Source of the DNA: Branchiostoma floridae
Taxonomy: Eukaryota; Chordata; Leptocardii; Amphioxiformes; Branchiostomatidae
Length of the DNA stretch: 64,000 nucleotides
Direction of reading: 5' to 3'
Assembly: GCF_000003815.2 (NCBI RefSeq)
Contig: NC_049997.1
Span: 15,929,503 to 15,993,502, forward strand
The notes under the pieces were generated by a model. The model made no database searches, had not been told where the DNA came from, and saw nothing but the letters and a program-made list of their open reading frames with translations. Made by a program: the position numbers and the translations under genes. Below, piece by piece: positions 1 to 64,000 of this stretch. The stretch's first letter is position 1. Each line of letters starts with the position of its first letter.

Positions 1-105
1 AGTTGTTGTTTCCAACTGCGTATACCCCAGCTAGAAATCATGTAGGTTGTCGGTACCTGACGTTGGTCACTGTTAGAGTCGGGTAAAGTAGATCTTAAAG
101 AAGCC
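1..105 (+). promoter_or_regulatory. Proximal promoter / 5' UTR of BRICHOS copy A
   Basis: This stretch, just upstream of the copy A start codon, is closely similar to the sequence upstream of copies B (about 9225-9327) and C (about 16610-16711). Shared pieces include 'CCAACTGCG', 'ATACCC' and 'GTTAGAGTCGGG'. Conservation of a non-coding block in front of all three starts indicates a common 5' UTR or core promoter. No clear TATA box is visible. The window begins inside the block, so its upstream half (with the CRE and X-box seen in B and C) is cut off. Confidence 0.5.
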
Positions 106-3100
106 ATGGGCCAGAAACCTGAAGTCAAAGTAAGTAATGTACTTTATTTTTTGATAGAGTCACGTGTAACAGTTAACCTTCGTCCTCACAATGGTGGTGT
201 ATAATCATAGCCTGATAGTACCATCGTATTCGGTTTACTACGGACCCATACCTACTATAGTGGCGTAAGCCCTGGTAAAATGAATAGGATGGCAACAGAG
301 ACAGCAGAATCACGGTGAAGACACCCTCCCACACAGGGTTGACTATCGCTATCACCCCTGACAATTTAGTCACAGAAAACGGGTATTAGGGGCGTGGCTT
401 CTAACCAACTGTCAGCCCATCGGAGACATGGCTTTTTGTTGTCCAAAGGCGCCATATAAGGCAATATATTCAAGAGCAAGATGACAATACCGGCATAACG
501 TTTCACAGTTCTTTCAGCGTCAGACGTCTTTATCAGGTACTAAATTTAAGATTTGTCTGTTCTGTGGGTATAGGGTAACCACGGGATACGAAATAAACAT
601 TATCATCACGCAAAAAATAAACAGATCTTTGTGCACGCCGGGTCGTACGCTGTTTGTTCGAAACTTGCAATCCGGCCGCTGATTGGCCTGCGACAAATCA
701 GATAAGCTCATTAATATTCATAAGTAAGGAATTGTCAGGGCATTGCCGCGATAGTCAACCCTGAGTGGGAGGGTGGTCGAAGATTACACATTCTTTATCT
801 AGCAATCTAGTCCTACCAAATGTAGAGTGGGAAGGTATTCTAAAAGATCATAAAGCCACGAGGTATTCATTACCACCAACGTAAGGTTAAAAGTTGAAAA
901 GTTGACATACTCATACATATATACATCTATGCAGAAAAGAAACCTCATTATAACAACTTAATATTGTATACATTGTCATAGTAATGTATATACTAGAAGA
1001 TAAGATCATCGCTGTGTCTCCTCTCAATCATGTTGTTTATATATTCAAATGGAGCCTGAATGTAGTATGTATAAGATTTATGTTATTAGCAAGTAGTCTG
1101 TAGCAACATTCTAGATTTGTTTCACATTGTACACTGTGTTTGTTCGAATAGTGCATATCCATCATCTACTGTTGCTAGCTTAATTCTGCCACTAGTATAT
1201 TGCTAGTGTTATTGCAATATAATGTATCATAAGTTTGCTTTACATTGTACCCGTTCTACAAATGTTGTGCAATAAACTTTGACTTGACTATATGCATGTC
1301 ATTTTGTCAAATTATGTCTTTCTTTATAAATTATACGGTAGATAAGATTATCGGAATGACTATGCGCTGACTGTAATCTAAATCTAAGTTTAAAAGACTC
1401 TTAGGACTCGATTTTACAAATTCAAATTATTGTAGCGTTTTTCTTCAATGTTATGTCTGTGAAGTTTGTCTGATTGCAATTTACCCCAGACCTTGAAAGA
1501 AGTAAAAAAAAAGTAGTTTGACCTGAAGCATACAATATACAGAGCTAGTATTTGAGAATAAACTCTTTCCTCTGTGACTAAGATAGACAAAAGAGCCCGG
1601 TTTACAGACATTAATGACTGCCATTGTTACACTGCCGTCGACAGATAGACCCTGAGGACAACAAAACCGGAAAGACACGGTTCCAGCCTCGTTTCAGGAT
1701 CGCGCTGGGATTGGCTGTGGCATTGCTGCTTGTGACATGCGCAGTGGCTGCAGCTGGGCTGATGACGTACTTCCGGGGAAAATGCGGAAACAACCGGGTG
1801 TGGCTTTTTGTTTCTTTTGGGGGGGGATGGAGTGGGGAGGGCGGTGTGTGTGCGAAGGGGGGGGGTGCTCACTGCCAAAACAGCAACAGATAACAATTAG
1901 CTTTCAAGTATGTCTCTGTTAAGATGCACTCTCACTGCACTTGTGTCAAGCTTGTGTCACTGTTTTGTTATTTTCTCCAATTTGGTATAATTTGATATTG
2001 TGTTATACGTAAAAGTATGTCACAGAGGACGACAAAATACACCAAAAGGAAGAAAATCCGTTCTTTATCTCCGAAATCCGTTAAGTGTCTTTCGAACCCC
2101 GCAGTGACGCAAGCTTGACACAAGTGCAGTGAGATTACACCTATAGGTGTCCGGACGGTAAAAGTCCACATTTGTTGATCCAGTTTGCTTCTTTGTTGTT
2201 GTTGTTGTTGTTGTTACACAGTTCACCATTAAGGCCTGCGTGAATGGTCAGACGTTCACAGAGGAGGTAGAAGTGGACCGGGAGAACGGCATGGTGGTGT
2301 ACCGTGATGACGTCAGCAATGAACACGGGGAGATCGTGCAAACCAAAGAGGTAGGGCGAAAAAGGACTCAAGTTGAATTAATTAATTTTCTTTCTGTGGT
2401 AAACGCCTGGTTAGTGCAAAAATTTTTACCGATCAAATTTATAACTGTTTTTGGAAAGTTTGAAATAGCTACTGACTGCTTGTTTTAAAACACACGACGA
2501 TTTTTTAGCAATGCAATACCAGTATGCCATGATTTTTAATATGGATATTCTAATCTGACTCTTGTTTCTTTGTAAAAATCCATTCTTTACAGGGACTGAC
2601 TGTGCTTTACTACGGAGGTAACTGTTACGTTTTGGAGGACGAAAGTAACAATCAGACAGATGGCTTTGACTTTGATGCGGTGGAAGCTTCGATGGAGTTC
2701 TTGGCTGTAAGTCCACTGAATATTAAACTATTTACCTTTATATGAATAAATCAGTAAAGTGATAAAGCCTTTATTTTACATTTTGCACACGTGCAAATTA
2801 CAACTAAGACAAGTTTTACAAACATACACATGTTGAACTAGAGTTCCACGACCCCATAACTTCCCCAAATAATCCTAACCTTTACAACTGCTCTATAATT
2901 TTGTGTCATTAATTATGCAAATATGTTGTCATTTGCGTAATTATATTACTTGATCATCTTCACCAACAAACAACAAACGTACACAATCTATGTTATGAAA
3001 AAGGCTTTTATCTCATTTTCTAATAATTTATGCAAATCAGGACCTCATTTGCATAATCATTCAACCCCTACCTGAGTTATTTCCTTACAAAGTCTGACAC

Positions 3101-5469
3101 TAAACCTGCCCTGCAGTTCCAAAACAAGCAGCTATGTGGCCAAAACCAACATCTCTTACTCTCGGCATTCAGAGCTGTCTACCAATCAAAAATCATATAG
3201 CCGCAGCATGTTCAGAACTCGAGATATCAAACCAGGAAGNNNNNNNNNNNNNNNNNNNNNNNNNNNNNNNNNNNNNNNNNNNNNNNNNNNNNNNNNNNNN
3301 NNNNNNNNNNNNNNNNNNNNNNNNNNNNNNNNNNNNNNNNNNNNNNNNNNNNNNNNNNNNNNNNNNNNNNNNNNNNNNNNNNNNNNNNNNNNNNNNNNNN
3401 NNNNNNNNNNNNNNNNNNNNNNNNNNNNNNNNNNNNNNNNNNNNNNNNNNNNNNNNNNNNNNNNNNNNNNNNNNNNNNNNNNNNNNNNNNNNNNNNNNNN
3501 NNNNNNNNNNNNNNNNNNNNNNNNNNNTATGGATGTTTAAAGTTTACTGGTACCCTATTGTCGCTTTATCAAAACGCCTGAAGGATTACTAATTTCTAAT
3601 ACTAGTTAGATATCTCAACTGGCGAAACTCACGTTCTAAAAACTATAAAGTATATTCATATAATTAGCATTAATGCATAGTCTACTACATTTCTGGTACA
3701 TATTTGACAAACTGTTTGCTCTTAGGTTAGAAATTACGGTTGTGCCTTTCTGGTTCAATTTGCAATTGGTAACAGGTTCTTTGTATACAATGTTATGGTT
3801 GATAATTGGCGTTCTTAATCTTTGTTTGCTTGTTTACTTGCTATCTAGAATATTACTTACGGCCGTTGAAAACTCTAATGTGGTATTTTTTTACGACAGT
3901 ATAGCAGTGAGGTGCCACGTTTTGACGTTGACCAAGTCGTGTTCCTGAACCGGTCAGTTCCGGTAAGCCCTGAAGATGACGTCATCCTACGATCACAGCT
4001 GCCACCTGTGTGTCATGACGTCACTTTGTACCGGGTCCAAAAGGGGAAAGCTCGAGGTAAAACTGTTACACCAATCACATCTTGTCTATTATGCACCAAA
4101 TGGATCCCATGAGTCATTTGCTTTGTAGTGTCATAGCAAAATCAGTTAATTTTGCGACAATGGGATTGGCTGACGGATAAAAAGTTTAAGCTGGCTAGTG
4201 CCCTGTCCATGACATTTGTACCAGACAACCCCCTCGAAATAAAAGAAATAAAAAATATAACGTTATTATGGATGCCAGGAGACACATTTCCGGTCGCACG
4301 ACATTGACGTACGTCAAAGTCGTCCGTCTCCGACATACGTTTTTTGTGCTTTGTGTGAACAGAACTCGCGCCGTCGGCGACAGGTATTTTATGGCCCGGT
4401 CGTACGTAGTACGTTAACCTCATAGTGGACGTACGACTGCCCTCGACCGCCCGACGGTAGGTCTGCGACGCTATTTTCCTTGTGTGAAAAGAACCGAGTC
4501 GCAGGTCGCTTCTCGGCACCGGTTTGTCGGCTGCAGGAGGTGATGGGAAATTCGCAAAGCAATAACTCAGTTTAGGATCAGTAGCCATAAATTGAATATT
4601 GANNNNNNNNNNNNNNNNNNNNNNNNNNNNNNNNNNNNNNNNNNNNNNNNNNNNNNNNNNNNNNNNNNNNNNNNNNNNNNNNNNNNNNNNNNNNNNNNNN
4701 NNNNNNNNNNNNNNNNNNNNNNNNNNNNNNNNNNNNNNNNNNNNNNNNNNNNNNNNNNNNNNNNNNNNNNNNNNNNNNNNNNNNNNNNNNNNNNNNNNNN
4801 NNNNNNNNNNNNNNNNNNNNNNNNNNNNNNNNNNNNNNNNNNNNNNNNNNNNNNNNNNNNNNNNNNNNNNNNNNNNNNNNNNNNNNNNNNNNNNNNNNNN
4901 NNNNNNNNNNNNNNNNNNNNNNNNNNNNNNNNNNNNNNNNNNNNNNNNNNNNNNNNNNNNNNNNNNNNNNNNNNNNNNNNNNNNNNNNNNNNNNNNNNNN
5001 NNNNNNNNNNNNNNNNNNNNNNNNNNNNNNNNNNNNNNNNNNNNNNNNNNNNNNNNNNNNNNNNNNNNNNNNNNNNNNNNNNNNNNNNNNNNNNNNNNNN
5101 NNNGCTACCTCTGCCAAACTGGTTTGTCTTCCCAGTATTTGTTTGTTCTGTTTGCTTTTATCTTTTGGTTCTTCTTACTTTTTTTAGGTTGGTAAAACGT
5201 AAAGAACGTGCAATAACTGCAACTCATTCGGAATTTCAGACCAGGGTTTGGACACCGAGCAGACGGAAGAGCGATCTCACCATCGCGCCAGGCGGGGCGA
5301 TCAGGATAATCCATACTACGACCCATATATGTTTCCCGACCACAACCTAATCGGTAGAGTTGATATGGTTCTTTATAGCGGACCATGTGAAGACCAGTAC
5401 CAATGCTTTAGTGTCTGGGGGTTCTATCAATCATCGCCCGAAGGGATGAAAAAGTATGGGTACCATTGA
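106..5469 (+). CDS. BRICHOS type II membrane precursor, copy A (chondromodulin/tenomodulin-like), 6 exons
   Basis: Exons: 106-129, 1645-1797, 2222-2350, 2593-2706, 3900-4056, 5240-5469; all junctions are GT/AG and the joined frame is open for 268 codons. Residues 1-26 are a short basic cytosolic tail, about 27-51 a transmembrane helix, and about 60-190 a BRICHOS domain. The domain has the conserved Asp (D78, in 'VEVD') and the two conserved cysteines (C113 in 'NCYVL', C178 in 'PPVC'). N157 in 'LNRS' and N122 in 'NQT' are glycosylation sequons. The last exon carries a furin-type site RARR (208-211), which would release a 57-residue C-terminal peptide. That peptide contains 'LYSGPC' and only two cysteines. 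The family acts as a lumenal chaperone for its own C-terminal segment; homology to chondromodulin/tenomodulin is my reading of exon 3-5 motifs. The start ATG matches those of copies B and C. Two assembly gaps lie in introns 4 and 5. Confidence 0.85.
3120..3239. repeat. Dispersed repeat fragment running into gap
   Basis: The motif 'ACTCGAGATATCAAACC' at the edge of the gap also occurs near 52305-52322, with a related, diverged stretch near 36010-36030. This marks a dispersed repeat family in the window. The copy is interrupted by Ns in intron 4 of BRICHOS copy A. Confidence 0.4.
3240..3527. other. Assembly gap (288 N)
   Basis: Run of N inside intron 4 of BRICHOS copy A. No exon appears to be missing: exons 4 and 5 flank it in the correct phase. 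Confidence 0.95.
4142..4602. repeat. GC-rich anomalous segment, probable transposon fragment
   Basis: This block in intron 5 of copy A is clearly richer in CpG than its surroundings and contains near-repeated pieces such as 'TTTGTGTGAACAGAAC' and 'TTGTGTGAAAAGAACC'. Such internal repetition fits a short mobile element. It runs up to the next gap, so its right end is not visible. The open frame on the minus strand shows no recognised domain and I do not call it a gene. Confidence 0.35.
4603..5103. other. Assembly gap (501 N)
   Basis: Run of N inside intron 5 of BRICHOS copy A. An additional exon could in principle be hidden here, but exon 5 (phase 1) and exon 6 (two completing bases) already join in frame, as in copies B and C. 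Confidence 0.95.
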
Positions 5470-5872
5470 AGTACGCTACGTACAAACCAAACCCCCAAAA
5501 AGAAGAGGTTATAAAATCTATTAAACTACTACTAACGTTCACATTATTGCACACAACTTCTGCTTCACTGTAAAACCATTAAAAGGTATACAATAGTTAG
5601 CTGCACAGCATCACCGCAAACAACAAAAACCTAGCTGCCGTCCCCCAATCAAACGTTTTCATGCATCAAGTAAAACTACACGTGCACGAACAGTACCGGT
5701 CGTCTGATGCTCATAGAGTATTTGTTCTATTATGAACGGCATAACGTCGCTATTGCAGCTACTGTGAACCGGACGCTGAAGTGTACTGCAATTTCGGATC
5801 GGTAGGCGGAGCTTTTTTAAAAATGTAATAGAGCACGTTAAAAAAATTATTAGGCTTCATAACACACAAGAC

Positions 5873-6492
5873 ACCGGGCTGAAGTTAGCAGCCCTTTTAG
5901 CAGCCGATTTTAGCAGCCGATTTTAGCAGCCGATTTTGACCTAGAGGAAAGGTAGCATCCGATTCGACTACAAGTATTTTTATTTTTTTTTTACGATTTA
6001 GCCCAATTGAACACATTTTTCAACGTTAGCGTTGACAAAAGTTATAAAATAGTATTTTTCCAACAATTAGAGTTTGTTATCGTTAAGTTGCAATTCTTAG
6101 TTTAGCAAATAACAGCAAAATTAAAAAAAACTCCAGCAGCGACACCTACCGGAGTGAGTGTACTTACGTAAAATCGGCTGCTATACGGCTAGTAGACCGA
6201 TATGCTACTTATCTAAACGTGGCCCGTGAACTTGTGAGGCCAATTTAGATAAATTATACCCTAACGTATTCAATACAAGTATCAAATCTTACGGGCCGGG
6301 TTTAATTAATGAACTAGAGTGGAACTATTGTCAACTTTAACGTTGAAAAATGTGTTCAATTGGGCTAAATCGCAAAAAAAAATAAAAATATATGTAGTCG
6401 AATCGGATGCTACCTTTCCTCTAAGTCAAAATCGGCTGCTAAAATCGGCTGCTAAAATCGGCTGCTAAATGGGCTGCTAACTTCAGCCCGGT
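5873..6492. mobile_element. Foldback hAT-like MITE with 8-bp target duplication
   Basis: A 620-bp element begins and ends with inverted copies of 'ACCGGGCTGAAGTTAGCAG'. The terminal repeats run inward for roughly 170-200 bp per side and contain tandem 'AGCAGCCGATTTT' units (three on each side). It is flanked by a perfect 8-bp direct repeat 'CACAAGAC' at 5865-5872 and 6493-6500. An 8-bp target-site duplication is typical of hAT transposons. No transposase frame is present, so it is non-autonomous. It sits just downstream of BRICHOS copy A. Confidence 0.85.
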
Positions 6493-6795
6493 CACAAGAC
6501 GATATCGCATTGTAAGAACTGGCAGTGCCCCTTGGGCAGTCCATTCTTTCCGGGGGGGGGGGGGGTGACTTTTTCAAATCCATTTTTGAACCGGTCAATT
6601 ATCACTGTCAACAGGCAAACACTTACTACATTCGTGCAGCTTTTTGACGTTGAAAACAAACGCAATGTGCTATATCTATATCTGGACTTTCGTATCTTTG
6701 TTTACTTTTACGGGAATCATTATACTATTTACAGTTTTATTCACCTTTTTTTCTTTACATGGCCTTTCTGGGGAACATATAGTTAATTACCGTGG

Positions 6796-6801
6796 AATAA
6801 A
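6796..6801 (+). terminator. Possible polyadenylation signal of BRICHOS copy A
   Basis: AATAAA occurs 1.3 kb after the copy A stop codon. Unlike copies B and C, no conserved 3' UTR block surrounds it, so the link to the gene is weak. Confidence 0.2.
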
Positions 6802-6869
6802 GTTATAAAACAAAAGTATTGATGACTGTTTTCTCATAAATCACTGCTGTAAACATCAAAATAAAAAGC

Positions 6870-6960
6870 AGTTACTCAAGCACTTGGTTCAGACGTTTCA
6901 TGTAGTATCCACTAGTTTTAGTCAGTTACACCGAGGAAACCGAGTGTCACTCACTTAAGA
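6870..6960. repeat. Dispersed 'TTACTCAAGCA...CAGACGTTTCA' repeat copy
   Basis: The core 'TTACTCAAGCACTTGG' followed by 'CAGACGTTTCA' and 'CACTAGTTTTAGTCAGT' recurs at about 60112-60195, and partly at 26228-26365 and 36203-36240. It is an interspersed family of unknown class. Confidence 0.5.
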
Positions 6961-7027
6961 GGTAAATGCAAGAGGGCACCGTATATTCATTGAAAACAAC
7001 AACGACTGCCAGACAAAGCAATTGTGT

Positions 7028-7258
7028 AGGTTTCATACACACACACGAAAACACAAGTACACACATACAAGCACACGCAAACACATACACACACACATAA
7101 ACCCACACACACGCACAAACATACACAAGTACACACACACACACACACACATACACACAGAACACACACAATTTTTTTTAAACACACACACACATAAACA
7201 CACACAGACACACACACACACACATAAACACACAGACACACACACACATAAACACACA

Positions 7259-7295
<37 letters not shown>

Positions 7296-7313
7296 AAACA
7301 TCCACACACACAC
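7028..7313. repeat. (CA)n microsatellite
   Basis: About 290 bp of CA/ACAC with scattered G and T interruptions. All open frames across it are Thr/His or Cys/Val repeats and are artefacts. Confidence 0.95.
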
Positions 7314-7399
7314 AACTTTGATTTCACGTGGAAATTCTTAAAAACTTTCGCTATATACCCTTCGAGTACGTTTACACTTCGTTGGGTTATTAGCTTCGC

Positions 7400-9060
7400 C
7401 AAGAAGATTATGTTTTTGCCTGACTTGGGTCTGTATGTAGGTCAACAGGATATAACTCGAGAAATTGTGGATGGAACTTTTTTATTTTTTGCAGGTGTGT
7501 AGCGGTTGTTGAAAGGCATGCCTAGTTCGAAAATGGGTTACCTGGCGTTTTCCTATGGTACATTAGCGAGCTTGGTATTTTTTTGGTGTTTTTTCGGGAA
7601 GCATAAGTCAAAATTTAGCTGGGCGATTTCCACGATATTTGGCAGGTGTGTAGCGGTTGTGGAAATGATTGTCATGTGCAAGAATGGTTTAGCTACCTTT
7701 TACCTATGGTGCTGTAGCTGGCTTTGTATGTAAGTGCGTTTGTCTGTATGCAAGATAACTCGAGATGTTCTTGATGGATGCTAATGATATTTGGTTGATA
7801 GGTAGGGGACACAGAAAGGAAGGTCAAGTTCGATAATGGGCCTCCTGGCGACTTGTGTTGGTACTGCAAGTGAGCATCAAAGTTTGCGCCTAAATTTTCC
7901 AGAAGTGCCAGGTTCATGATTTTTTAATGGTGGATAGATGTTGGTACTAGGAGTCAATGGTCTAATTTTGGGCCCCCTAGCAGCTTGTTTGGAACTGCAG
8001 TGGGTCTTATAGTTTGTAGCTTTTAAGAAGGATAACTGCAGAGGAGATTGATGGATATTTTTTTTGTTTTTGGTAGCTAGGTACTTTGGTTGATTATCAA
8101 CATCTATTTGATATAATTACTTAGGGAAAGTTATGCAATTAACAGAAATAAACAGTGTTTTCTATATACAGATGCATCTCATTTTGACCTATATTTAAGG
8201 ACACACGTACAGCTGTTTGCCAGATGTTTTGCCTGAGAAGCCTTGTGACCTGGACGCCCTACCACTGTGAAAATCCTCTTGACAAGCATGAAATTCTGAT
8301 TGACCGGGGATGCTACCACTGAGGTCATCTTTGGTCACAGTCCAATGCCCCCTATCATCAATGCTATTCGGCCAGGCTGGAGTCTGGTAGAGACTACATG
8401 ATTTTAATAAAGCACTATGATTATGAAAGTTGCGCTAGAAAGTATCACAACAGTGTACATAATTCCATTGTCACCAGTTGGCCAAGAAAGTTATCTTTGG
8501 TAGCATTTGTGGGTATGTAAGGAACACAAGTTCATGCAGTCATTTGCTATTGGGGTAGGTACTATTTAGTAATACATGAAAAAGACCTTAAAGTATTAAT
8601 AAAGGCATGATTATTTGGCGAAGGGATGTGTTCGATGAACTCTAGTTCGAATTAAATCTAGGATAACAAGTGTGTTTACATCTTTCGCTTCAGTGCTTTC
8701 ATAGGTTGAATGCGTGATACTCGTGCAAACCTGTAATTTGTTTACGTTAATGTCTGTCTCTTTCTTAGGGAAGTGTTACAGTATAGTTTTTCATAATCAA
8801 GTAGGTGGACATTGTGGCGACTTGTCTTAATCTTTATGTCATTTGAAAACACCTTTTCTTTGGTAATGAGGTACCATCACACAATGACCTTTGTAGAGGT
8901 CAAAAAAGGACGCATGGGTCACGGTTCGGTAAGTTGTCATTTTCAACTTAGGAAACAAAAAGTGTAACTTGTTGTTATGTTCTGTAATGCGGGTCCAGAT
9001 GTCGTGAATTGCTCATTTAAATTGTCGCGAATTGTTCATCAAAGTCATTTAAATTTCTCA
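7400..9060. repeat. Intergenic stretch with degenerate internal repeats, no gene
   Basis: Between BRICHOS copies A and B. The phrase 'GCAGGTGTGTAGCGGTTGT' near 7491 returns near 7643, and phrases such as 'GATAACTCGAGA' and 'GGGCC(T/C)CCT(G/A)GC' recur at roughly 150-bp spacing up to about 8050. This indicates a decayed tandem or nested dispersed repeat. From about 8200 to 9060 I see no coding exon. Confidence 0.4.
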
Positions 9061-9079
9061 GAACAACCTTACATAATCA

Positions 9080-9327
9080 TGACGTCAACGTAGGTCAAGA
9101 GTAAAATTAAAGGTCATTGTATCCTAGCAACAAGCTCGGGGCTATCACAGTCTTTGATCCCCAAAACAAAGAGGTTGTCAGTTTTTCAATCAACTGGAAT
9201 GATTATTCAAAACTAAAGGTGGTGTTGTTGTTCCCAACTGCGCATACCCAAGCTAGAATCCGTGCAGACGGTCTGTTTGTGAAGTTTGTCGCTGTTAGAG
9301 TCGGGTACAGAAGATTTGAAAGAAGCC
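9080..9327 (+). promoter_or_regulatory. Promoter module of BRICHOS copy B: CRE, X-box-like site, conserved 5' block
   Basis: A perfect cAMP-response palindrome TGACGTCA lies at 9080-9087. An RFX/X-box-like site 'GTATCCTAGCAAC' lies at 9119-9131. About 200 bp follow that match the region upstream of copy C almost base for base, ending in the 5' UTR block shared with copy A. The order CRE, 31 bp spacer, X-box is the same in copies B and C. Protein binding is inferred from motif shape only. Confidence 0.55.
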
Positions 9328-10575
9328 ATGGACCAGAAACCTGAAGTCAAAGTAAGTAAATAATTTACGTTTAGGTCAGGGTTTGAAGATAGTTTGTCTC
9401 AAAGCCTTTTAAAGACAGTTAAGGGGCAGTGGGTTGTTTTCCACTGTGCCTAGGGCATGGTATTGGGAGACGAAGCCGTTCTACCGCCTTTTACCTCTCC
9501 AACCGAAGTCAGGTGCCCATTTTTACACCTGGGCGGTGTAAGGAAAGTCGTATTACATGCAACTGCTTTTCTAGAGGACAAAAATTCGGTAGCATAACGG
9601 GATTCGAACCAAGGACCTGTGGAATCTGTACCATACATTTTGCAGTTACCCAAAACGACCCCGGTGAGAGGGTACTACGTCACAATCTGGCGCTCAGTAT
9701 ACACGTTCGCCTTTTACGTCCGTGGTGCAATCTTAGCCTGATATACACTCTGTAAAATTTATCGTGGCCCCTATTACTGCACACCTAGTATAAGGACCCT
9801 GGTAAGCTAGAAAGGATGGCACCCAAGACAGCAGACGACTACACAATGTCTGCCTAGCAGGCTAGTGACATATTTGCTCGACACAACGAAGACAGGGGAG
9901 TTAACGTTAGTTATAGAAAAAGTTCAAGCAACTACCTTACACCGTCAACGTAGCACTAGAAGTTTAAAAGATGGCACACTCTTCCACAATGTGCATACGG
10001 GTAGCATTGTTTATGTTATTATGTAGACTCATTTCTTTATAATATTCTGTCTAAGTCTTTAGTACTTGTTTTCCTCAACAATAATAAAAAGGGGCGTGTA
10101 CAGCTATTCACGGGGCCTTTTGTTACACTGCCGTTTTGACAGATAGAACCCGAGGACAAGAAAACCGGAAAGACCAGGTCCCAGCCTCGTTTCAAGATCG
10201 CGTTGGGATTGGCTGTAGGCTTGCTGTTTGTGACTTGCGCAGTGGCGGCTGGTGGGCTGATGACGTATTTCCGGGGAAAATGCCAACATAAGAAGGTGTG
10301 ACTGTTTATTTGTTTTTCTCAGAGGTTTTGTCCAAACAGGAACAGCTAATCATTGGCATACTTGAATTCTGAGTCATGTTTATGAGTAAATATTTGATGC
10401 TAATCTCAATACATTTAAATTTGAAAATTAAATTATGAAAGTGTTTTCCATTACAACCGCGAAAAATGGTATTGCTAGTGTGTTTGTGCGTCTTTGTGTG
10501 TCTTTGTGCGTGTGTGTTTGTGTGTTTTCCGTGTGTTTTTAGTGTGTACATGTGGTTTTGATGTGTGTTTGTGTT

Positions 10576-10622
<47 letters not shown>

Positions 10623-13600
10623 GTGTGCGGGCGGCCGTGTGTGCGTGTATATCCTTGTTTCTGAATATTTGAAGTCACCATAACTTACCATCCTTTGCAT
10701 CCATCAAATTATTACTTGTTGTGTGGGTAGGCAATAAAAAAACGAAGTTCAAGATTGATATTTGCCCCCAGGTCCATAGTTTGTGGCCTTATTTCATTGC
10801 TTGTGTTGTTTCTGTACACACAGTTCACCATCAAGGCCTCCGTAGGCGGTCAGACGTTCACAGAGGAGGTAGAAGTGGACCGTGAAAACGGCATGGTGGT
10901 GTACCGTGATGACAGCAACACTGAAGATGGAGAGATCATCCAAACCAAAGATGTAAAATCTCTTAATTTCGTGTGGACTTAATTAAGCTGTAAAAATGGG
11001 ACTAAGGTTTTAGCTTTTTTTACGTGGATTACAAAATCCTGAAGCAAAAACACACAAACGTGGTTTGATGATTAGTGATTTATCGATAACAGGGGAAATA
11101 TTATAAAAACCACCAATTCTGCATGATATACAGTTGGAAATAAACATAACGTTATCTTAGTAGTTAAACCAGTGACACTAGCCTTTTACACGTTGAATCC
11201 TTTAGCATGCAAGCGAAATGATTGAGCCAGCGGTCACTACAGAGTGGTACTCGTGCTATGGAAACAGCCTATGGACAAAATTTTGTAGAACCAGGCAATT
11301 GTATCAACACAATAGCAATGATGTTTTGACCAGGTTGGTTTTGTTCCACAGGGTTTGTCAGTGCTCTACCAGAGAGGCAACTGTTACCTGTTGGAGGACA
11401 GAAACAACGACCAGACGAGCGACTTTGACATTGATGAGGTGGAAGCTGCAATGGAATCTTTAACTGTAAGTATTATGATAGAAATTCTTTGTGTTCATTG
11501 ATTTATGATCTACATATCAAATAATTTTGAGCAAAGAGAGATGCTGCTTTATTGATATTCATAGTATCATAAGATTCTTTCTCTTTGGACTGTTTTGACA
11601 AAAATGTCCCTGCTTTTTGAAAAGTAAATGCTGGGGGGGGGGGGAGGGGCGATCTTGTCCTGAGCAAAAGCTATCTGCTTCTATTATCCTATATTGTTTA
11701 ATTAGTAAAAAAAAAGATCCTATATTGTTTACTTAGTAGAATTTTAAGATCTATTCTGCATTCCTTCTTTTTTTGTAGTTTATAGTTGACCATACAAAAG
11801 TTACTGTACTATTTTTGTCGTGTCAATGAAGCTTCAATATCAATATCATATCGTAGATCTATGAGGTACAAGAGATATGTTGAAAAACTGCTATGATAAA
11901 ACATTCTCAATAATGATGCAACTTTCCTCATATTTTGTATGATTTGTATTCTATTTCGACATCTTTGTCTAAGCAACCTACATACCAATAATCATGAAAA
12001 TCCGTTATTCCTTTTTTGATTATATAATTATTCTGTTCGGAAATTTTTGAAATTAATTCTCCAGCAACTCTAAAGCTAGCGGCTAGGGGACTTCAAGTTA
12101 TGTCATTTTTTGCTGAAAACGAGCAATCAAATAGCCAAAAAAAATCGTGACCATAGCTTGTCCAGAACGCAAGATTTCAAACAAGTTCCGCTGCAGTACC
12201 ATGTAAAGCCCCTAGGGATGCCATAATCTAATCATTTCCAAATTTCATTGCAAACCACTAACACACCACATGAAGTTGACTCATATAGCCCTTTGTTACC
12301 ACCAAGACAGACAGCAGACACACAAACGCTAGTGAAAATACGAAGTGATAAGTTTCTTGCTATGGGTTTTCATTGTCGTAATCACTGGCAACGTAATATG
12401 CCCAAAGCAGTTTAGAAAAATCAAATATTGCTTGAGTTACGGTTTTACAAAGTCCCAAAAGCGAAGAGTCAATGAGTAGGGATAATAGCATCTATTTAAT
12501 ATTAACATTCTTTACGACAGGATGCCAGTGACGGACCGAGCTTTGACGTTGACCAAGTCATATTTCTGAACCGGTCAGTTCCGGTTAGCTCTGAAGATGA
12601 CATCATCTTGCGATCACAGCTGCCACCTGTGTGTCGTGACGTCACGTTGTACCGGGTCCAAGAGGAGAACGCTCGAGGTAAGTCTATAAACTGACCCTGT
12701 TCTAGTCTCAATAGCTGTTCTAAAGTATAGTGTAAGCTCTTTCGCAGATTTTACTACGCATGTGCAGGTGCCAGAAATCCTGGGTAATACCTACAAGGTG
12801 AAGGCCGGTCAAACGAAACAGTCTCGTCTTGACCATTGTTTTGATCTGCGTGATCTGAAATGAATGTCTGGAACGTAATTGCGCTTGCAAAATGGTGAAA
12901 TGTTTACGTTCACGGGGCCTTTACCCTTGACTTTTTTACCCAGGACTCTTGACGGCAGCATATGCGTAGTGAACTCAAATTGTAATATAAAAAGAGATTA
13001 AGTTAAATTCCGAATGCTGTCTTATGGGGCTAAAGACCAGCAGTTTCCGTTTCCTTTTTAACCACGTGCACGATTTGTCTTGAATGTACCCAGAAGTTGA
13101 AGTTAAACTATAAAGGGATTGGCAGATCGCCATGATCATATAAGCGATATTTAATACACATAGATGTGAAATATGTAAATTGACATTTAATTTGCATAGC
13201 TAATGACGAAAGTTTATAAACCCACTTCATTATAGGACTATTCCAACATGTGACGTTTTGTAACCGAGAAATAGAATAATATGGATATCATGCAAAAGAA
13301 AATCCAAGTTGCATAACTAGCGAGGAAATTCTATAACTCCATTGTAAAATGAATAACGGGAATGTCATCCTTCCATGAGGAACTCATTTGCATAAATTAT
13401 CAGAAAATACAAATAGCCGTCTTTCTTAGATAGATTGTGTACGTCTGTTGTTTTGGTGGAGGTGATGATCAACTGATAAAATCTATGCAAATTTATCTTA
13501 TTTACATCATACGAGATGATAAAAACACATAACAAATGAGTTGAAATCATTTGAGGAAGGTATTGGCTTATGGCAACTTAATATGGAACTTGTTGGAAAA

Positions 13601-13986
13601 TGTTTTGTAGGAACATAAAATAACTCTGTCAATCGTACGGAATTTCAGATTATTTGGAACAGGACATCAGCGATGGAGTGGAGACGGACACGTTCTACAA
13701 TCGTGTCAGGCGGTCTGTTGGAGATAGGTCCGGTTTTAGAGGAATAACAATTATTATTCTGTATGTGGGGCGTTGTTCTAGGTCCTGGGGGTGGCCCCGA
13801 TGTACATGTAGATTTATGTGTTGGCGCTGCAATTGCTATAAAGTAGTGATTTATTGGGGGCGGCCTTCGGTGGTGCCCCCGGAGGGAGATATCTGCTGTA
13901 ATGGTGAATTGCAGGCCATTCGTGAGCATGTTTTGGACAATGTAGGAGCATTTCAGAACCAACAAGAAATCTTACCAGAACAATAA
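9328..13986 (+). CDS. BRICHOS type II membrane precursor, copy B, long cysteine-rich tail, 6 exons
   Basis: Exons: 9328-9351, 10143-10295, 10824-10952, 11352-11465, 12521-12677, 13649-13986, all with GT/AG borders; 304 residues. Layout as in copy A: cytosolic tail, transmembrane helix (about 27-51), BRICHOS domain (about 60-190) with D78, C113 and C178, and the N157 sequon. The final exon has RVRR at 211-214 followed by a 90-residue peptide (13714-13983). The peptide opens with a hydrophobic strand ending 'ILYVGRC', then a C-x-C-x3-C-x2-C-x-C cluster rich in W and R, then a Pro-rich linker, 'DICC', and an acidic-amphipathic tail. It has eight cysteines, an even number. Exons 1-5 and the introns are close to copy C. 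The tail is longer than that of A or C; it could include a late read-through extension. Homology to chondromodulin/tenomodulin is inferred. Confidence 0.88.
9429..9655 (-). mobile_element. tRNA-derived SINE-like element in intron 1 of copy B
   Basis: On the minus strand a Pol III B-box 'GGTTCGAATCC' lies in 'CCTTGGTTCGAATCCCG', preceded by a tRNA-like head and followed by a non-tRNA body. The same element occupies intron 1 of copy C (16800-17050). It inserted before the B/C duplication. Related body pieces appear near 33190 and 30660. Confidence 0.55.
10489..10642. repeat. (GT)n microsatellite in intron 2 of copy B
   Basis: GT-rich imperfect repeat. A related GT-rich tract sits at the matching place in copy C (17900-18030). 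Confidence 0.9.
12060..12330. repeat. Dispersed repeat in intron 4 of copy B
   Basis: Contains 'GCTAGCGGCTAGGGG', 'GCTTGTCCAGAACGCAAG' and 'CACTAACACACCACA'. The same ordered motifs occur, diverged, at about 52915-53175. The order and spacing match over more than 200 bp, so this is an interspersed repeat, class unknown. Confidence 0.5.
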
Positions 13987-14515
13987 GATATCGACTAAGA
14001 TAATTCACCGTGTTTTAAAACAGACCACCTACGCACAGTGGTATGACACTCCGCATCTTGAATACAAATATTTGTGAATTAGACTCAATCCCAAACGACC
14101 TGGTATGTTTGGAACCCAGATGCCACAAGAAAACTTAATACAACAGTCGTTCAGAACATGCCTTTGTTTGTCAGATGTTGAATCTTGCATTAACTTGTGC
14201 CGATGTGTTCTAAACATGCATGCCTTACTTGCAGAATAGATGATTTAGCATGTACACAAGCCGACTTCGTAACTAATAATCTTGGTTGGTAGAAGTTTCA
14301 ACAATTATCCAAAAGGCATGGTCGTTTAGTTACTCGTTGACTTCATGATTGAACCGGGCTTAAAATCGGGCCAAATTACAAAATGTATCTCTATTCTTTC
14401 CTTTGTTCGATTTATTCTGTTTAAAGTTGCTGCTTGTGTATTGTTTGTGTAATTTTCGTTCAAATTTAGTGAAAATACATTGGGTTGATATAATACTTTG
14501 TCGTAAAATAATTGA

Positions 14516-14521
14516 AATAAA
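14516..14521 (+). terminator. Polyadenylation signal, BRICHOS copy B
   Basis: AATAAA lies in a block ('TTTGTCGTA...ATTGAAATAAA') that is conserved about 500 bp downstream of the copy C stop as well (21177-21182). Conservation beyond the coding region supports this as the 3' UTR end of both genes. Confidence 0.6.
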
Positions 14522-14612
14522 GGTACAAACCCAAAGTCCAGGAATTTTCTTATTCCTGGTATCATTCTACAATTAGGAAACAGGTGATAACAACAACACG
14601 AATGTGTGTTTA

Positions 14613-14613
14613 G

Positions 14614-14663
<50 letters not shown>

Positions 14664-15010
14664 ACACCAATATCTATATATACAACACCAATATCTATAT
14701 ACAACAACAATGTATATCTATATGTATGTATATATATATATCTATATATCTATATATCCATTTCTATATATCTATATATACGTATCTCTCTCTCTCTCTT
14801 AACATATATATATATATATATATTATATATTATATAAAATATATATATATATATATATATATATGGCGTGTGACGTGTGGCTGGATGGGTGATGTGTGTC
14901 GGTGTGTGCGTGTGTCTGTGCGTGCTGTGTGTGTCGGTGAGTGCGTGTACGTGTGTTTGGTGTTGCGTGTGCTGTGTATGTGTACGCGCGTGCGCGTGTG
15001 TGTGTTGAAG
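14613..15010. repeat. (TA)n, (TATC)n and (GT)n microsatellite complex
   Basis: Long TA tracts at about 14614-14660 and 14803-14864, CT repeats near 14787, and then a GT/GC-rich tract to about 15005. Intergenic between copies B and C. Tyr/Ile repeat frames here are artefacts. Confidence 0.95.
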
Positions 15011-15019
15011 ACAGAGCAT

Positions 15020-16030
15020 ACTCCTTCTTAAACATAAAGTTATTGCTGATCTTAACTTGTTGTGTGTCGAGCACAATACCTCCGGAGGTAAATATATGGT
15101 ACTGTTGATGTCCAAAATGTATTTGTTCAGTCAAGCGCTAAAAGCATCGCGGGGGCCTTGTTACTGCAACTGTGTACAGGACGCCATGCACATGTGTAAC
15201 ACAGATTCAATTTTTAACGAATGTGCTTAACTCCTGTTTACAGTATCTTGATCAAAAGATTATATGTTATCTTTGAACTTAATTCTCCTCTCACGACAAA
15301 CAACGTCTTACGATATATCACAGGAATCTTACAATATATTATTCTACCTTATTGATACATTTTAAAATAATGGAATGTTACACATCTAGATTGCACTAGG
15401 AAAAGGACTGAGAGTGACATACCCTGCGTTGTAACTAAATATAATATACATTTAGAACACGTTAAGACTTCGATGGGTTTATAAACAAGCAATCTTGAGT
15501 TATAAGCTTCAGTGCATTCACGAGTTAACGTGTAATTCTTCTGACACCTGTACTGTATAAATATCTGATTTGTTCACATTAGTTTCTGACTCTTATCTAG
15601 GGGAGAGTTTTTTTTCATAATTAAGGAGATGAACAATTTGTCTATATTTTCATGTCTTGAACCATTTGAAAATACCTTGTTTCAATTAATGAGCTACCAT
15701 TAAAAGAAGACATTGTAGAGGTCAACATTGTTCTTAGTTTCCTCAGTTTCTTATCAATTATTATTCATCATTTGACAAATTTTATCAAAATTCGTTAAAA
15801 CTGGGTTTACAAACAGCCAATCTTGGATTAAAAGTTTGTTTACAATTTCTGCTTCAGTGCTTTAATAATCGAGTTAACATATAATGCTTACAACACCTGT
15901 GCTCTGTAAATGTCTGACTTTTTCACGTTAGTATCTGACTATCATCTTTGAGTGTTATCTTTTTCATAATCAAAGAGACGACCAATTTGACGATTTGTCT
16001 ATATTTTGATGTCTTGAACCAATTGAAAAT
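15020..16030. other. Intergenic, no gene seen
   Basis: AT-rich sequence between BRICHOS copies B and C. Two imperfect copies of a segment ('CTTGAACCATTTGAAAATACCTTG', about 15655 and 16010) indicate a local tandem duplication; related sequence lies upstream of copy B near 8845. No exon-like frame with splice sites is visible. Confidence 0.4.
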
Positions 16031-16031
16031 A

Positions 16032-16234
16032 CTGTAAATGCAAAAAAAAGTTCCCGGAGATTTAATTTCGCGGTAGCGGGAAAATGAACTTTTCGAGGTG
16101 GTTTAATTTCGCGGTAGCACCATGCACTGTCTTACTTTTATGAAAAATGTTCGCGGTGGTTTTAAATTCGCGGTAAAGCGGCCGACGCGAAAACCGCGAA
16201 CACTAAACCACTGCTAACGTTTCTGCATTTACAG
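16032..16234. mobile_element. Tc1/mariner-like MITE (CTGTAAATGCA family), copy 1
   Basis: Ends are inverted 'CTGTAAATGCA', flanked by TA on both sides (target duplication). The inside is made of repeated 'TTCGCGGT' phrases, giving a strong foldback. A second member of the family is at 58682-58889. TA duplication is typical of the Tc1/mariner superfamily. It carries no coding capacity. Confidence 0.8.
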
Positions 16235-16462
16235 TACCTTGTTTCACATATAATGAGCTACTATCAAAAGAAGATCTTTCTAGAGGTCAAAATTGGAATC
16301 TTTAGGTCATGGCGTTTTAGCAACAAGTTCTGGTACATTGACGTTTCTAACCAAGAAGACAGAGTGACTTCCTTGTTGTCATGTTATGTAATGCTATGTC
16401 CTAATATCACGTATTGTTCTCGTCTAGTTATCAAATTTAATCTTATCAACCTCACATAATCA

Positions 16463-16711
16463 TGACGTCAACGTAGGTCAAGAGTAAAATTAGAAGGTCA
16501 CGGTATCCTAGCAACAAGCTCGGGGCTATCGAAGTCTTTGGTACACAAAACAAAGAGGATGTCACTTTTTCAATCAAGTGGAATAATTATTCAAATCTAA
16601 AGGTGTAGTTGTTGTTCCCAACTGCGCATACCCCAGCTATAGCCCGTGACGACGGTCGGTACTTGAAGTTTGTCGCTGTTAGAGTCGGGCACAGAAGATC
16701 TGAAAGAAGCA
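16463..16711 (+). promoter_or_regulatory. Promoter module of BRICHOS copy C
   Basis: TGACGTCA at 16463-16470 and 'GTATCCTAGCAAC' at 16503-16515, followed by the 5' UTR block shared with copies A and B. It is nearly identical to the copy B promoter. The start codon context here is 'AAGCAATGG' instead of 'AAGCCATGG'. Confidence 0.55.
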
Positions 16712-19700
16712 ATGGACAAGAAACCTGAAGTCAAAGTAAGTAAATAATTTACGTGTAGGTCAGGGTGTGAATTTAATTAGTCTCAAAGCCTTTTAGAGAC
16801 AGTAAAGGGACAGTGGGTTGTTTTCCACTGTGTCAAGGGCACGGCATTGGGAGGCAGAGACCATTTCTGTTCTTCCACCGCCTTTTACCTCTCCAACCGA
16901 AGTCTGGTACCCATTTTTTACACCTGGGTGGTGTAAGGAAAGTCGTATTACATGTAATTGCTTTTCTAGAGGACAAAAATTCGGTAGCATAACATGATTC
17001 AAACCAAGGACCTGTGGAATCTGTACCATATACTTTGCAGTTACCCAAAACGACCCCGGTGAGAGGGTACTACGTCACAATCTTACGCTCAGTATACACG
17101 TTCGCCTTTTACGTCCGTGGTGCAATCTTTGCCTGATATACACTCTGTAAAATTTATCATGGCCCCTATTACTGCACACCTAGTATAAGGACCCTGGTAA
17201 GCTAGAAAGGATGGCACCCAAGACAGCAGACGACTACACAATGTCTGCCTAGCAGGCTAGCGACATATTTGCTCGACACAACGAAGACAGGGGAGTTAAC
17301 GTTAGTTATAGAAAAAGTTCAAGCAACTACCTTACACCGTCAACGTAGCACGGGAAGTTTAAAGGATGACACACTCTTCCACAATGTGCATACGGGTAGC
17401 ATTGTTTATGTTATTATGTAGACTCATGTCTTTATAATATTCTGTCTAAGTCTTTAGTACTTGTTTTCCTCAACAATACTAAAAAGGGGCGTGTACAGCT
17501 ATTCACAGGGCCATTTGTTCCACTGTCGTTGACAGATAGAACCCGAGGACAAGAAAACCGGAAAGACCAGGTCCCAGCCTCGTTTCAAGATCGCGCTGGG
17601 ATTGGCTGTAGCCTTGCTGCTTGTGACTTGCGCAGTGGCGGCTGGTGGGCTGATGACGTATTATCGGGGGAAATGCCAACATAAAAGGGTGTGACTGTCT
17701 GTGTGTTTGTTTTTCTTAGAGACACTGTCAAACCAGAACAAATAATAATTAGCTGACTTGAAATGTGAGTGGCGCTTAGGGGTAAATACTTGATTTTTCG
17801 ATATGCTGTTTAGAAATAGAATTGAATACGAAAAAGTTATTAGATAATAATGAAGTTGTTTTTCATCACCTCCATGAACAATGATTTAATTGTTAACTGT
17901 GTTTTTGTGTGTGCGTGTGTGTTTGTGCGTGTTTTTTGTGTTTTGGGACGTGTTTGTGTGTACGGGCATGTGTGTTTGTGTGTGTGCGTTTGTGTCTGTC
18001 TGTCTGTATGTGTGTGCCTGTCTATCTATCTGTGTTTCCGAATACTTGGAGTCACCTTAACTCTGCATTGATTAAACTGTTACTTGTCTTGTAGGGAGGC
18101 GATGGGAAGACGAAGGCCAATGCAATTTCGATATTTACCCCTCCCCCCGTACAAAGTGTGAAGCCTTGTTTCATTACTTTTTTTTCTGTACATACAGTTC
18201 ACCATTAAGGCCTCCGTAGGCGGTCAAACATTCACAGAGGAGGTAGAAGTGGACCGTGAAAACGGCATGGTGGTGTACCGTGATGACGTTAGCACTGAAG
18301 AGGGAGAGATCATACAAACTAAAGAGGTAGAAACTGTTTTTTTTTCGTCTGGACTGGATAATGCGATAAAGATGAAAAAAAAACTTTCACCTTCGTGAAC
18401 AAAACAATACTTTATGGCGGTTGCATGATTTCGCGATTGAGAAGTATCGCGAAAACTGGGAAAATGAAACCGCCAGTATTTCATGATTTCAGTACTGCAT
18501 ATTCACTAGTCAAATCCCATTAAAGACACTAATCTTTACAAACTATGTCCCTAAACTTCAATTTTTCACCGCTTATAAAAGCCCATAACAAACAAGATGA
18601 TATGTGATTTGAAAAGTCCTGTGGACAAACTTGTGTAGAACCAGGTTATTGTGTCAACACAATAGGAATGCTGTTCTCACCAGGTGGTTTTGTTCCACAG
18701 GGTTTGTCAGTGCTGTACCAGAGAGGCAACTGTTACCTGTTGGAGGACAAAAATAACGACCAGACGAGCGACTTTAACATCGATGAGGTGGAAGCTGCAA
18801 TGGAATCTTTAACTGTAGGTATTATGATATAAATGATTTGTGTCTATTGATCCACATACGTTTAAGCAAAGAAAGATACTACTCCATTGATAGTAATAAT
18901 ATTATTTTGAATGATAACGTTTTAAAAAAATCTTCTGCATTTCCAAAATTAAATTGGAACGGGCCTACCTTACCTTGTACTAACCAAAGGCCATTATCTG
19001 CAGATCACATATCAATACCATATCGTATCAGCTATATACGTTGCAAAGCTGCTATGATAGAATAGCCTCACTCATTATGCAGATTTCCTCATATTTTGCA
19101 TGATTTGTATCTAATGTCGATATACCTGGTCCAATAATCATGATAATCATGAAGTCTCTTCGGAAATATTTCAAATTAATTATCCAGCAATCCCAAAACT
19201 AACCGCTAGGAGACCCAAAGTTGTGTCAATTCTTTCCGAGAACAAAAGCTAACTAGAAAGGCAACATTTTCACGTAAATGCAGAAGTCTTCCCCGTGGTC
19301 TTTTTTTAAGCTAGTCACATACTATAGTGTACCAATATTAACTAGAAAAGCCACATTTTCTAAGACAATGCAGGATGTTTCCGAACAAAAAAGAAAAAAA
19401 GCGCAAAAAAGAAACAAACAAAAAAAATGTGAGGGGAGCAAGCCGGAAAAAAAGTCCCGACCACTACTATATCTCCGCGACCCAACCTCTGCTTGGAGAA
19501 GCGCTAAGTATAATCATATCCCTGTATTTTGCAACAGAACCGATATACGTTTACGACATATTTGTCAATTTGCGGCATGAACACCCCCCTCCCCACATGG
19601 ACCGCCCCGCTTTTCGAAAGTTCTAAGAGTAAGAGCCAGAGTCAACGAGTAAGAATGATATCATCTACTTATTAATGACATTCTTTACGACAGGATACTA

Positions 19701-20662
19701 ATGACATACCGAGCTTTGACGTTGACCGAGTGATCTTCCTGAACCGGTCAGTTCCGGTTAGCCCTGAAGATGACGTCATCCTACGATCGCAACTGCCACC
19801 TTTGTGTCGTGACGTCACACTGTACCGTGTCCAAGAGGAAAACGCTCGAGGTAAATCTATCACACTAAAACGATGAGGAAAAACTATGCGGTAAGACTAC
19901 TACACTATTACAGTTAAACTTGCTCTAGACTCCAAGCAAATCTTGGATATAGTATTGGTTTCAATACAATTCAAACTATGAATTCAGAAATGGGATGATT
20001 TTGAGACAATAATACCCACTCCCCAAACAGAGGTTAGGCTCCGGCTGTTTTTCGACGTTTTTAGGTGTTTTTATCGGGCTTTCTATTTTGTACCGTGTTG
20101 TTGATGTCATGCCTAACCTCTGCTTGGAGAGCACTGACTACCATGCTCTTGTGCTGAGACCCTGCGTATTTTTCACTTCCTCTTTAACCACGTTTTATCC
20201 TAACTCCAATTAGATGTAGGAAAGGAAAATTACCGTAACTTAGTCCCTGGTCGGCAGACTATTGGGTCTTTTCGCTGCCAAATCTGGAGTTGAAGAAAAG
20301 TAACAATTCTAATGTTATCAATTTCTGCTTGGAGAGTTGTTTTTTAAATATTTTTTCCTGCGTCATTTTGTTGTACCGTTAGAAATTGGAAAATGTTGTG
20401 TAAGCACATACAATGACTTCGTAAATTGTTCGGATTTGCAGATTATTTGCAACAGAAAAACGACGATGGAATAGGGACGGAAATGTCCCACAATCGTGTC
20501 AGGCGGTCTGAAGGATGGTGCCGAGGAGGGATGAAAATCAGGCTTTTGTACGCGGGACAATGTTTGTGGCACCCCCCGTGTAGATGTGAATATCAGTGCA
20601 GGCGGGGATGCCATTGTATTAAGATGGAGTTTTCGTGTGGTGGGGGTGAATATAGTGGGTAG
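16712..20662 (+). CDS. BRICHOS type II membrane precursor, copy C, compact 8-cysteine peptide, 6 exons
   Basis: Exons: 16712-16735, 17536-17688, 18198-18326, 18701-18814, 19694-19850, 20442-20662, all GT/AG; 265 residues. Transmembrane helix about 27-51. BRICHOS domain about 60-190 with D78, C113 and C178, and the N157 sequon. Furin-type RVRR at 211-214 releases a 51-residue peptide (20507-20659). The peptide has eight cysteines and a net positive charge of about +3. It contains 'LLYAGQC' and then a compact ladder C-R-C-EYQ-C-RRG-C-H-C, with basic residues at the centre and symmetrical cysteines, as expected of a disulfide-laddered beta-hairpin. The shape recalls hairpin antimicrobial peptides such as theta-defensins, tachyplesin and arenicin; that is analogy, not shown homology. 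The tail ends in a Gly-rich segment. Confidence 0.88.
16800..17050 (-). mobile_element. tRNA-derived SINE-like element in intron 1 of copy C
   Basis: Orthologous by duplication to the element at 9429-9655. The B-box here is changed to 'GGTTTGAATC'. It shares the same flanks inside intron 1. Confidence 0.5.
17897..18035. repeat. (GT)n/(TCTG)n microsatellite in intron 2 of copy C
   Basis: GT-rich tract ending in CTGT/CTAT repeats, at the same intron position as the GT tract of copy B. Confidence 0.85.
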
Positions 20663-20923
20663 ATTGCATTTATAACTTGTCTCCTCTGTGTGTTTTCTAT
20701 TTATTCTTGGTTTCCTTTTTTTGATTATGAATAATATGATTCATCAATATTTTGACACGCAGGCCTGACATGGTCATATACATTTTGTCTTGTTGATAAT
20801 TGTATACTGACATCATTGTCATTGTCATGATTATCGGGTGATGAAAACTTGATATATTTTGGTTGATTTTAGAAAGGACAAAATGTCACAGGAATTTAAA
20901 AACCAATTTCTTTGTTATATCAT

Positions 20924-20929
20924 AATAAA
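20924..20929 (+). terminator. Candidate proximal polyadenylation signal, BRICHOS copy C
   Basis: AATAAA 262 bp after the stop codon. The downstream signal at 21177 is the one conserved with copy B, so this may be an alternative site or unused. Confidence 0.3.
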
Positions 20930-21176
20930 CATGTCATGCACTGTATGTCATGTTTAATATAGATCTAGTGTCTAGTTTTTCTGTTAGCTAAAAGTTAAAA
21001 GATATTAAAGAATTGTTTGTAATAGCCATACCTGTATTTACATCTGTTTGTCTTGTGTGTTTTTTGGTAGCCTTTTTGTTATTTGGGATACATTTTGATT
21101 TTTGTTAACGTTGCGTTTTTTTTTAAGTTACGATAGTACATTGGTGGACATATGCAGCTTTGTCGTAGAAAATTGA

Positions 21177-21182
21177 AATAAA
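21177..21182 (+). terminator. Polyadenylation signal, BRICHOS copy C
   Basis: AATAAA in a block conserved with copy B at 14516-14521; the sequence after it ('CAATTAG(G)AAACA(G/T)GTGATAACA') is also shared. Confidence 0.6.
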
Positions 21183-21269
21183 TGTGCAGACCCTGCCCAA
21201 ATCGAGTGATTTGCAGTTATTCTTGTAGCACTCCACAATTAGAAAACATGTGATAACAAAAACACTAAA

Positions 21270-22191
21270 TTTGAACGTGTTCGTGTGTGTTGTGTGTGTG
21301 TGATGAGTGTGTGTGTATGTGTGGTATGTATATGTGTTTACCGAGGTATAATACTTAGTCACCAATTACTACTAGCTGTCCAAAGCCTGACGTAATTCGT
21401 CATTAAGATTTTTTCCAGAATTTACTAGTCGAAATCTGAAAGTCATCTCTCAATTGCTGGGTTTCATGCAAAACTTTTATGAGAAAACACATAAAGATTG
21501 AATACAACGCGTTTCAAGAAGGAAAATGTTACCAGAACTATCAGTGTCTTCATAAAACAAAGTAATTGAGACTATATCAATTTCAATTTTTATTTTTATT
21601 TCATTTTACATGGCCACAGAAGTGAAGTATGTAGAATATCTTGGAACAATCAACAGCAAAGGCATATAGTGCATTGTTGACAGATCTTAGGATATAGCGC
21701 AGTACCCTCCAACCACAATAGGTATGTGTAGTTAACATGGCCATTACACGTCTAGCCACACTACATTACTAAGTAGATATGTAATGTTTTATCCCTTTTA
21801 CAGTTTTATTATTTGTATTACCCACAAGAGAGTCATCGTTTTCTTTCTTGTGCCCATAAAACCTTTGTATTAACCTAGAGTGAAGTTGAAATCTCTTTAG
21901 ACCAACTTTTCAGGATTCGAGATGTATGTGGCCTGGCAATATGTACTTAGTAGACGATATTACACTAATTTGACCTCCCTTAGCTCCCACAATACTGTCC
22001 TCTGGTGCTCTTCTTGACTGGTACAAAGTATAGTCAAGCCTCTCATACCATTTCCATAACAAACCAATACATATGTGTTAGTCTACCAGCAAAGGATAAA
22101 CTATGGAGTCAGCGTGGCGAGGGAAGGTCGTCCATATTTGTTTGTACCAGCAAATTCTGTGACGACCCAACGCCACCAGAAGAAAACCAAG
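21270..22191. other. Intergenic plus 5' flank of the next gene
   Basis: Starts with a short GT microsatellite (21280-21335). The rest shows no exon. The final part contains the 5' UTR of the membrane protein gene that starts at 22192. Confidence 0.4.
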
Positions 22192-25100
22192 ATGGCGGAC
22201 CCCGTGACTGACTTGTTCGTGCTGTTCATTGTGTTGTTTCTCTTGATTGTTCTCGTTCTTTCCGTGACGTCAGCGGTTGTCCTGATAGGTTGGATGGGGG
22301 TCAAGGTCTTTTGGCCTGGTCGCAAGGAAAAGGTAAGTGTTCTTGGAGTTACAAATTTGTAGCATACGTCACCTAAAGATGGCGGTGGTTGCTAGAATAT
22401 ACGACCGACCTAATAGAAGGACATGTCTAATGTGTAACATTATATAAATAGCATTTTCGGGTGATCTGTTGTTACATATTATTTGGTATGATTTATCTAC
22501 ATTCTGTAGTTTTGCGTGGCAAAATAGCAAAGCGCTCATGATTACCTAAATGGCATACTATAAGAATATTGACAGGCTTGAAATGCCACATAGTCGGTGC
22601 TAACACATTTGGAAGTTGGTATTCGTACGACTGAAATGGTCATTGTGGTCCATAATATGTCTGTATCCAAGTTTCATCGCTAGAAATGTTTAACACAGAA
22701 TACGTATTAACAGGACTCTGCTCATTTTATAGCGTTGTTATCTCCGGAAACAAGCACCTGCTCACAGTTTTATGTAGTAAAAGTATGGCAAATTGTGGCA
22801 ACAGTATATTTGGCAACGCTTTAATTTCATATATAACGATTTTTGGCAGCAATTTTTAAGGAAATCTGTACTGTATAGGACGCGAACCATACTACAAAAT
22901 CTACCTTAACAATTATTTATGACGATATCTGTCAAGTATCAACAGTTTTCTTCCGATTTTTGAGAATGTGTGTAAATGTGTGTATAGAGATAGAGAAGTT
23001 GTATTAATACAACAGCAACTTTCATGACGTATCTGAAAATCTACAAGAAAATTAAGATTCTATGCATTAAAATCATATGTTATTATACAGTAATGTACTG
23101 AACATTTTTTTCATAGAAAGAAGATGAAAATGACGAAGAATCCGACTGGGAAGTCGAAAACGATATAAACGACCAGTCAGCTGAGAACGACACCAACACG
23201 ATCATAAGCATCGTCAAAAACATCGAGGGAACAGTGGAAGTCACAGAAAACAAAGATGGCGTACTTGAGAACAACGCTGAAAAAACGGAAGAAGATACTT
23301 CAGAGCAATGCGCTACTACCAATCGTGTGACTGTCTTACAATTCCCTGTGACGCAAACATCAATTGACCAATCGGAGCGGTCCACCAGCAAAAGTAGCGA
23401 GGCCGGAAGTGTGGAACCGGAACCGGAAGTCGAACTGGAATATGGGGACCTGTTGGGGCCGCCATCAACACCGGAAGTTGAGGAGGAAAAGGAGGGAGAA
23501 GATGGTGAGGAAAAAACGAACGCAGAAGAATATGAAGAGGACGATCTCGTGTTTGAGATCCCGGAAGAATTGAGGTTTTCGCGGTATCAGTACCTGTTCA
23601 GACGAGGAGACTTCGACTCGAGTGACGAAGACCGAGGATACATGTCGAGCGAGGACGAACTCGACCGATGGGTGCGTCGGCGACCCGAAGAGTACCGAGC
23701 GGCTCCGGGGCAAGACGTTCGGCACCGACTGACTCCGATTCCGTCAGCCGAGAACGAGGACATCGCCGAAGATGCAAAAGATGAGATTGAGGAAGAAGAC
23801 GGCGATGAACTTTTGCCGTTTGCAAACGACATTGACGACGAGGTTGTTACCATCTTAGCCGCTGTTTCTGAATGGAAACAAAATGGTGACAAGAAAACTC
23901 AACCAGACCCAAACCCAAACTCTATCACAACAGAAGTGACAGAAGAAAGCAAGTCACCAGCTACCACTTTGAAAGAATCCCTTCTTGACACCACATATGA
24001 GAAAGAAGATGGCACAAGTTGGAAAAGTCGAAGCCCGAGTCCGCGACCAGACTTTACCTCTGGTTCGCGGATGGTGGCGCCAGGAGATCAAATGGCTTCA
24101 AAAGAAATGCAAAACAAACAGCAAGACAAAGGCAAAATAGCGCAGGAAAGAATGCCTACATTTCTTACATTTGCGCCAAGCGAAATGACAAAACCAAGAA
24201 GCCCGAGTGCTAGCTTAAAACCTACAATACAAGAAACAAAAGCTTCCGGAATAGAAAGAAAGCAGTCTCAATTGAACACACTGTCAACGTGGATTCCAAC
24301 TCAAACGTTAAGCCCAGTTGCTAAGCAAGCTCACAGAAAAGATAGCAACGTGCAAACCTTTCCGACTGTTTCTGAGCCTAAGAGCCTAGCTCAGCATATG
24401 TTTGAACCTGAGTCAAGCGACGAAGACGAAGATGACGACTTTATATTGTCGTACAGTGGACGACAATTGTCTACTCCCACCCCCACTCCTGTCTTTGACA
24501 GAAAATCGCCTGAAGTTCCTGTCAATCTAGGCAACGTCCGAAGTGGGGCGGGAAATAAACTAAGTGTGGATGCGGCTGTGGGGATCAGCAATTTTAAAGG
24601 CCCACCATCTACAGATATTGAGAAAATCAAAGAAGAGAAGCGAGAAAAAGAACAGCATGCAAGAGTGTCCCGTTTCAAAGAGATGCTAAAACCAGCCGTT
24701 AGCGTTACTAAGGAACAGCCAGAGATTAATATCATAAAAGATGAAACCGAAGAAAATTGTTTCGAGAAGTCTCAAGAGGTACCACGCCCTGCAGCTCAAC
24801 TAAAACCAACCCCCAAGGTTCCACAATCTATCAAAGAGTCCACCATGTTCTCTTCGTCAAATGTGTGGAGGAAGGTCGACGCTTCACGCCCAATTGGGGA
24901 AGGTCAACTGCAAGTTGACAAGAAGGGTCAAGGTCATCAGCTGACCTCATCAGCGAGAACTGGCGAGATCGGGCGAGATTCGTCCGGATTGTCAGTCAAG
25001 AAGCATCTTGGGATATTCGAGGCAATGTCGGAGCTACGACCAGTCTCATCCAGTCGGCCTCCTTCTCCTAGGACCAAGCCGGTGGGTACATCTAAGATGT

Positions 25101-25228
25101 ACCGTTCGATGCCCGATTTAGTCATAATGTGGAAGGAACTGGAAACAAAAAGCGGGGTTCCGAAACCTTTTCCAACCATAGCATTTGTGCCTCCGGAATG
25201 GAAAGCGCGAAAGGATCTCGATACGTAA
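22192..25228 (+). CDS. Single-pass membrane protein with long acidic disordered tail, family unknown, 2 exons
   Basis: Exons 22192-22332 and 23117-25228, joined in phase 0 at 'AAG|GTAAGT' and 'TCATAG|AAA'; 750 residues. Exon 1 encodes a short N-terminus and one strongly hydrophobic segment (about 8-36), with no cleavable signal evident, ending in basic 'GRKEK'. Exon 2 is a single long open frame, Glu/Asp/Ser/Pro/Lys-rich, with acidic clusters ('SSDEDRGYMSSEDELD', 'ESSDEDEDDDF') that resemble CK2 sites, many PEST-like stretches and few hydrophobic residues. The C-terminus is more ordered, with 'MPDLVIMWKELE' and 'FPTIAFVPPEW', and may be the functional end. I do not recognise the family. Topology is inferred as N-out/C-in because positive charges follow the helix. 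The start ATG is in 'AAGATGGCGG', a YY1-type context. Confidence 0.8.
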
Positions 25229-26094
25229 GATTGTACCTCATTTTGAAGCGGATAATCGTTAGATGGCTTGTGGAATCAGTTCAGAACTAATAGAAGATGA
25301 ATATCATTTTATCGTTGCTTGTTCCGATTATTCTGATACCGGTAAGTCACAATTTTAATGACTTAAATCTTATATGCCAGGATTTCTAGCAATGGATTTC
25401 AGTATCAAATTCAAATTCAAGTACATATTGAAATGTAAAAAATGCTTTATTTCACATTAGATAATATATAAAGGTGCCTAAGCTTGAGGACTGTTCATGC
25501 ATATAATAGCACACATTCACCCCTTACTAGATATTGTGGGTAATAATATTATTGGTTGTTATATATATTATGTAGCAGAAGATGCTAAACGTTGCCCCTT
25601 GCACAACTGCTGTGTATGTACCGAAATGTCTTAAACTTATAGAACGCTTTTCATATTAAGATCAATAGTTTTTCATGGAATATTTTGTTAGCGTTGTAAT
25701 TAGCACAACAGACTATTATAATACCTGTTATTAATGTTAATACTTAAACAACCATCAGGTATGTAGCATACAATATATGCGGGAGAAAAAATTCTACTAT
25801 GGATCATTACCTTCGTCTCATCTATGTGTGGGTACCACGGGAAAAGCCTATTCTTTTTTTTTCTTTTTTTTTAGTTTTGGGCTTGTCTATTTCAAATTAG
25901 ATACAAACTATAAACAAGGGTCCTCGTATGGGGGGAATACTTGTTTTTATGATTATTTATCGAACTATCATTTTTTTTTGCGTGGAGAATGAGATACTGA
26001 TAGTGAAATGTGCTGTATTTTCTCGCCTGTCTAGTACTTCTGTCGGGTGCTTATATGAATCGAAGGTAACGTTATGTTGATTTGACGTCGCATG

Positions 26095-26100
26095 AATAAA
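26095..26100 (+). terminator. Possible polyadenylation signal of the acidic membrane protein gene
   Basis: AATAAA 870 bp after the stop codon at 25228, with no competing + strand gene between. Confidence 0.35.
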
Positions 26101-26224
26101 TTTCAAAATGGACAAGTCATTGACTTGATCATATGTTTTGACTGTAAGTGGAGAACACTTCGTGATAATTGTTGTAGAATATATCGATGAAGGTAAGACA
26201 TCTTGTTAATGAGATACGCGAAAA

Positions 26225-26365
26225 GAACAACTACTCAAGCAACTGGATACATGATTTTTTAAACGTTTCAGACAGCATCTGAATGCTATCAGACGTTTCA
26301 AATAGCATTTGGATGCTGTCTGAAACGTCTGACCGTTTCAAAAATCATATCCATCTGCTTGTCTA
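26225..26365. mobile_element. Foldback repeat with inner palindrome
   Basis: 'TTTCAGACAGCATC' and its inverse 'GATGCTGTCTGAAA' form a hairpin, flanked by outer inverted pieces 'GATACATGATTTTT' and 'AAAAATCATATCC'. Shares 'CAAGCAACTGGAT' and 'CAGACGTTTCA' with the repeats near 6880 and 60130. Probably a short non-autonomous element. Confidence 0.5.
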
Positions 26366-26589
26366 ATGAGTAGGTGTGTTTTTGTGTATTATGTAGGATA
26401 TGTTTATATCTTTTGCGTGTTGTCATTGTAATTTCGTATGGTCGTATAGTCAAGGTGTTTTCCTTTAAACTTTATAAGCGTGGTAACGCTACTCAAATTT
26501 ACTGTCTTACTGCTACAGGTTGTTAGCTATCAAAGACACAGTAGCTGGTCTCAAGACCTAATCCTTTCCGCTGGTTCCGCTGACGTAGG

Positions 26590-26895
26590 TGAAAAAGTTA
26601 AAAAGTGAAACCCTTCCCGCGCCAAGGGCAGTGCCCATTTCTGGCGCATAGGACGGTGCCCATCTCTGTTTCGTTAGCCCTGGGCCACACACAACGCAAT
26701 CACTACAGCCGGGGGCTAGTCCACTGGTAGTGGTGTGTGTTCAACTTCCATACTCTTTCCCGAATGCTGAGTGCTAAGCAGAGAAAGCAGCATGTACCAT
26801 TTTTATAGTCTTTGGTATGACTCGGCCGGGATCGAACTCACGACCTACCGAATGCAAGGCGAACACTCTACCCATTAGGCCATTGCACCGGCTAC
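26590..26895 (-). mobile_element. tRNA-Ala-like SINE
   Basis: Reading the minus strand from 26893: a tRNA-like head with A-box 'TGGCCTAATGGG' and B-box 'GAGTTCGATCCC', then a body with 'CTGCTTTCTCTGCTTAGCAC' and 'GGCCCAGGGCTAACG'. Body fragments without the head recur at 28017-28170 and 31190-31345. The acceptor stem does not close properly and a SINE body follows, so this is a retroposon and not a tRNA gene. Confidence 0.7.
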
Positions 26896-27505
26896 CGTAG
26901 CTGAAAAAACCCACGGCTAAAGGTGGACTCTCACTGCACCTGGGACACAGATGCGGCACTGCGGGGTTGGTAGATGACTCGACGAATTTCAGAGATAAAG
27001 AACGAGTTTTCTTCCGTTTTGTTCATTTTCTTGTCTTCTAATTCAAACGTTACGTATTACGCAATATCTAAATGATCAAAATCGCGAAAATAACAAAACA
27101 GTGCCGCAGTGAACGAACTCCGCAGTGCCGCACCGGCGCCCCAAGTGCAGTGAGATACCACCTTAACAGCCCCTATCTGTCAAAACATTTTCAACAATGT
27201 CAAAACATTCTCCACTCAACAGTTCACGGTAGAAACTTTTCCTTTCAATGTTTAACAATAATGTTTGTTTAGTTGTAGCTGATTGACTGCTAAATGAAGC
27301 ACTTGTACCAAGAAGGAAATGAAGTTGAACTACATACATAAAGGGTATGCACACAAAGACTAGATCCCAATAATTGGCAAGAAGGGTTAGAAGGGATGAT
27401 TTAGAAGAAACGTGAGGAATCGACATTACCTATATAAGACTTATGTATGCGTTTTCACGCGTCAAACATCAATAGCAACACACCTACCAAATTTGCTGAG
27501 TTTTT

Positions 27506-27506
<1 letters not shown>

Positions 27507-27557
<51 letters not shown>

Positions 27558-27603
27558 ACACACACACACACACACACAGAAAATAAAACACACACAGACA
27601 CAC
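27507..27603. repeat. (CA)n microsatellite
   Basis: Perfect CA tract of about 48 bp with a short continuation, located downstream of the thyroglobulin type-1 array. Confidence 0.95.
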
Positions 27604-28016
27604 TGCTACCCTAAGAGACGTGCAGCACGACGAGAAAGAAGCACACATGTTGATGCTCTGACTACATTTATTTCTTTTGTCACCAGTTAAAAGTGGCAAA
27701 GGAACAACAATTGTAATTGCAAATCAAAGAAGTAACTCTTGGCCAAAAGCGCCTTATACATCACTTCAGCATTTTTTTCTACTTTGCTATTGACACGTCC
27801 TCATCAGCGAGGCCTTAGGGAGTCCATCCATCCTAATGGTCCGGACTTGGCTGTGAAAAGAAAGCAGAGTGTTTATAACGTCGGTGAAGATTAGACAACG
27901 ACGTCATGGTAAGCACGCAAGATAATGGTAGCTTACAATCATATATAAACAGGTACTAGGTCAGTCGAAGCGTCCACTACCTCTCGTGAGGTAAGGTAAT
28001 TTAGACTACCCGTACA

Positions 28017-28170
28017 TCTGTAACAGATGCTTAGGGATGGCGCCCATCTCTTTTGTAGCCCTTGGGCCACACATTTGTGCAAGCCAATACAGCAGGGTCT
28101 ACTGGTAGTGGTCTGTGTTTCACATACACTCTGTCTTAATTGTCCTGAGCAGAGAAAACCCAAAACTGAT
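28017..28170 (+). mobile_element. SINE body fragment
   Basis: Headless fragment related to the body of the SINE at 26590-26895 ('GCCCTTGGGCCACACA', 'CTACTGGTAGTGGT'). Its duplicate is at 31190-31345. Confidence 0.5.
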
Positions 28171-28767
28171 GCGACCGCGCTTACAGAAAATTTTGTAAAA
28201 AAAGTTGCCTTCACTAGAAACAAATACATGCGATGAGGAAGTTACACGGTGAAAGTTAAACAAATGGCATTATATATATACATGTGTGATGCGCTGAACA
28301 ATATATTCTTCATTTTTTTCATACTACCAGCTTTGTCTTTGGAATACACAACAATATCCGCGATCTACAACATAAATATACATCTTCCGATATTTGTTTT
28401 CAACATCCGGCATACATTGTCTAATTTTGTACCTCATTTATACGATCAACAGTTTTGTCGATTTATTCTTATTTGGAAACGGACGCGTTTGCGAAAGTCT
28501 TCTATAATCAAATCAATATGGACTTGAAACACAAAACACTTGAAATTTGGACAAAATAAACATTAATGTATTATGAGCATTAGTTTGTTGTACACATCAC
28601 CATGAAGTTGATCATATAAGTCAAGTTAGGAGAAAGATGAATACTTGCATACTTGTGTGTGAATATATGATTTTAGACTAGAAAGGCAACATTTTCGGGA
28701 TAATGCAGAATGTCTTCCCCGTGGCCTTTCGTCAAGTCAACATTGCCTTATTGTTGCAAAAATGTAG

Positions 28768-28921
28768 TCTCCAAGCAGATCCTGCGGTGCCTTAGAGATA
28801 GTATCAAAGCTGTCCAAGGAGTATAGCCGGCAACAGTGCCCGTTTGACTCCATTTGGCCGGCTTTACTCCTTGGACAGCTTTGATACTATCTCTAAGGCA
28901 CCGTAGGGTCTGCTTGGAGAC
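28768..28921. mobile_element. Foldback MITE (GTCTCCAAGCAGA family) beside TG1 copy 1
   Basis: About 65-bp inverted arms, starting 'GTCTCCAAGCAGA' and ending 'TCTGCTTGGAGAC', with an inner arm 'GATAGTATCAAAGCTGTCC'. TA dinucleotides flank both ends. The duplicate is at 31931-32085. The element lies 40-50 bp past the TG1 stop codon, so it is likely in the 3' UTR and would fold strongly there. Confidence 0.75.
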
Positions 28922-28964
28922 TAACAAAAATGATCTGATTGAATATTTTGATTTCCCTACCTTG

Positions 28965-29432
28965 TTAGCGACCACCACCGCCACCATGGCCACCACCACC
29001 CCAGTTTACACCAGCATCGTCCATAGCCTCGTACTGGTCACAGTCGAGCGGTCCGCGCATGCCTGTCTCATGGTACGACTTCCCGGTCTCTGGGTTGACG
29101 CAGTAGCACAACCCCTCGGCGTTACACTGCTCTTTTTTGAAAGATCCATCCGCCTCGCACTCTTTGATGAAACCTCCTGGCAGGATCTTTGGGTTGTGGG
29201 AGTTCCTCTGTTTTTCACAGGGAGTGCGTTCGTCTGCAGGAAGATCAAATAAACATCAGAGCTTAGCCCGATATGGAATTAACAAACAATAAAGGAAATC
29301 ATCATCATCATTAACGTCTTTGAAACAACGACAATACTTACCCCTCTCAGACTTGTCAGGCCAACATCCTTCAACAAAAGGCTGCGGCACCAAGAAAACG
29401 AACAAGAAAACAAGAGCGCGGTGCACTGCCAT
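28965..29432 (-). CDS. Small secreted thyroglobulin type-1 domain protein, copy 1, 2 exons
   Basis: Exon 1 29432-29342, exon 2 29233-28965; donor 'G|GTAAGTA', acceptor 'CTGCAG|AC', 119 residues. Residues 1 to about 20 are a signal peptide. One thyroglobulin type-1 domain spans about 36-95, with the six family cysteines C36, C56, C67, C73, C75, C95 in the QC / C-x-C-V / C arrangement; the usual CWCV core is CYCV here. An extra cysteine (C23) precedes it. A short Gly/His/Arg tail ends the protein. Such domains often inhibit cysteine proteases or bind growth factors; which applies here cannot be read from sequence. The start is fixed by the signal peptide and by a TATA box about 50 bp upstream. 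Introns of about 110 bp separate the exons in each copy. Confidence 0.88.
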
Positions 29433-29510
29433 CTTTCTGGTTCAAGAAAACAGCTTGCTCTAACTTACACAGCAACGGTTTGTATATATACGTTTTCATG
29501 CGTCACACAT
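29433..29510 (-). promoter_or_regulatory. Promoter of TG1 copy 1
   Basis: On the minus strand 'TATATATACA' lies at 29490-29481, preceded upstream by 'TGACGCATGAAAACG' (the 'GACGCGTGAAAACG' motif of other copies). The ATG is about 50 bp downstream. The same layout stands before copy 2. Confidence 0.65.
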
Positions 29511-29701
29511 CAATAGCAACGCTCCCAAATTCGCTGAGTTTTTATAGCCAAAGTACCTTTATCCAAACACCCTTGCCTCAATAGTTCACGGTAGAAACCT
29601 CCCTTTAAAGATGACACGAATATTCGTTAAGTGATGGCTAATTGATTTTAAGTGTCAAGAGGAAGTGAAGTTCAACTTAATACGCAAAAGTATACGCAAA
29701 A

Positions 29702-29890
29702 ATCACACAAAAAGTTGCGGCACCACAAAGACAAACAAGAGAATGGGAGCGCGGTGCACTGCCATCCTTCTGGTCCAAGAAAACAGCAATAGATCTGCTC
29801 TTACATACACAGCAACGGCTTGTATATATACGTTTTCACGCGTCAATATTAATAGTAACACTCCTACTGAGTTTGCCGAGTTTTTTTAGC
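29702..29890 (-). pseudogene. Fossil promoter plus first exon of a TG1 gene
   Basis: A start codon at 29765-29763 opens a frame beginning 'MAVHRAPILLFVFVVPQLF', clearly the TG1 signal peptide exon, but it hits a stop after about 20 codons with no donor in the right place. A TATA box ('TATATATACA', about 29830-29821) and the 'GACGCGTGAAAACG' motif precede it, as in live copies. Left over from a tandem duplication, or an alternative upstream start. Its duplicate is at 32865-33050. Confidence 0.6.
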
Positions 29891-29949
29891 GTGACTAACT
29901 TTATCCAAACACCCTGAACTCAACTGTTCCTTTTTTTTTAGTTTAATGA

Positions 29950-30815
29950 TGGCTGCTTGACAGCTTAAAGAGCCTTGAATGTCTGGTCCTTGATTCTCAT
30001 AAAGTACCATGAAGAAGTGAACTTAAACTCTTGAGAGTGGCGACGGTGACATGGACCACAGCGATCCAATCACAGTCACGTGATCAATACTATTGAATGA
30101 CGTCATCGGGTCAAGTGACTCTCAGCTACTTGTCGGAGACATTCCGAGTGCCTTTAGGGAGTCTAGATACCCTCTTTTCAGTGCATTTACATATTGGCAT
30201 CCCTTTACCTGATACAGAGGTCTGCGTCTAAAAAATTCTCTTTTTACAAAGACGGAGTTTTCTAGACAGTACCGATTTGTTAGACTGCAGTCTTTTTATC
30301 TTAAGGTCTCTATTCTTTCACTGCTTGCTTTTAATGTTTGAGAACTAGTCACTTCATAAAAGATGTATTATATTTATTTGTTTACCAATAATATTTCTGC
30401 TCTCATTTTAGGCTTGACTTGTAGATAAGATAATATAAGGTAGGTACTGCCGAGAATGCAGATTTTGATTTCACGGCAATAATATGTAAATATTTGACAA
30501 TGTATGTACTGTATGTATGTGATTGTTGTTTGTAAGAAAGTTGTTCGTCGAGAAGTCCAGGAAGATTAGTGTTGTACCCTCGGGCACGGCAGTAAAAATA
30601 TTCAATCAAAAATTCAAAGTCTTCAAGTGGGTCGTTATTCACTGGAAGGAGTCTCCATCCCCTTCAATTTACCCCCCCCCCCTCAACCGCAGTCAGGTCA
30701 TGTTTAAAGCTAGGAGGAGTGAACATTTCACTTCCCCATCATATACACGCTGCCACTCTAGGAGACGAGTAGCCATGACGAAAAAGAAGCACACAGCCAT
30801 GTACATGTTGATGAT
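29950..30815. other. Spacer between duplication units, no gene seen
   Basis: AT-rich spacer. It holds one CRE palindrome at 30098-30105 and SINE-body-like sequence near 30660-30720. Short open frames lack splice sites or recognisable domains. Confidence 0.4.
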
Positions 30816-31189
30816 CTGACTACATTTATTTTTTTCCCACACCACGTAGATTAAAAGTGGCAAAGGAACAAGACATGTAATCGCAAATCAAAGAGAAAAC
30901 TCTTGGCCAAAAGCGCCTTATACATTACTTCAGCCTTTTTTTCTACTTTGCTATTGACGCGCCCTTTTTAGCGAGGCCTTAGGGAGTCCATCCATCCCAA
31001 TGGTCCGGACTTGGCTGTGAAAAGAAAGCAGAGTGTTTATAACGTCGGTGAAGATTAGACAACGACGTTATGGTTAACACGCAAGATAATGATAGCTTAA
31101 AATCTTATATAAACAGGTACTAGGTCAGTTGAAGCGTACACTACCTCTCGTGAGTTAAGGTAATTTAGGTTGCCCGTACATCTGTAACA

Positions 31190-31345
31190 AATGCTTAGGG
31201 ATGGCTCCTATCTCTTCTGTAGCCCTTGGGCCACACATGTGTGCAAGCCAATACAGCAGGGTCTACTGGTTGTGGTCTGTGTTTCACATACACTCTTTCT
31301 TAATTGTCCTGAGCAGAGAACCCCAAAACTGATGCGACCGCGCTA
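31190..31345 (+). mobile_element. SINE body fragment (duplicate)
   Basis: Copy of 28017-28170 within duplication unit 2; no tRNA-like head. Confidence 0.5.
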
Positions 31346-31930
31346 ACAAAAAAGTTTGTCAAAAAAGTTGCCTTCACTAGAAACAAATACATGCGATGAG
31401 GAAGTTACACGGTGAAAGTTAAACAAATGACATTATATATATATATACATGTGTGATGCGCCGAACAATATATTCTTCATTTTTTTCATACTACCAGCTT
31501 TGTCTTTGGAATCCACAACAATATCCGCGATCTACAACATAAATATACATCTTCCGATATTTGTTTTCAACTTCCGACATACATTGTCTAATTTTGTACC
31601 TCATTTATACGATCAACAGTTTGGTCGATTTATTCTTATTTGGAAACGGACGCGTTTGCGAAAGTCTTCTATGTAAGCAAATCAATAAGGACTTGAAACA
31701 CAAAACACTTGGAATTTGGACAAAATAAACATTGATGTATTATGAGCATTAGTTTGTTGTACACATGAAGTTGATTATATAAGTCAAGTTAGGAGAAAGA
31801 TGAATACTTGCATACTTGTGAGTGAATATGTGATTTTAGACTAGAAAGGCAACATTTTCGAGATAATGCAGAATGTCTTCCCGTGGCCTTTTTTTCAAGT
31901 CAACATGGCCTTATCTTGCAAAAATGTAGT

Positions 31931-32085
31931 CTCCAAGCAGACCCTGTGGTGCCTTAGAGATAGCATTAAAGCTGCCCAAGGAGTATAGCGGCACCAGGTG
32001 CCCGTTTGACTCCATTTGGTCGGTTATACTCCTTGGTCAGCTTTGATACTATCTCTAAGGCACCGTAGGGTCTGCTTGGAGACTA
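31931..32085. mobile_element. Foldback MITE beside TG1 copy 2
   Basis: Duplicate of 28768-28921, with the same inverted ends and a few substitutions in the left arm. Its place relative to the stop codon is kept. Confidence 0.75.
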
Positions 32086-32129
32086 GCAAAAATGTGGATC
32101 TGATTGAATATTTTAATTTCCCTACCTTG

Positions 32130-32588
32130 TTAGCGACCACCACCATGGCCAATTCCACCCCAGTTTACACCAGCATCGTCCATAGCCTCGTATTGGTCAC
32201 AGTTGAGCGGTCCGCGCATGCCTGTCTCATGGTACGACTTCCCGGTCTCTGGGTTGACGCAGTAGCACAACCCCTCGGCGTCGCACTGCTCTTTACGGAA
32301 AGATCCATCCGCCTCGCACTCTTTGATGAAACCTCCTGGCAGGATCTTTGGGTTCTGGGAGTTCCTCTGTTTTTCACAGGGAGTGCGTTCGTCTGTGGGA
32401 AGATCAAATAAACATCAGTGCTTAGCCCGATATGGAATTAACATACAATAAAGGAAATCATCATCATTAACGTCTTTGAAACAATGACAATACTTACCCC
32501 TCTGAGACTTGCCAGGCCAGCATCCTTCAACAAAAAGCTGCGGCACCAAGAAAACGAACAAGAAAACAAGAGCGCGGTGCACTGCCAT
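32130..32588 (-). CDS. Small secreted thyroglobulin type-1 domain protein, copy 2, 2 exons
   Basis: Exon 1 32588-32498 and exon 2 32392-32130; 117 residues. Same plan as copy 1: signal peptide, then one thyroglobulin type-1 domain with all six cysteines and the CYCV core, then a Gly-His tail that is two codons shorter. Differences from copy 1 are few ('SFRKEQCDAEG' instead of 'SFKKEQCNAEG', for example), and all splice sites are intact, so the gene appears functional. It is probably regulated like copy 1 because the promoter block is the same. Confidence 0.88.
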
Positions 32589-32670
32589 CTTTCTGGTTCA
32601 AGAAAACAGCTCTGCTTTAACTTACACAGCAACTGCTTGTATATATACGTTTTCACGCGTCACGCATCAA
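32589..32670 (-). promoter_or_regulatory. Promoter of TG1 copy 2
   Basis: TATA box 'TATATATACA' at 32648-32639 on the minus strand, with 'TGACGCGTGAAAACG' directly upstream, about 50 bp before the start codon. Confidence 0.65.
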
Positions 32671-32864
32671 TAGAAACACTCCTACTGAGTTCGCTGAGTT
32701 TTTATAGCCTAAGTACCTTTATCCAAACACCCTTGCCCTTAGTTCACGGTAGAAACCTCTCTTTAAAGATGACACGAATATTCGTTAAGTGGTGGCTAAT
32801 TGATTCTAAGTGTCAAGAGGAAGGGAAGTTCAACTTAATACGCAAAAGTATACGAAAAAATCAC

Positions 32865-33060
32865 ACAAAAAGCTGCGGCACCACAAAGACAAACAAGAGA
32901 ATGGGAGCGCGGTGCACTGCCATCCTTCAGAAGTTCTGGTCCAAGAAAACAGCATTAGATCTGCTCTTACATACACAGCAATGGCTTGTATATATATACG
33001 TTTTCACGCGTCACAGATCAATAGCAACACTCCTGACAAATGCACTGAGCTTTTTATAGC
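32865..33060 (-). pseudogene. Fossil promoter plus first exon of TG1 gene (duplicate)
   Basis: Copy of the relic at 29702-29890. ATG at 32923-32921 with the same short frame, and the TATA box and 'GACGCGTGAAAACG' block preserved upstream. Confidence 0.55.
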
Positions 33061-34409
33061 ATAAGTACGTCAATCCAACCACCCTTAGCTCAACAGTTCG
33101 CGGTAGAAACACATCTTTACAGGGTGACACGAATAGTCGTTTAATGACAGCTGCTTGACCGCTTAAAGAGCCTTTAATGGCCAGTTCTCTTCCTCAACCG
33201 CTTTTTACCTCCCACAACCGAAGTCAGGAACCCATTTCAAAACCTAGGAGAATAGAGCATGAGAAAACTTGATTTTTCCAAGGACACAACTTTTGGTCTG
33301 GAACGCCGGCAATATAACCCGTGACCTCTCCATCTATATATTGTCCGCTAGCCCGATCTATCATTAAATTACACGTAGACAACTTGTGTACATCTTGATA
33401 ACACGTGATATCGATAAATTACTGACTTTACGCCTTGATTATAACGTAATATCTAGTTTCACACTTTTTGTTTTTTCACGACTTCGGAGATCACTTTTCT
33501 TATGATGATATATCATTTTTCTTCATTATCACAAACACGCTGATACTCTAAGAAACGATGAGCCACGGCAAGAACGAAAAAGCAGCAACATAAATTATTT
33601 ACTCCGACTACGTTTATTCTTTACGTCACCACTGAATATTAAAAGTGATTTGCCTTGTCCTCTTCAGTGAGGCCGAGGGTGTCTACGTATTACAGGTGTC
33701 TAGAATAGACTGAGAAAAGAAAACAGTATGTTTATGACGTCGATGAAGGTTAGACAACATGACAGTAACACGAGCAAGGTAACAGTTACTCAACAAGCGT
33801 CCTTTTACCTCTTGCCTGTAACCGTACAATATATTAAGTTCACAAGGTTTTCAAGGCTTATCGTGCGACGATTGTTGTTGCATTTCCACATATACGCTTT
33901 AGTGGTGATAAGAAAATGCAGATTGAAATTATTCCTTTCGGAATAGGACGACGAGTGTTTTTTTTTTTTTTACTTGTCATTAGGCCATGTTGATTCGATT
34001 ACACAACATATGGATGACATCCTCCGGAAACCCCCAAACCGATGCGAGCGTGCTAATAAAAAAACTTTGGACAAAAAAATGTTGCCTTTATTATAAAATC
34101 CTAGACATAGAGTATGGTGAACCAATCAATATATTTTTCTGTCATACATTCATCTTTGTCTTTGGAATCAACATCAATATCCGCGATATATAAAACGTCA
34201 ATATTGGTATTACGATATTTTTTGCAACTTACAGCACATATTTACCCATTTTGCTGCTGGTTTATACGATTTACAGTATGATGAAAAAGCTTCTTTAATT
34301 CAGAAACGGACGAAAATTGATGAGGATGTCATCCATTTGATCGACATTGTCATAGTGTTAGTAAATGCATTTCTCTGGTATTTGTATGAGAAAATAATTT
34401 CTTACCCCT

Positions 34410-34867
34410 TTAGCGACCACTCCAGTTTATACCAGCATCGTCCATAGCCTCGTATTGGTCACAGTTGAGCGGTCCGCGCATGCCTGTCTCATGGTACGAC
34501 TTCCCGGTCTCGGGGTTGACGCAGTAGCACAACCCCTCGGCGTTGCACTGCTCTTTTTTGAAAGATCCATATTCGCCTCGCACTCTTTGATGAAACCTCC
34601 TGGCAGGATCTTTGGGTTCTGGGAGTTCCTCTGTTTTTCACAGGGAGTGCGTTCGTCTGTAGGAAGATCAAATAAACATCAGTGCTTAGCCTGATATGGA
34701 ATTAACATACAATAAAGGAAATCATCATCATCATTAACGTCTTTGAAACAAAGACAAAACTTACCCCTCTCAGACTTGCCAGGCCAGCATCCTTCAACAA
34801 AAAGCTGCGGCACTGCCATCGATATCAAAAAAACGAACAGGAAAACAAGAGCGCGGTGCACTGCCAT
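34410..34867 (-). pseudogene. Thyroglobulin type-1 protein copy 3, frameshifted
   Basis: Exon 1 34867-34765 (four codons longer than in copies 1 and 2, inside the signal peptide) and exon 2 from 34656. Relative to the other copies, exon 2 has a net 2-base insertion near 34570, in the stretch read 'GAGGCGAATATGGATC' where the others read 'GAGGCGGATGGATC'. The shift removes the last four domain cysteines. A corrected frame would have ended at 34410. The TATA box upstream is also degraded, which fits loss of function. A sequencing or assembly error is the alternative. Confidence 0.75.
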
Positions 34868-34929
34868 CTTTCTGGTTCAAGAAAACAGCTCTGCTCTAAC
34901 TTACACAGCAACGGCTTGTCTATAAGTTA

Positions 34930-35530
34930 TTAAGTAAGTCAAGTTCAACTACTTAATACGCAAAAGTGTACGCACAAATCACACAGAAAACTGCGGCAAC
35001 AGGAAGCTTCGAAGACAAACGGGAAAACAAGAGCTCGTTGAACTTGTCCAAGAAAACATCTCTGCTCTTTTATATGCACAGCAACCTCTTGTTTATAAAC
35101 CTCAAGTATGCCATTTCACGCGTCAAACGTTAAACATCAATAGCAACACTGCTGCCAAGTTTGCTGCGTTTTCATAGCAAAAATGCCTTTATCCAAGCTC
35201 TAAAATTCATGGTAGAATCATTCCTTTCAAAGTGACACGAATAATCGTTTAGTGTTAGCTATTTGACCACCAAATGATCCTGGAATATTAGTCTTTGATT
35301 CTCATAAATTACCACGAAGAAGTGAAGTTCAAGTACTTTTAAGTAGTAAAGTATGAAAGTATACGCACAAATCACACAACAAGCTGCGGCTTCAGGAAGA
35401 CAAACGGGAAAACAAGACCGCGTTGCACGTTTTTACGCGTCACACAACAATAGCAACACATCTACCAAATTTGCTAATTTTTTATAGCCTAAATAACTTT
35501 ATCCAAACTCTTACACTTCACGGTTGAAAC
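34930..35530 (-). repeat. Two further decayed promoter/exon-1 copies
   Basis: Around 34985-35180 and 35370-35530, blocks with 'AGCTGCGGC', 'ACAAACGGGAAAACAAGA' and 'ACGCGTCA' followed by 'CAATAGCAACAC' repeat the TG1 promoter and exon-1 landmarks, but start codon and frame are lost. They extend the chain of fossil copies upstream of the array. Confidence 0.5.
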
Positions 35531-35539
35531 GTTCCTTTA

Positions 35540-36430
35540 AAAAGTGACACGAATAGTCGTTTAGTGTTACGTTAGCTGCTTGACCGCTCAATGAGCCTTG
35601 AATGTCCAGTCCTTGATTCTCATAAAGTACCACGAAGAAGTGAGATGGAATTTCTCGATACGCAAAGTATATGCATGCGCAGAAAACCGTACATCTCACG
35701 TATTGAGTTCAGATTGGGAGAAATATTTAAGAAGAAACATCTAGATCTAGAACCGGCAATTTCTAGTCCAAATCAATGGCAGCTATTTACGCAACTAATT
35801 ATAATATACTTCATTGGTGAGACATCCAGGAAATGAAATGCTCAAAAGTTTCTCTATTAATTTACAAATACATGTCAAAAACATGACGATCATTCAACAC
35901 CTTATTGGGCAATTCTCGTCCAACGTTTGAAACAAGTCGGCGCCAAAGCTTAGTCTCTAACGCATAATCCAAGTACTGCCTACTACTAAAAAGCACGACC
36001 AAGCATGTCCGGAACTCAAGATGTCAAAAACGGAAAATGTGCTTCATTACCTTAGAAAACCACTAGGTGCCGTTGTCAAATTTGACCTTTCTTTTCCCGT
36101 CTTACCCACCTATGAAGTATACTCAGGAGGCTATATATATTCAAGGCTTCTCTAGTTATACTGTTCACAGACACACAAACCTTGAAAGTAGAAAAAGAAA
36201 ACTAGTTACTTGAGCAACGCGTTTCATACTGAGTAAACGTTTGAACTCTCATAACCTCTTCAATCATTGGCTAAATAGCGTCACATATCTTTGCCCGGAA
36301 ATGGCGAAAAGATGTCGAAACCCCGGCGCTCCCATACGGAGAGCCTAAGACCAATAAGGCGAACCCCTTATCCCGACCCTCTAGTGTGTCATTTCTCCTC
36401 TATGTTAGACTTTTCCAGACCGATCGTGTT
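35540..36430. other. Intergenic, dispersed repeats, no gene seen
   Basis: Contains a diverged copy of the 'CATGTC(C/A)(G/T)GAACTC...AGAT(A/G)TC' repeat near 36000-36060 and 'GTTACTTGAGCAAC' near 36205. No exon recognised before 36431. Confidence 0.35.
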
Positions 36431-36748
36431 ATGGCCTGTGCAGTTTGTGTCGATTTTGACTCCAATGCGATCTCTTCGGAACAAACGGCCTCAGACACCC
36501 TAAAACAGTCAGTTGAAGACTCCTCGCCTCCTCCTTCTCCTTTACTGAGGAAGAACTCGCTGGAGCTTGATCAGCCTGTCCTACAGAGTAGACGTCGGAG
36601 ACTCCGTTGGCTCTGGAGTCGAACAGGGAAGCGTGAAGACTGCCGAACGCCTACAGACGAAATTCTCTCACCGGGAGAGCTAGAGAGAAGGTTCTTAGCA
36701 AGATACGAAGATAGGATTCCGTCTTCGGCATCTCCTTCGCCGTCAAGG
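36431..36748 (+). CDS. Candidate first coding exon, basic/Ser-Pro-rich (possible alternative first exon of the ankyrin gene)
   Basis: An open frame of 106 codons from ATG 36431 ends exactly at a canonical donor 'AGG|GTAAGT' in phase 0. It is rich in Ser/Pro ('SSPPPSPLL'), has a basic run 'SRRRRLRWLW', and ends 'SSASPSPSR'. Codon structure looks coding, but no domain is recognised. The next credible + strand exon is at 39858, preceded by a pyrimidine-rich tract and 'AAACAAG|ATG', which would continue in phase 0. So this may be an alternative 5' exon of the ankyrin gene. It could equally belong to an unseen separate gene or be chance. Confidence 0.4.
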
Positions 36749-39700
36749 GTAAGTGTTACGAAATAATGTCCTAAGAAATGCACACGAAAACATATCGCTT
36801 ACAAAAGATGATTCATCAAACGTAATTGACATCGCAAGTGGCAGTGACATGTGAAAGGAAATTTAATTTTCTGAGTAAAGTTGCAGTAACAAAGCACTAT
36901 TTCGAATTCGTGACAAAAATGTACTTTTGGTGATGACTTTGATAATAGTTTTATGAATTGGAGTATAATTTTGCTAGTATAATACTAGAATGGGATTGAT
37001 ATTTAGCATGATGCATTGCGCATGACGAATAGATGACGTAATGCATATTTAATATTTACGTCATCGGCACAGGAATTTTCGATCATGTGATTTCTACATA
37101 AGACATATTATATAGAATTATGTGAACGACAAAAAAATTGACATTGAACAATCTAGATAATCATTTAACATTTTACGAAATTTGCTGCAAATCACAAAAG
37201 CTACATTTAGAGTATATTTCAGCTGAGGCATTCACACTACAAACTTTATAAGCCATAACTTATTTTCCGGGCCAACTTGCAGCGTATCTTCTAGTCCATA
37301 ATTTCATTCCTAAATCATATCAAATGTGAACTAACGTGCCATGTCTTGTTTTGTTCTCTTTTCTAACTGAGCTAGGTTGTCGTGTATGATAATGAATGTG
37401 TCTCTACCACAATTTAAAGCTAAGAGGTCTACATAAAACATGCTATTTCCTTTTTGTACGTCACTAGAAAGCATCCATGATACATCCTTGTGGAAGCCGT
37501 AAATCGTCACAGTTATCGTAAATACGTGTGGTGATTTACGACAATTGCATGTAGCCTTACGATTATAGTATCTATATTGAAGACCATCATCAAGTAAAGT
37601 TTTGCTTGTTTCATTCGATATAATTCAAGATAGGTAATTCCGATTCGTCTTCCAATCACGAGTTTTCATTATGAATTGTATTTTGTGATCATCATTTTTC
37701 AAATTCAAAGTGCTAACTTGGAACAATCCACCTTCAAAGACCATTGTCACGAGAGAAAGCTTGATAATATAAAGTAATTCCAACATGGCATTAGCTGTAA
37801 CAGAAAATTTATCGTAATTTTATGAAACTCAATGGAATGATTGATGAAAGATGTAAACCCAAAACCTCCAAATACTAGCGAATAAGCATCTCTAACATGT
37901 ACAGGACAACAGGGAACAAAACAACATTATTGTGAATATTGAACACCGTCACCCCCCTCCCCCCTCCGTATATGTCAAAAAGCAAAACCAAAGCCAAACA
38001 TATATGTGTTTGCTTTGAACGACTGCCTTGGTGGTCCATCTGTTTTCATATATTGTTGCATAGACAACAAAAATACACTTTGCACCTGGTAAAGTTCTTC
38101 TCTTTGAGAAGAATCTATGAGGAAACAGCGAAAAACATACGATGTATAATAGCTTAAAGAAGGAAACTAAAAAAATAAACATCTTACAAGCATTTCAATA
38201 ACAAAATGATTTTCACATCTGGATATGTTTTTATCTTTGATGATGGACCTAAATTAACATGCACACGTGACTTGACCGTTTATGGCGGGAAATTTTAACG
38301 ATGTTTTTGTAAGAAATTTGATCGGAGTTGTCATGAATACTCTACCATCGGGCGGCGCTATTTTCAGCAACAATATGGGGGGGGCGTCTACCTAAAGATA
38401 GAAATTTTGGAAACATGACAACCAGGGATTCTATGTCAGCATAGGCAACGGTACGTACCCTCTCTACTATAAACTCTTATAATTCATAGCCAAATTTCTC
38501 AACCCCTTACTGAAACGCTTAGCTATAATTTTTAGAAATTTGCTACAAGAAATTTGATTGACATATGACCGAATTTGGGGGTTGTTTGACAATAGAATAG
38601 GGCATTTCTGAGAGAAAGTGTTCTAGGGCCTATCCGCAAAACGCGCTATCCGTACCAGTACCACTAAACAATAGATTACCTCGTGTGTTATAGGTAAATT
38701 ATATTGACTCAAACTCATGATTGTAGAATTAGTTATTGTAATTCTGCTTCTTTTCTTTTTTCTGTCTTTTGTTTGAAAAAAAAAGATTGTGTGGATTTTA
38801 TGTTCAATTTTGAAACGATCGATTTTTGGACCATCTGCGCTGTCAGTTTCCCAGTCCCTAGGGAATGCAAGGAACGTGGTGTCGGGATACCATGTGTACG
38901 TGTATCATGTTCAACTAGTGTACAGCCGTGTTCTGTACTAATATTGTAATGCCACTGTCTAACACAAAGGATCTTTAAAGCCTTAAAAAACTGACAACGT
39001 TCATCGCTGGTATATAAAGAGGGAGAGTTTCTAGACAAGGGTATTCAGAGGGCGTATATTGCTGGTATTTTCGCAACATCGGGCCTGGTTTCCGTATCGG
39101 GTATCGGGCGTATACGGATGGGGGCCGAGGCGTGGTGAGTGCACCACAGGAGGGGGCCGTATGGTATTTCTAAATTTATGCAAAACAAACTATTTAATGT
39201 CATTCGGGCAAACTACTTTCCGGGACACAAGATTTAGTCTTTAAATACTAAGGAATATACCACGTTGTTTTCAAACACGTTTCGAAAGATTCTAACCGAA
39301 ATTGGGCTATGTACCTTACATCTAATAGCTGCGTTTCAATCTTTCTTAAATCTTTATTTATGAATTAAGCAACAGGATGATTGTTTTTGTATTTCTGTGT
39401 TTCTGATAAATGGTTTCATTCATATATATTTGTTAAAACATAATCATTTACGATAGAACAGTGTTGTATTATGCTTACTTGTATATTGCAGGGCAGAAAC
39501 TCCGGATTTCTTAAGTTTCGGCTTTTAGAATGTACGCATGCATCTAATCATTATGACATTCAGTTTGGTGATTGTAGACACATTATTAATGGGTACAGGA
39601 AGTCAGTTTTTGTGAAGTCAAGGTTATATTATTTTCACGTGAGTGACTCGCGTCATTTGCGGTAACTAGCAGGCAGCATTGAACAGAGACCATACTTCAG

Positions 39701-39857
39701 CCGATGTCAGATTAAACAGAATTTTCATTCTTTATATTTTGACAGATTTGCCTGCTTGCTACTACATTCATTATGTAGAATGTTTTGTTTTATACTTTAT
39801 AGATATCTTTGAAGCTTACAACATGTATTTTCTTCCCTCTATTATTTTCGAAACAAG
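36749..39857. other. Long AT-rich stretch, no gene seen
   Basis: About 3 kb with no exon supported by both splice sites and composition; open frames at about 38704 and 39471 show no domain. If 36431-36748 is spliced to 39858, this is an intron. Confidence 0.4.
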
Positions 39858-42800
39858 ATGGCGGACGAAGAGGACGAGTTGGAGTTCGAAGAGTTCGGCG
39901 GTTGGGGAGCGGATGCGCCGGTCAACCGTCCCACGGCTCCGGGGCCGGAGCGGCCTCACGCCCCGGAACCAGGCATGTCTCCCTCGCCCGAACCCGTCTC
40001 CGCTTTCGGTCCTCCTCGGCCCGAGCCTCCACCTCCCATGGAGATCGACGGCATGCCTGAACCCACACAGGTCCCGGAGGTAGCACAGGCCCCGGATGTT
40101 GCACAGGCCCCGGATGAAGCACAGGTCCCGGATGAAGCACCCAGTACACCTGCTGAGACCGAGGCTCCAGCTGAAACACCCCCAGCACCTGCTGAAGAAC
40201 CTTCTCCACCAGTATCGGAGGAATCACCTGTACCTGAAGACACTAGACCCCCTCCTCTTGAGGAACAGCCTGCCGAAGAGCCGGAAAAGAAGGAAGAGAA
40301 GGATGAAGAGATGGAGGAGATGGACGAGGTCGCAGGAATCTATGAGGCTAAACAAAAAGAAGAGGAGGAGAAAAGGAGAAAGGAGGAAGAAGAAAAGGGA
40401 GAAGACAAGCTGTGGAAGACCAGGGTTTGCATTCTTCTATTCCACCTACACTCGTACTCTTTCGTACACATCACTTTAAAAGAAAAACTGCTGACAAAGA
40501 TAATCAAAAAGTTATAGTAATGTTATTAACATGTTGTGAGGTAATGTATATTTCATGTTTCGGTAATCAGCTGGATGTAGCGTTTATGCATTGATGACAT
40601 GTTATCGATGAATAACCAAACACAAAATTACATATTCTTATATTTCGTTTGAATACAAGTATGCTACAAATATGGTCACGTCCGATAGAAATACTGTTAC
40701 TGATTGTGTTTGTCTGTTCGCACCTGTAATGATAACTCATGATAAGTTTGTGATAGATTTGTATAAATTTGGTCTGTGTATCTATTGTTCTGTACATGCC
40801 ATGGTCTTGATATTTTGATGGAAGATAGGCTTTGATGTATAGAAGAAGTTGTTAGGTCCCTAGACTAGTAGTTTATCATGCATTTTCTCAACAGGAGGAC
40901 TTGAAGATGGAACTGCTTGAGGCCGCAGTTACCGGAGACATCATGACTGTGAAGGACATCGTACAGCGGGGGATAGACATCAACGGTGGAGACGAGGTAA
41001 GAGATACTTTGTTCGTGTGTATGTTTGTTTATTTGTTTGTAAATTGTCTCTTGATGTCACACACCAGGTCTGTACTGATGAGTACAAGCTGCATATCTCA
41101 ACAGATTTATTTGATCCACTCAGACCAGGATGAACCCTATGTGTGATCCAACACATACGAAATTTCAGCACCTCTTGAAATATCACCATAGAACATACTA
41201 TAATTGAAGCAAGGAATAACTAATTTCCTTTCAAAGAATATGTTTGATGTACATGTAAAACTTGTAATGGTGATGAAATATAAACGATGCTACACTGATC
41301 AACAATCGGAAAACATCAGTGATGCTTGAAATTTTCAAGACTAGCCTTGCCTACTTGACACATCACCGTGTGCTAAATAGATTGAAGACGTAATATATGA
41401 TCCAAATTGCAGAAATACTTTCTATCGCATTAGCTTGCACTTTAATTTTGCGATTATTTTAATGAGCCTTGATTGTTTCAATGGTTTATAACTGTGTTTT
41501 CTTCTTGATCATTACAATGCTTCATTGTTGATTGTCTGTTACATTTACTCCTTTAGTTTCCAAACGAATGTCTTCTGATTATTTATGACTATTATCCCCA
41601 CAGAGGTTACGACCATCTAACGGCTATTCGGCTCGTAAATGATGCAACAGGGGCTTATGTATTGCAAGGCATTTAAGCTGCCTAAGTCTTTTATTTGCTT
41701 TGCAATCGGGTTAATGTTTTTAACTATAATGATATTTTGTTTTTTTTTTTTTTATGTAGCCTTCCTTTTTCATTATTTTAGCGTACAGAATTTATCATGC
41801 TTGAGGCGGTTACAGCAACATAAGTTCTATGTAGTCGCTTTGCTTATGCGACGATCGGGAAATCATGCAAGCGCTTCGTTGTTTAAGTCGCTTCAATGCT
41901 TCAAAGTTTTGTTACCGCGTTCTTGCGTGGCTCTTATGCCTTAAGTGTGCTAACGCTTTGCAATTTTCATAGTGCCTTTTAATGACGCTTCGACGTCAAG
42001 TATTTGCACGTGGGCAGCGCTATGAATATTTAAATTGAGCTAAAATGCTGACTCAAAAAACTTGTTATATAAACTTTGCGAAAAAAAATAGATGCAAAGA
42101 TTGACATGTCAACACTAAACATTTCCAACGTTTTCTGACCGCGTTCGTTCACGGCCTCATCTCTAGTTCCAAAGGAATGCCCTGCATAGGTCGGCCTGCG
42201 AGGGACATATGCGAATCGTCAAGCATTTGATAGTCAGCGGCGCCAACGTTGATACAAAGGATAAGGTAAGCTGCGCGAAGCGCTACTGCGTAGGGTATAG
42301 TTAGTAAGCAGTAACCAACCAGCAGGCGCAATGAGGAATATGTTAACACAAGCCTATGACGTCATTCCTCTGACGCAAGACAATTTTAACAGACCTCATT
42401 AAAATCATAGCCGCCATTTTGAATTTTTCAAGTTGTGTCCCTGTTTGCATCAAAACGAGGCTAAAGTTGGTACTCCTTCTCTTGAGTTTGTATAGAAACT
42501 ACACGTAGTAAAAACTGAATTGTAATGATGAAAAAACAAGAAATTCCGAAATCGAGTCGTGTGAAATTTTCGTTCAAAGGAATGACGTCAAGTCTTGTGA
42601 ATCTCTAACGACTTATTTTGATTCTCCATGGCAACAGTCACGTGACGATGGCATCACAACGCAACCGTAAGTATCAGTATAGGATGTTGTACTGAATTAG
42701 GTGGCTTTCGCTAAGTGCTTTGCTTGCTTTTGCCGTGCACAGTTCAACAGGAACGCCCTACACAGGGCATCTTGCGAGGGACACGTTCGCATCGTCAAAC

Positions 42801-45800
42801 ATCTCGTCAGCAACGGCATCAAGCTGGATAGTTCAGACAAGGTGAGGTTCTGACGGCAAACTAACCTCGCTGCCCGCTTTGCAATATCCACTAATCCAAA
42901 TGAAAATAACATATATTGAATCCGTGAATAGTTACAATAGATAATTTCTCCTTCAAATACTTCTAGAAGCACTGGCTTTCATTTTTGAAAGGGGTGCTAA
43001 TTTGCAATTCTTAACATTGGCTTAGGTTTGTAGTCAGCGTGCATGCGCAAAACTTCAATTCCTGGCATTAGAAAACCTTAGCCGGTGGCTCCATGTTTAA
43101 AATCGAGAATTACCTCCCCCCCCCCCCCTAAAACAGCCAGTGCTACTAGAAGTCTGCGAAGGAGGTTACACTCGATTAGTGTATTAGTGGGTGCCAACTT
43201 GAAGGTTCTTTGTGTACAACAAGCAAAATTCACTTGCAAACGGTAGCCAACTGGGGAACTATATATGTTAAAGAACCTGCTTCTGAAGCAGAAGCTGGTT
43301 CAAATTATACATGTTGTTGATAGAATTTTTTAACAGTGAAGTATTTTTTATTCAAACACATACTTCCAAATTTTCGATGACCATCTTGTTAGTCCATCTT
43401 GTTCACTTCGTACCCCTACTCCGTAAGGAGGCGGGGTGAGGGGCAGAAGATCCATGCAAGTCTCGACCTACTAGTAGTTCTCGCAACTCTCGCGAGAACT
43501 AGGTCACTCCGTGAACAAGAAGGACCGCATCATGATAGTCATCGAAAATTTGTAGGTACGTGTTTCACCTTTAAAAATACGTCACTGTTAGTAGAAAAAT
43601 TCTATTAACTGTGCTCATACGTGACTAATGAATCTCTTCAACGATATACATGTTGTGTTATTATGGGCCAAGCAACAGCTTATTTCTACTTCACGTAAGT
43701 AACATATGATGTCTGTATTCATGTCAATTAAGTTTGAAGTTTTATGCATTTTATTATTGGCAAACTTAAAGCAGATTCTATGCAGTGTAATGTTGACAAA
43801 AATGTGTTCCAACGAAGCTCCTTGCTTTCCTAGTATGTCTTTTTAGTGAGGACAAGAACATGAGTCTAACATCATTCTAACAAATTTGTTTAACATAAAC
43901 AAACTTTAAATAAGTTTACACATCTCATTGTAACGGATATGAATACAGGACATCGTTAGTATTTCCCTTTCAAAAAAGTCTCATGCACTAAATTTATGTG
44001 TTTAAAAATCTCTAGCTTGGAAGCAGCGCTCTTCACTGGGCTACCAGGTTCGGCCGTCACGCCATCGTGGACTACCTTATCGACAATGGCGCTAAGATCA
44101 ACGCCAAGGACAGGGTAAGGCAGACAGAAAAAATAATATAGATTTTTAGTATGGTAAGCTAGATTTCTTCAAAATGACACAATGCTCATTTAGATTTACA
44201 TAAGACGTTCTGAAGTTGCACACTAAATGTACTTTAAGCCTCACAATTAAATGTTGTTACAAAGCTTAAAGTAATCAAAGACCCATCTTGTTCAGTTTTC
44301 ATGGAAATACAGAAATATGTGTATGTCTTCGCGTAAAACTGAAGGTTGATAAACAGTAGTGACGATATTGCATGAATTTAAATTTATAAAAACATTTCCT
44401 AGATGAAAAAGTATTTACACTCCAGGATTTAGTAAATATATCAGCTTTTCTTGTATCATGCAGAATTTGGTGTTATGTTGCACTGATCTAGGAGTGCATT
44501 ATATTGAGGGGGTCCTTTCACTCATCCACTCTGTACCAAAGATAAGCATAAAATGAACACCTACATCTACTTACTGATGCACGTTTCTATTTTATGTCAG
44601 AGCGGTGCCACACCGTTGCACGTGGCCGTCCGTGTGGGCTGGTGGCCTGACATGGTGGAGAAGCTGTTGGACCGTGGGGCGGACATCAACTGTAAAGACT
44701 GGGTAATCGTTGTTTACTTATCGTTTGTCAACCAAGGATTACCTACGTACATAGTCCCTCGACCTCCAGGTCGTTGAGGGGAAAAGGTAGCAGTTAGTGG
44801 TAGGTATAGTGCGTACCTAAAGCCCAGACTTGGAATTGGACCTAAAAATGTTTAGCTCTAAGTACCTAAGTCCAAAAAAAACTTAATGTCCAGAGCCAAG
44901 TCCGGACTTACAAAAATCTATCTGTCAGTTATATTCCTTTATTGTTCTAAAGCATCTAAAACCTTCCATAGACAGTGAAATTTGCACTGGAAAAAAGACA
45001 AAAAACACTTCGTGTTACACTGGCTGTATATAATTTGCATGTATTTTCCACATTGCATTTCATTTCATGCAATTATAGATGCATCATCCCCCCTCAAAAA
45101 AGAAAACTTTCTAGCGCACATAATATGCAATGATGGGTTCATGCTTGACTGTCCCTTGCCAGGGTCAGTGTTTCTTGCAGGGTGAGGCATAACTGTTCAG
45201 CAATGTTGTCCTGCCAAGGTTTCCGCTGTCGTCCACGCCGACAGCATTTCTACTATATTGAAACTTATATTAATTGAGAGAATACTGACGTGAGTTTGTA
45301 AGGTGGAAACATTCACTTGAGCACAAAGATATCACACGGGCTAGACTTGCGAATAGTTGGGTAGTTAACACTACAGATATATCATAGTCAGGGATTTGGT
45401 GAACCGCTTAACCCATTTTCTGCACGTTTGCTGTAACAGGAAGGAGACACGCCCACCCACGACGCAGCAAGAATGGGCAGAAACAACATCCTGCGGATCC
45501 TCATCAAAAGAGGGGCTGATATCAATCAGAAAAACTTTGTGAGTGAATGTTCCATGTTATTCTTTTTGCTTGCTTACTGTAAGGTTTCTTTACAACAACA
45601 AAAATGAAATTTGAAAATTCAACGAAGTGGAATTCATACGGAGAGGAAAAAAATCAACTTCTTTCCAACAAAACACAAAATTAATGTTTTGCATGAGATT
45701 TTCCCAGTTTTGTAGTCTTCTTCAGGATAACTCAGATTTAGATAGCTCAAAACACGTGACCTTACGTAATTGTGACGTGAGCAATGAATCAAAGGTTGAA

Positions 45801-46128
45801 GAAAGTCGGTATCGACCTCCGCACCGTCCAGATTCGATACAGATCGGTTTAACGGATGAAGATTTTCTCCTCGGGATACAAATGTTATGTTTTACCCCAG
45901 GAAAATGGGCGCTGCCATGTTGACTTTGACGTAATTGGTCGGCCATCTTGTTTCTTCATTTTTGTGAGCGTTTTTATTGTCGTTTTACAGGACAAAAGCC
46001 AGCCGTTTGACATGACAAAGGAGTGGCAGCTGGAGACAAGGGACTGTCTGACAACAGCGATGGAGGTCGGCAAGCTCAAGGAGCTGATGGCAAGGAAGGA
46101 TAAGGAGTTGTCTTTGAACCAACGCTGA
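39858..46128 (+). CDS. Muscle-ankyrin-repeat-like protein (ANKRD1/ANKRD2/ANKRD23 type), 8 exons
   Basis: Exons: 39858-40424, 40895-40996, 42167-42265, 42743-42841, 44016-44114, 44601-44702, 45440-45538, 45991-46128; all phase 0, 434 residues. Residues 1-189 are acidic and Pro-rich, with a 'QAPDEAQVPDEAP' repeat, ending in a Glu/Lys-rich probable coiled coil. Residues 190-389 are six ankyrin units, one per exon: 'LLEAAVTGD', 'NALHRSACEGH', 'NALHRASCEGH', 'SALHWATRFGR', 'TPLHVAVRVGW', 'TPTHDAARMGR'. The order and wording of the last four match the vertebrate muscle-ankyrin proteins, which bind titin and shuttle to the nucleus. The 45-residue C-terminus is less conserved. Exon 1 uses a weak donor (GTTTGC), so an extra small exon may exist. 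The start lies in 'AAGATGGCGG'. Assignment to the family is by repeat order and is firm; paralogue identity is not claimed. Confidence 0.85.
43015..43140. repeat. Poly-C and short repeat debris in an ankyrin gene intron
   Basis: A run of 11 C near 43120 sits in intron sequence with no exon features. Confidence 0.4.
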
Positions 46129-46985
46129 GAAATATTTGAAAAAAATGACAAGCTTCCTCACAGGTCAAGCTCGGCAGGGTATTGTGGGTAAGGTCAGAGG
46201 TTATGGCTCTTCCACGTGGCCAGACCGTCTTGAAAATTGGCTAGGTGCCATAAACTTTGACCTTAGACCAGAATGCATCACGACTACATGCTCACTCGGA
46301 ACTGTGAGGTGACATACACAGTATGAAATTCCCAGCATGCTTTAAACTAAATTTACTGGTGCTGGCCAATAGTGGTTTTTACAACAAATCACACATTCTT
46401 TACTTTGCTCGGTGTCCGAATGAAAGGGAACTTGTAAAAGAATATCATAAACGGACGCAGTACTGTACAACTAAGATGTTTTATCATCTTCGTCCTGAGA
46501 TAGCATTTATGTAAAATGTGTTACATATTTGCCAAAAGGCCATTGAAATTCAAGTAAAATGAGCATTCAAGCCGATAGGCCACATATTTCCACAATCCCT
46601 GGAAATTATTTTAGTTTTTGTAACATTTAAGAAGTACTTAGTACTGTAAAACACCAAACACCAAAGAGAATGTTTTAAGATGAAGATAGAAGGTTTGTCC
46701 CTTGCTACATTGAAAGATATGCCTCTAAAGAAAGTGTCTCATTCAAACCATTTGAAGTAATGTCCAATGCAAGCGGTATCACTACAAAGAAAATGCAACT
46801 TTTGTTTTAAAATGTATCACGATAATTTGATTTTCGATTTATGATGTTTTGAAGCATGGAAGAGGAAGTTTTTGTCGACAGTCCAAATGCATTCAGATTA
46901 GAGGTACTAAATGTATAATTTACTTTTGATGCACGATTCTTACCAAGAAGCCACAAAGCCAACAATGTGTCACTTTAAACTCGAC

Positions 46986-46991
46986 AATAAA
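46986..46991 (+). terminator. Possible polyadenylation signal of the ankyrin gene
   Basis: AATAAA about 860 bp after the stop codon. The neighbouring oxidase gene converges from the other strand, with TTTATT (AATAAA on minus) at 47084-47089, so the two 3' ends lie about 100 bp apart. Confidence 0.4.
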
Positions 46992-47327
46992 TGCCATTGT
47001 CATGAAGTATTTAATTGCAATGTTTTTATAAATTCTGCTTTGCAAATACATAACCTCCACATTTACAATTACATTGTATTAGTTTTATTGCACAAAGAAC
47101 AAGTATCAATAATATTTAAATATAGATTTAGTTTATATGAGGATCTATGAGATTATAGATTGTTCAGCACCTGTCATCTAGAAACAGGATTGTAATTTGG
47201 ATTTCATTGCATTTTTCATTCAGACACAATTGAATCTTGCCGCCATTTTGTTTAGCATCACTAACAACTTTCTGACTGACCGCATCCAACCGCTATACCT
47301 GCAGTTTGGATCTGAATTTTCTGAGTC

Positions 47328-47926
47328 CTACAATTTGGCCTGCTCATTCTGATGCTGTAGAAGAGATCGATTGATGTCCTTGATTTCCTTACAGCCTGAA
47401 AAAAAGGAAGAATGCATTAATTTTAAACATTTTCTTTGGTGAAGAATCAAAAGTTCGACCAAAAGGCATAAGTACGATATTGGACCCACCTGACAGAGCC
47501 ATGGCAAGACTTAGCTCGTCTTTTAGAATCTGTAGAACATGGCGGACACCTTCTTCCCCCTATACAATGCAGTCAAAGATAAGTTGTTTAATTGTCAGGA
47601 TTCTTTGTACTATTCTATATATTATTGAAGAAAGATAATGGCGGTTACAAATTATACTGTTCAAAATGATAAAATACAATGTCTAAAACTCAGCCTTAAG
47701 CTACAGCAACAAAAATTATTATATCCCAATACTTAAAGTAGGGATTTTACATAAAGAGATACCAGCTAGAGATCGCTTTAATAGAGACTGTAGTACGTCC
47801 AAACCTTTAACAAATTTCTCAATTCTTTTGGTGAGTGCCCAATTTAGTTGGCACATTAGTTTTACCAAGGACATTTGGATATCATTTAGTAACGTTATAG
47901 TGTTAAAGTGTCTCAGATATACATAC

Positions 47927-47969
<43 letters not shown>

Positions 47970-48003
47970 TGAGTGTAATTTTTCTTGGTGTGTGTGTGTG
48001 TGT

Positions 48004-48050
<47 letters not shown>

Positions 48051-51000
48051 CGTGTGTGTGCGTGTTAAAAGAGACAGATATACATGAAGATAAAACGAGT
48101 AAAGTACGAAGAGGGGCGCAGACTTCACTACACTTGAAACTCACGCTGTGCGCCAGTCCCCAAATTGGCGGCCTCCCCAGGAACACAGCCCGAGCCCCTA
48201 GAGCCAGAGCCTTCATGACGTCAGTGCCCTGTCTGACCCCTCCGTCCATGTACACCTCCACACGGCCCCGGACCGCTCGGACTACTTCTGGTAGAACCTC
48301 AATCTGAGATCGGGAATAGTCACAGGTTGCTATATCATTTAGAATACTTTAAATGGGGGGAATGTTCGTGGTGTCCTTTTGCTTCATCATTTTCTCACTT
48401 ACCCCGTCACAAGCTCACTCAATCACTCACTCAGGCATTCACTCTTTCATCCTATCGTTCAATATATCACTCACTCTGCTAGTAACTGGAAATTCTGCTG
48501 TAGTTTCAGCACTCGGTTTCCAGTGCTGACAGGAGAGTTTCTAGTGCTTAGCCGGCCTCAGCACTGGACATACAGTACTGATGATCACTTCAGCATTGGT
48601 ATTTCCGTGCTGAGAGAGGATGCCACTACTTTTGAGTTTTGTATATTTGCCTTACTAGCTCACTCACTCTCTCAAGCACACTGCCCCACTCACTGTCTCT
48701 CACTCGGTCACTACCTTACTCATTCACTCGCTCACATACACCCACAAATCAATCAATCAATCAATCAATCAATCAACCAACCAACCAATCAACCAACCAG
48801 TTGTTATTAAATGAAATATCAATCAAAATTCTTTCCCGAAGCTCACCGCGGCAGGTACACTATCCAGCTGCCTGCCTCCGTGGTTCGACACCCAGACAGC
48901 CTGGACGCCATGTTGGACCGCCAGCTCCGCGTCCTCTGACGTCATGATGCCCTTCAACACGATAGGCATGCTGGTCACGGACTGGAACCACTTGATGTCT
49001 TTCCACGACAGTGATTCGTCGGTTGCATTGGCCGGAAAGGCGTACTTTCTCTGGTCACAACATCAACAATAACAGGTATTATTAATGACATAATTTTTTC
49101 AAGCTTTATTGAAAATAAAAATAAAAACTTAACAATTACACACATGGTGACATCTCCATGTATAGCCTCAAGACTACATCTCAGACTACCGCAGATATGT
49201 AGCTATAAAACTTTGCACTTGGCTCTCGAAATCCTGGACGTTGTTACATTTACAATTACATGTATAGCTTCATGACTACTTCTCCGACTGCAACAGATAT
49301 ATAACTATATGTATAAAGCTTTACAATTGGTTCTTGAATTCCTAGACATTTACATCACTTTGTTATCACTAACACTACCTTACGTTAAGCATACTCTATT
49401 AGTCTATGTTTTACGGCATGGAACGTGGGGTAGGCATCGCTAATGGCGGTGCAGAACAGGTAATATTTGGACTGTAGGATACACCTGTTCAATGTTTTAT
49501 GGTTTTGAAGGTGGGATAAATGACCATAAATAATTTCATCATTGGTGAGACCTGCGGGATGCTGATTTTCTTTTTTCCACCACTCAGTAAACTCTTTCCA
49601 GAATGTTTTGACGGTGTGGCATTCCGCGAATAGATGTACTATCGTCTGCTTTTCTTCGCAATATGAGCATTGGTCAGAGTCTTTAATTTTTAATGTTTTT
49701 TAAATATGCATTGGTGGTTAAGAACCTGTGTATAACTCTGTATTGAAAATACTGCATTTTGGTTTCTTGTGAGTATATGTATGGTAGCATATAGACTTTT
49801 TTATGTCCTCTTCATCATGTAAACATCGCGTAAGTTCGTCTTGCGTTGAAGGTGGTTTCACTATTTTATTTACAAAGAGCTGATACAATTCTTTGCATTT
49901 ATAGCTGGGTGACGATCGGACATCGGGTTTACTAATTAAGGGGTTTATTAACGCTCTCTTCCACCCGGGAGGTATTGAGGAGCAAAGACCATAATATCTT
50001 AGGATGTCGGACGCATAGAACTCAAATCCGAATCACAAAAGTTGTGAGTGTGGCAAATCATGAGCCATAAAAGTGAAAGAGATATATAGATATGGGAACA
50101 AGAAGAAGTATATTGATACATAGAAAGATGAATCTATAGATAGAAGGGTAGAATAAATGAGAGACACATCTACCGAGAGAGATAGTTGCGTACCCCCCCC
50201 CCCCAGAAACTAAAAGAAGGTAAAGAAGATAGACTGAAAGAAGAACAGACAGATAGATAAGTACAGAGATAAAGAGAGACATGTACAGAGAGAACTACAA
50301 AGAGTCATATACCCTTATACACACGTACGCGCGCACACACACAGCAACACACCCACTCACTCACTCACTCCCCCCCCCCCCCCCACACACACATATACAC
50401 ACAGGATATAGATATAAATAAATAGAAAGAAGACAAAGAGGGTAAGAGAAAGAGAAACTGTGTTGCAAAGCAACATAATACACACTACATACACGACTTG
50501 ATGGAAAAGTTCTTTAGAAATTTGATGTGTTTTGTGGTAAAAAGAAAATGACTCCAACTTACCCTTAGTTCCTCTGGAAAATTGGACACCTTGAGATGTG
50601 GAGGCACTTTGAAACCGTCCCGTGTCATGGGTCGTCTGTTACCCGTGAAAGGAACATCTATGGTGATGACCAGTGCCTTGTAGCCAAGTGTCTCTACATG
50701 CTGTATTAGGCTAACATGAAAAATAAACAGGTAACAACGCTTTATTTTATCAACAGCATCATGATAAACTAAACAGTGTACGAAATATAAGAAATTTCTT
50801 TTAGTGTAGAATAAAGAGAAAAAAATGTCTTTCATATAATGCGTCGTTACGTGCCAGTCATATTTGGCAAAACAGTTATCTCATTAGAAATACATTAGGT
50901 GTAATCTTAAGATTGCTTCTTTAGAATTATGCCTCTCAAACTATCACAGTACAATTGTCTAATTATAGATTGGGACGTGGCCAAGGTGATAGAAATAGAT

Positions 51001-53356
51001 GACGATAGATGCATTCGTTGGACTGTATGGATCAGGGCTTCAGTCATAACCCGTAATGAGGGGGATATAAACTTAGCCACGTTTGGGACCGCATTCTATA
51101 CCCTGCAAAAGCGACACCTAGCAGGACCCAATGAGTATTTCCTTGAAAAATATGGCAGAAAAAATTACTTTGTATATTAAGAACTAACTTTGTTATACAT
51201 GTCGGGTTACTGTGGATGATGGTATTACCGTTTCATGAATTCCCTCTCGGGCGTGACGTACAACTGGAACCACTTAAGGGCCGACGGCGCGACGTCAACC
51301 AACTCTTTGGGCGTCGACGTTGCGAACGTCGGTAGCGTCATACAGACGTTCATAGAAGCAGCGGCTACGCGAAGTAGTGATCAAAACAAAGACAATTATG
51401 TTAGTTGTAAAGTCGCATTCTTCGGTTATGCTATATGCTAAAGTCATTGACATTAAACTTGCTGCAATACACGACAAATGTGGTAGATGTCGCTATGAAC
51501 ATCATGTCATAGAACCAACAGCTACGAGAATAGTGACCCAAACAAATACGGTACATTGTAGTTGTAATGAAGAATTATGCGATATCCCTAATTTCTGTGC
51601 AGACATTTGGAGGAAAATTCGTGACTGTTTCTTAACTTTTAGTTTATGCTACAAACTGCATTCTAGACCGAAAGAGGACCATCACGACTTGCCAAACATC
51701 GTCTGCTTTGAAATTAGTACAATGTATATTTCTGTTCCCCTTTCTATGCTGTTAAACGCCTTTGACATTATACCTGCTGCAATGCACGGAAAATACGTTA
51801 GGTGTCCCCAATGGCATACCATTTATTGTCCCGCCCACATCCGTCAAAACGTAGAAATATAGACTAAAAACATTAAAAAATGTAAATTTGTGACGAACAT
51901 GAAGCCACTCTCTCATTGGTCGAAACCCTTACTGCCATGCTACGATTGGTTGAACTACTAATTATGATGGACAGTACCCATGAAAATGATACAATGAGAG
52001 TACGTTATGTACCTTTCATCATACATAGAGACCCATCTTGCCAGGCGAGTCCATGTAGGCCGGTGGGGCTGATACCGATGGGCATGTCTACCTTCTCCCC
52101 CAGTATCGTAGTGGTTAGGTCCCTCGTCGACACATCACGTAGAAGCCGTGGTCGTAGCCGGATACTATTAAGTTTTCATACAATAATAAGCATAAAGAAT
52201 CCATACAAATAATAATTTTATATCATAATTATTACACTTATACAGTGTGTCAGCTTTTTGATTGCCAAAGTACCACTTAAAAATCTTGACCAAAACATGT
52301 CCTGAACTCGAGATATCAAACCCAGAAAGTCCACTGTAGTACCGTAACAAGACACTAGGTACCCCAAATCGAAAGATTCCAGGTCTCATCAAGACCTACC
52401 TACATGTCAAATATCAATACAATGCAGTTAGGCGTTCTGGAGTTATGCTGTTTTTCTACACAGAAACACACACACAAACCGAAAATGTAACCCTTTGGGC
52501 GAAAGTATTTTTTCCAAAGCTATGCGTTTGCTACACTTACTCAGTCTTGTTGTTCTGTGAAAGAAGTTTGCAATGTTTTCTATTACAAATGTCAGTTCCT
52601 ATCAGTTGGGTTTACTCTTAATAGAGGTGTTTCAAGTTCATTGATGTTTGGTATGAATGTGCCCATGGCGAATGTATACTCAACTTTACTCTTAGGTCTC
52701 TGTACACTCCAACGATATAGTTGTTATGCATAATATGTGGGTTTGAATTCGTATTTATATCCCTGTGTAAAATTACAAGATATATGCATAGTTGTCTTAT
52801 TTTGTACAACATTGTCTATGGTACCTACATACCAAAATCATCAAAATCCATTGTTTCCTTCTTGTCATGAGTTATGGTCTTCAGACGTTTTTGACAGATA
52901 TACCCCTGCTATCCCAAAACTAGCTGCTAGGGGGCTCAAACATATCATTTATTTCTGAGCCCAAGAGCTATCTCACACCCCAAAATTGTGACAATGGCTT
53001 GTTCAGAACACGAGGTAGCAAAGCTTCGCTGCAGTAGCCGCTAGAGAGCCCAAAACTCCAAGCTTTCATCACACACTACCAACACACCAAGTATAAAACT
53101 AATCCACCCAGCCGTTCTTCAGTTATAATCATCTTGTTGACACCCAGACCGGCAGACAAATAAACGCATGGTAAAATATAACCTTGATGTCATTTCATGG
53201 AGACAAAAATACTTACCGTCGAAAGGCGGCTTGATTTTCTCTCAGCGTCAGTTCGTCGTCGGCACCTGAGGAAAAATAGTCCCAGGCGCTTTTCGACAGA
53301 TGCTTCCGCGCATAGTCTTCGTAGTCCTGAACACAGACCAATTTTCCGGCGGCCAT
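47328..53356 (-). CDS. HAO1: 2-hydroxyacid (glycolate) oxidase, peroxisomal, 8 exons
   Basis: Exons: 53356-53217, 52164-52013, 51364-51229, 50710-50563, 49050-48847, 48303-48145, 47559-47490, 47395-47328; the phases agree throughout and give 358 residues (human HAO1 is 370). FMN-dependent oxidation of glycolate and other 2-hydroxyacids to 2-oxoacids plus hydrogen peroxide. Visible signature residues: Y27 in '[11 protein letters not shown]', Y133 in 'WFQLYV', D161 in '[13 protein letters not shown]', K225 in 'IVLKGIM', H249 and R252 in '[10 protein letters not shown]', and the phosphate-binding 'DGGVRQGTD' and 'LGRPP'. The C-terminus AKL is a type 1 peroxisomal signal. The symbol marks the HAO family; HAO1 versus HAO2 was not resolved. 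Exon 2's donor (AAAG|GTACAT) was chosen over an earlier weak GT because it keeps the family sequence. All catalytic residues are present. Confidence 0.92.
47934..48062. repeat. (GA)n and (GT)n microsatellites in HAO intron 6
   Basis: GA tract 47934-47966 followed by GT tract to about 48062. Confidence 0.9.
48370..48805. repeat. CACT-rich and (AATC)n microsatellites in HAO intron 5
   Basis: Scattered 'CTCACTCA' phrases, then about 50 bp of (ATCA)/(ACCA) units at 48747-48800. A small inverted duplication of 'TTTCAGCACT...AGTGCTGA' near 48505-48615 is also present. Confidence 0.75.
49090..49975 (-). mobile_element. 5'-truncated LINE relic in HAO intron 4
   Basis: On the minus strand frames with several stops contain '[18 protein letters not shown]' and '[15 protein letters not shown]'. 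This is the C-terminal zinc-knuckle-like C-x2-C ... H-x4-C and the following tract typical of L1/Tx1-type non-LTR elements. The 3' part ends with 'AATAAAGCTTGAAAAAATTA' near 49090, and a roughly 100-bp segment is duplicated inside it. It is inactive. Confidence 0.6.
50040..50460. repeat. GA/CA-rich low-complexity segment with poly-C tracts
   Basis: Purine-rich AGAGAGAT phrases, two poly-C runs (50193-50204, 50370-50384) and CA repeats, inside HAO intron 4. Confidence 0.8.
52225..52500. repeat. Dispersed repeat copy in HAO intron 1
   Basis: Carries 'GAACTCGAGATATCAAACCC', also present beside the gap at 3220; ends with a CA-rich tail. Confidence 0.5.
52830..53180. repeat. Dispersed repeat copy, relative of 12060-12330
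   Basis: Shares 'AGCTGCTAGGGGGCTC', 'GGCTTGTTCAGAACACGAG' and 'CTACCAACACACCA' in the same order as the element in BRICHOS copy B intron 4; ends near 53175. Confidence 0.5.
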
Positions 53357-54335
53357 CTTGTTTCAGACGACAACTTGTTCCAAAGAATAGCTTAGAAGTC
53401 TGTGCCTGGGTGCAAAGGTTTCTTTTTCAGCATTATTCCCCAGTGAAGGTACACCACAAAAACAGGCCGAAACGATTAACTGACAAGGCTCTGAAAGACA
53501 ATTTGCGTTGCATGAGTCTGTGCCTAAAATACTAGAGCTAGCCAGCGGAATGTTTGCTTGTCCTCTTGTTGAACTTTGACCCACTGACCGGGAGGACGTA
53601 TTTAGTTATCCATTAATCAAACGATTGTTGGGACGAGGGAGATGCGCAAGCAACATATCGCTTTGCCAAGCCAAATTCTAACTTGTTGGACCTGTTGATT
53701 ATAAAATGTAAAAGAAAATGCTAGTTTACGTCGGATTTTAACCAATGTCGAAACATGAATCATAGACAAATGCATGTTTTCCATTTGTATGTATTTATTG
53801 TTTTAATGTGAGATATCCAGCTGGACTAAACCACACACAATCGCCGAATTTCATAGTTCTTCCCCACACACCTAGTTACCTAAAATAAATATATCTAAGA
53901 CTACATATGTTTACGGCCTAAGAAAACGATTTCTAGTTCGATGACTATGCAGGTTATTCGTGGAAAATTACCACCAATTTTGGTTTAACCTACTAGTTGT
54001 TCTTATGGTGCGAAATTCAAGACCAAATTCTATTTTAAGCCAATATATGGGTGCGCGCACCAATTTTCGACGATTTAAAAAAGTTTTCGACCACACTATA
54101 TATAATCGCTCGTTATCTTCTTGGCACGGTAAGCCCCCAAACGCCTGCAAATACAGTTGGTGACTGATATGGTGTATCCACAGCTAGCCTTGTGGTATAT
54201 ATATAGTATTTTGTGCGAAAAGCTTGGAAAAAAGTTTAAAGGGAAAGCATCATGAATTTTCTCGAAAACTTTGCCTAGTTGTAGAATTCTAGAATTATTC
54301 TTATGATAGTCCAATTGGGGATGACAATGAACACC
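53357..54335. other. Intergenic: HAO promoter side, no other gene seen
   Basis: The HAO start lies in 'AAGATGGCCGCC' (minus strand). No TATA box is evident. The remaining sequence up to the first vault-RNA-like gene shows no exon. Confidence 0.4.
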
Positions 54336-54449
54336 AAAAGTGCCGGATGGCGTCAGTGGGTCGCAAGGGGTGCGGGATTCGAACCCGCATTTGACAGAAC
54401 AAATTGTAACCAACGAGTTTACGAAGTACCCACACGACAAAGCCAGCAC
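54336..54449 (-). ncRNA. Vault-RNA-like gene 1
   Basis: About 114 nt. The 5' end 'GTGCTGGCTTTGTCGTG' is followed by 'GGGTACTTCGTAAAC' (internal A-box region). B-box 'GGGTTCGAATCCC' at 54386-54374 forms a perfect stem with its flanks. The 3' end runs into TTTT at 54339-54336. First and last bases pair (GTGCTGG with CCGGCAC). Vertebrate vault RNAs have the same start ('GCTGGCTTT'), 'TACTTCG' and a 'TCCAG..C' end before oligo-T. A TATA box ('TATATAAGCCC', about 54479-54469) lies about 25 bp upstream. A tRNA-derived repeat is the alternative. Confidence 0.7.
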
Positions 54450-54625
54450 ACAATGAGCAGCGACACATGGGCTTATATACCACCATCGATTGTAACGAAG
54501 ATGATGTAATAATGATCTGCGTTGTGCAATTAGTAAAATCAGAATTAGTGCCCACCCCTTGAAACAGAAAAAGGGCATATTAAGTTACCCGTGTGCGAAA
54601 GAACTTGTAAATAATGTACGTTAGA

Positions 54626-54780
54626 TATGGTAGAAGACGAAACACATTTTATCTCAAACTGCCCCTTCTATGATCAAGAGAGAAAGGGGCTCTTAATTAA
54701 AAGAAGCCACATAAATTCTGTCCTAATATCTCCACGTTTACAGACAAAAAGAAAACTACTCTCCTTTTAACGTCGCAAAA
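54626..54780 (+). mobile_element. LINE C-terminal fragment
   Basis: Frame 'VEDETHFISNCPFYDQERK' has the C-terminal H-x4-C pattern of non-LTR reverse transcriptase proteins. Short, no upstream domain; inactive. Confidence 0.5.
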
Positions 54781-55432
54781 CCCACACATTACAGAAAAAG
54801 TGGGATCTTTCGTCTTCCACTGTCTCAGAAAAAAGAAGTCAAACCCGATAAGTTATTTACATCTTTAACTAGTTTAAGTTAGGATAGACGCTTACTATGC
54901 TGTTTCGATTATTTGTCTGTCATTTTTGTCACTTGCAATTAGCCCTCGGGCAAGAATTTGCAATAAACTTATTATCAATAATAAATAATGTTGAAATACG
55001 TGTTTACGTGGGCGCGTTTATAAAACTACAGTGTTCAAGTTTATTGATATCATCCATTCTCTGTTCAGCACATTTACTCCCCATCATGGATTAAATTCCC
55101 AACAACGTCTAGACACACAGTCCTTAGAGCTCTTTTTTTATGACAATTAGAAAAAAGACTGTAGCAACCCACGCAGCATTACAGACATTTTTTAGCTGCT
55201 ACCAGTCGACCACAAAACTAAGAACCCAGGACTGTGTACAGGTGGTCTTCGACGTAGCGCGCGGTTATCGAACATTGCCTGCTAATTTTATCAGTTACAT
55301 TACAAACTTTCATTAATCTGACGTTTGAGATCAGTTAGGCTGGCTAAAAGGGAATGTCTCACCGCTAAAAACATACGTCCATGCAGCACTTGAACGTAGT
55401 TTTTGGGTCGGAACTCTTTTAGGGTAACCACT

Positions 55433-55532
55433 CGAAGTTATGCGTCAATGAGACCTTAAGGGGTGTCGCATAAACAGTGCAAATTGTAACTATTGTAACT
55501 ATAACGAAGTACCCACACGACAAAACCAGCAC
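55433..55532 (-). pseudogene. Vault-RNA-like gene 2, decayed (B-box deleted)
   Basis: Starts 'GTGCTGGTTTTGTCGTG' and keeps 'GGGTACTTCG', but the B-box region is deleted and the terminal pairing arm and oligo-T are missing. The upstream TATA region is mutated to 'GGTATATTATT'. Embedded in the same tandem unit as genes 3 and 4. Confidence 0.65.
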
Positions 55533-55771
55533 GCAATGATCAGCAATGCATGGAATAATATACCTCCGCCCTAGGCTATCACTTAGGCATACGTCATGAG
55601 GGCAAAGGTGACCAAGATGATGTAATGGTTGGTGTGTCTTCGTAAGCCACCCGGAAGTTGGTGCAGCCTTCATGTTTTGTTTTTTTTTTGGTTGGTATAT
55701 CAATTATGATTCAATTCTCGAACGTTTTTACAATAGGATAGTGAAATATATGATAACAGTGGACACTATAT

Positions 55772-55900
55772 AAAAAGTGCTGGATGGCGTCAGTGGGTCT
55801 AAAGGGGTGCGGGGTTCGAACCCGCGTCCTTTGCATGAGCGCTAGCAGTGCAAATTGTTACCAACAGGTTTACGAAGTACCCACACGACAAAGCCAGCAC
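55772..55900 (-). ncRNA. Vault-RNA-like gene 3
   Basis: About 129 nt. Starts 'GTGCTGGCTTTGTCGTG', with 'GGGTACTTCGTAAACC' in the A-box region and B-box 'GGGTTCGAACCCC' at 55823-55811. It ends 'CCATCCAGCAC' followed by TTTTT (55776-55772). GTGCTGG pairs with CCAGCAC over 7 bp. TATA box 'TATATAAGCCC' about 25 bp upstream (55930-55920). Further upstream is 'TTTGCCCTCATGACGTATG', conserved in genes 2 and 4. The best preserved member; probably a Pol III gene. Confidence 0.78.
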
Positions 55901-56111
55901 GCCATGACAAGCCACACATGGGCTTATATACCTACTGCCCACTGCAGCATACGTCATGAGGGCAAAGATCACTAACATGATGTAATGTAGTGTGTCTTCG
56001 TAAGCCACCCGGAAGTTGGTGCAGACTTCATATTTTTTGGTATCTCAATTATGATCCAATTCTCGAACGTTTTACAATAATATAGTGAAATATATGATAA
56101 CAGTGGACACT

Positions 56112-56232
56112 AAAAAGTGCTGGATGGCGTCAGTGGGTCTAAAGGGGTGCGGGAATCGAACCCGCGTCCTTTGCATGAGCAGTGCAAATTGTAACCATTG
56201 TGTACGAAGTACCCACACGACAAAGCCAGCAC
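56112..56232 (-). ncRNA. Vault-RNA-like gene 4
   Basis: About 121 nt. Same ends (GTGCTGG / CCAGCAC then TTTTT) and B-box 'GGGTTCGATTCCC' at 56163-56151. The A-box region is slightly shorter than in gene 3. The TATA-like box is 'TATTTAAGGCC', weaker than in genes 1 and 3. The upstream block reads 'TTTGCCCGCATGACGTCACG', creating a full CRE palindrome at 56283-56290. Confidence 0.72.
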
Positions 56233-56985
56233 GCCACTGGCAGCTATACAAGGCCTTAAATAGCTACCGCCCTGCCAATACGTGACGTCATGCGGGCAAA
56301 GGTCAAAAGATATGATGCAATGTTTAGGGCGTTGCCACCTGGCGGCAGGAGAAGATATTGCAAGTCTAATGTTTTGTTCAAGTAAATTATCGTTGTGATA
56401 CTCTTTAGTTTTTCGTGCTTAGTGCAATTTTATGTTTGGGCTCTAAATGTTATTTATGATCAAATAAGCCTTTGTGTGTGGTTTCCCTATAGCATATATC
56501 GTATGTGGATTAAGTGGGAATTAAATCATAGATACTACGTACATATTCAAAGTATCCAAGTGACTTAGCCAGCGGTGAACCAAGCTTTTGTCGCTAGGCA
56601 ACAATTACACCTGACTTAACGTGGATAATGAAATGTTTACGCTGTAGCCACCTTGCGGTGAGCGAAAATACTGCAAGTTTCTCAATCATATATAGTTGCA
56701 ATTCGTTGGGAGCGATTGCGTCAGATATCGCAGTCCCATGGAATAACTATGGGGGTGGTATATGAAAAAAAAAATTTGCTTAAAAGTTGTTTAAAGCCAA
56801 TCAAAGGTACACATTGTAGATATTTGCTCCTGTGTTGTCAATTGAATGTATAACATGTGTAATAGATTCCAAATGAATAGAGAAATTAGTTTTAATTTTT
56901 TTTTCTAGTCAAGATTTTCACCCCCCACCCCATGATGGTACTTTCCTACAGCACATATAGAAGGCGTTTTGCTCATGGGGTTTTC

Positions 56986-57130
56986 GTGCTGGCTATGTCG
57001 TGTGGGTACATCGAACACATGGCTCCAAACCCTCCGACTGTTTGCCAATCAGTCGACCCGGGTTCGATTCCCGATAGGGACTTCGGGTTTCGTTCCCACT
57101 CATCACCCACTGACGCAATCCAGCACTTTT
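56986..57130 (+). ncRNA. Vault-RNA-like gene 5, opposite orientation
   Basis: About 145 nt. Starts 'GTGCTGGCTATGTCGTG', has 'GGGTACATCG', B-box 'GGTTCGATTCCC' at 57061-57072, and ends 'CAATCCAGCAC' then TTTT (57127-57130). GTGCTGG pairs with CCAGCAC. TATA-like 'ACATATAGAAG' about 30 bp upstream. The middle is longer and diverged from genes 1-4, so this is an older paralogue; the kept ends, boxes and terminator argue that it is functional. Confidence 0.72.
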
Positions 57131-57189
57131 ATACCTTGTTTTATTTTTACTATTTTTATTATTTATAAGTTTTGAAACGGTTTGAACTT

Positions 57190-57800
57190 ATTGTGTTTAA
57201 CCCACCACCCATGGGCGCAGCCATGTTGAATAATGGCCTAAAATATAAATGGTACCAAAAATATCAGAGGTAGTGGCAGGGTGCTTTGAGCTTACCCATT
57301 TTGATCTTGCCTCTCTTCTCTTGGTGGATGTTTAAAGGGCTTTTTCATCATTATGATAGTTGTTATCATAGCACAACGCTAAACTTTCTTCTAACACAAA
57401 GAAACCCACCAGTCATGGGGGCAGCCATGTTGAATAATGAATCGGCCATCTTGTAATCTACTTAAAACATCAGAATTAGTGCCATCAGTTGACCTAGATT
57501 GATCTTATTCCTCTTCTTTTGTGAATGCTTTCAGAGTTTCTTGTGTTTAATATATATTTTGCAAACTCCACAATGGCGCATACAAATGTAAGATATCCTC
57601 ATACGTGTGTCTGCTTATACACTTTCTTGTACCCTCCTGTTCAATGCCTACTGTTGCTTTCCTCGCTGCTGTTTATAGTGTTAATTATAATGATAACTTA
57701 CTTATTTCACAGTGACAAAAACGTACTAACAATATGGAAGCTCATCTGTGTTGGTAGTAATCATAGTACAATGCTAAACGTTCTTCCAACACAAAGGTAT
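57190..57800. repeat. Tandem repeat of about 200-bp units
   Basis: 'GCAGCCATGTTGAATAATG' occurs at about 57217 and 57421, with following sequence also shared; 'CATAGYACAAYGCTAAAC' recurs at about 57370 and 57760. Degenerate, no gene. Confidence 0.5.
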
Positions 57801-57951
57801 TCACAGATCAATTTTTTCTCGCAATTTTACGTTCGAAAGTGATTGGTCCTGAAGAAGGTGACAGTGGTCGTTGAAAATTTGATCCGTATATACCTTTTTG
57901 TTGAAAACAAAAGTTCAGTATTGTACACCGTACTAACTACTGTTTATAACA

Positions 57952-58080
57952 TAATCTCTAAGCAGATGTTTGGAGCTTCTTTTGCAGTCAGTAGAGAGTA
58001 TTTTCTGACAGCAACAACCGCAGAAAATTTGGTTATCAGAAAATGTTTCGATTTTCTACCCAAAATCTGCTTGGAGATTA
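57952..58080. mobile_element. Short foldback MITE, relative of the GTCTCCAAGCAGA family
   Basis: Inverted ends 'ATCTCTAAGCAGAT' and 'ATCTGCTTGGAGAT' flanked by TA. Resembles the termini of the elements at 28768 and 31931. Confidence 0.55.
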
Positions 58081-58681
58081 CGTCAATGCACAATTCATGA
58101 AAATAAGACTCGAAGAGAGTATTTTTGCACAAGATGGTGGCTTTTATTATATTTTTGCAGAGAGCTGTGAGAAGTACGACGATAATACTGTGAAAATGAC
58201 AAAGAAACACAAAAGGGGATATATACTGTCACATAAGTTGAATACTGTAATGTAGGGTTTTGTTAACATCGACATTTGAGAACATTTACGACAAAGGCTT
58301 TGTACAGCGCACCTTGCGGTTCAGATTGGTATGTCATCATATTCACCGAAATACATGCGGCCAAACTTTGAATTACAACACTGTTATTTTTCATGACAAC
58401 CAAAATTGGAAACTAAACAACGATTTTATAATCTGCAAAGTACAAATGCAACAATAAAATTGTGTAGAGGTGTCAATGGCTTTATATTATTGTTATTAAC
58501 TTCATTAAATGTTGATTGGAATGTTGTATTCTTATGTTTAGAAACATTTATTAACTCGATTTAAAGTAAATTTATTTCAAAATTTCATTGAATTTGTTTC
58601 TTCACATTTCACAAGTAATACCATTGTCACCTACCCACCCATAATACTTGAGTTCTTCAAACAATAAAATATTCAAAGATA

Positions 58682-58889
58682 CTGTAAATGCAGAAATGTT
58701 CGCGGTGGATTAATGTTCGCGGTTTTCGCGGTGACCACTTCACCGCGAACTTAAAGCCACCGCGAACATTTTTGTATTATGGTTTTAGACTGAAGTCTAT
58801 GGTGTTAGCGCGAACTTAAATCCACCGCGAAAAGTCCCTTTTCCCGCTACCGCGAAATTAAATCCCCGCAAACTTAAATGCATTTACAG
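58682..58889. mobile_element. Tc1/mariner-like MITE (CTGTAAATGCA family), copy 2
   Basis: Ends 'CTGTAAATGCA' and 'TGCATTTACAG' with TA on both sides; the interior has repeated 'CCGCGAA' and 'TTCGCGG'. Same family as 16032-16234. Confidence 0.8.
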
Positions 58890-59903
58890 TAATAAAATCT
58901 GAAAAAGAAATGTAACTTTTTAAATTTCATTCAGGCTATTTTCAAGAATTATTTGTGGCGAATGTTATATATTTGCCTAGGAAAGAGATATTTATTAATA
59001 CTTACTTGATTAAGTATTGTAAATGCCTATATTACAGATAATTTTATATGACTGGGATACAAAACGTTTCAATACTTAAGACATTGTCAGTTGTGTCTTA
59101 TATTCATCTTAATCAACACTTTTCTTACAATCGATGATTTTCCAAACAATTTTTAAACACCTTTTATATCGAAATGACAAAACGTAGCATTTTTCTTATA
59201 AAACTGACATAACAAAAAGTTTGAATTTCCCCAGAAAAGAACGTTCAATTTTGTCATGTACATACTGCAATATTTTAAATATTTTACAAGTATCTTTCCC
59301 TGACATCCACATTTTCGTTTTCTAAGTTAACCAAATATGTGCACTAATAATAATAAAAAAGATACTTAGTTGTGTATATAGGTGATATAATTCATTTTTC
59401 ATTCTTAACTGTTGTCGATAAGTAAATAAAGTCTATGTTTAGAGTGCTATCAATAATTCTATCATTGTGTCTGAAATTTGCCTTAAGCTTTTTTTTTTCT
59501 AAAATACTAAAATTTTCACCTTCAGCAATCATCTTTTCACCATACTTTGCGATTCTCCACACTTTTGCCTCATTCATCACATCTAGAAGTTCAGATTTTT
59601 AACTGTTAAACTTTAAGGCGTTAGTGTTCTTGAAATCTGATTGGACAGAAAAAAACACAATCAATGGGAGTTACAGGCTTTTTGACTGTTGGTAAAAAGA
59701 AAGTTTCTCATTGGTCAGTTTTCTTTAAAATCAAAGTTTAAACTAGAAGGTGTTTAAATAGTAGTAGTTGTAAATTTTTCCATGAGAATAGGCCTTGTGA
59801 AGCTACAGAGGATACTGATTGGTTGGTTCATTGATTAATTGATTGATTGATTGATTGGTTTGGGAAAAGTGTGGAGAATTCGGCAGTTCACCAGTCCAAC
59901 AGC
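58890..59903. other. AT-rich 3' flank of the midkine-like gene, no other gene seen
   Basis: No exon features. A short (ATTG)n tract is at 59825-59860. Confidence 0.4.
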
Positions 59904-62900
59904 CTAGTTCTTGCAGCGCTTGGTCTTGGTGGCCTTGGCTGCGCATGCGCCCTGGTCTCCGGTCTGGATGGGGCGGGTCTTAGTCTTCACACCCTCAACA
60001 CAGTCACCGAACTCTCCCCATGGTCCGAACGTGCACTTGGCTTTAAAAACAGATAACCAAAAGATACGTCGATGTAAATTAGACATCAAGGTAATAAGAT
60101 ACACCCAAAAGTAATTACTCTAGCAACTGGATATGGTTTTGGAAACAGTCAGACGTTTCAACTGGAATCCACCAGTTTTCGTCAGTGACACTGAAGTGAT
60201 CTGGAAGAAGCAGGTCTTTTTAATACTCTAACTATGAATGAAGACAATTTCAGATGCCCAATAGGAAACGTTGTAAGATAACCAAAATGAATGATTAGAT
60301 CATCATTACGTTATTTTTGTACACAAGCTTACTGACAAGCTTTGACTATAAAGATGTCTATTTGTTATCATGTTCAAATGACCTGAAGCTTCTGTCACGT
60401 GATCTGGATGGAAGTATGACGTCAGCAACGAGTCAAAGGCGTTTGGTAGTTGGTATCGATCCCCGTTCCGGTTGAGTAATGGTATTGTTCTGTTAGATAT
60501 TTCGTTCTGTACAAAATGGACAAAATAATGCAGAGGTGGAAGCCTTCTGCCATCATAGTTTTAGTACTCGAAATCCGTCTATCCTGATATGCAGATGTTA
60601 AGTTAATATATTTTTGTGACCACTGACAAAGGCTAGGGTTCCACTCACGGGCTTTTGCCCTGCAGTCCCTGGTCCTGGACTTGGCCTCGCATCCGGGGTC
60701 ACTTCCTTCCGTAGGCTGGCGGGTCACCGTGCGCTTTCCTTCAACACAGGGGGAGATGGTCGGCCTCTGGAACTGGCAATCCAGTTCTGAAAAATGGCAT
60801 TTAGAATAATCTGTATCTGTATCTATATAGCCGGTATAACCGCCGTTCGGCCTAACACACCAGCTTTGCAGGCACGCGGCGCGGCAGCAGCTGATTATAT
60901 TACACCGAACGACTCGTTACCCCTAACTTTTGCACATCTATCTGCAAGCGTTCTTTAAAACTACCAAGAGAAGATGCCCCTACTGTACTTGGTGATAACA
61001 AGTTCCACTCTACGATAGTTCTGGGAAAGTACGAATTTTTGAGACCCGTCGCTACAACTTGGGTGAGACAATTCTACAGGGCAGCAACTCTGGAAAGAGG
61101 GCGACGCCGTGGGCGGTAGTGGAAGACTTGGAAGACAACTGGGCATCCCTCAACCTGCAGGAAAGACTGACTGTAGCAAGAGACAGACGGGCCTGAGACA
61201 ACTCTCCATCTTCCTGTCTACTTTGTCCCCCAACGACCAGGAGGTCAAGGGACTAGGTAATTAGGTAGAATTAAATCTAAATGCTCCATTTTCGGGATAT
61301 TTCTGCAATCACCTGGACCAAGGAGCTTTATCAGAAATTGAGATGATGGTTCATCGTCGGACCATCAGCTGCACTGCCGTCGNNNNNNNNNNNNNNNNNN
61401 NNNNNNNNNNNNNNNNNNNNNNNNNNNNNNNNNNNNNNNNNNNNNNNNNNNNNNNNNNNNNNNNNNNNNNNNNNNNNNNNNNTGGTTCATCATCGCAAAA
61501 TTTAACAATAATAACCCTACACGCTAAGAGCAAGCACATAGGGCGCCGAAACCTACATAATTTTTTCTAATATCAAAAGCTATGTTCCACTAAAATATCA
61601 TGACTATTAAAAAATTGAACTTTTCGCTGCAATGCCATAGCATAAGCTTAAAAACATACTTGACTTTTTTCTTAATTTTGCTGAAAGCTATATATGGTGG
61701 ACATACAGGTGATCTAACGCCACGTTAATGATATGTGACATGTGGACTTACTGGGCCTGCATCGCTTTTCCATTGTCTTCGTCTCGCACGTTTCGGGTTG
61801 TCCTTCCTTCGGGGCCTTCGTTATAGTCATCCTCTTGGTGGTGGGATCACAGTCACCCCTGGTGACGTCATACTGGCATTTCACGCGCTTTCCTGAGGGG
61901 ACGATCATAAAACATATACGCAAATGAGTTGCAACCTCTATTGCGCTATTGAGGTTAAGGGCATAATGCTACAAGTCGCCAGGAGGCGCAATTTCACCGT
62001 ACACCTATGAACACACGCCCACTTATATCTAAATCTGTTTCATATTCATTTTCTAAACAGATTTTTAAAACATGAATTCTAGACATGAATCTTTTCAAGA
62101 AGAGAATGATAATATAAAGATTATCCGAAGATTTGCTCGGAGATATTTGAAACATGTATATGTAAGGACCTTGTGACCATGGATTGATACATTGTTTTGA
62201 AGCCCACTTGCACCCTTTTCTGCCATATGTAAAGAAAATACGTAGTCCCAACTTTGTCCCACTCCTACCTAATCACTGTTCTTTCTGTATACATATTATT
62301 AGTGCCATCAATTCCCCTTGCAATCTAGTCCAAGCGAGATTTTTTTTTTCATTTACAGCAAGGCTTTACTACATTTCATCTGTACGCTAACCGACTTTTA
62401 AACAAATCCGGGCTAGTCGTAGGTCTGTAGCCGTTTAACCTATTACGTCGCTAGCTTTTAATGTCAACAGCTTTATATAAATGTTTAAGTGTTTAAAGAT
62501 TGAGCAATTTTTCCGGTCGTGGTTTAAGCATCTTTGTTGTTATTTTGTTATCCAGGTTGTGACATTTTGGTGTACTATGCAATAGGCTAAATGGATGTTC
62601 CAAATGTCACAGTGCCATAAGTTAGAAAGCCCCCTTAATAGAATTAAGTCCCCAGGTATTGCTGTCCATTATGTGGATTTTGTTCATCTTTAGATACTAA
62701 TATAAACGCTGTAAAACAAACATATGCTCTTTTGAGTTTAAGCAACTTATTCGGCCGTGGTTTAACATCTTTGTTTTTTTTTTGTTGTTATCCAGGTTGT
62801 GACATTTTGGTGTACTATGCAATAGGTTAAATAGATGTTCCAAATGTCACAGTACCATGAGTCACAAAGCTCCCTTAACAGAATTAAACCCCTGTGTATT

Positions 62901-63816
62901 GCAGCGCATTAAGTAGATCTTTTCAGTTTTAGATACCGATATGAACGCCATAAAACAAAGGTTGTTTCTCAGAAGGCTTTAGTTATTATCCTTCTTACCT
63001 CTTAAGAAAAGGTCATTCTTAAGAAAAGACCGCTAGTCGGATATCGGGTGCTCAAAAAGATCTTCAGGACTTCTAGCTTTTAAGACATAAAACAAAGATG
63101 AATTCTCAGAAGGCTTTAGTTCTTATCCTTCTGACATCTTTAGAAAAGGTCACTTGGACCGCTGGTTGGGGATTGGGTGCTCGAAAAGATCTTCAGGACT
63201 TCTAGCTTTTAAGACATAAAACAAAGATGGATTCTTAGAAGGCTTTAGTTATTATCCTTCTGACATCTTTAGAAAAAGGTCACTTGGACTGCTAGTGGGA
63301 TTTCGGGTGCTCAAAAATATCTTCAGGATTTCAATCATAGCTTTTAAGATAGACCCCTGCATTTTCAAATATTGAGGAGGGAGAGAGGAACTCCATTGGG
63401 TCCATATATAGTATGGAACAGACTTCCTGAGTGATGCGGCCAGGCCTTTCTGCGGCAAAAACGGACTCGAGCGGCTGTCGGGTACTCGCAGTTTGAAATT
63501 CGGTAACAATCGTTGATTACGCTTAACTTGGTTGACATTTTTTTTATTGCCTAACGTCAAGTGTGCTTTCAACGAAAGCAAAACGTATTCAGATATAGTC
63601 AAGTGTATCTTTTACAATAGATTTCAGTAGAACGGTGAATTGGGATTTCGCAGGTATAAAAGGTTCGCATTTTACCATAGCTTTCAGTAGAACGGTGAAA
63701 TGCAGGAATGAGACGTTCAGGTCAACCTTACCTCCTCCACCTCGCTTTGGTCCGGCCAATGACGGCTGACACACCGCCAGGAGAATCACAAGGGAAAACA
63801 GGAACAGATGACGCAT
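59904..63816 (-). CDS. Secreted midkine/pleiotrophin-like protein with three one-exon modules, 4 exons
   Basis: Exons: 63816-63732, 61892-61752, 60786-60649, 60040-59904; canonical GT/AG, 166 residues. Residues 1 to about 21 are a signal peptide, then a Gly/Lys/Arg linker ('GPKRGGGG'). Three modules follow, each on one exon with four cysteines: C34/C43/C64/C73, C79/C89/C108/C117 and C124/C135/C154/C164. Each has basic runs ('KRMTITK', 'KRTVTRQ', 'KTKTRP') and a C-terminal 'K..x..RC'. The third reads 'CTFGPWGEFGDC', close to the 'C.....WG.C' start of the C-terminal midkine/pleiotrophin domain. The family binds heparan sulfate and acts as an extracellular growth factor. Vertebrate members have one N- and one C-type domain; three C-like modules here is different. 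A thrombospondin-type-1-like fold is the alternative. Confidence 0.78.
60110..60200. repeat. Dispersed 'TTACTC.AGCAACTGGAT' repeat copy
   Basis: Same family as 6870-6960, here in intron 3 of the midkine-like gene. Confidence 0.5.
60810..61070 (-). mobile_element. LINE 3' fragment in intron 2 of the midkine-like gene
   Basis: The minus strand frame reads 'GLKNSYFPRTIVEWNLL' then 'SLGSFKERLQIDV', the common C-terminal end of CR1/L2-like reverse transcriptase proteins, followed by a stop and a short 3' tail with a TATACAGATA-type repeat. Truncated at the 5' end. Confidence 0.65.
61075..61200 (+). mobile_element. Second retroelement fragment, opposite orientation
   Basis: The plus strand frame contains 'WASLNLQERLTVARDRRA' before a stop, similar in style to the C-terminal end of non-LTR elements. 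Short and uncertain. Confidence 0.35.
61383..61482. other. Assembly gap (100 N)
   Basis: In intron 2 of the midkine-like gene. Both sides carry 'TGGTTCATC', so the true gap may be a tandem duplication. Confidence 0.95.
62490..62965. repeat. Tandem duplication, about 235-bp unit, two copies
   Basis: 'TATCCAGGTTGTGACATTTT' and 'GGATGTTCCAAATGTCAC'-like sequence appear twice, at about 62550 and 62790. Located in intron 1 of the midkine-like gene. Confidence 0.75.
62955..63350. repeat. Minisatellite, about 130-bp unit, three copies
   Basis: 'CAGAAGGCTTTAGTT' with 'AAAAGATCTTCAGGACTTC' and 'AGCTTTTAAGACAT' repeats three times with small changes. Directly follows the 235-bp duplication. Confidence 0.75.
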
Positions 63817-63819
63817 CTT

Positions 63820-63856
63820 TCTACAGAAAACAAACAAACAAACAAACAAACAAAAA
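63820..63856. repeat. (AAAC)n microsatellite at the 5' end of the midkine-like gene
   Basis: Several AAAC units immediately upstream of the start codon on the minus strand, i.e. in the 5' UTR or promoter. Confidence 0.8.
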
Positions 63857-63935
63857 TAAAGTTTAGTTCCTTAGAACTATAAGATATCAACAATAGCTCA
63901 GGTACCATGATTGTAGAAGTCGCCACGAATCACAT

Positions 63936-64000
63936 CGCGTGGCGCAATCGGTAGCGCTTTCGGCTCAGGCTTAAGATGTCCCGAAACCTGCCGTGTCACT
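63936..64000 (+). mobile_element. tRNA-like SINE head, cut by window edge
   Basis: 'GTGGCGCAATCGGTAGCGC' matches a Pol III A-box region. No intact B-box is seen before the window ends, so this is more likely a SINE than a tRNA gene. Confidence 0.35.

Follow-up and report, generated by a model that had tools for sequence, protein, structure and literature searches.

Tandem amphioxus genes that join a near-constant, probably BRICHOS-related domain to fast-changing C-terminal peptides

The genes in this report lie in a 64,000-nucleotide stretch of Branchiostoma floridae DNA (C19:15929503-15993502), referred to here as the window. Spliced by splice-site reading, it holds three complete plus-strand genes, each with six exons, GT-AG introns and an open frame: gene A (106-5469, 268 residues), gene B (9328-13986, 304 residues) and gene C (16712-20662, 265 residues). 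These gene models are based on the reading of splice sites and on comparison across the family; their features, with the basis of each assignment where it applies, are as follows.

106..129, + strand: gene A exon 1, start codon and cytoplasmic tail (spliced frame)
1645..1797, + strand: gene A exon 2, tail and transmembrane helix (spliced frame, hydrophobicity)
2222..2350, + strand: gene A exon 3, linker and first part of the BRICHOS-like domain, Gln99 codon at 2339-2341 (spliced frame, alignment)
2593..2706, + strand: gene A exon 4, BRICHOS-like, Cys113 (spliced frame)
3900..4056, + strand: gene A exon 5, BRICHOS-like, Cys178 (spliced frame)
5240..5469, + strand: gene A exon 6, prosegment, RARR at 5284-5295, 57-residue cargo at 5296-5466, stop (spliced frame)
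9064..10295, + strand: gene B 5' block from the 5' flank to exon 2, intron 1 included, 89-96% identical by segment to gene C 16447-17688; the homogenised half
9328..9351, + strand: gene B exon 1 (spliced frame)
10143..10295, + strand: gene B exon 2, transmembrane helix (spliced frame, hydrophobicity)
10824..10952, + strand: gene B exon 3, Gln99 codon at 10941-10943 (spliced frame, alignment)
11352..11465, + strand: gene B exon 4, Cys113 (spliced frame)
12521..12677, + strand: gene B exon 5, Cys178 (spliced frame)
13649..13986, + strand: gene B exon 6, prosegment, RVRR at 13702-13713, 90-residue cargo at 13714-13983 with the six-cysteine core, stop (spliced frame, core pattern)
14496..14602, + strand: gene B 3' block, 77% match to gene C 21158-21268, with AATAAA found by eye in each; likely poly(A) region
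16712..16735, + strand: gene C exon 1 (spliced frame)
17536..17688, + strand: gene C exon 2, transmembrane helix (spliced frame, hydrophobicity)
18198..18326, + strand: gene C exon 3, Gln99 codon at 18315-18317 (spliced frame, alignment)
18701..18814, + strand: gene C exon 4, Cys113 (spliced frame)
19694..19850, + strand: gene C exon 5, Cys178 (spliced frame)
20442..20662, + strand: gene C exon 6, prosegment, RVRR at 20495-20506, 51-residue cargo at 20507-20659 with the six-cysteine core, stop (spliced frame, core pattern)

Exons 1 to 5 measure 24, 153, 129, 114 and 157 nt, identically in A, B and C, and the last intron is in phase 1 in all three; exon 6 measures 230 nt in A, 338 in B and 221 in C. 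All three proteins run in the same order from a hydrophobic segment through a linker and a domain to a C-terminal region, and in each the top hydrophobic 19-residue span begins at residue 27 (stretch about 27-45). An earlier note on this DNA had described three six-exon genes with D78, C113 and C178 in common and a RARR or RVRR site, and the spliced frames bear this out (RARR in A, RVRR in B and C), as the translation of exon 6 does for the peptides past the cut site, of 57, 90 and 51 residues with 2, 8 and 8 cysteines, respectively. The domains of A, B and C are 74-90% identical, a resemblance that is not due to chance, and one sequon, N157-R-S, is common to all three.

The family was searched for exon by exon across the 513-Mb genome, and the loci were then read. 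Outside the window there are two apparently intact genes, one gap-truncated upstream copy, one pseudogene and three single-exon fragments. Gene E, on C9, has six intact exons (24/153/129/120/157/239 nt), an RDRR site and a 56-residue peptide with 6 cysteines. Exons 2 to 6 of gene F were located on C13, exon 1 not being found, with an RNKR site and a 32-residue peptide with 3 cysteines. Copy X, also from C19, lies roughly 13 kb upstream of the window beside a run of Ns that presumably contains its exons 1 to 4 and the start of exon 5, and it encodes RVRR and a 52-residue peptide with 8 cysteines. Pseudogene D, also on C19, has a stop late in exon 5 and an exon 4 acceptor without AG, and a simple scan found no exon 6 for it. 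The single exons at C9:3775328, C19:15879046 and C19:4032778 had no partner within the 10-kb stretches read. All six loci with a located exon 6 (A, B, C, X, E and F) encode a basic protease site. No further cargo-like exon was found in the window outside A, B and C, the best match having an E value of 0.018 (48593-48709, minus strand). A genome search with the X cargo as query picked up X, C, B and E but neither the A nor the F cargo, and so it is not exhaustive. The N run (C19:15918113-15929502) ends right before the window and could conceal one more copy. Over about 100 bases, the available piece of X exon 5 shows 91.9% identity with A and 91.2% with B, a possible mismatch between the histories of exons 5 and 6.

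The earlier note had assigned the domain of exons 3 to 5 to BRICHOS, and had said that failure of the BRICHOS profile would count against the assignment. That failure is what Pfam returned: PF04089 gave no match at E≤10, a cut-off beneath which the HMMER filters already discard most matches above about E 0.1, with any of A, B, C, E and F, or with the isolated domains of A, B and C, while sequence pieces of human SFTPC, ITM2B and TNMD scored 1.1e-18, 1.4e-21 and 1.1e-18, and amphioxus ITM2 scored 5e-20. Genome-wide, the same profile listed 8 matches at E≤10; two fall in ITM2 exons, and the family studied here is not among them. At E≤0.001 a genome-wide search gave none. Searches of solved structures (PDB) gave no significant match, two of them returning one chance match each and another none, and NCBIfam and PHROGs gave nothing significant, only weak matches that look like chance.

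Two other lines of evidence point the opposite way. A profile of A, B, C, E and F compared with a profile of SFTPC, ITM2B, TNMD and amphioxus ITM2 scored 28.76 (E 0.00042, 110 columns), a score reached by none of 300 column shuffles (mean 12.1, maximum 23.47) or 45 rotated-reversed controls (maximum 13.06), although with such shallow alignments hhalign puts the probability at just 34%. Against single proteins the five-member profile was weak (TNMD E 0.0043, SFTPC 0.04, ITM2B 0.049, amphioxus ITM2 0.15), and the profile of A to C alone gave E values of 0.024 to 0.047 with single known BRICHOS proteins. Both domain cysteines (C113 and C178, and their equivalents in E and F) align with cysteines of TNMD. 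Furthermore, introns 2 to 5 of the window genes correspond to those of amphioxus ITM2, on C12, in place and phase (0, 0, 0, 1). The shared places are past the helix, at HDFRR|QLTAF versus IIQTKE|GLSVLY, at LLMRIS|DGSYM versus ESLT|DTNDI, and, in phase 1, after the second cysteine. The donor of ITM2 exon 3 sits within an eight-copy repeat; of ITM2 intron 1 only the acceptor, also in phase 0, was seen, exon 1 not being located. Because of the profile-profile score and the introns shared with amphioxus ITM2 we call the domain BRICHOS-like and regard it as a probable divergent BRICHOS homologue. The assignment in the earlier note thus fails by Pfam and survives as likely homology.

The position of the BRICHOS signature aspartate is altered. 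In an ITM2 alignment anchored on a shared intron, H-D-F-R-R faces I-Q-T-K-E, which places Gln99 of A, B and C at the Asp site, and hhalign of A to C against TNMD gave the same Gln-Asp pairing; E, F and pseudogene D also have Gln there. The five-member alignment differs in having a gap opposite the Asp, but an acidic residue is absent from that site under both alignments. D78, which the earlier note lists among the residues in common, is not the signature residue: it pairs with a linker residue of TNMD. BRICHOS domains have been studied for amyloid prevention, and if the substitution is real, a natural family in which Gln stands in for the Asp and which has several client peptides would lend itself directly to testing the role of this residue. 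In a survey of 2019 domains, the passage on single domains gives Asp in 97%, Asn in 2.7% and Glu or Ser in 0.3%, with Gln not named there, and multiple domains have Asp in 31%, Asn in 68% and Glu in one case (PMC9627735). The pH-sensitive aspartate is described in the same paper as acting on two BRICHOS activities in opposite directions (PMC9627735).

The peptides are less alike than the domains. Four of the six cargoes (B, C, X and E) have a core of the form C-x(5,8)-C-x-C-x(3)-C-x(2,3)-C-x-C behind a Y-x-G motif; in 20000 shuffles per cargo the core arose 0 times for B, 9 for C, 12 for X and 0 for E. The last two cysteines of B lie in a C-terminal extension beyond the core. The A cargo, with 2 cysteines, lacks the core, as does the F cargo, whose 3 cysteines are arranged otherwise. 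Within the window the core is common to B and C, and the idea that the peptides are unrelated modules swapped in is rejected, since four of the six have it. Net charges are +2 (B), +3 (C), +2 (E) and +3 (F), with A (-5) and X (-2) acidic, while the five complete domains carry -10 to -19. Nothing significant was found in Pfam (A, B, C and X cargoes; E and F as whole sequences), in PHROGs (A, B and C cargoes) or in the PDB (a profile of A, B, C, X and E). A tenomodulin-like cargo was considered and rejected, the cargo profile giving E 0.081 over only 6 columns with the tenomodulin C-terminus.

Rates of change were compared among paralogues within one assembly, with pseudogene D and the fragments omitted from the alignments; one alignment uses the first 54 of 90 residues of B and the first 49 of 52 of X, without F. 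Cargo dN exceeded domain dN in all 12 pairs computed, four of which involve X and use only 30 exon 5 codons as the domain. For B-C the values are 0.49 versus 0.05, for A-B 0.78 versus 0.14 and for A-C 1.00 versus 0.14. Fisher tests were applied to the six pairs that A, B, C and E form, whose domains are complete; in every case the nonsynonymous difference was larger in the cargo, at 3.1-7.5 times the value for the domain (p 5.1e-11 to 2.5e-15). A near-constant precursor with a faster cargo, as the earlier note had it, is thus supported, and exon 6 does not keep to the rate of exons 3 to 5, since cargo dN exceeds domain dN. Cargo dS is raised as well (B-C 1.15, versus 0.29 in the domain, p 0.0006), and alignment error may inflate both cargo dN and dS. 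Cargo dN/dS is 0.36-0.66 in the five of 12 pairs where it could be estimated, some of them near saturation, dS being saturated in the other seven. Because dN is high but dN/dS is within this range where estimable, the cargo changes fast and yet is partly constrained. The suggestion that the peptides are diversifying holds to the extent that they change faster among paralogues; the cargo gives no sign of positive selection, dN/dS being below 1 in every estimable pair. The prosegment, of 22 codons, gave dN/dS of 7.3 (B-C) and 1.1 (X-B) on 0.5 and 3.0 synonymous changes, values to which we give no weight.

Divergence between B and C is uneven along the gene. JC distances are 0.06 for intron 1, 0.05 for exon 2, 0.36 for intron 2 and 0.57 for introns 3 and 4; they are 0.05-0.14 for exons 3 to 5 and 0.62 for the cargo (the first 54 residues of B), and intron 5 is overall at chance level. 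From this segmental pattern we infer that the 5' part underwent homogenisation, or a more recent exchange than the remainder of the gene, and that exons 3 to 5 are selected islands. Besides purifying selection, homogenisation in the 5' half (intron 1 JC 0.06) accounts for some of the sameness of B and C, and the idea of a constant chaperone, to which the low domain divergence lends support, has to be qualified to that extent.

We propose that a short cytoplasmic tail and one helix, read from the sequence, would anchor a type II precursor in the secretory membrane, where a lumenal BRICHOS-like domain, if homology is a guide, would shield or help to fold the C-terminal peptide of the same chain, cysteine-rich in most members. 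A furin-type protease would cut past the RxRR-type site, as the motif suggests, and free the peptide. Tandem duplication would multiply the whole unit, with purifying selection on the domain and partial 5' homogenisation holding the chaperone near constant while the peptide changes among paralogues, in four of the six members around a six-cysteine core. The peptides would most likely act outside the cell. We consider the chaperone and the release step quite probable as proposed, and the fuller reading, in which a divergent BRICHOS-type chaperone is joined to peptides that furin sets free, much as in annelid BRICHOS antimicrobial precursors, somewhat less so, but still the one to favour. Host defence may be the leading role of the peptides, a tentative suggestion falling a little short of an even chance, and a matrix role is conjecture of the same kind. 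The boldest version, a chordate peptide arsenal on a Pfam-invisible BRICHOS chaperone, with Asp fixed as Gln, the chaperone kept constant by selection plus homogenisation and cysteine-core peptides diversifying for defence in a mirror of Alvinella, is possible but doubtful.

The nearest alternative keeps the same precursor and release and makes the peptides matrix, adhesion or signalling factors, on the model of chondromodulin or ITM2 peptides, whose differences are tissue-specific subfunctions. Two of the six cargoes are acidic and the gene structure is that of ITM2, whose peptide is not known to be antimicrobial, both of which suit such a role; the fast change around the cysteine core, the gene turnover with a pseudogene and fragments, and the failure of the cargo profile to match the tenomodulin C-terminus do not, and we think it rather unlikely. 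It is improbable that function resides in the membrane-bound domain and that the tail past the cut site is decaying or under relaxed constraint, in which case its change would signify little. The cargo of A, with two cysteines only, would fit decay, as would a B-C cargo divergence close to that of introns 3 and 4 (JC 0.62 versus 0.57), but all six cargo frames are open, four have the core, and the B-C cargo identity of 0.578 lies above all of 40 shuffles (maximum 0.524). Synonymous change in the cargo also outweighs nonsynonymous change, significantly so for B-C (p 0.023) and for X-C (p 0.017) but not for X-B (p 0.23).

Slightly more improbable still is a domain unrelated to BRICHOS in a convergent proprotein layout, which would account for the missing signature Asp and for the lack of a Pfam match where true BRICHOS domains reach about 1e-18 or better. 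Against convergence stand a profile-profile comparison that outscored every one of the 300 shuffles and aligned both cysteines, and introns 2 to 5, which match those of amphioxus ITM2 in place and phase.

On the favoured reading, the precursors invite comparison with those of annelid arenicin, alvinellacin, nicomicin, capitellacin and HfBRI, which likewise have a hydrophobic segment, a BRICHOS proregion, a dibasic or furin-like site and a variable C-terminal peptide. The layout of a BRICHOS antimicrobial precursor (domain, basic site, C-terminal peptide) is present in the window genes, with BRICHOS identity itself only probable. The nicomicin precursor is described as having an acidic BRICHOS proregion (PMC6265681). 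The 13 HfBRI peptides, of 18-91 residues, vary widely within one species, and HfBRI-75 and HfBRI-91 have 11 cysteines and are not markedly cationic (PMC10745061). Unlike the annelid precursors, the family of the window comes from a chordate, its domain escapes Pfam, Gln takes the place of the Asp, and four of its cargoes share a six-cysteine core. For Alvinella an invariant peptide and a diversifying BRICHOS domain are reported (PMC5431198); the amphioxus genes show the opposite pattern of selection and a similar one of recombination. If the favoured reading is true, annelid-type chaperone-guarded secreted peptides extend to a chordate, possibly as a new antimicrobial peptide family in a close relative of vertebrates. 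We found no report of such an amphioxus family in the open-licence literature; in the passage concerned, a 2025 review gives a single amphioxus antimicrobial peptide, BjAMP1 (PMC11767717). Amphioxus and echinoderm sequences have been placed in a "divergent group" of two (PMC2751770), which may or may not be the family in the window.

Among the four single proteins tried, TNMD, of the chondromodulin/tenomodulin (CNMD/TNMD) group, was the best profile match (E 0.0043). No similarity between the cargoes was found; a human TNMD query returned no match in the genome, an empty result that is little informative. CNMD has an eight-cysteine C-terminal peptide and a furin site. ITM2/Bri shares the type II layout, the place and phase of introns 2 to 5, and a proprotein cut site early in exon 6, and yet amphioxus ITM2 ranked last among the four proteins compared singly (E 0.15). 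Its exon 6 encodes KR and then a short, 25-residue peptide with two cysteines; it keeps the Asp and is Pfam-detectable (5e-20), whereas the family of the window has Gln and longer, mostly cysteine-rich peptides.

Pfam matches were obtained for three of 10 neighboring open frames scanned in the window; these three lie on the minus strand. The 3′ flank of gene A, one of the three BRICHOS-like precursor genes in the window, carries a palindromic, transposon-like element whose two arms are 97% complementary. Directly upstream of the window, an 11.4-kb run of N (C19:15918113-15929502) separates gene A from gene X, a family member on the same contig; it is either a gap or withheld sequence and may hide a further copy of the family.

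Features in the window and at related loci
Window 28968-29255, minus strand, thyroglobulin type-1 repeat (Pfam match)
Window 47725-48348 and 50488-50880, minus strand, FMN-dependent dehydrogenase in two pieces (Pfam matches)
Window 5873-6492, palindromic transposon-like element, arms of 119 nt each
L048 6979-7970 (C12), tandem repeat of eight copies, 124 bp each
C15:1862939 (L045) and C15:1868611 (L044), possible gastrokine-type BRICHOS exons

The tandem repeat comprises the end of exon 3 and the splice donor of amphioxus ITM2, and is either a real minisatellite or an assembly artefact.

A further BRICHOS-like exon, with a sub-threshold Pfam match, lies at C10:11599869 (L042); it starts in phase 0, at the same place, and a simple scan found no partner exon downstream. 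The two neighboring exons on C15 resemble the second half of a gastrokine-type BRICHOS domain, with Pfam BRICHOS matches that are sub-threshold only and weak matches to GKN1 (E = 0.005 and 0.012, with an unverified query sequence).
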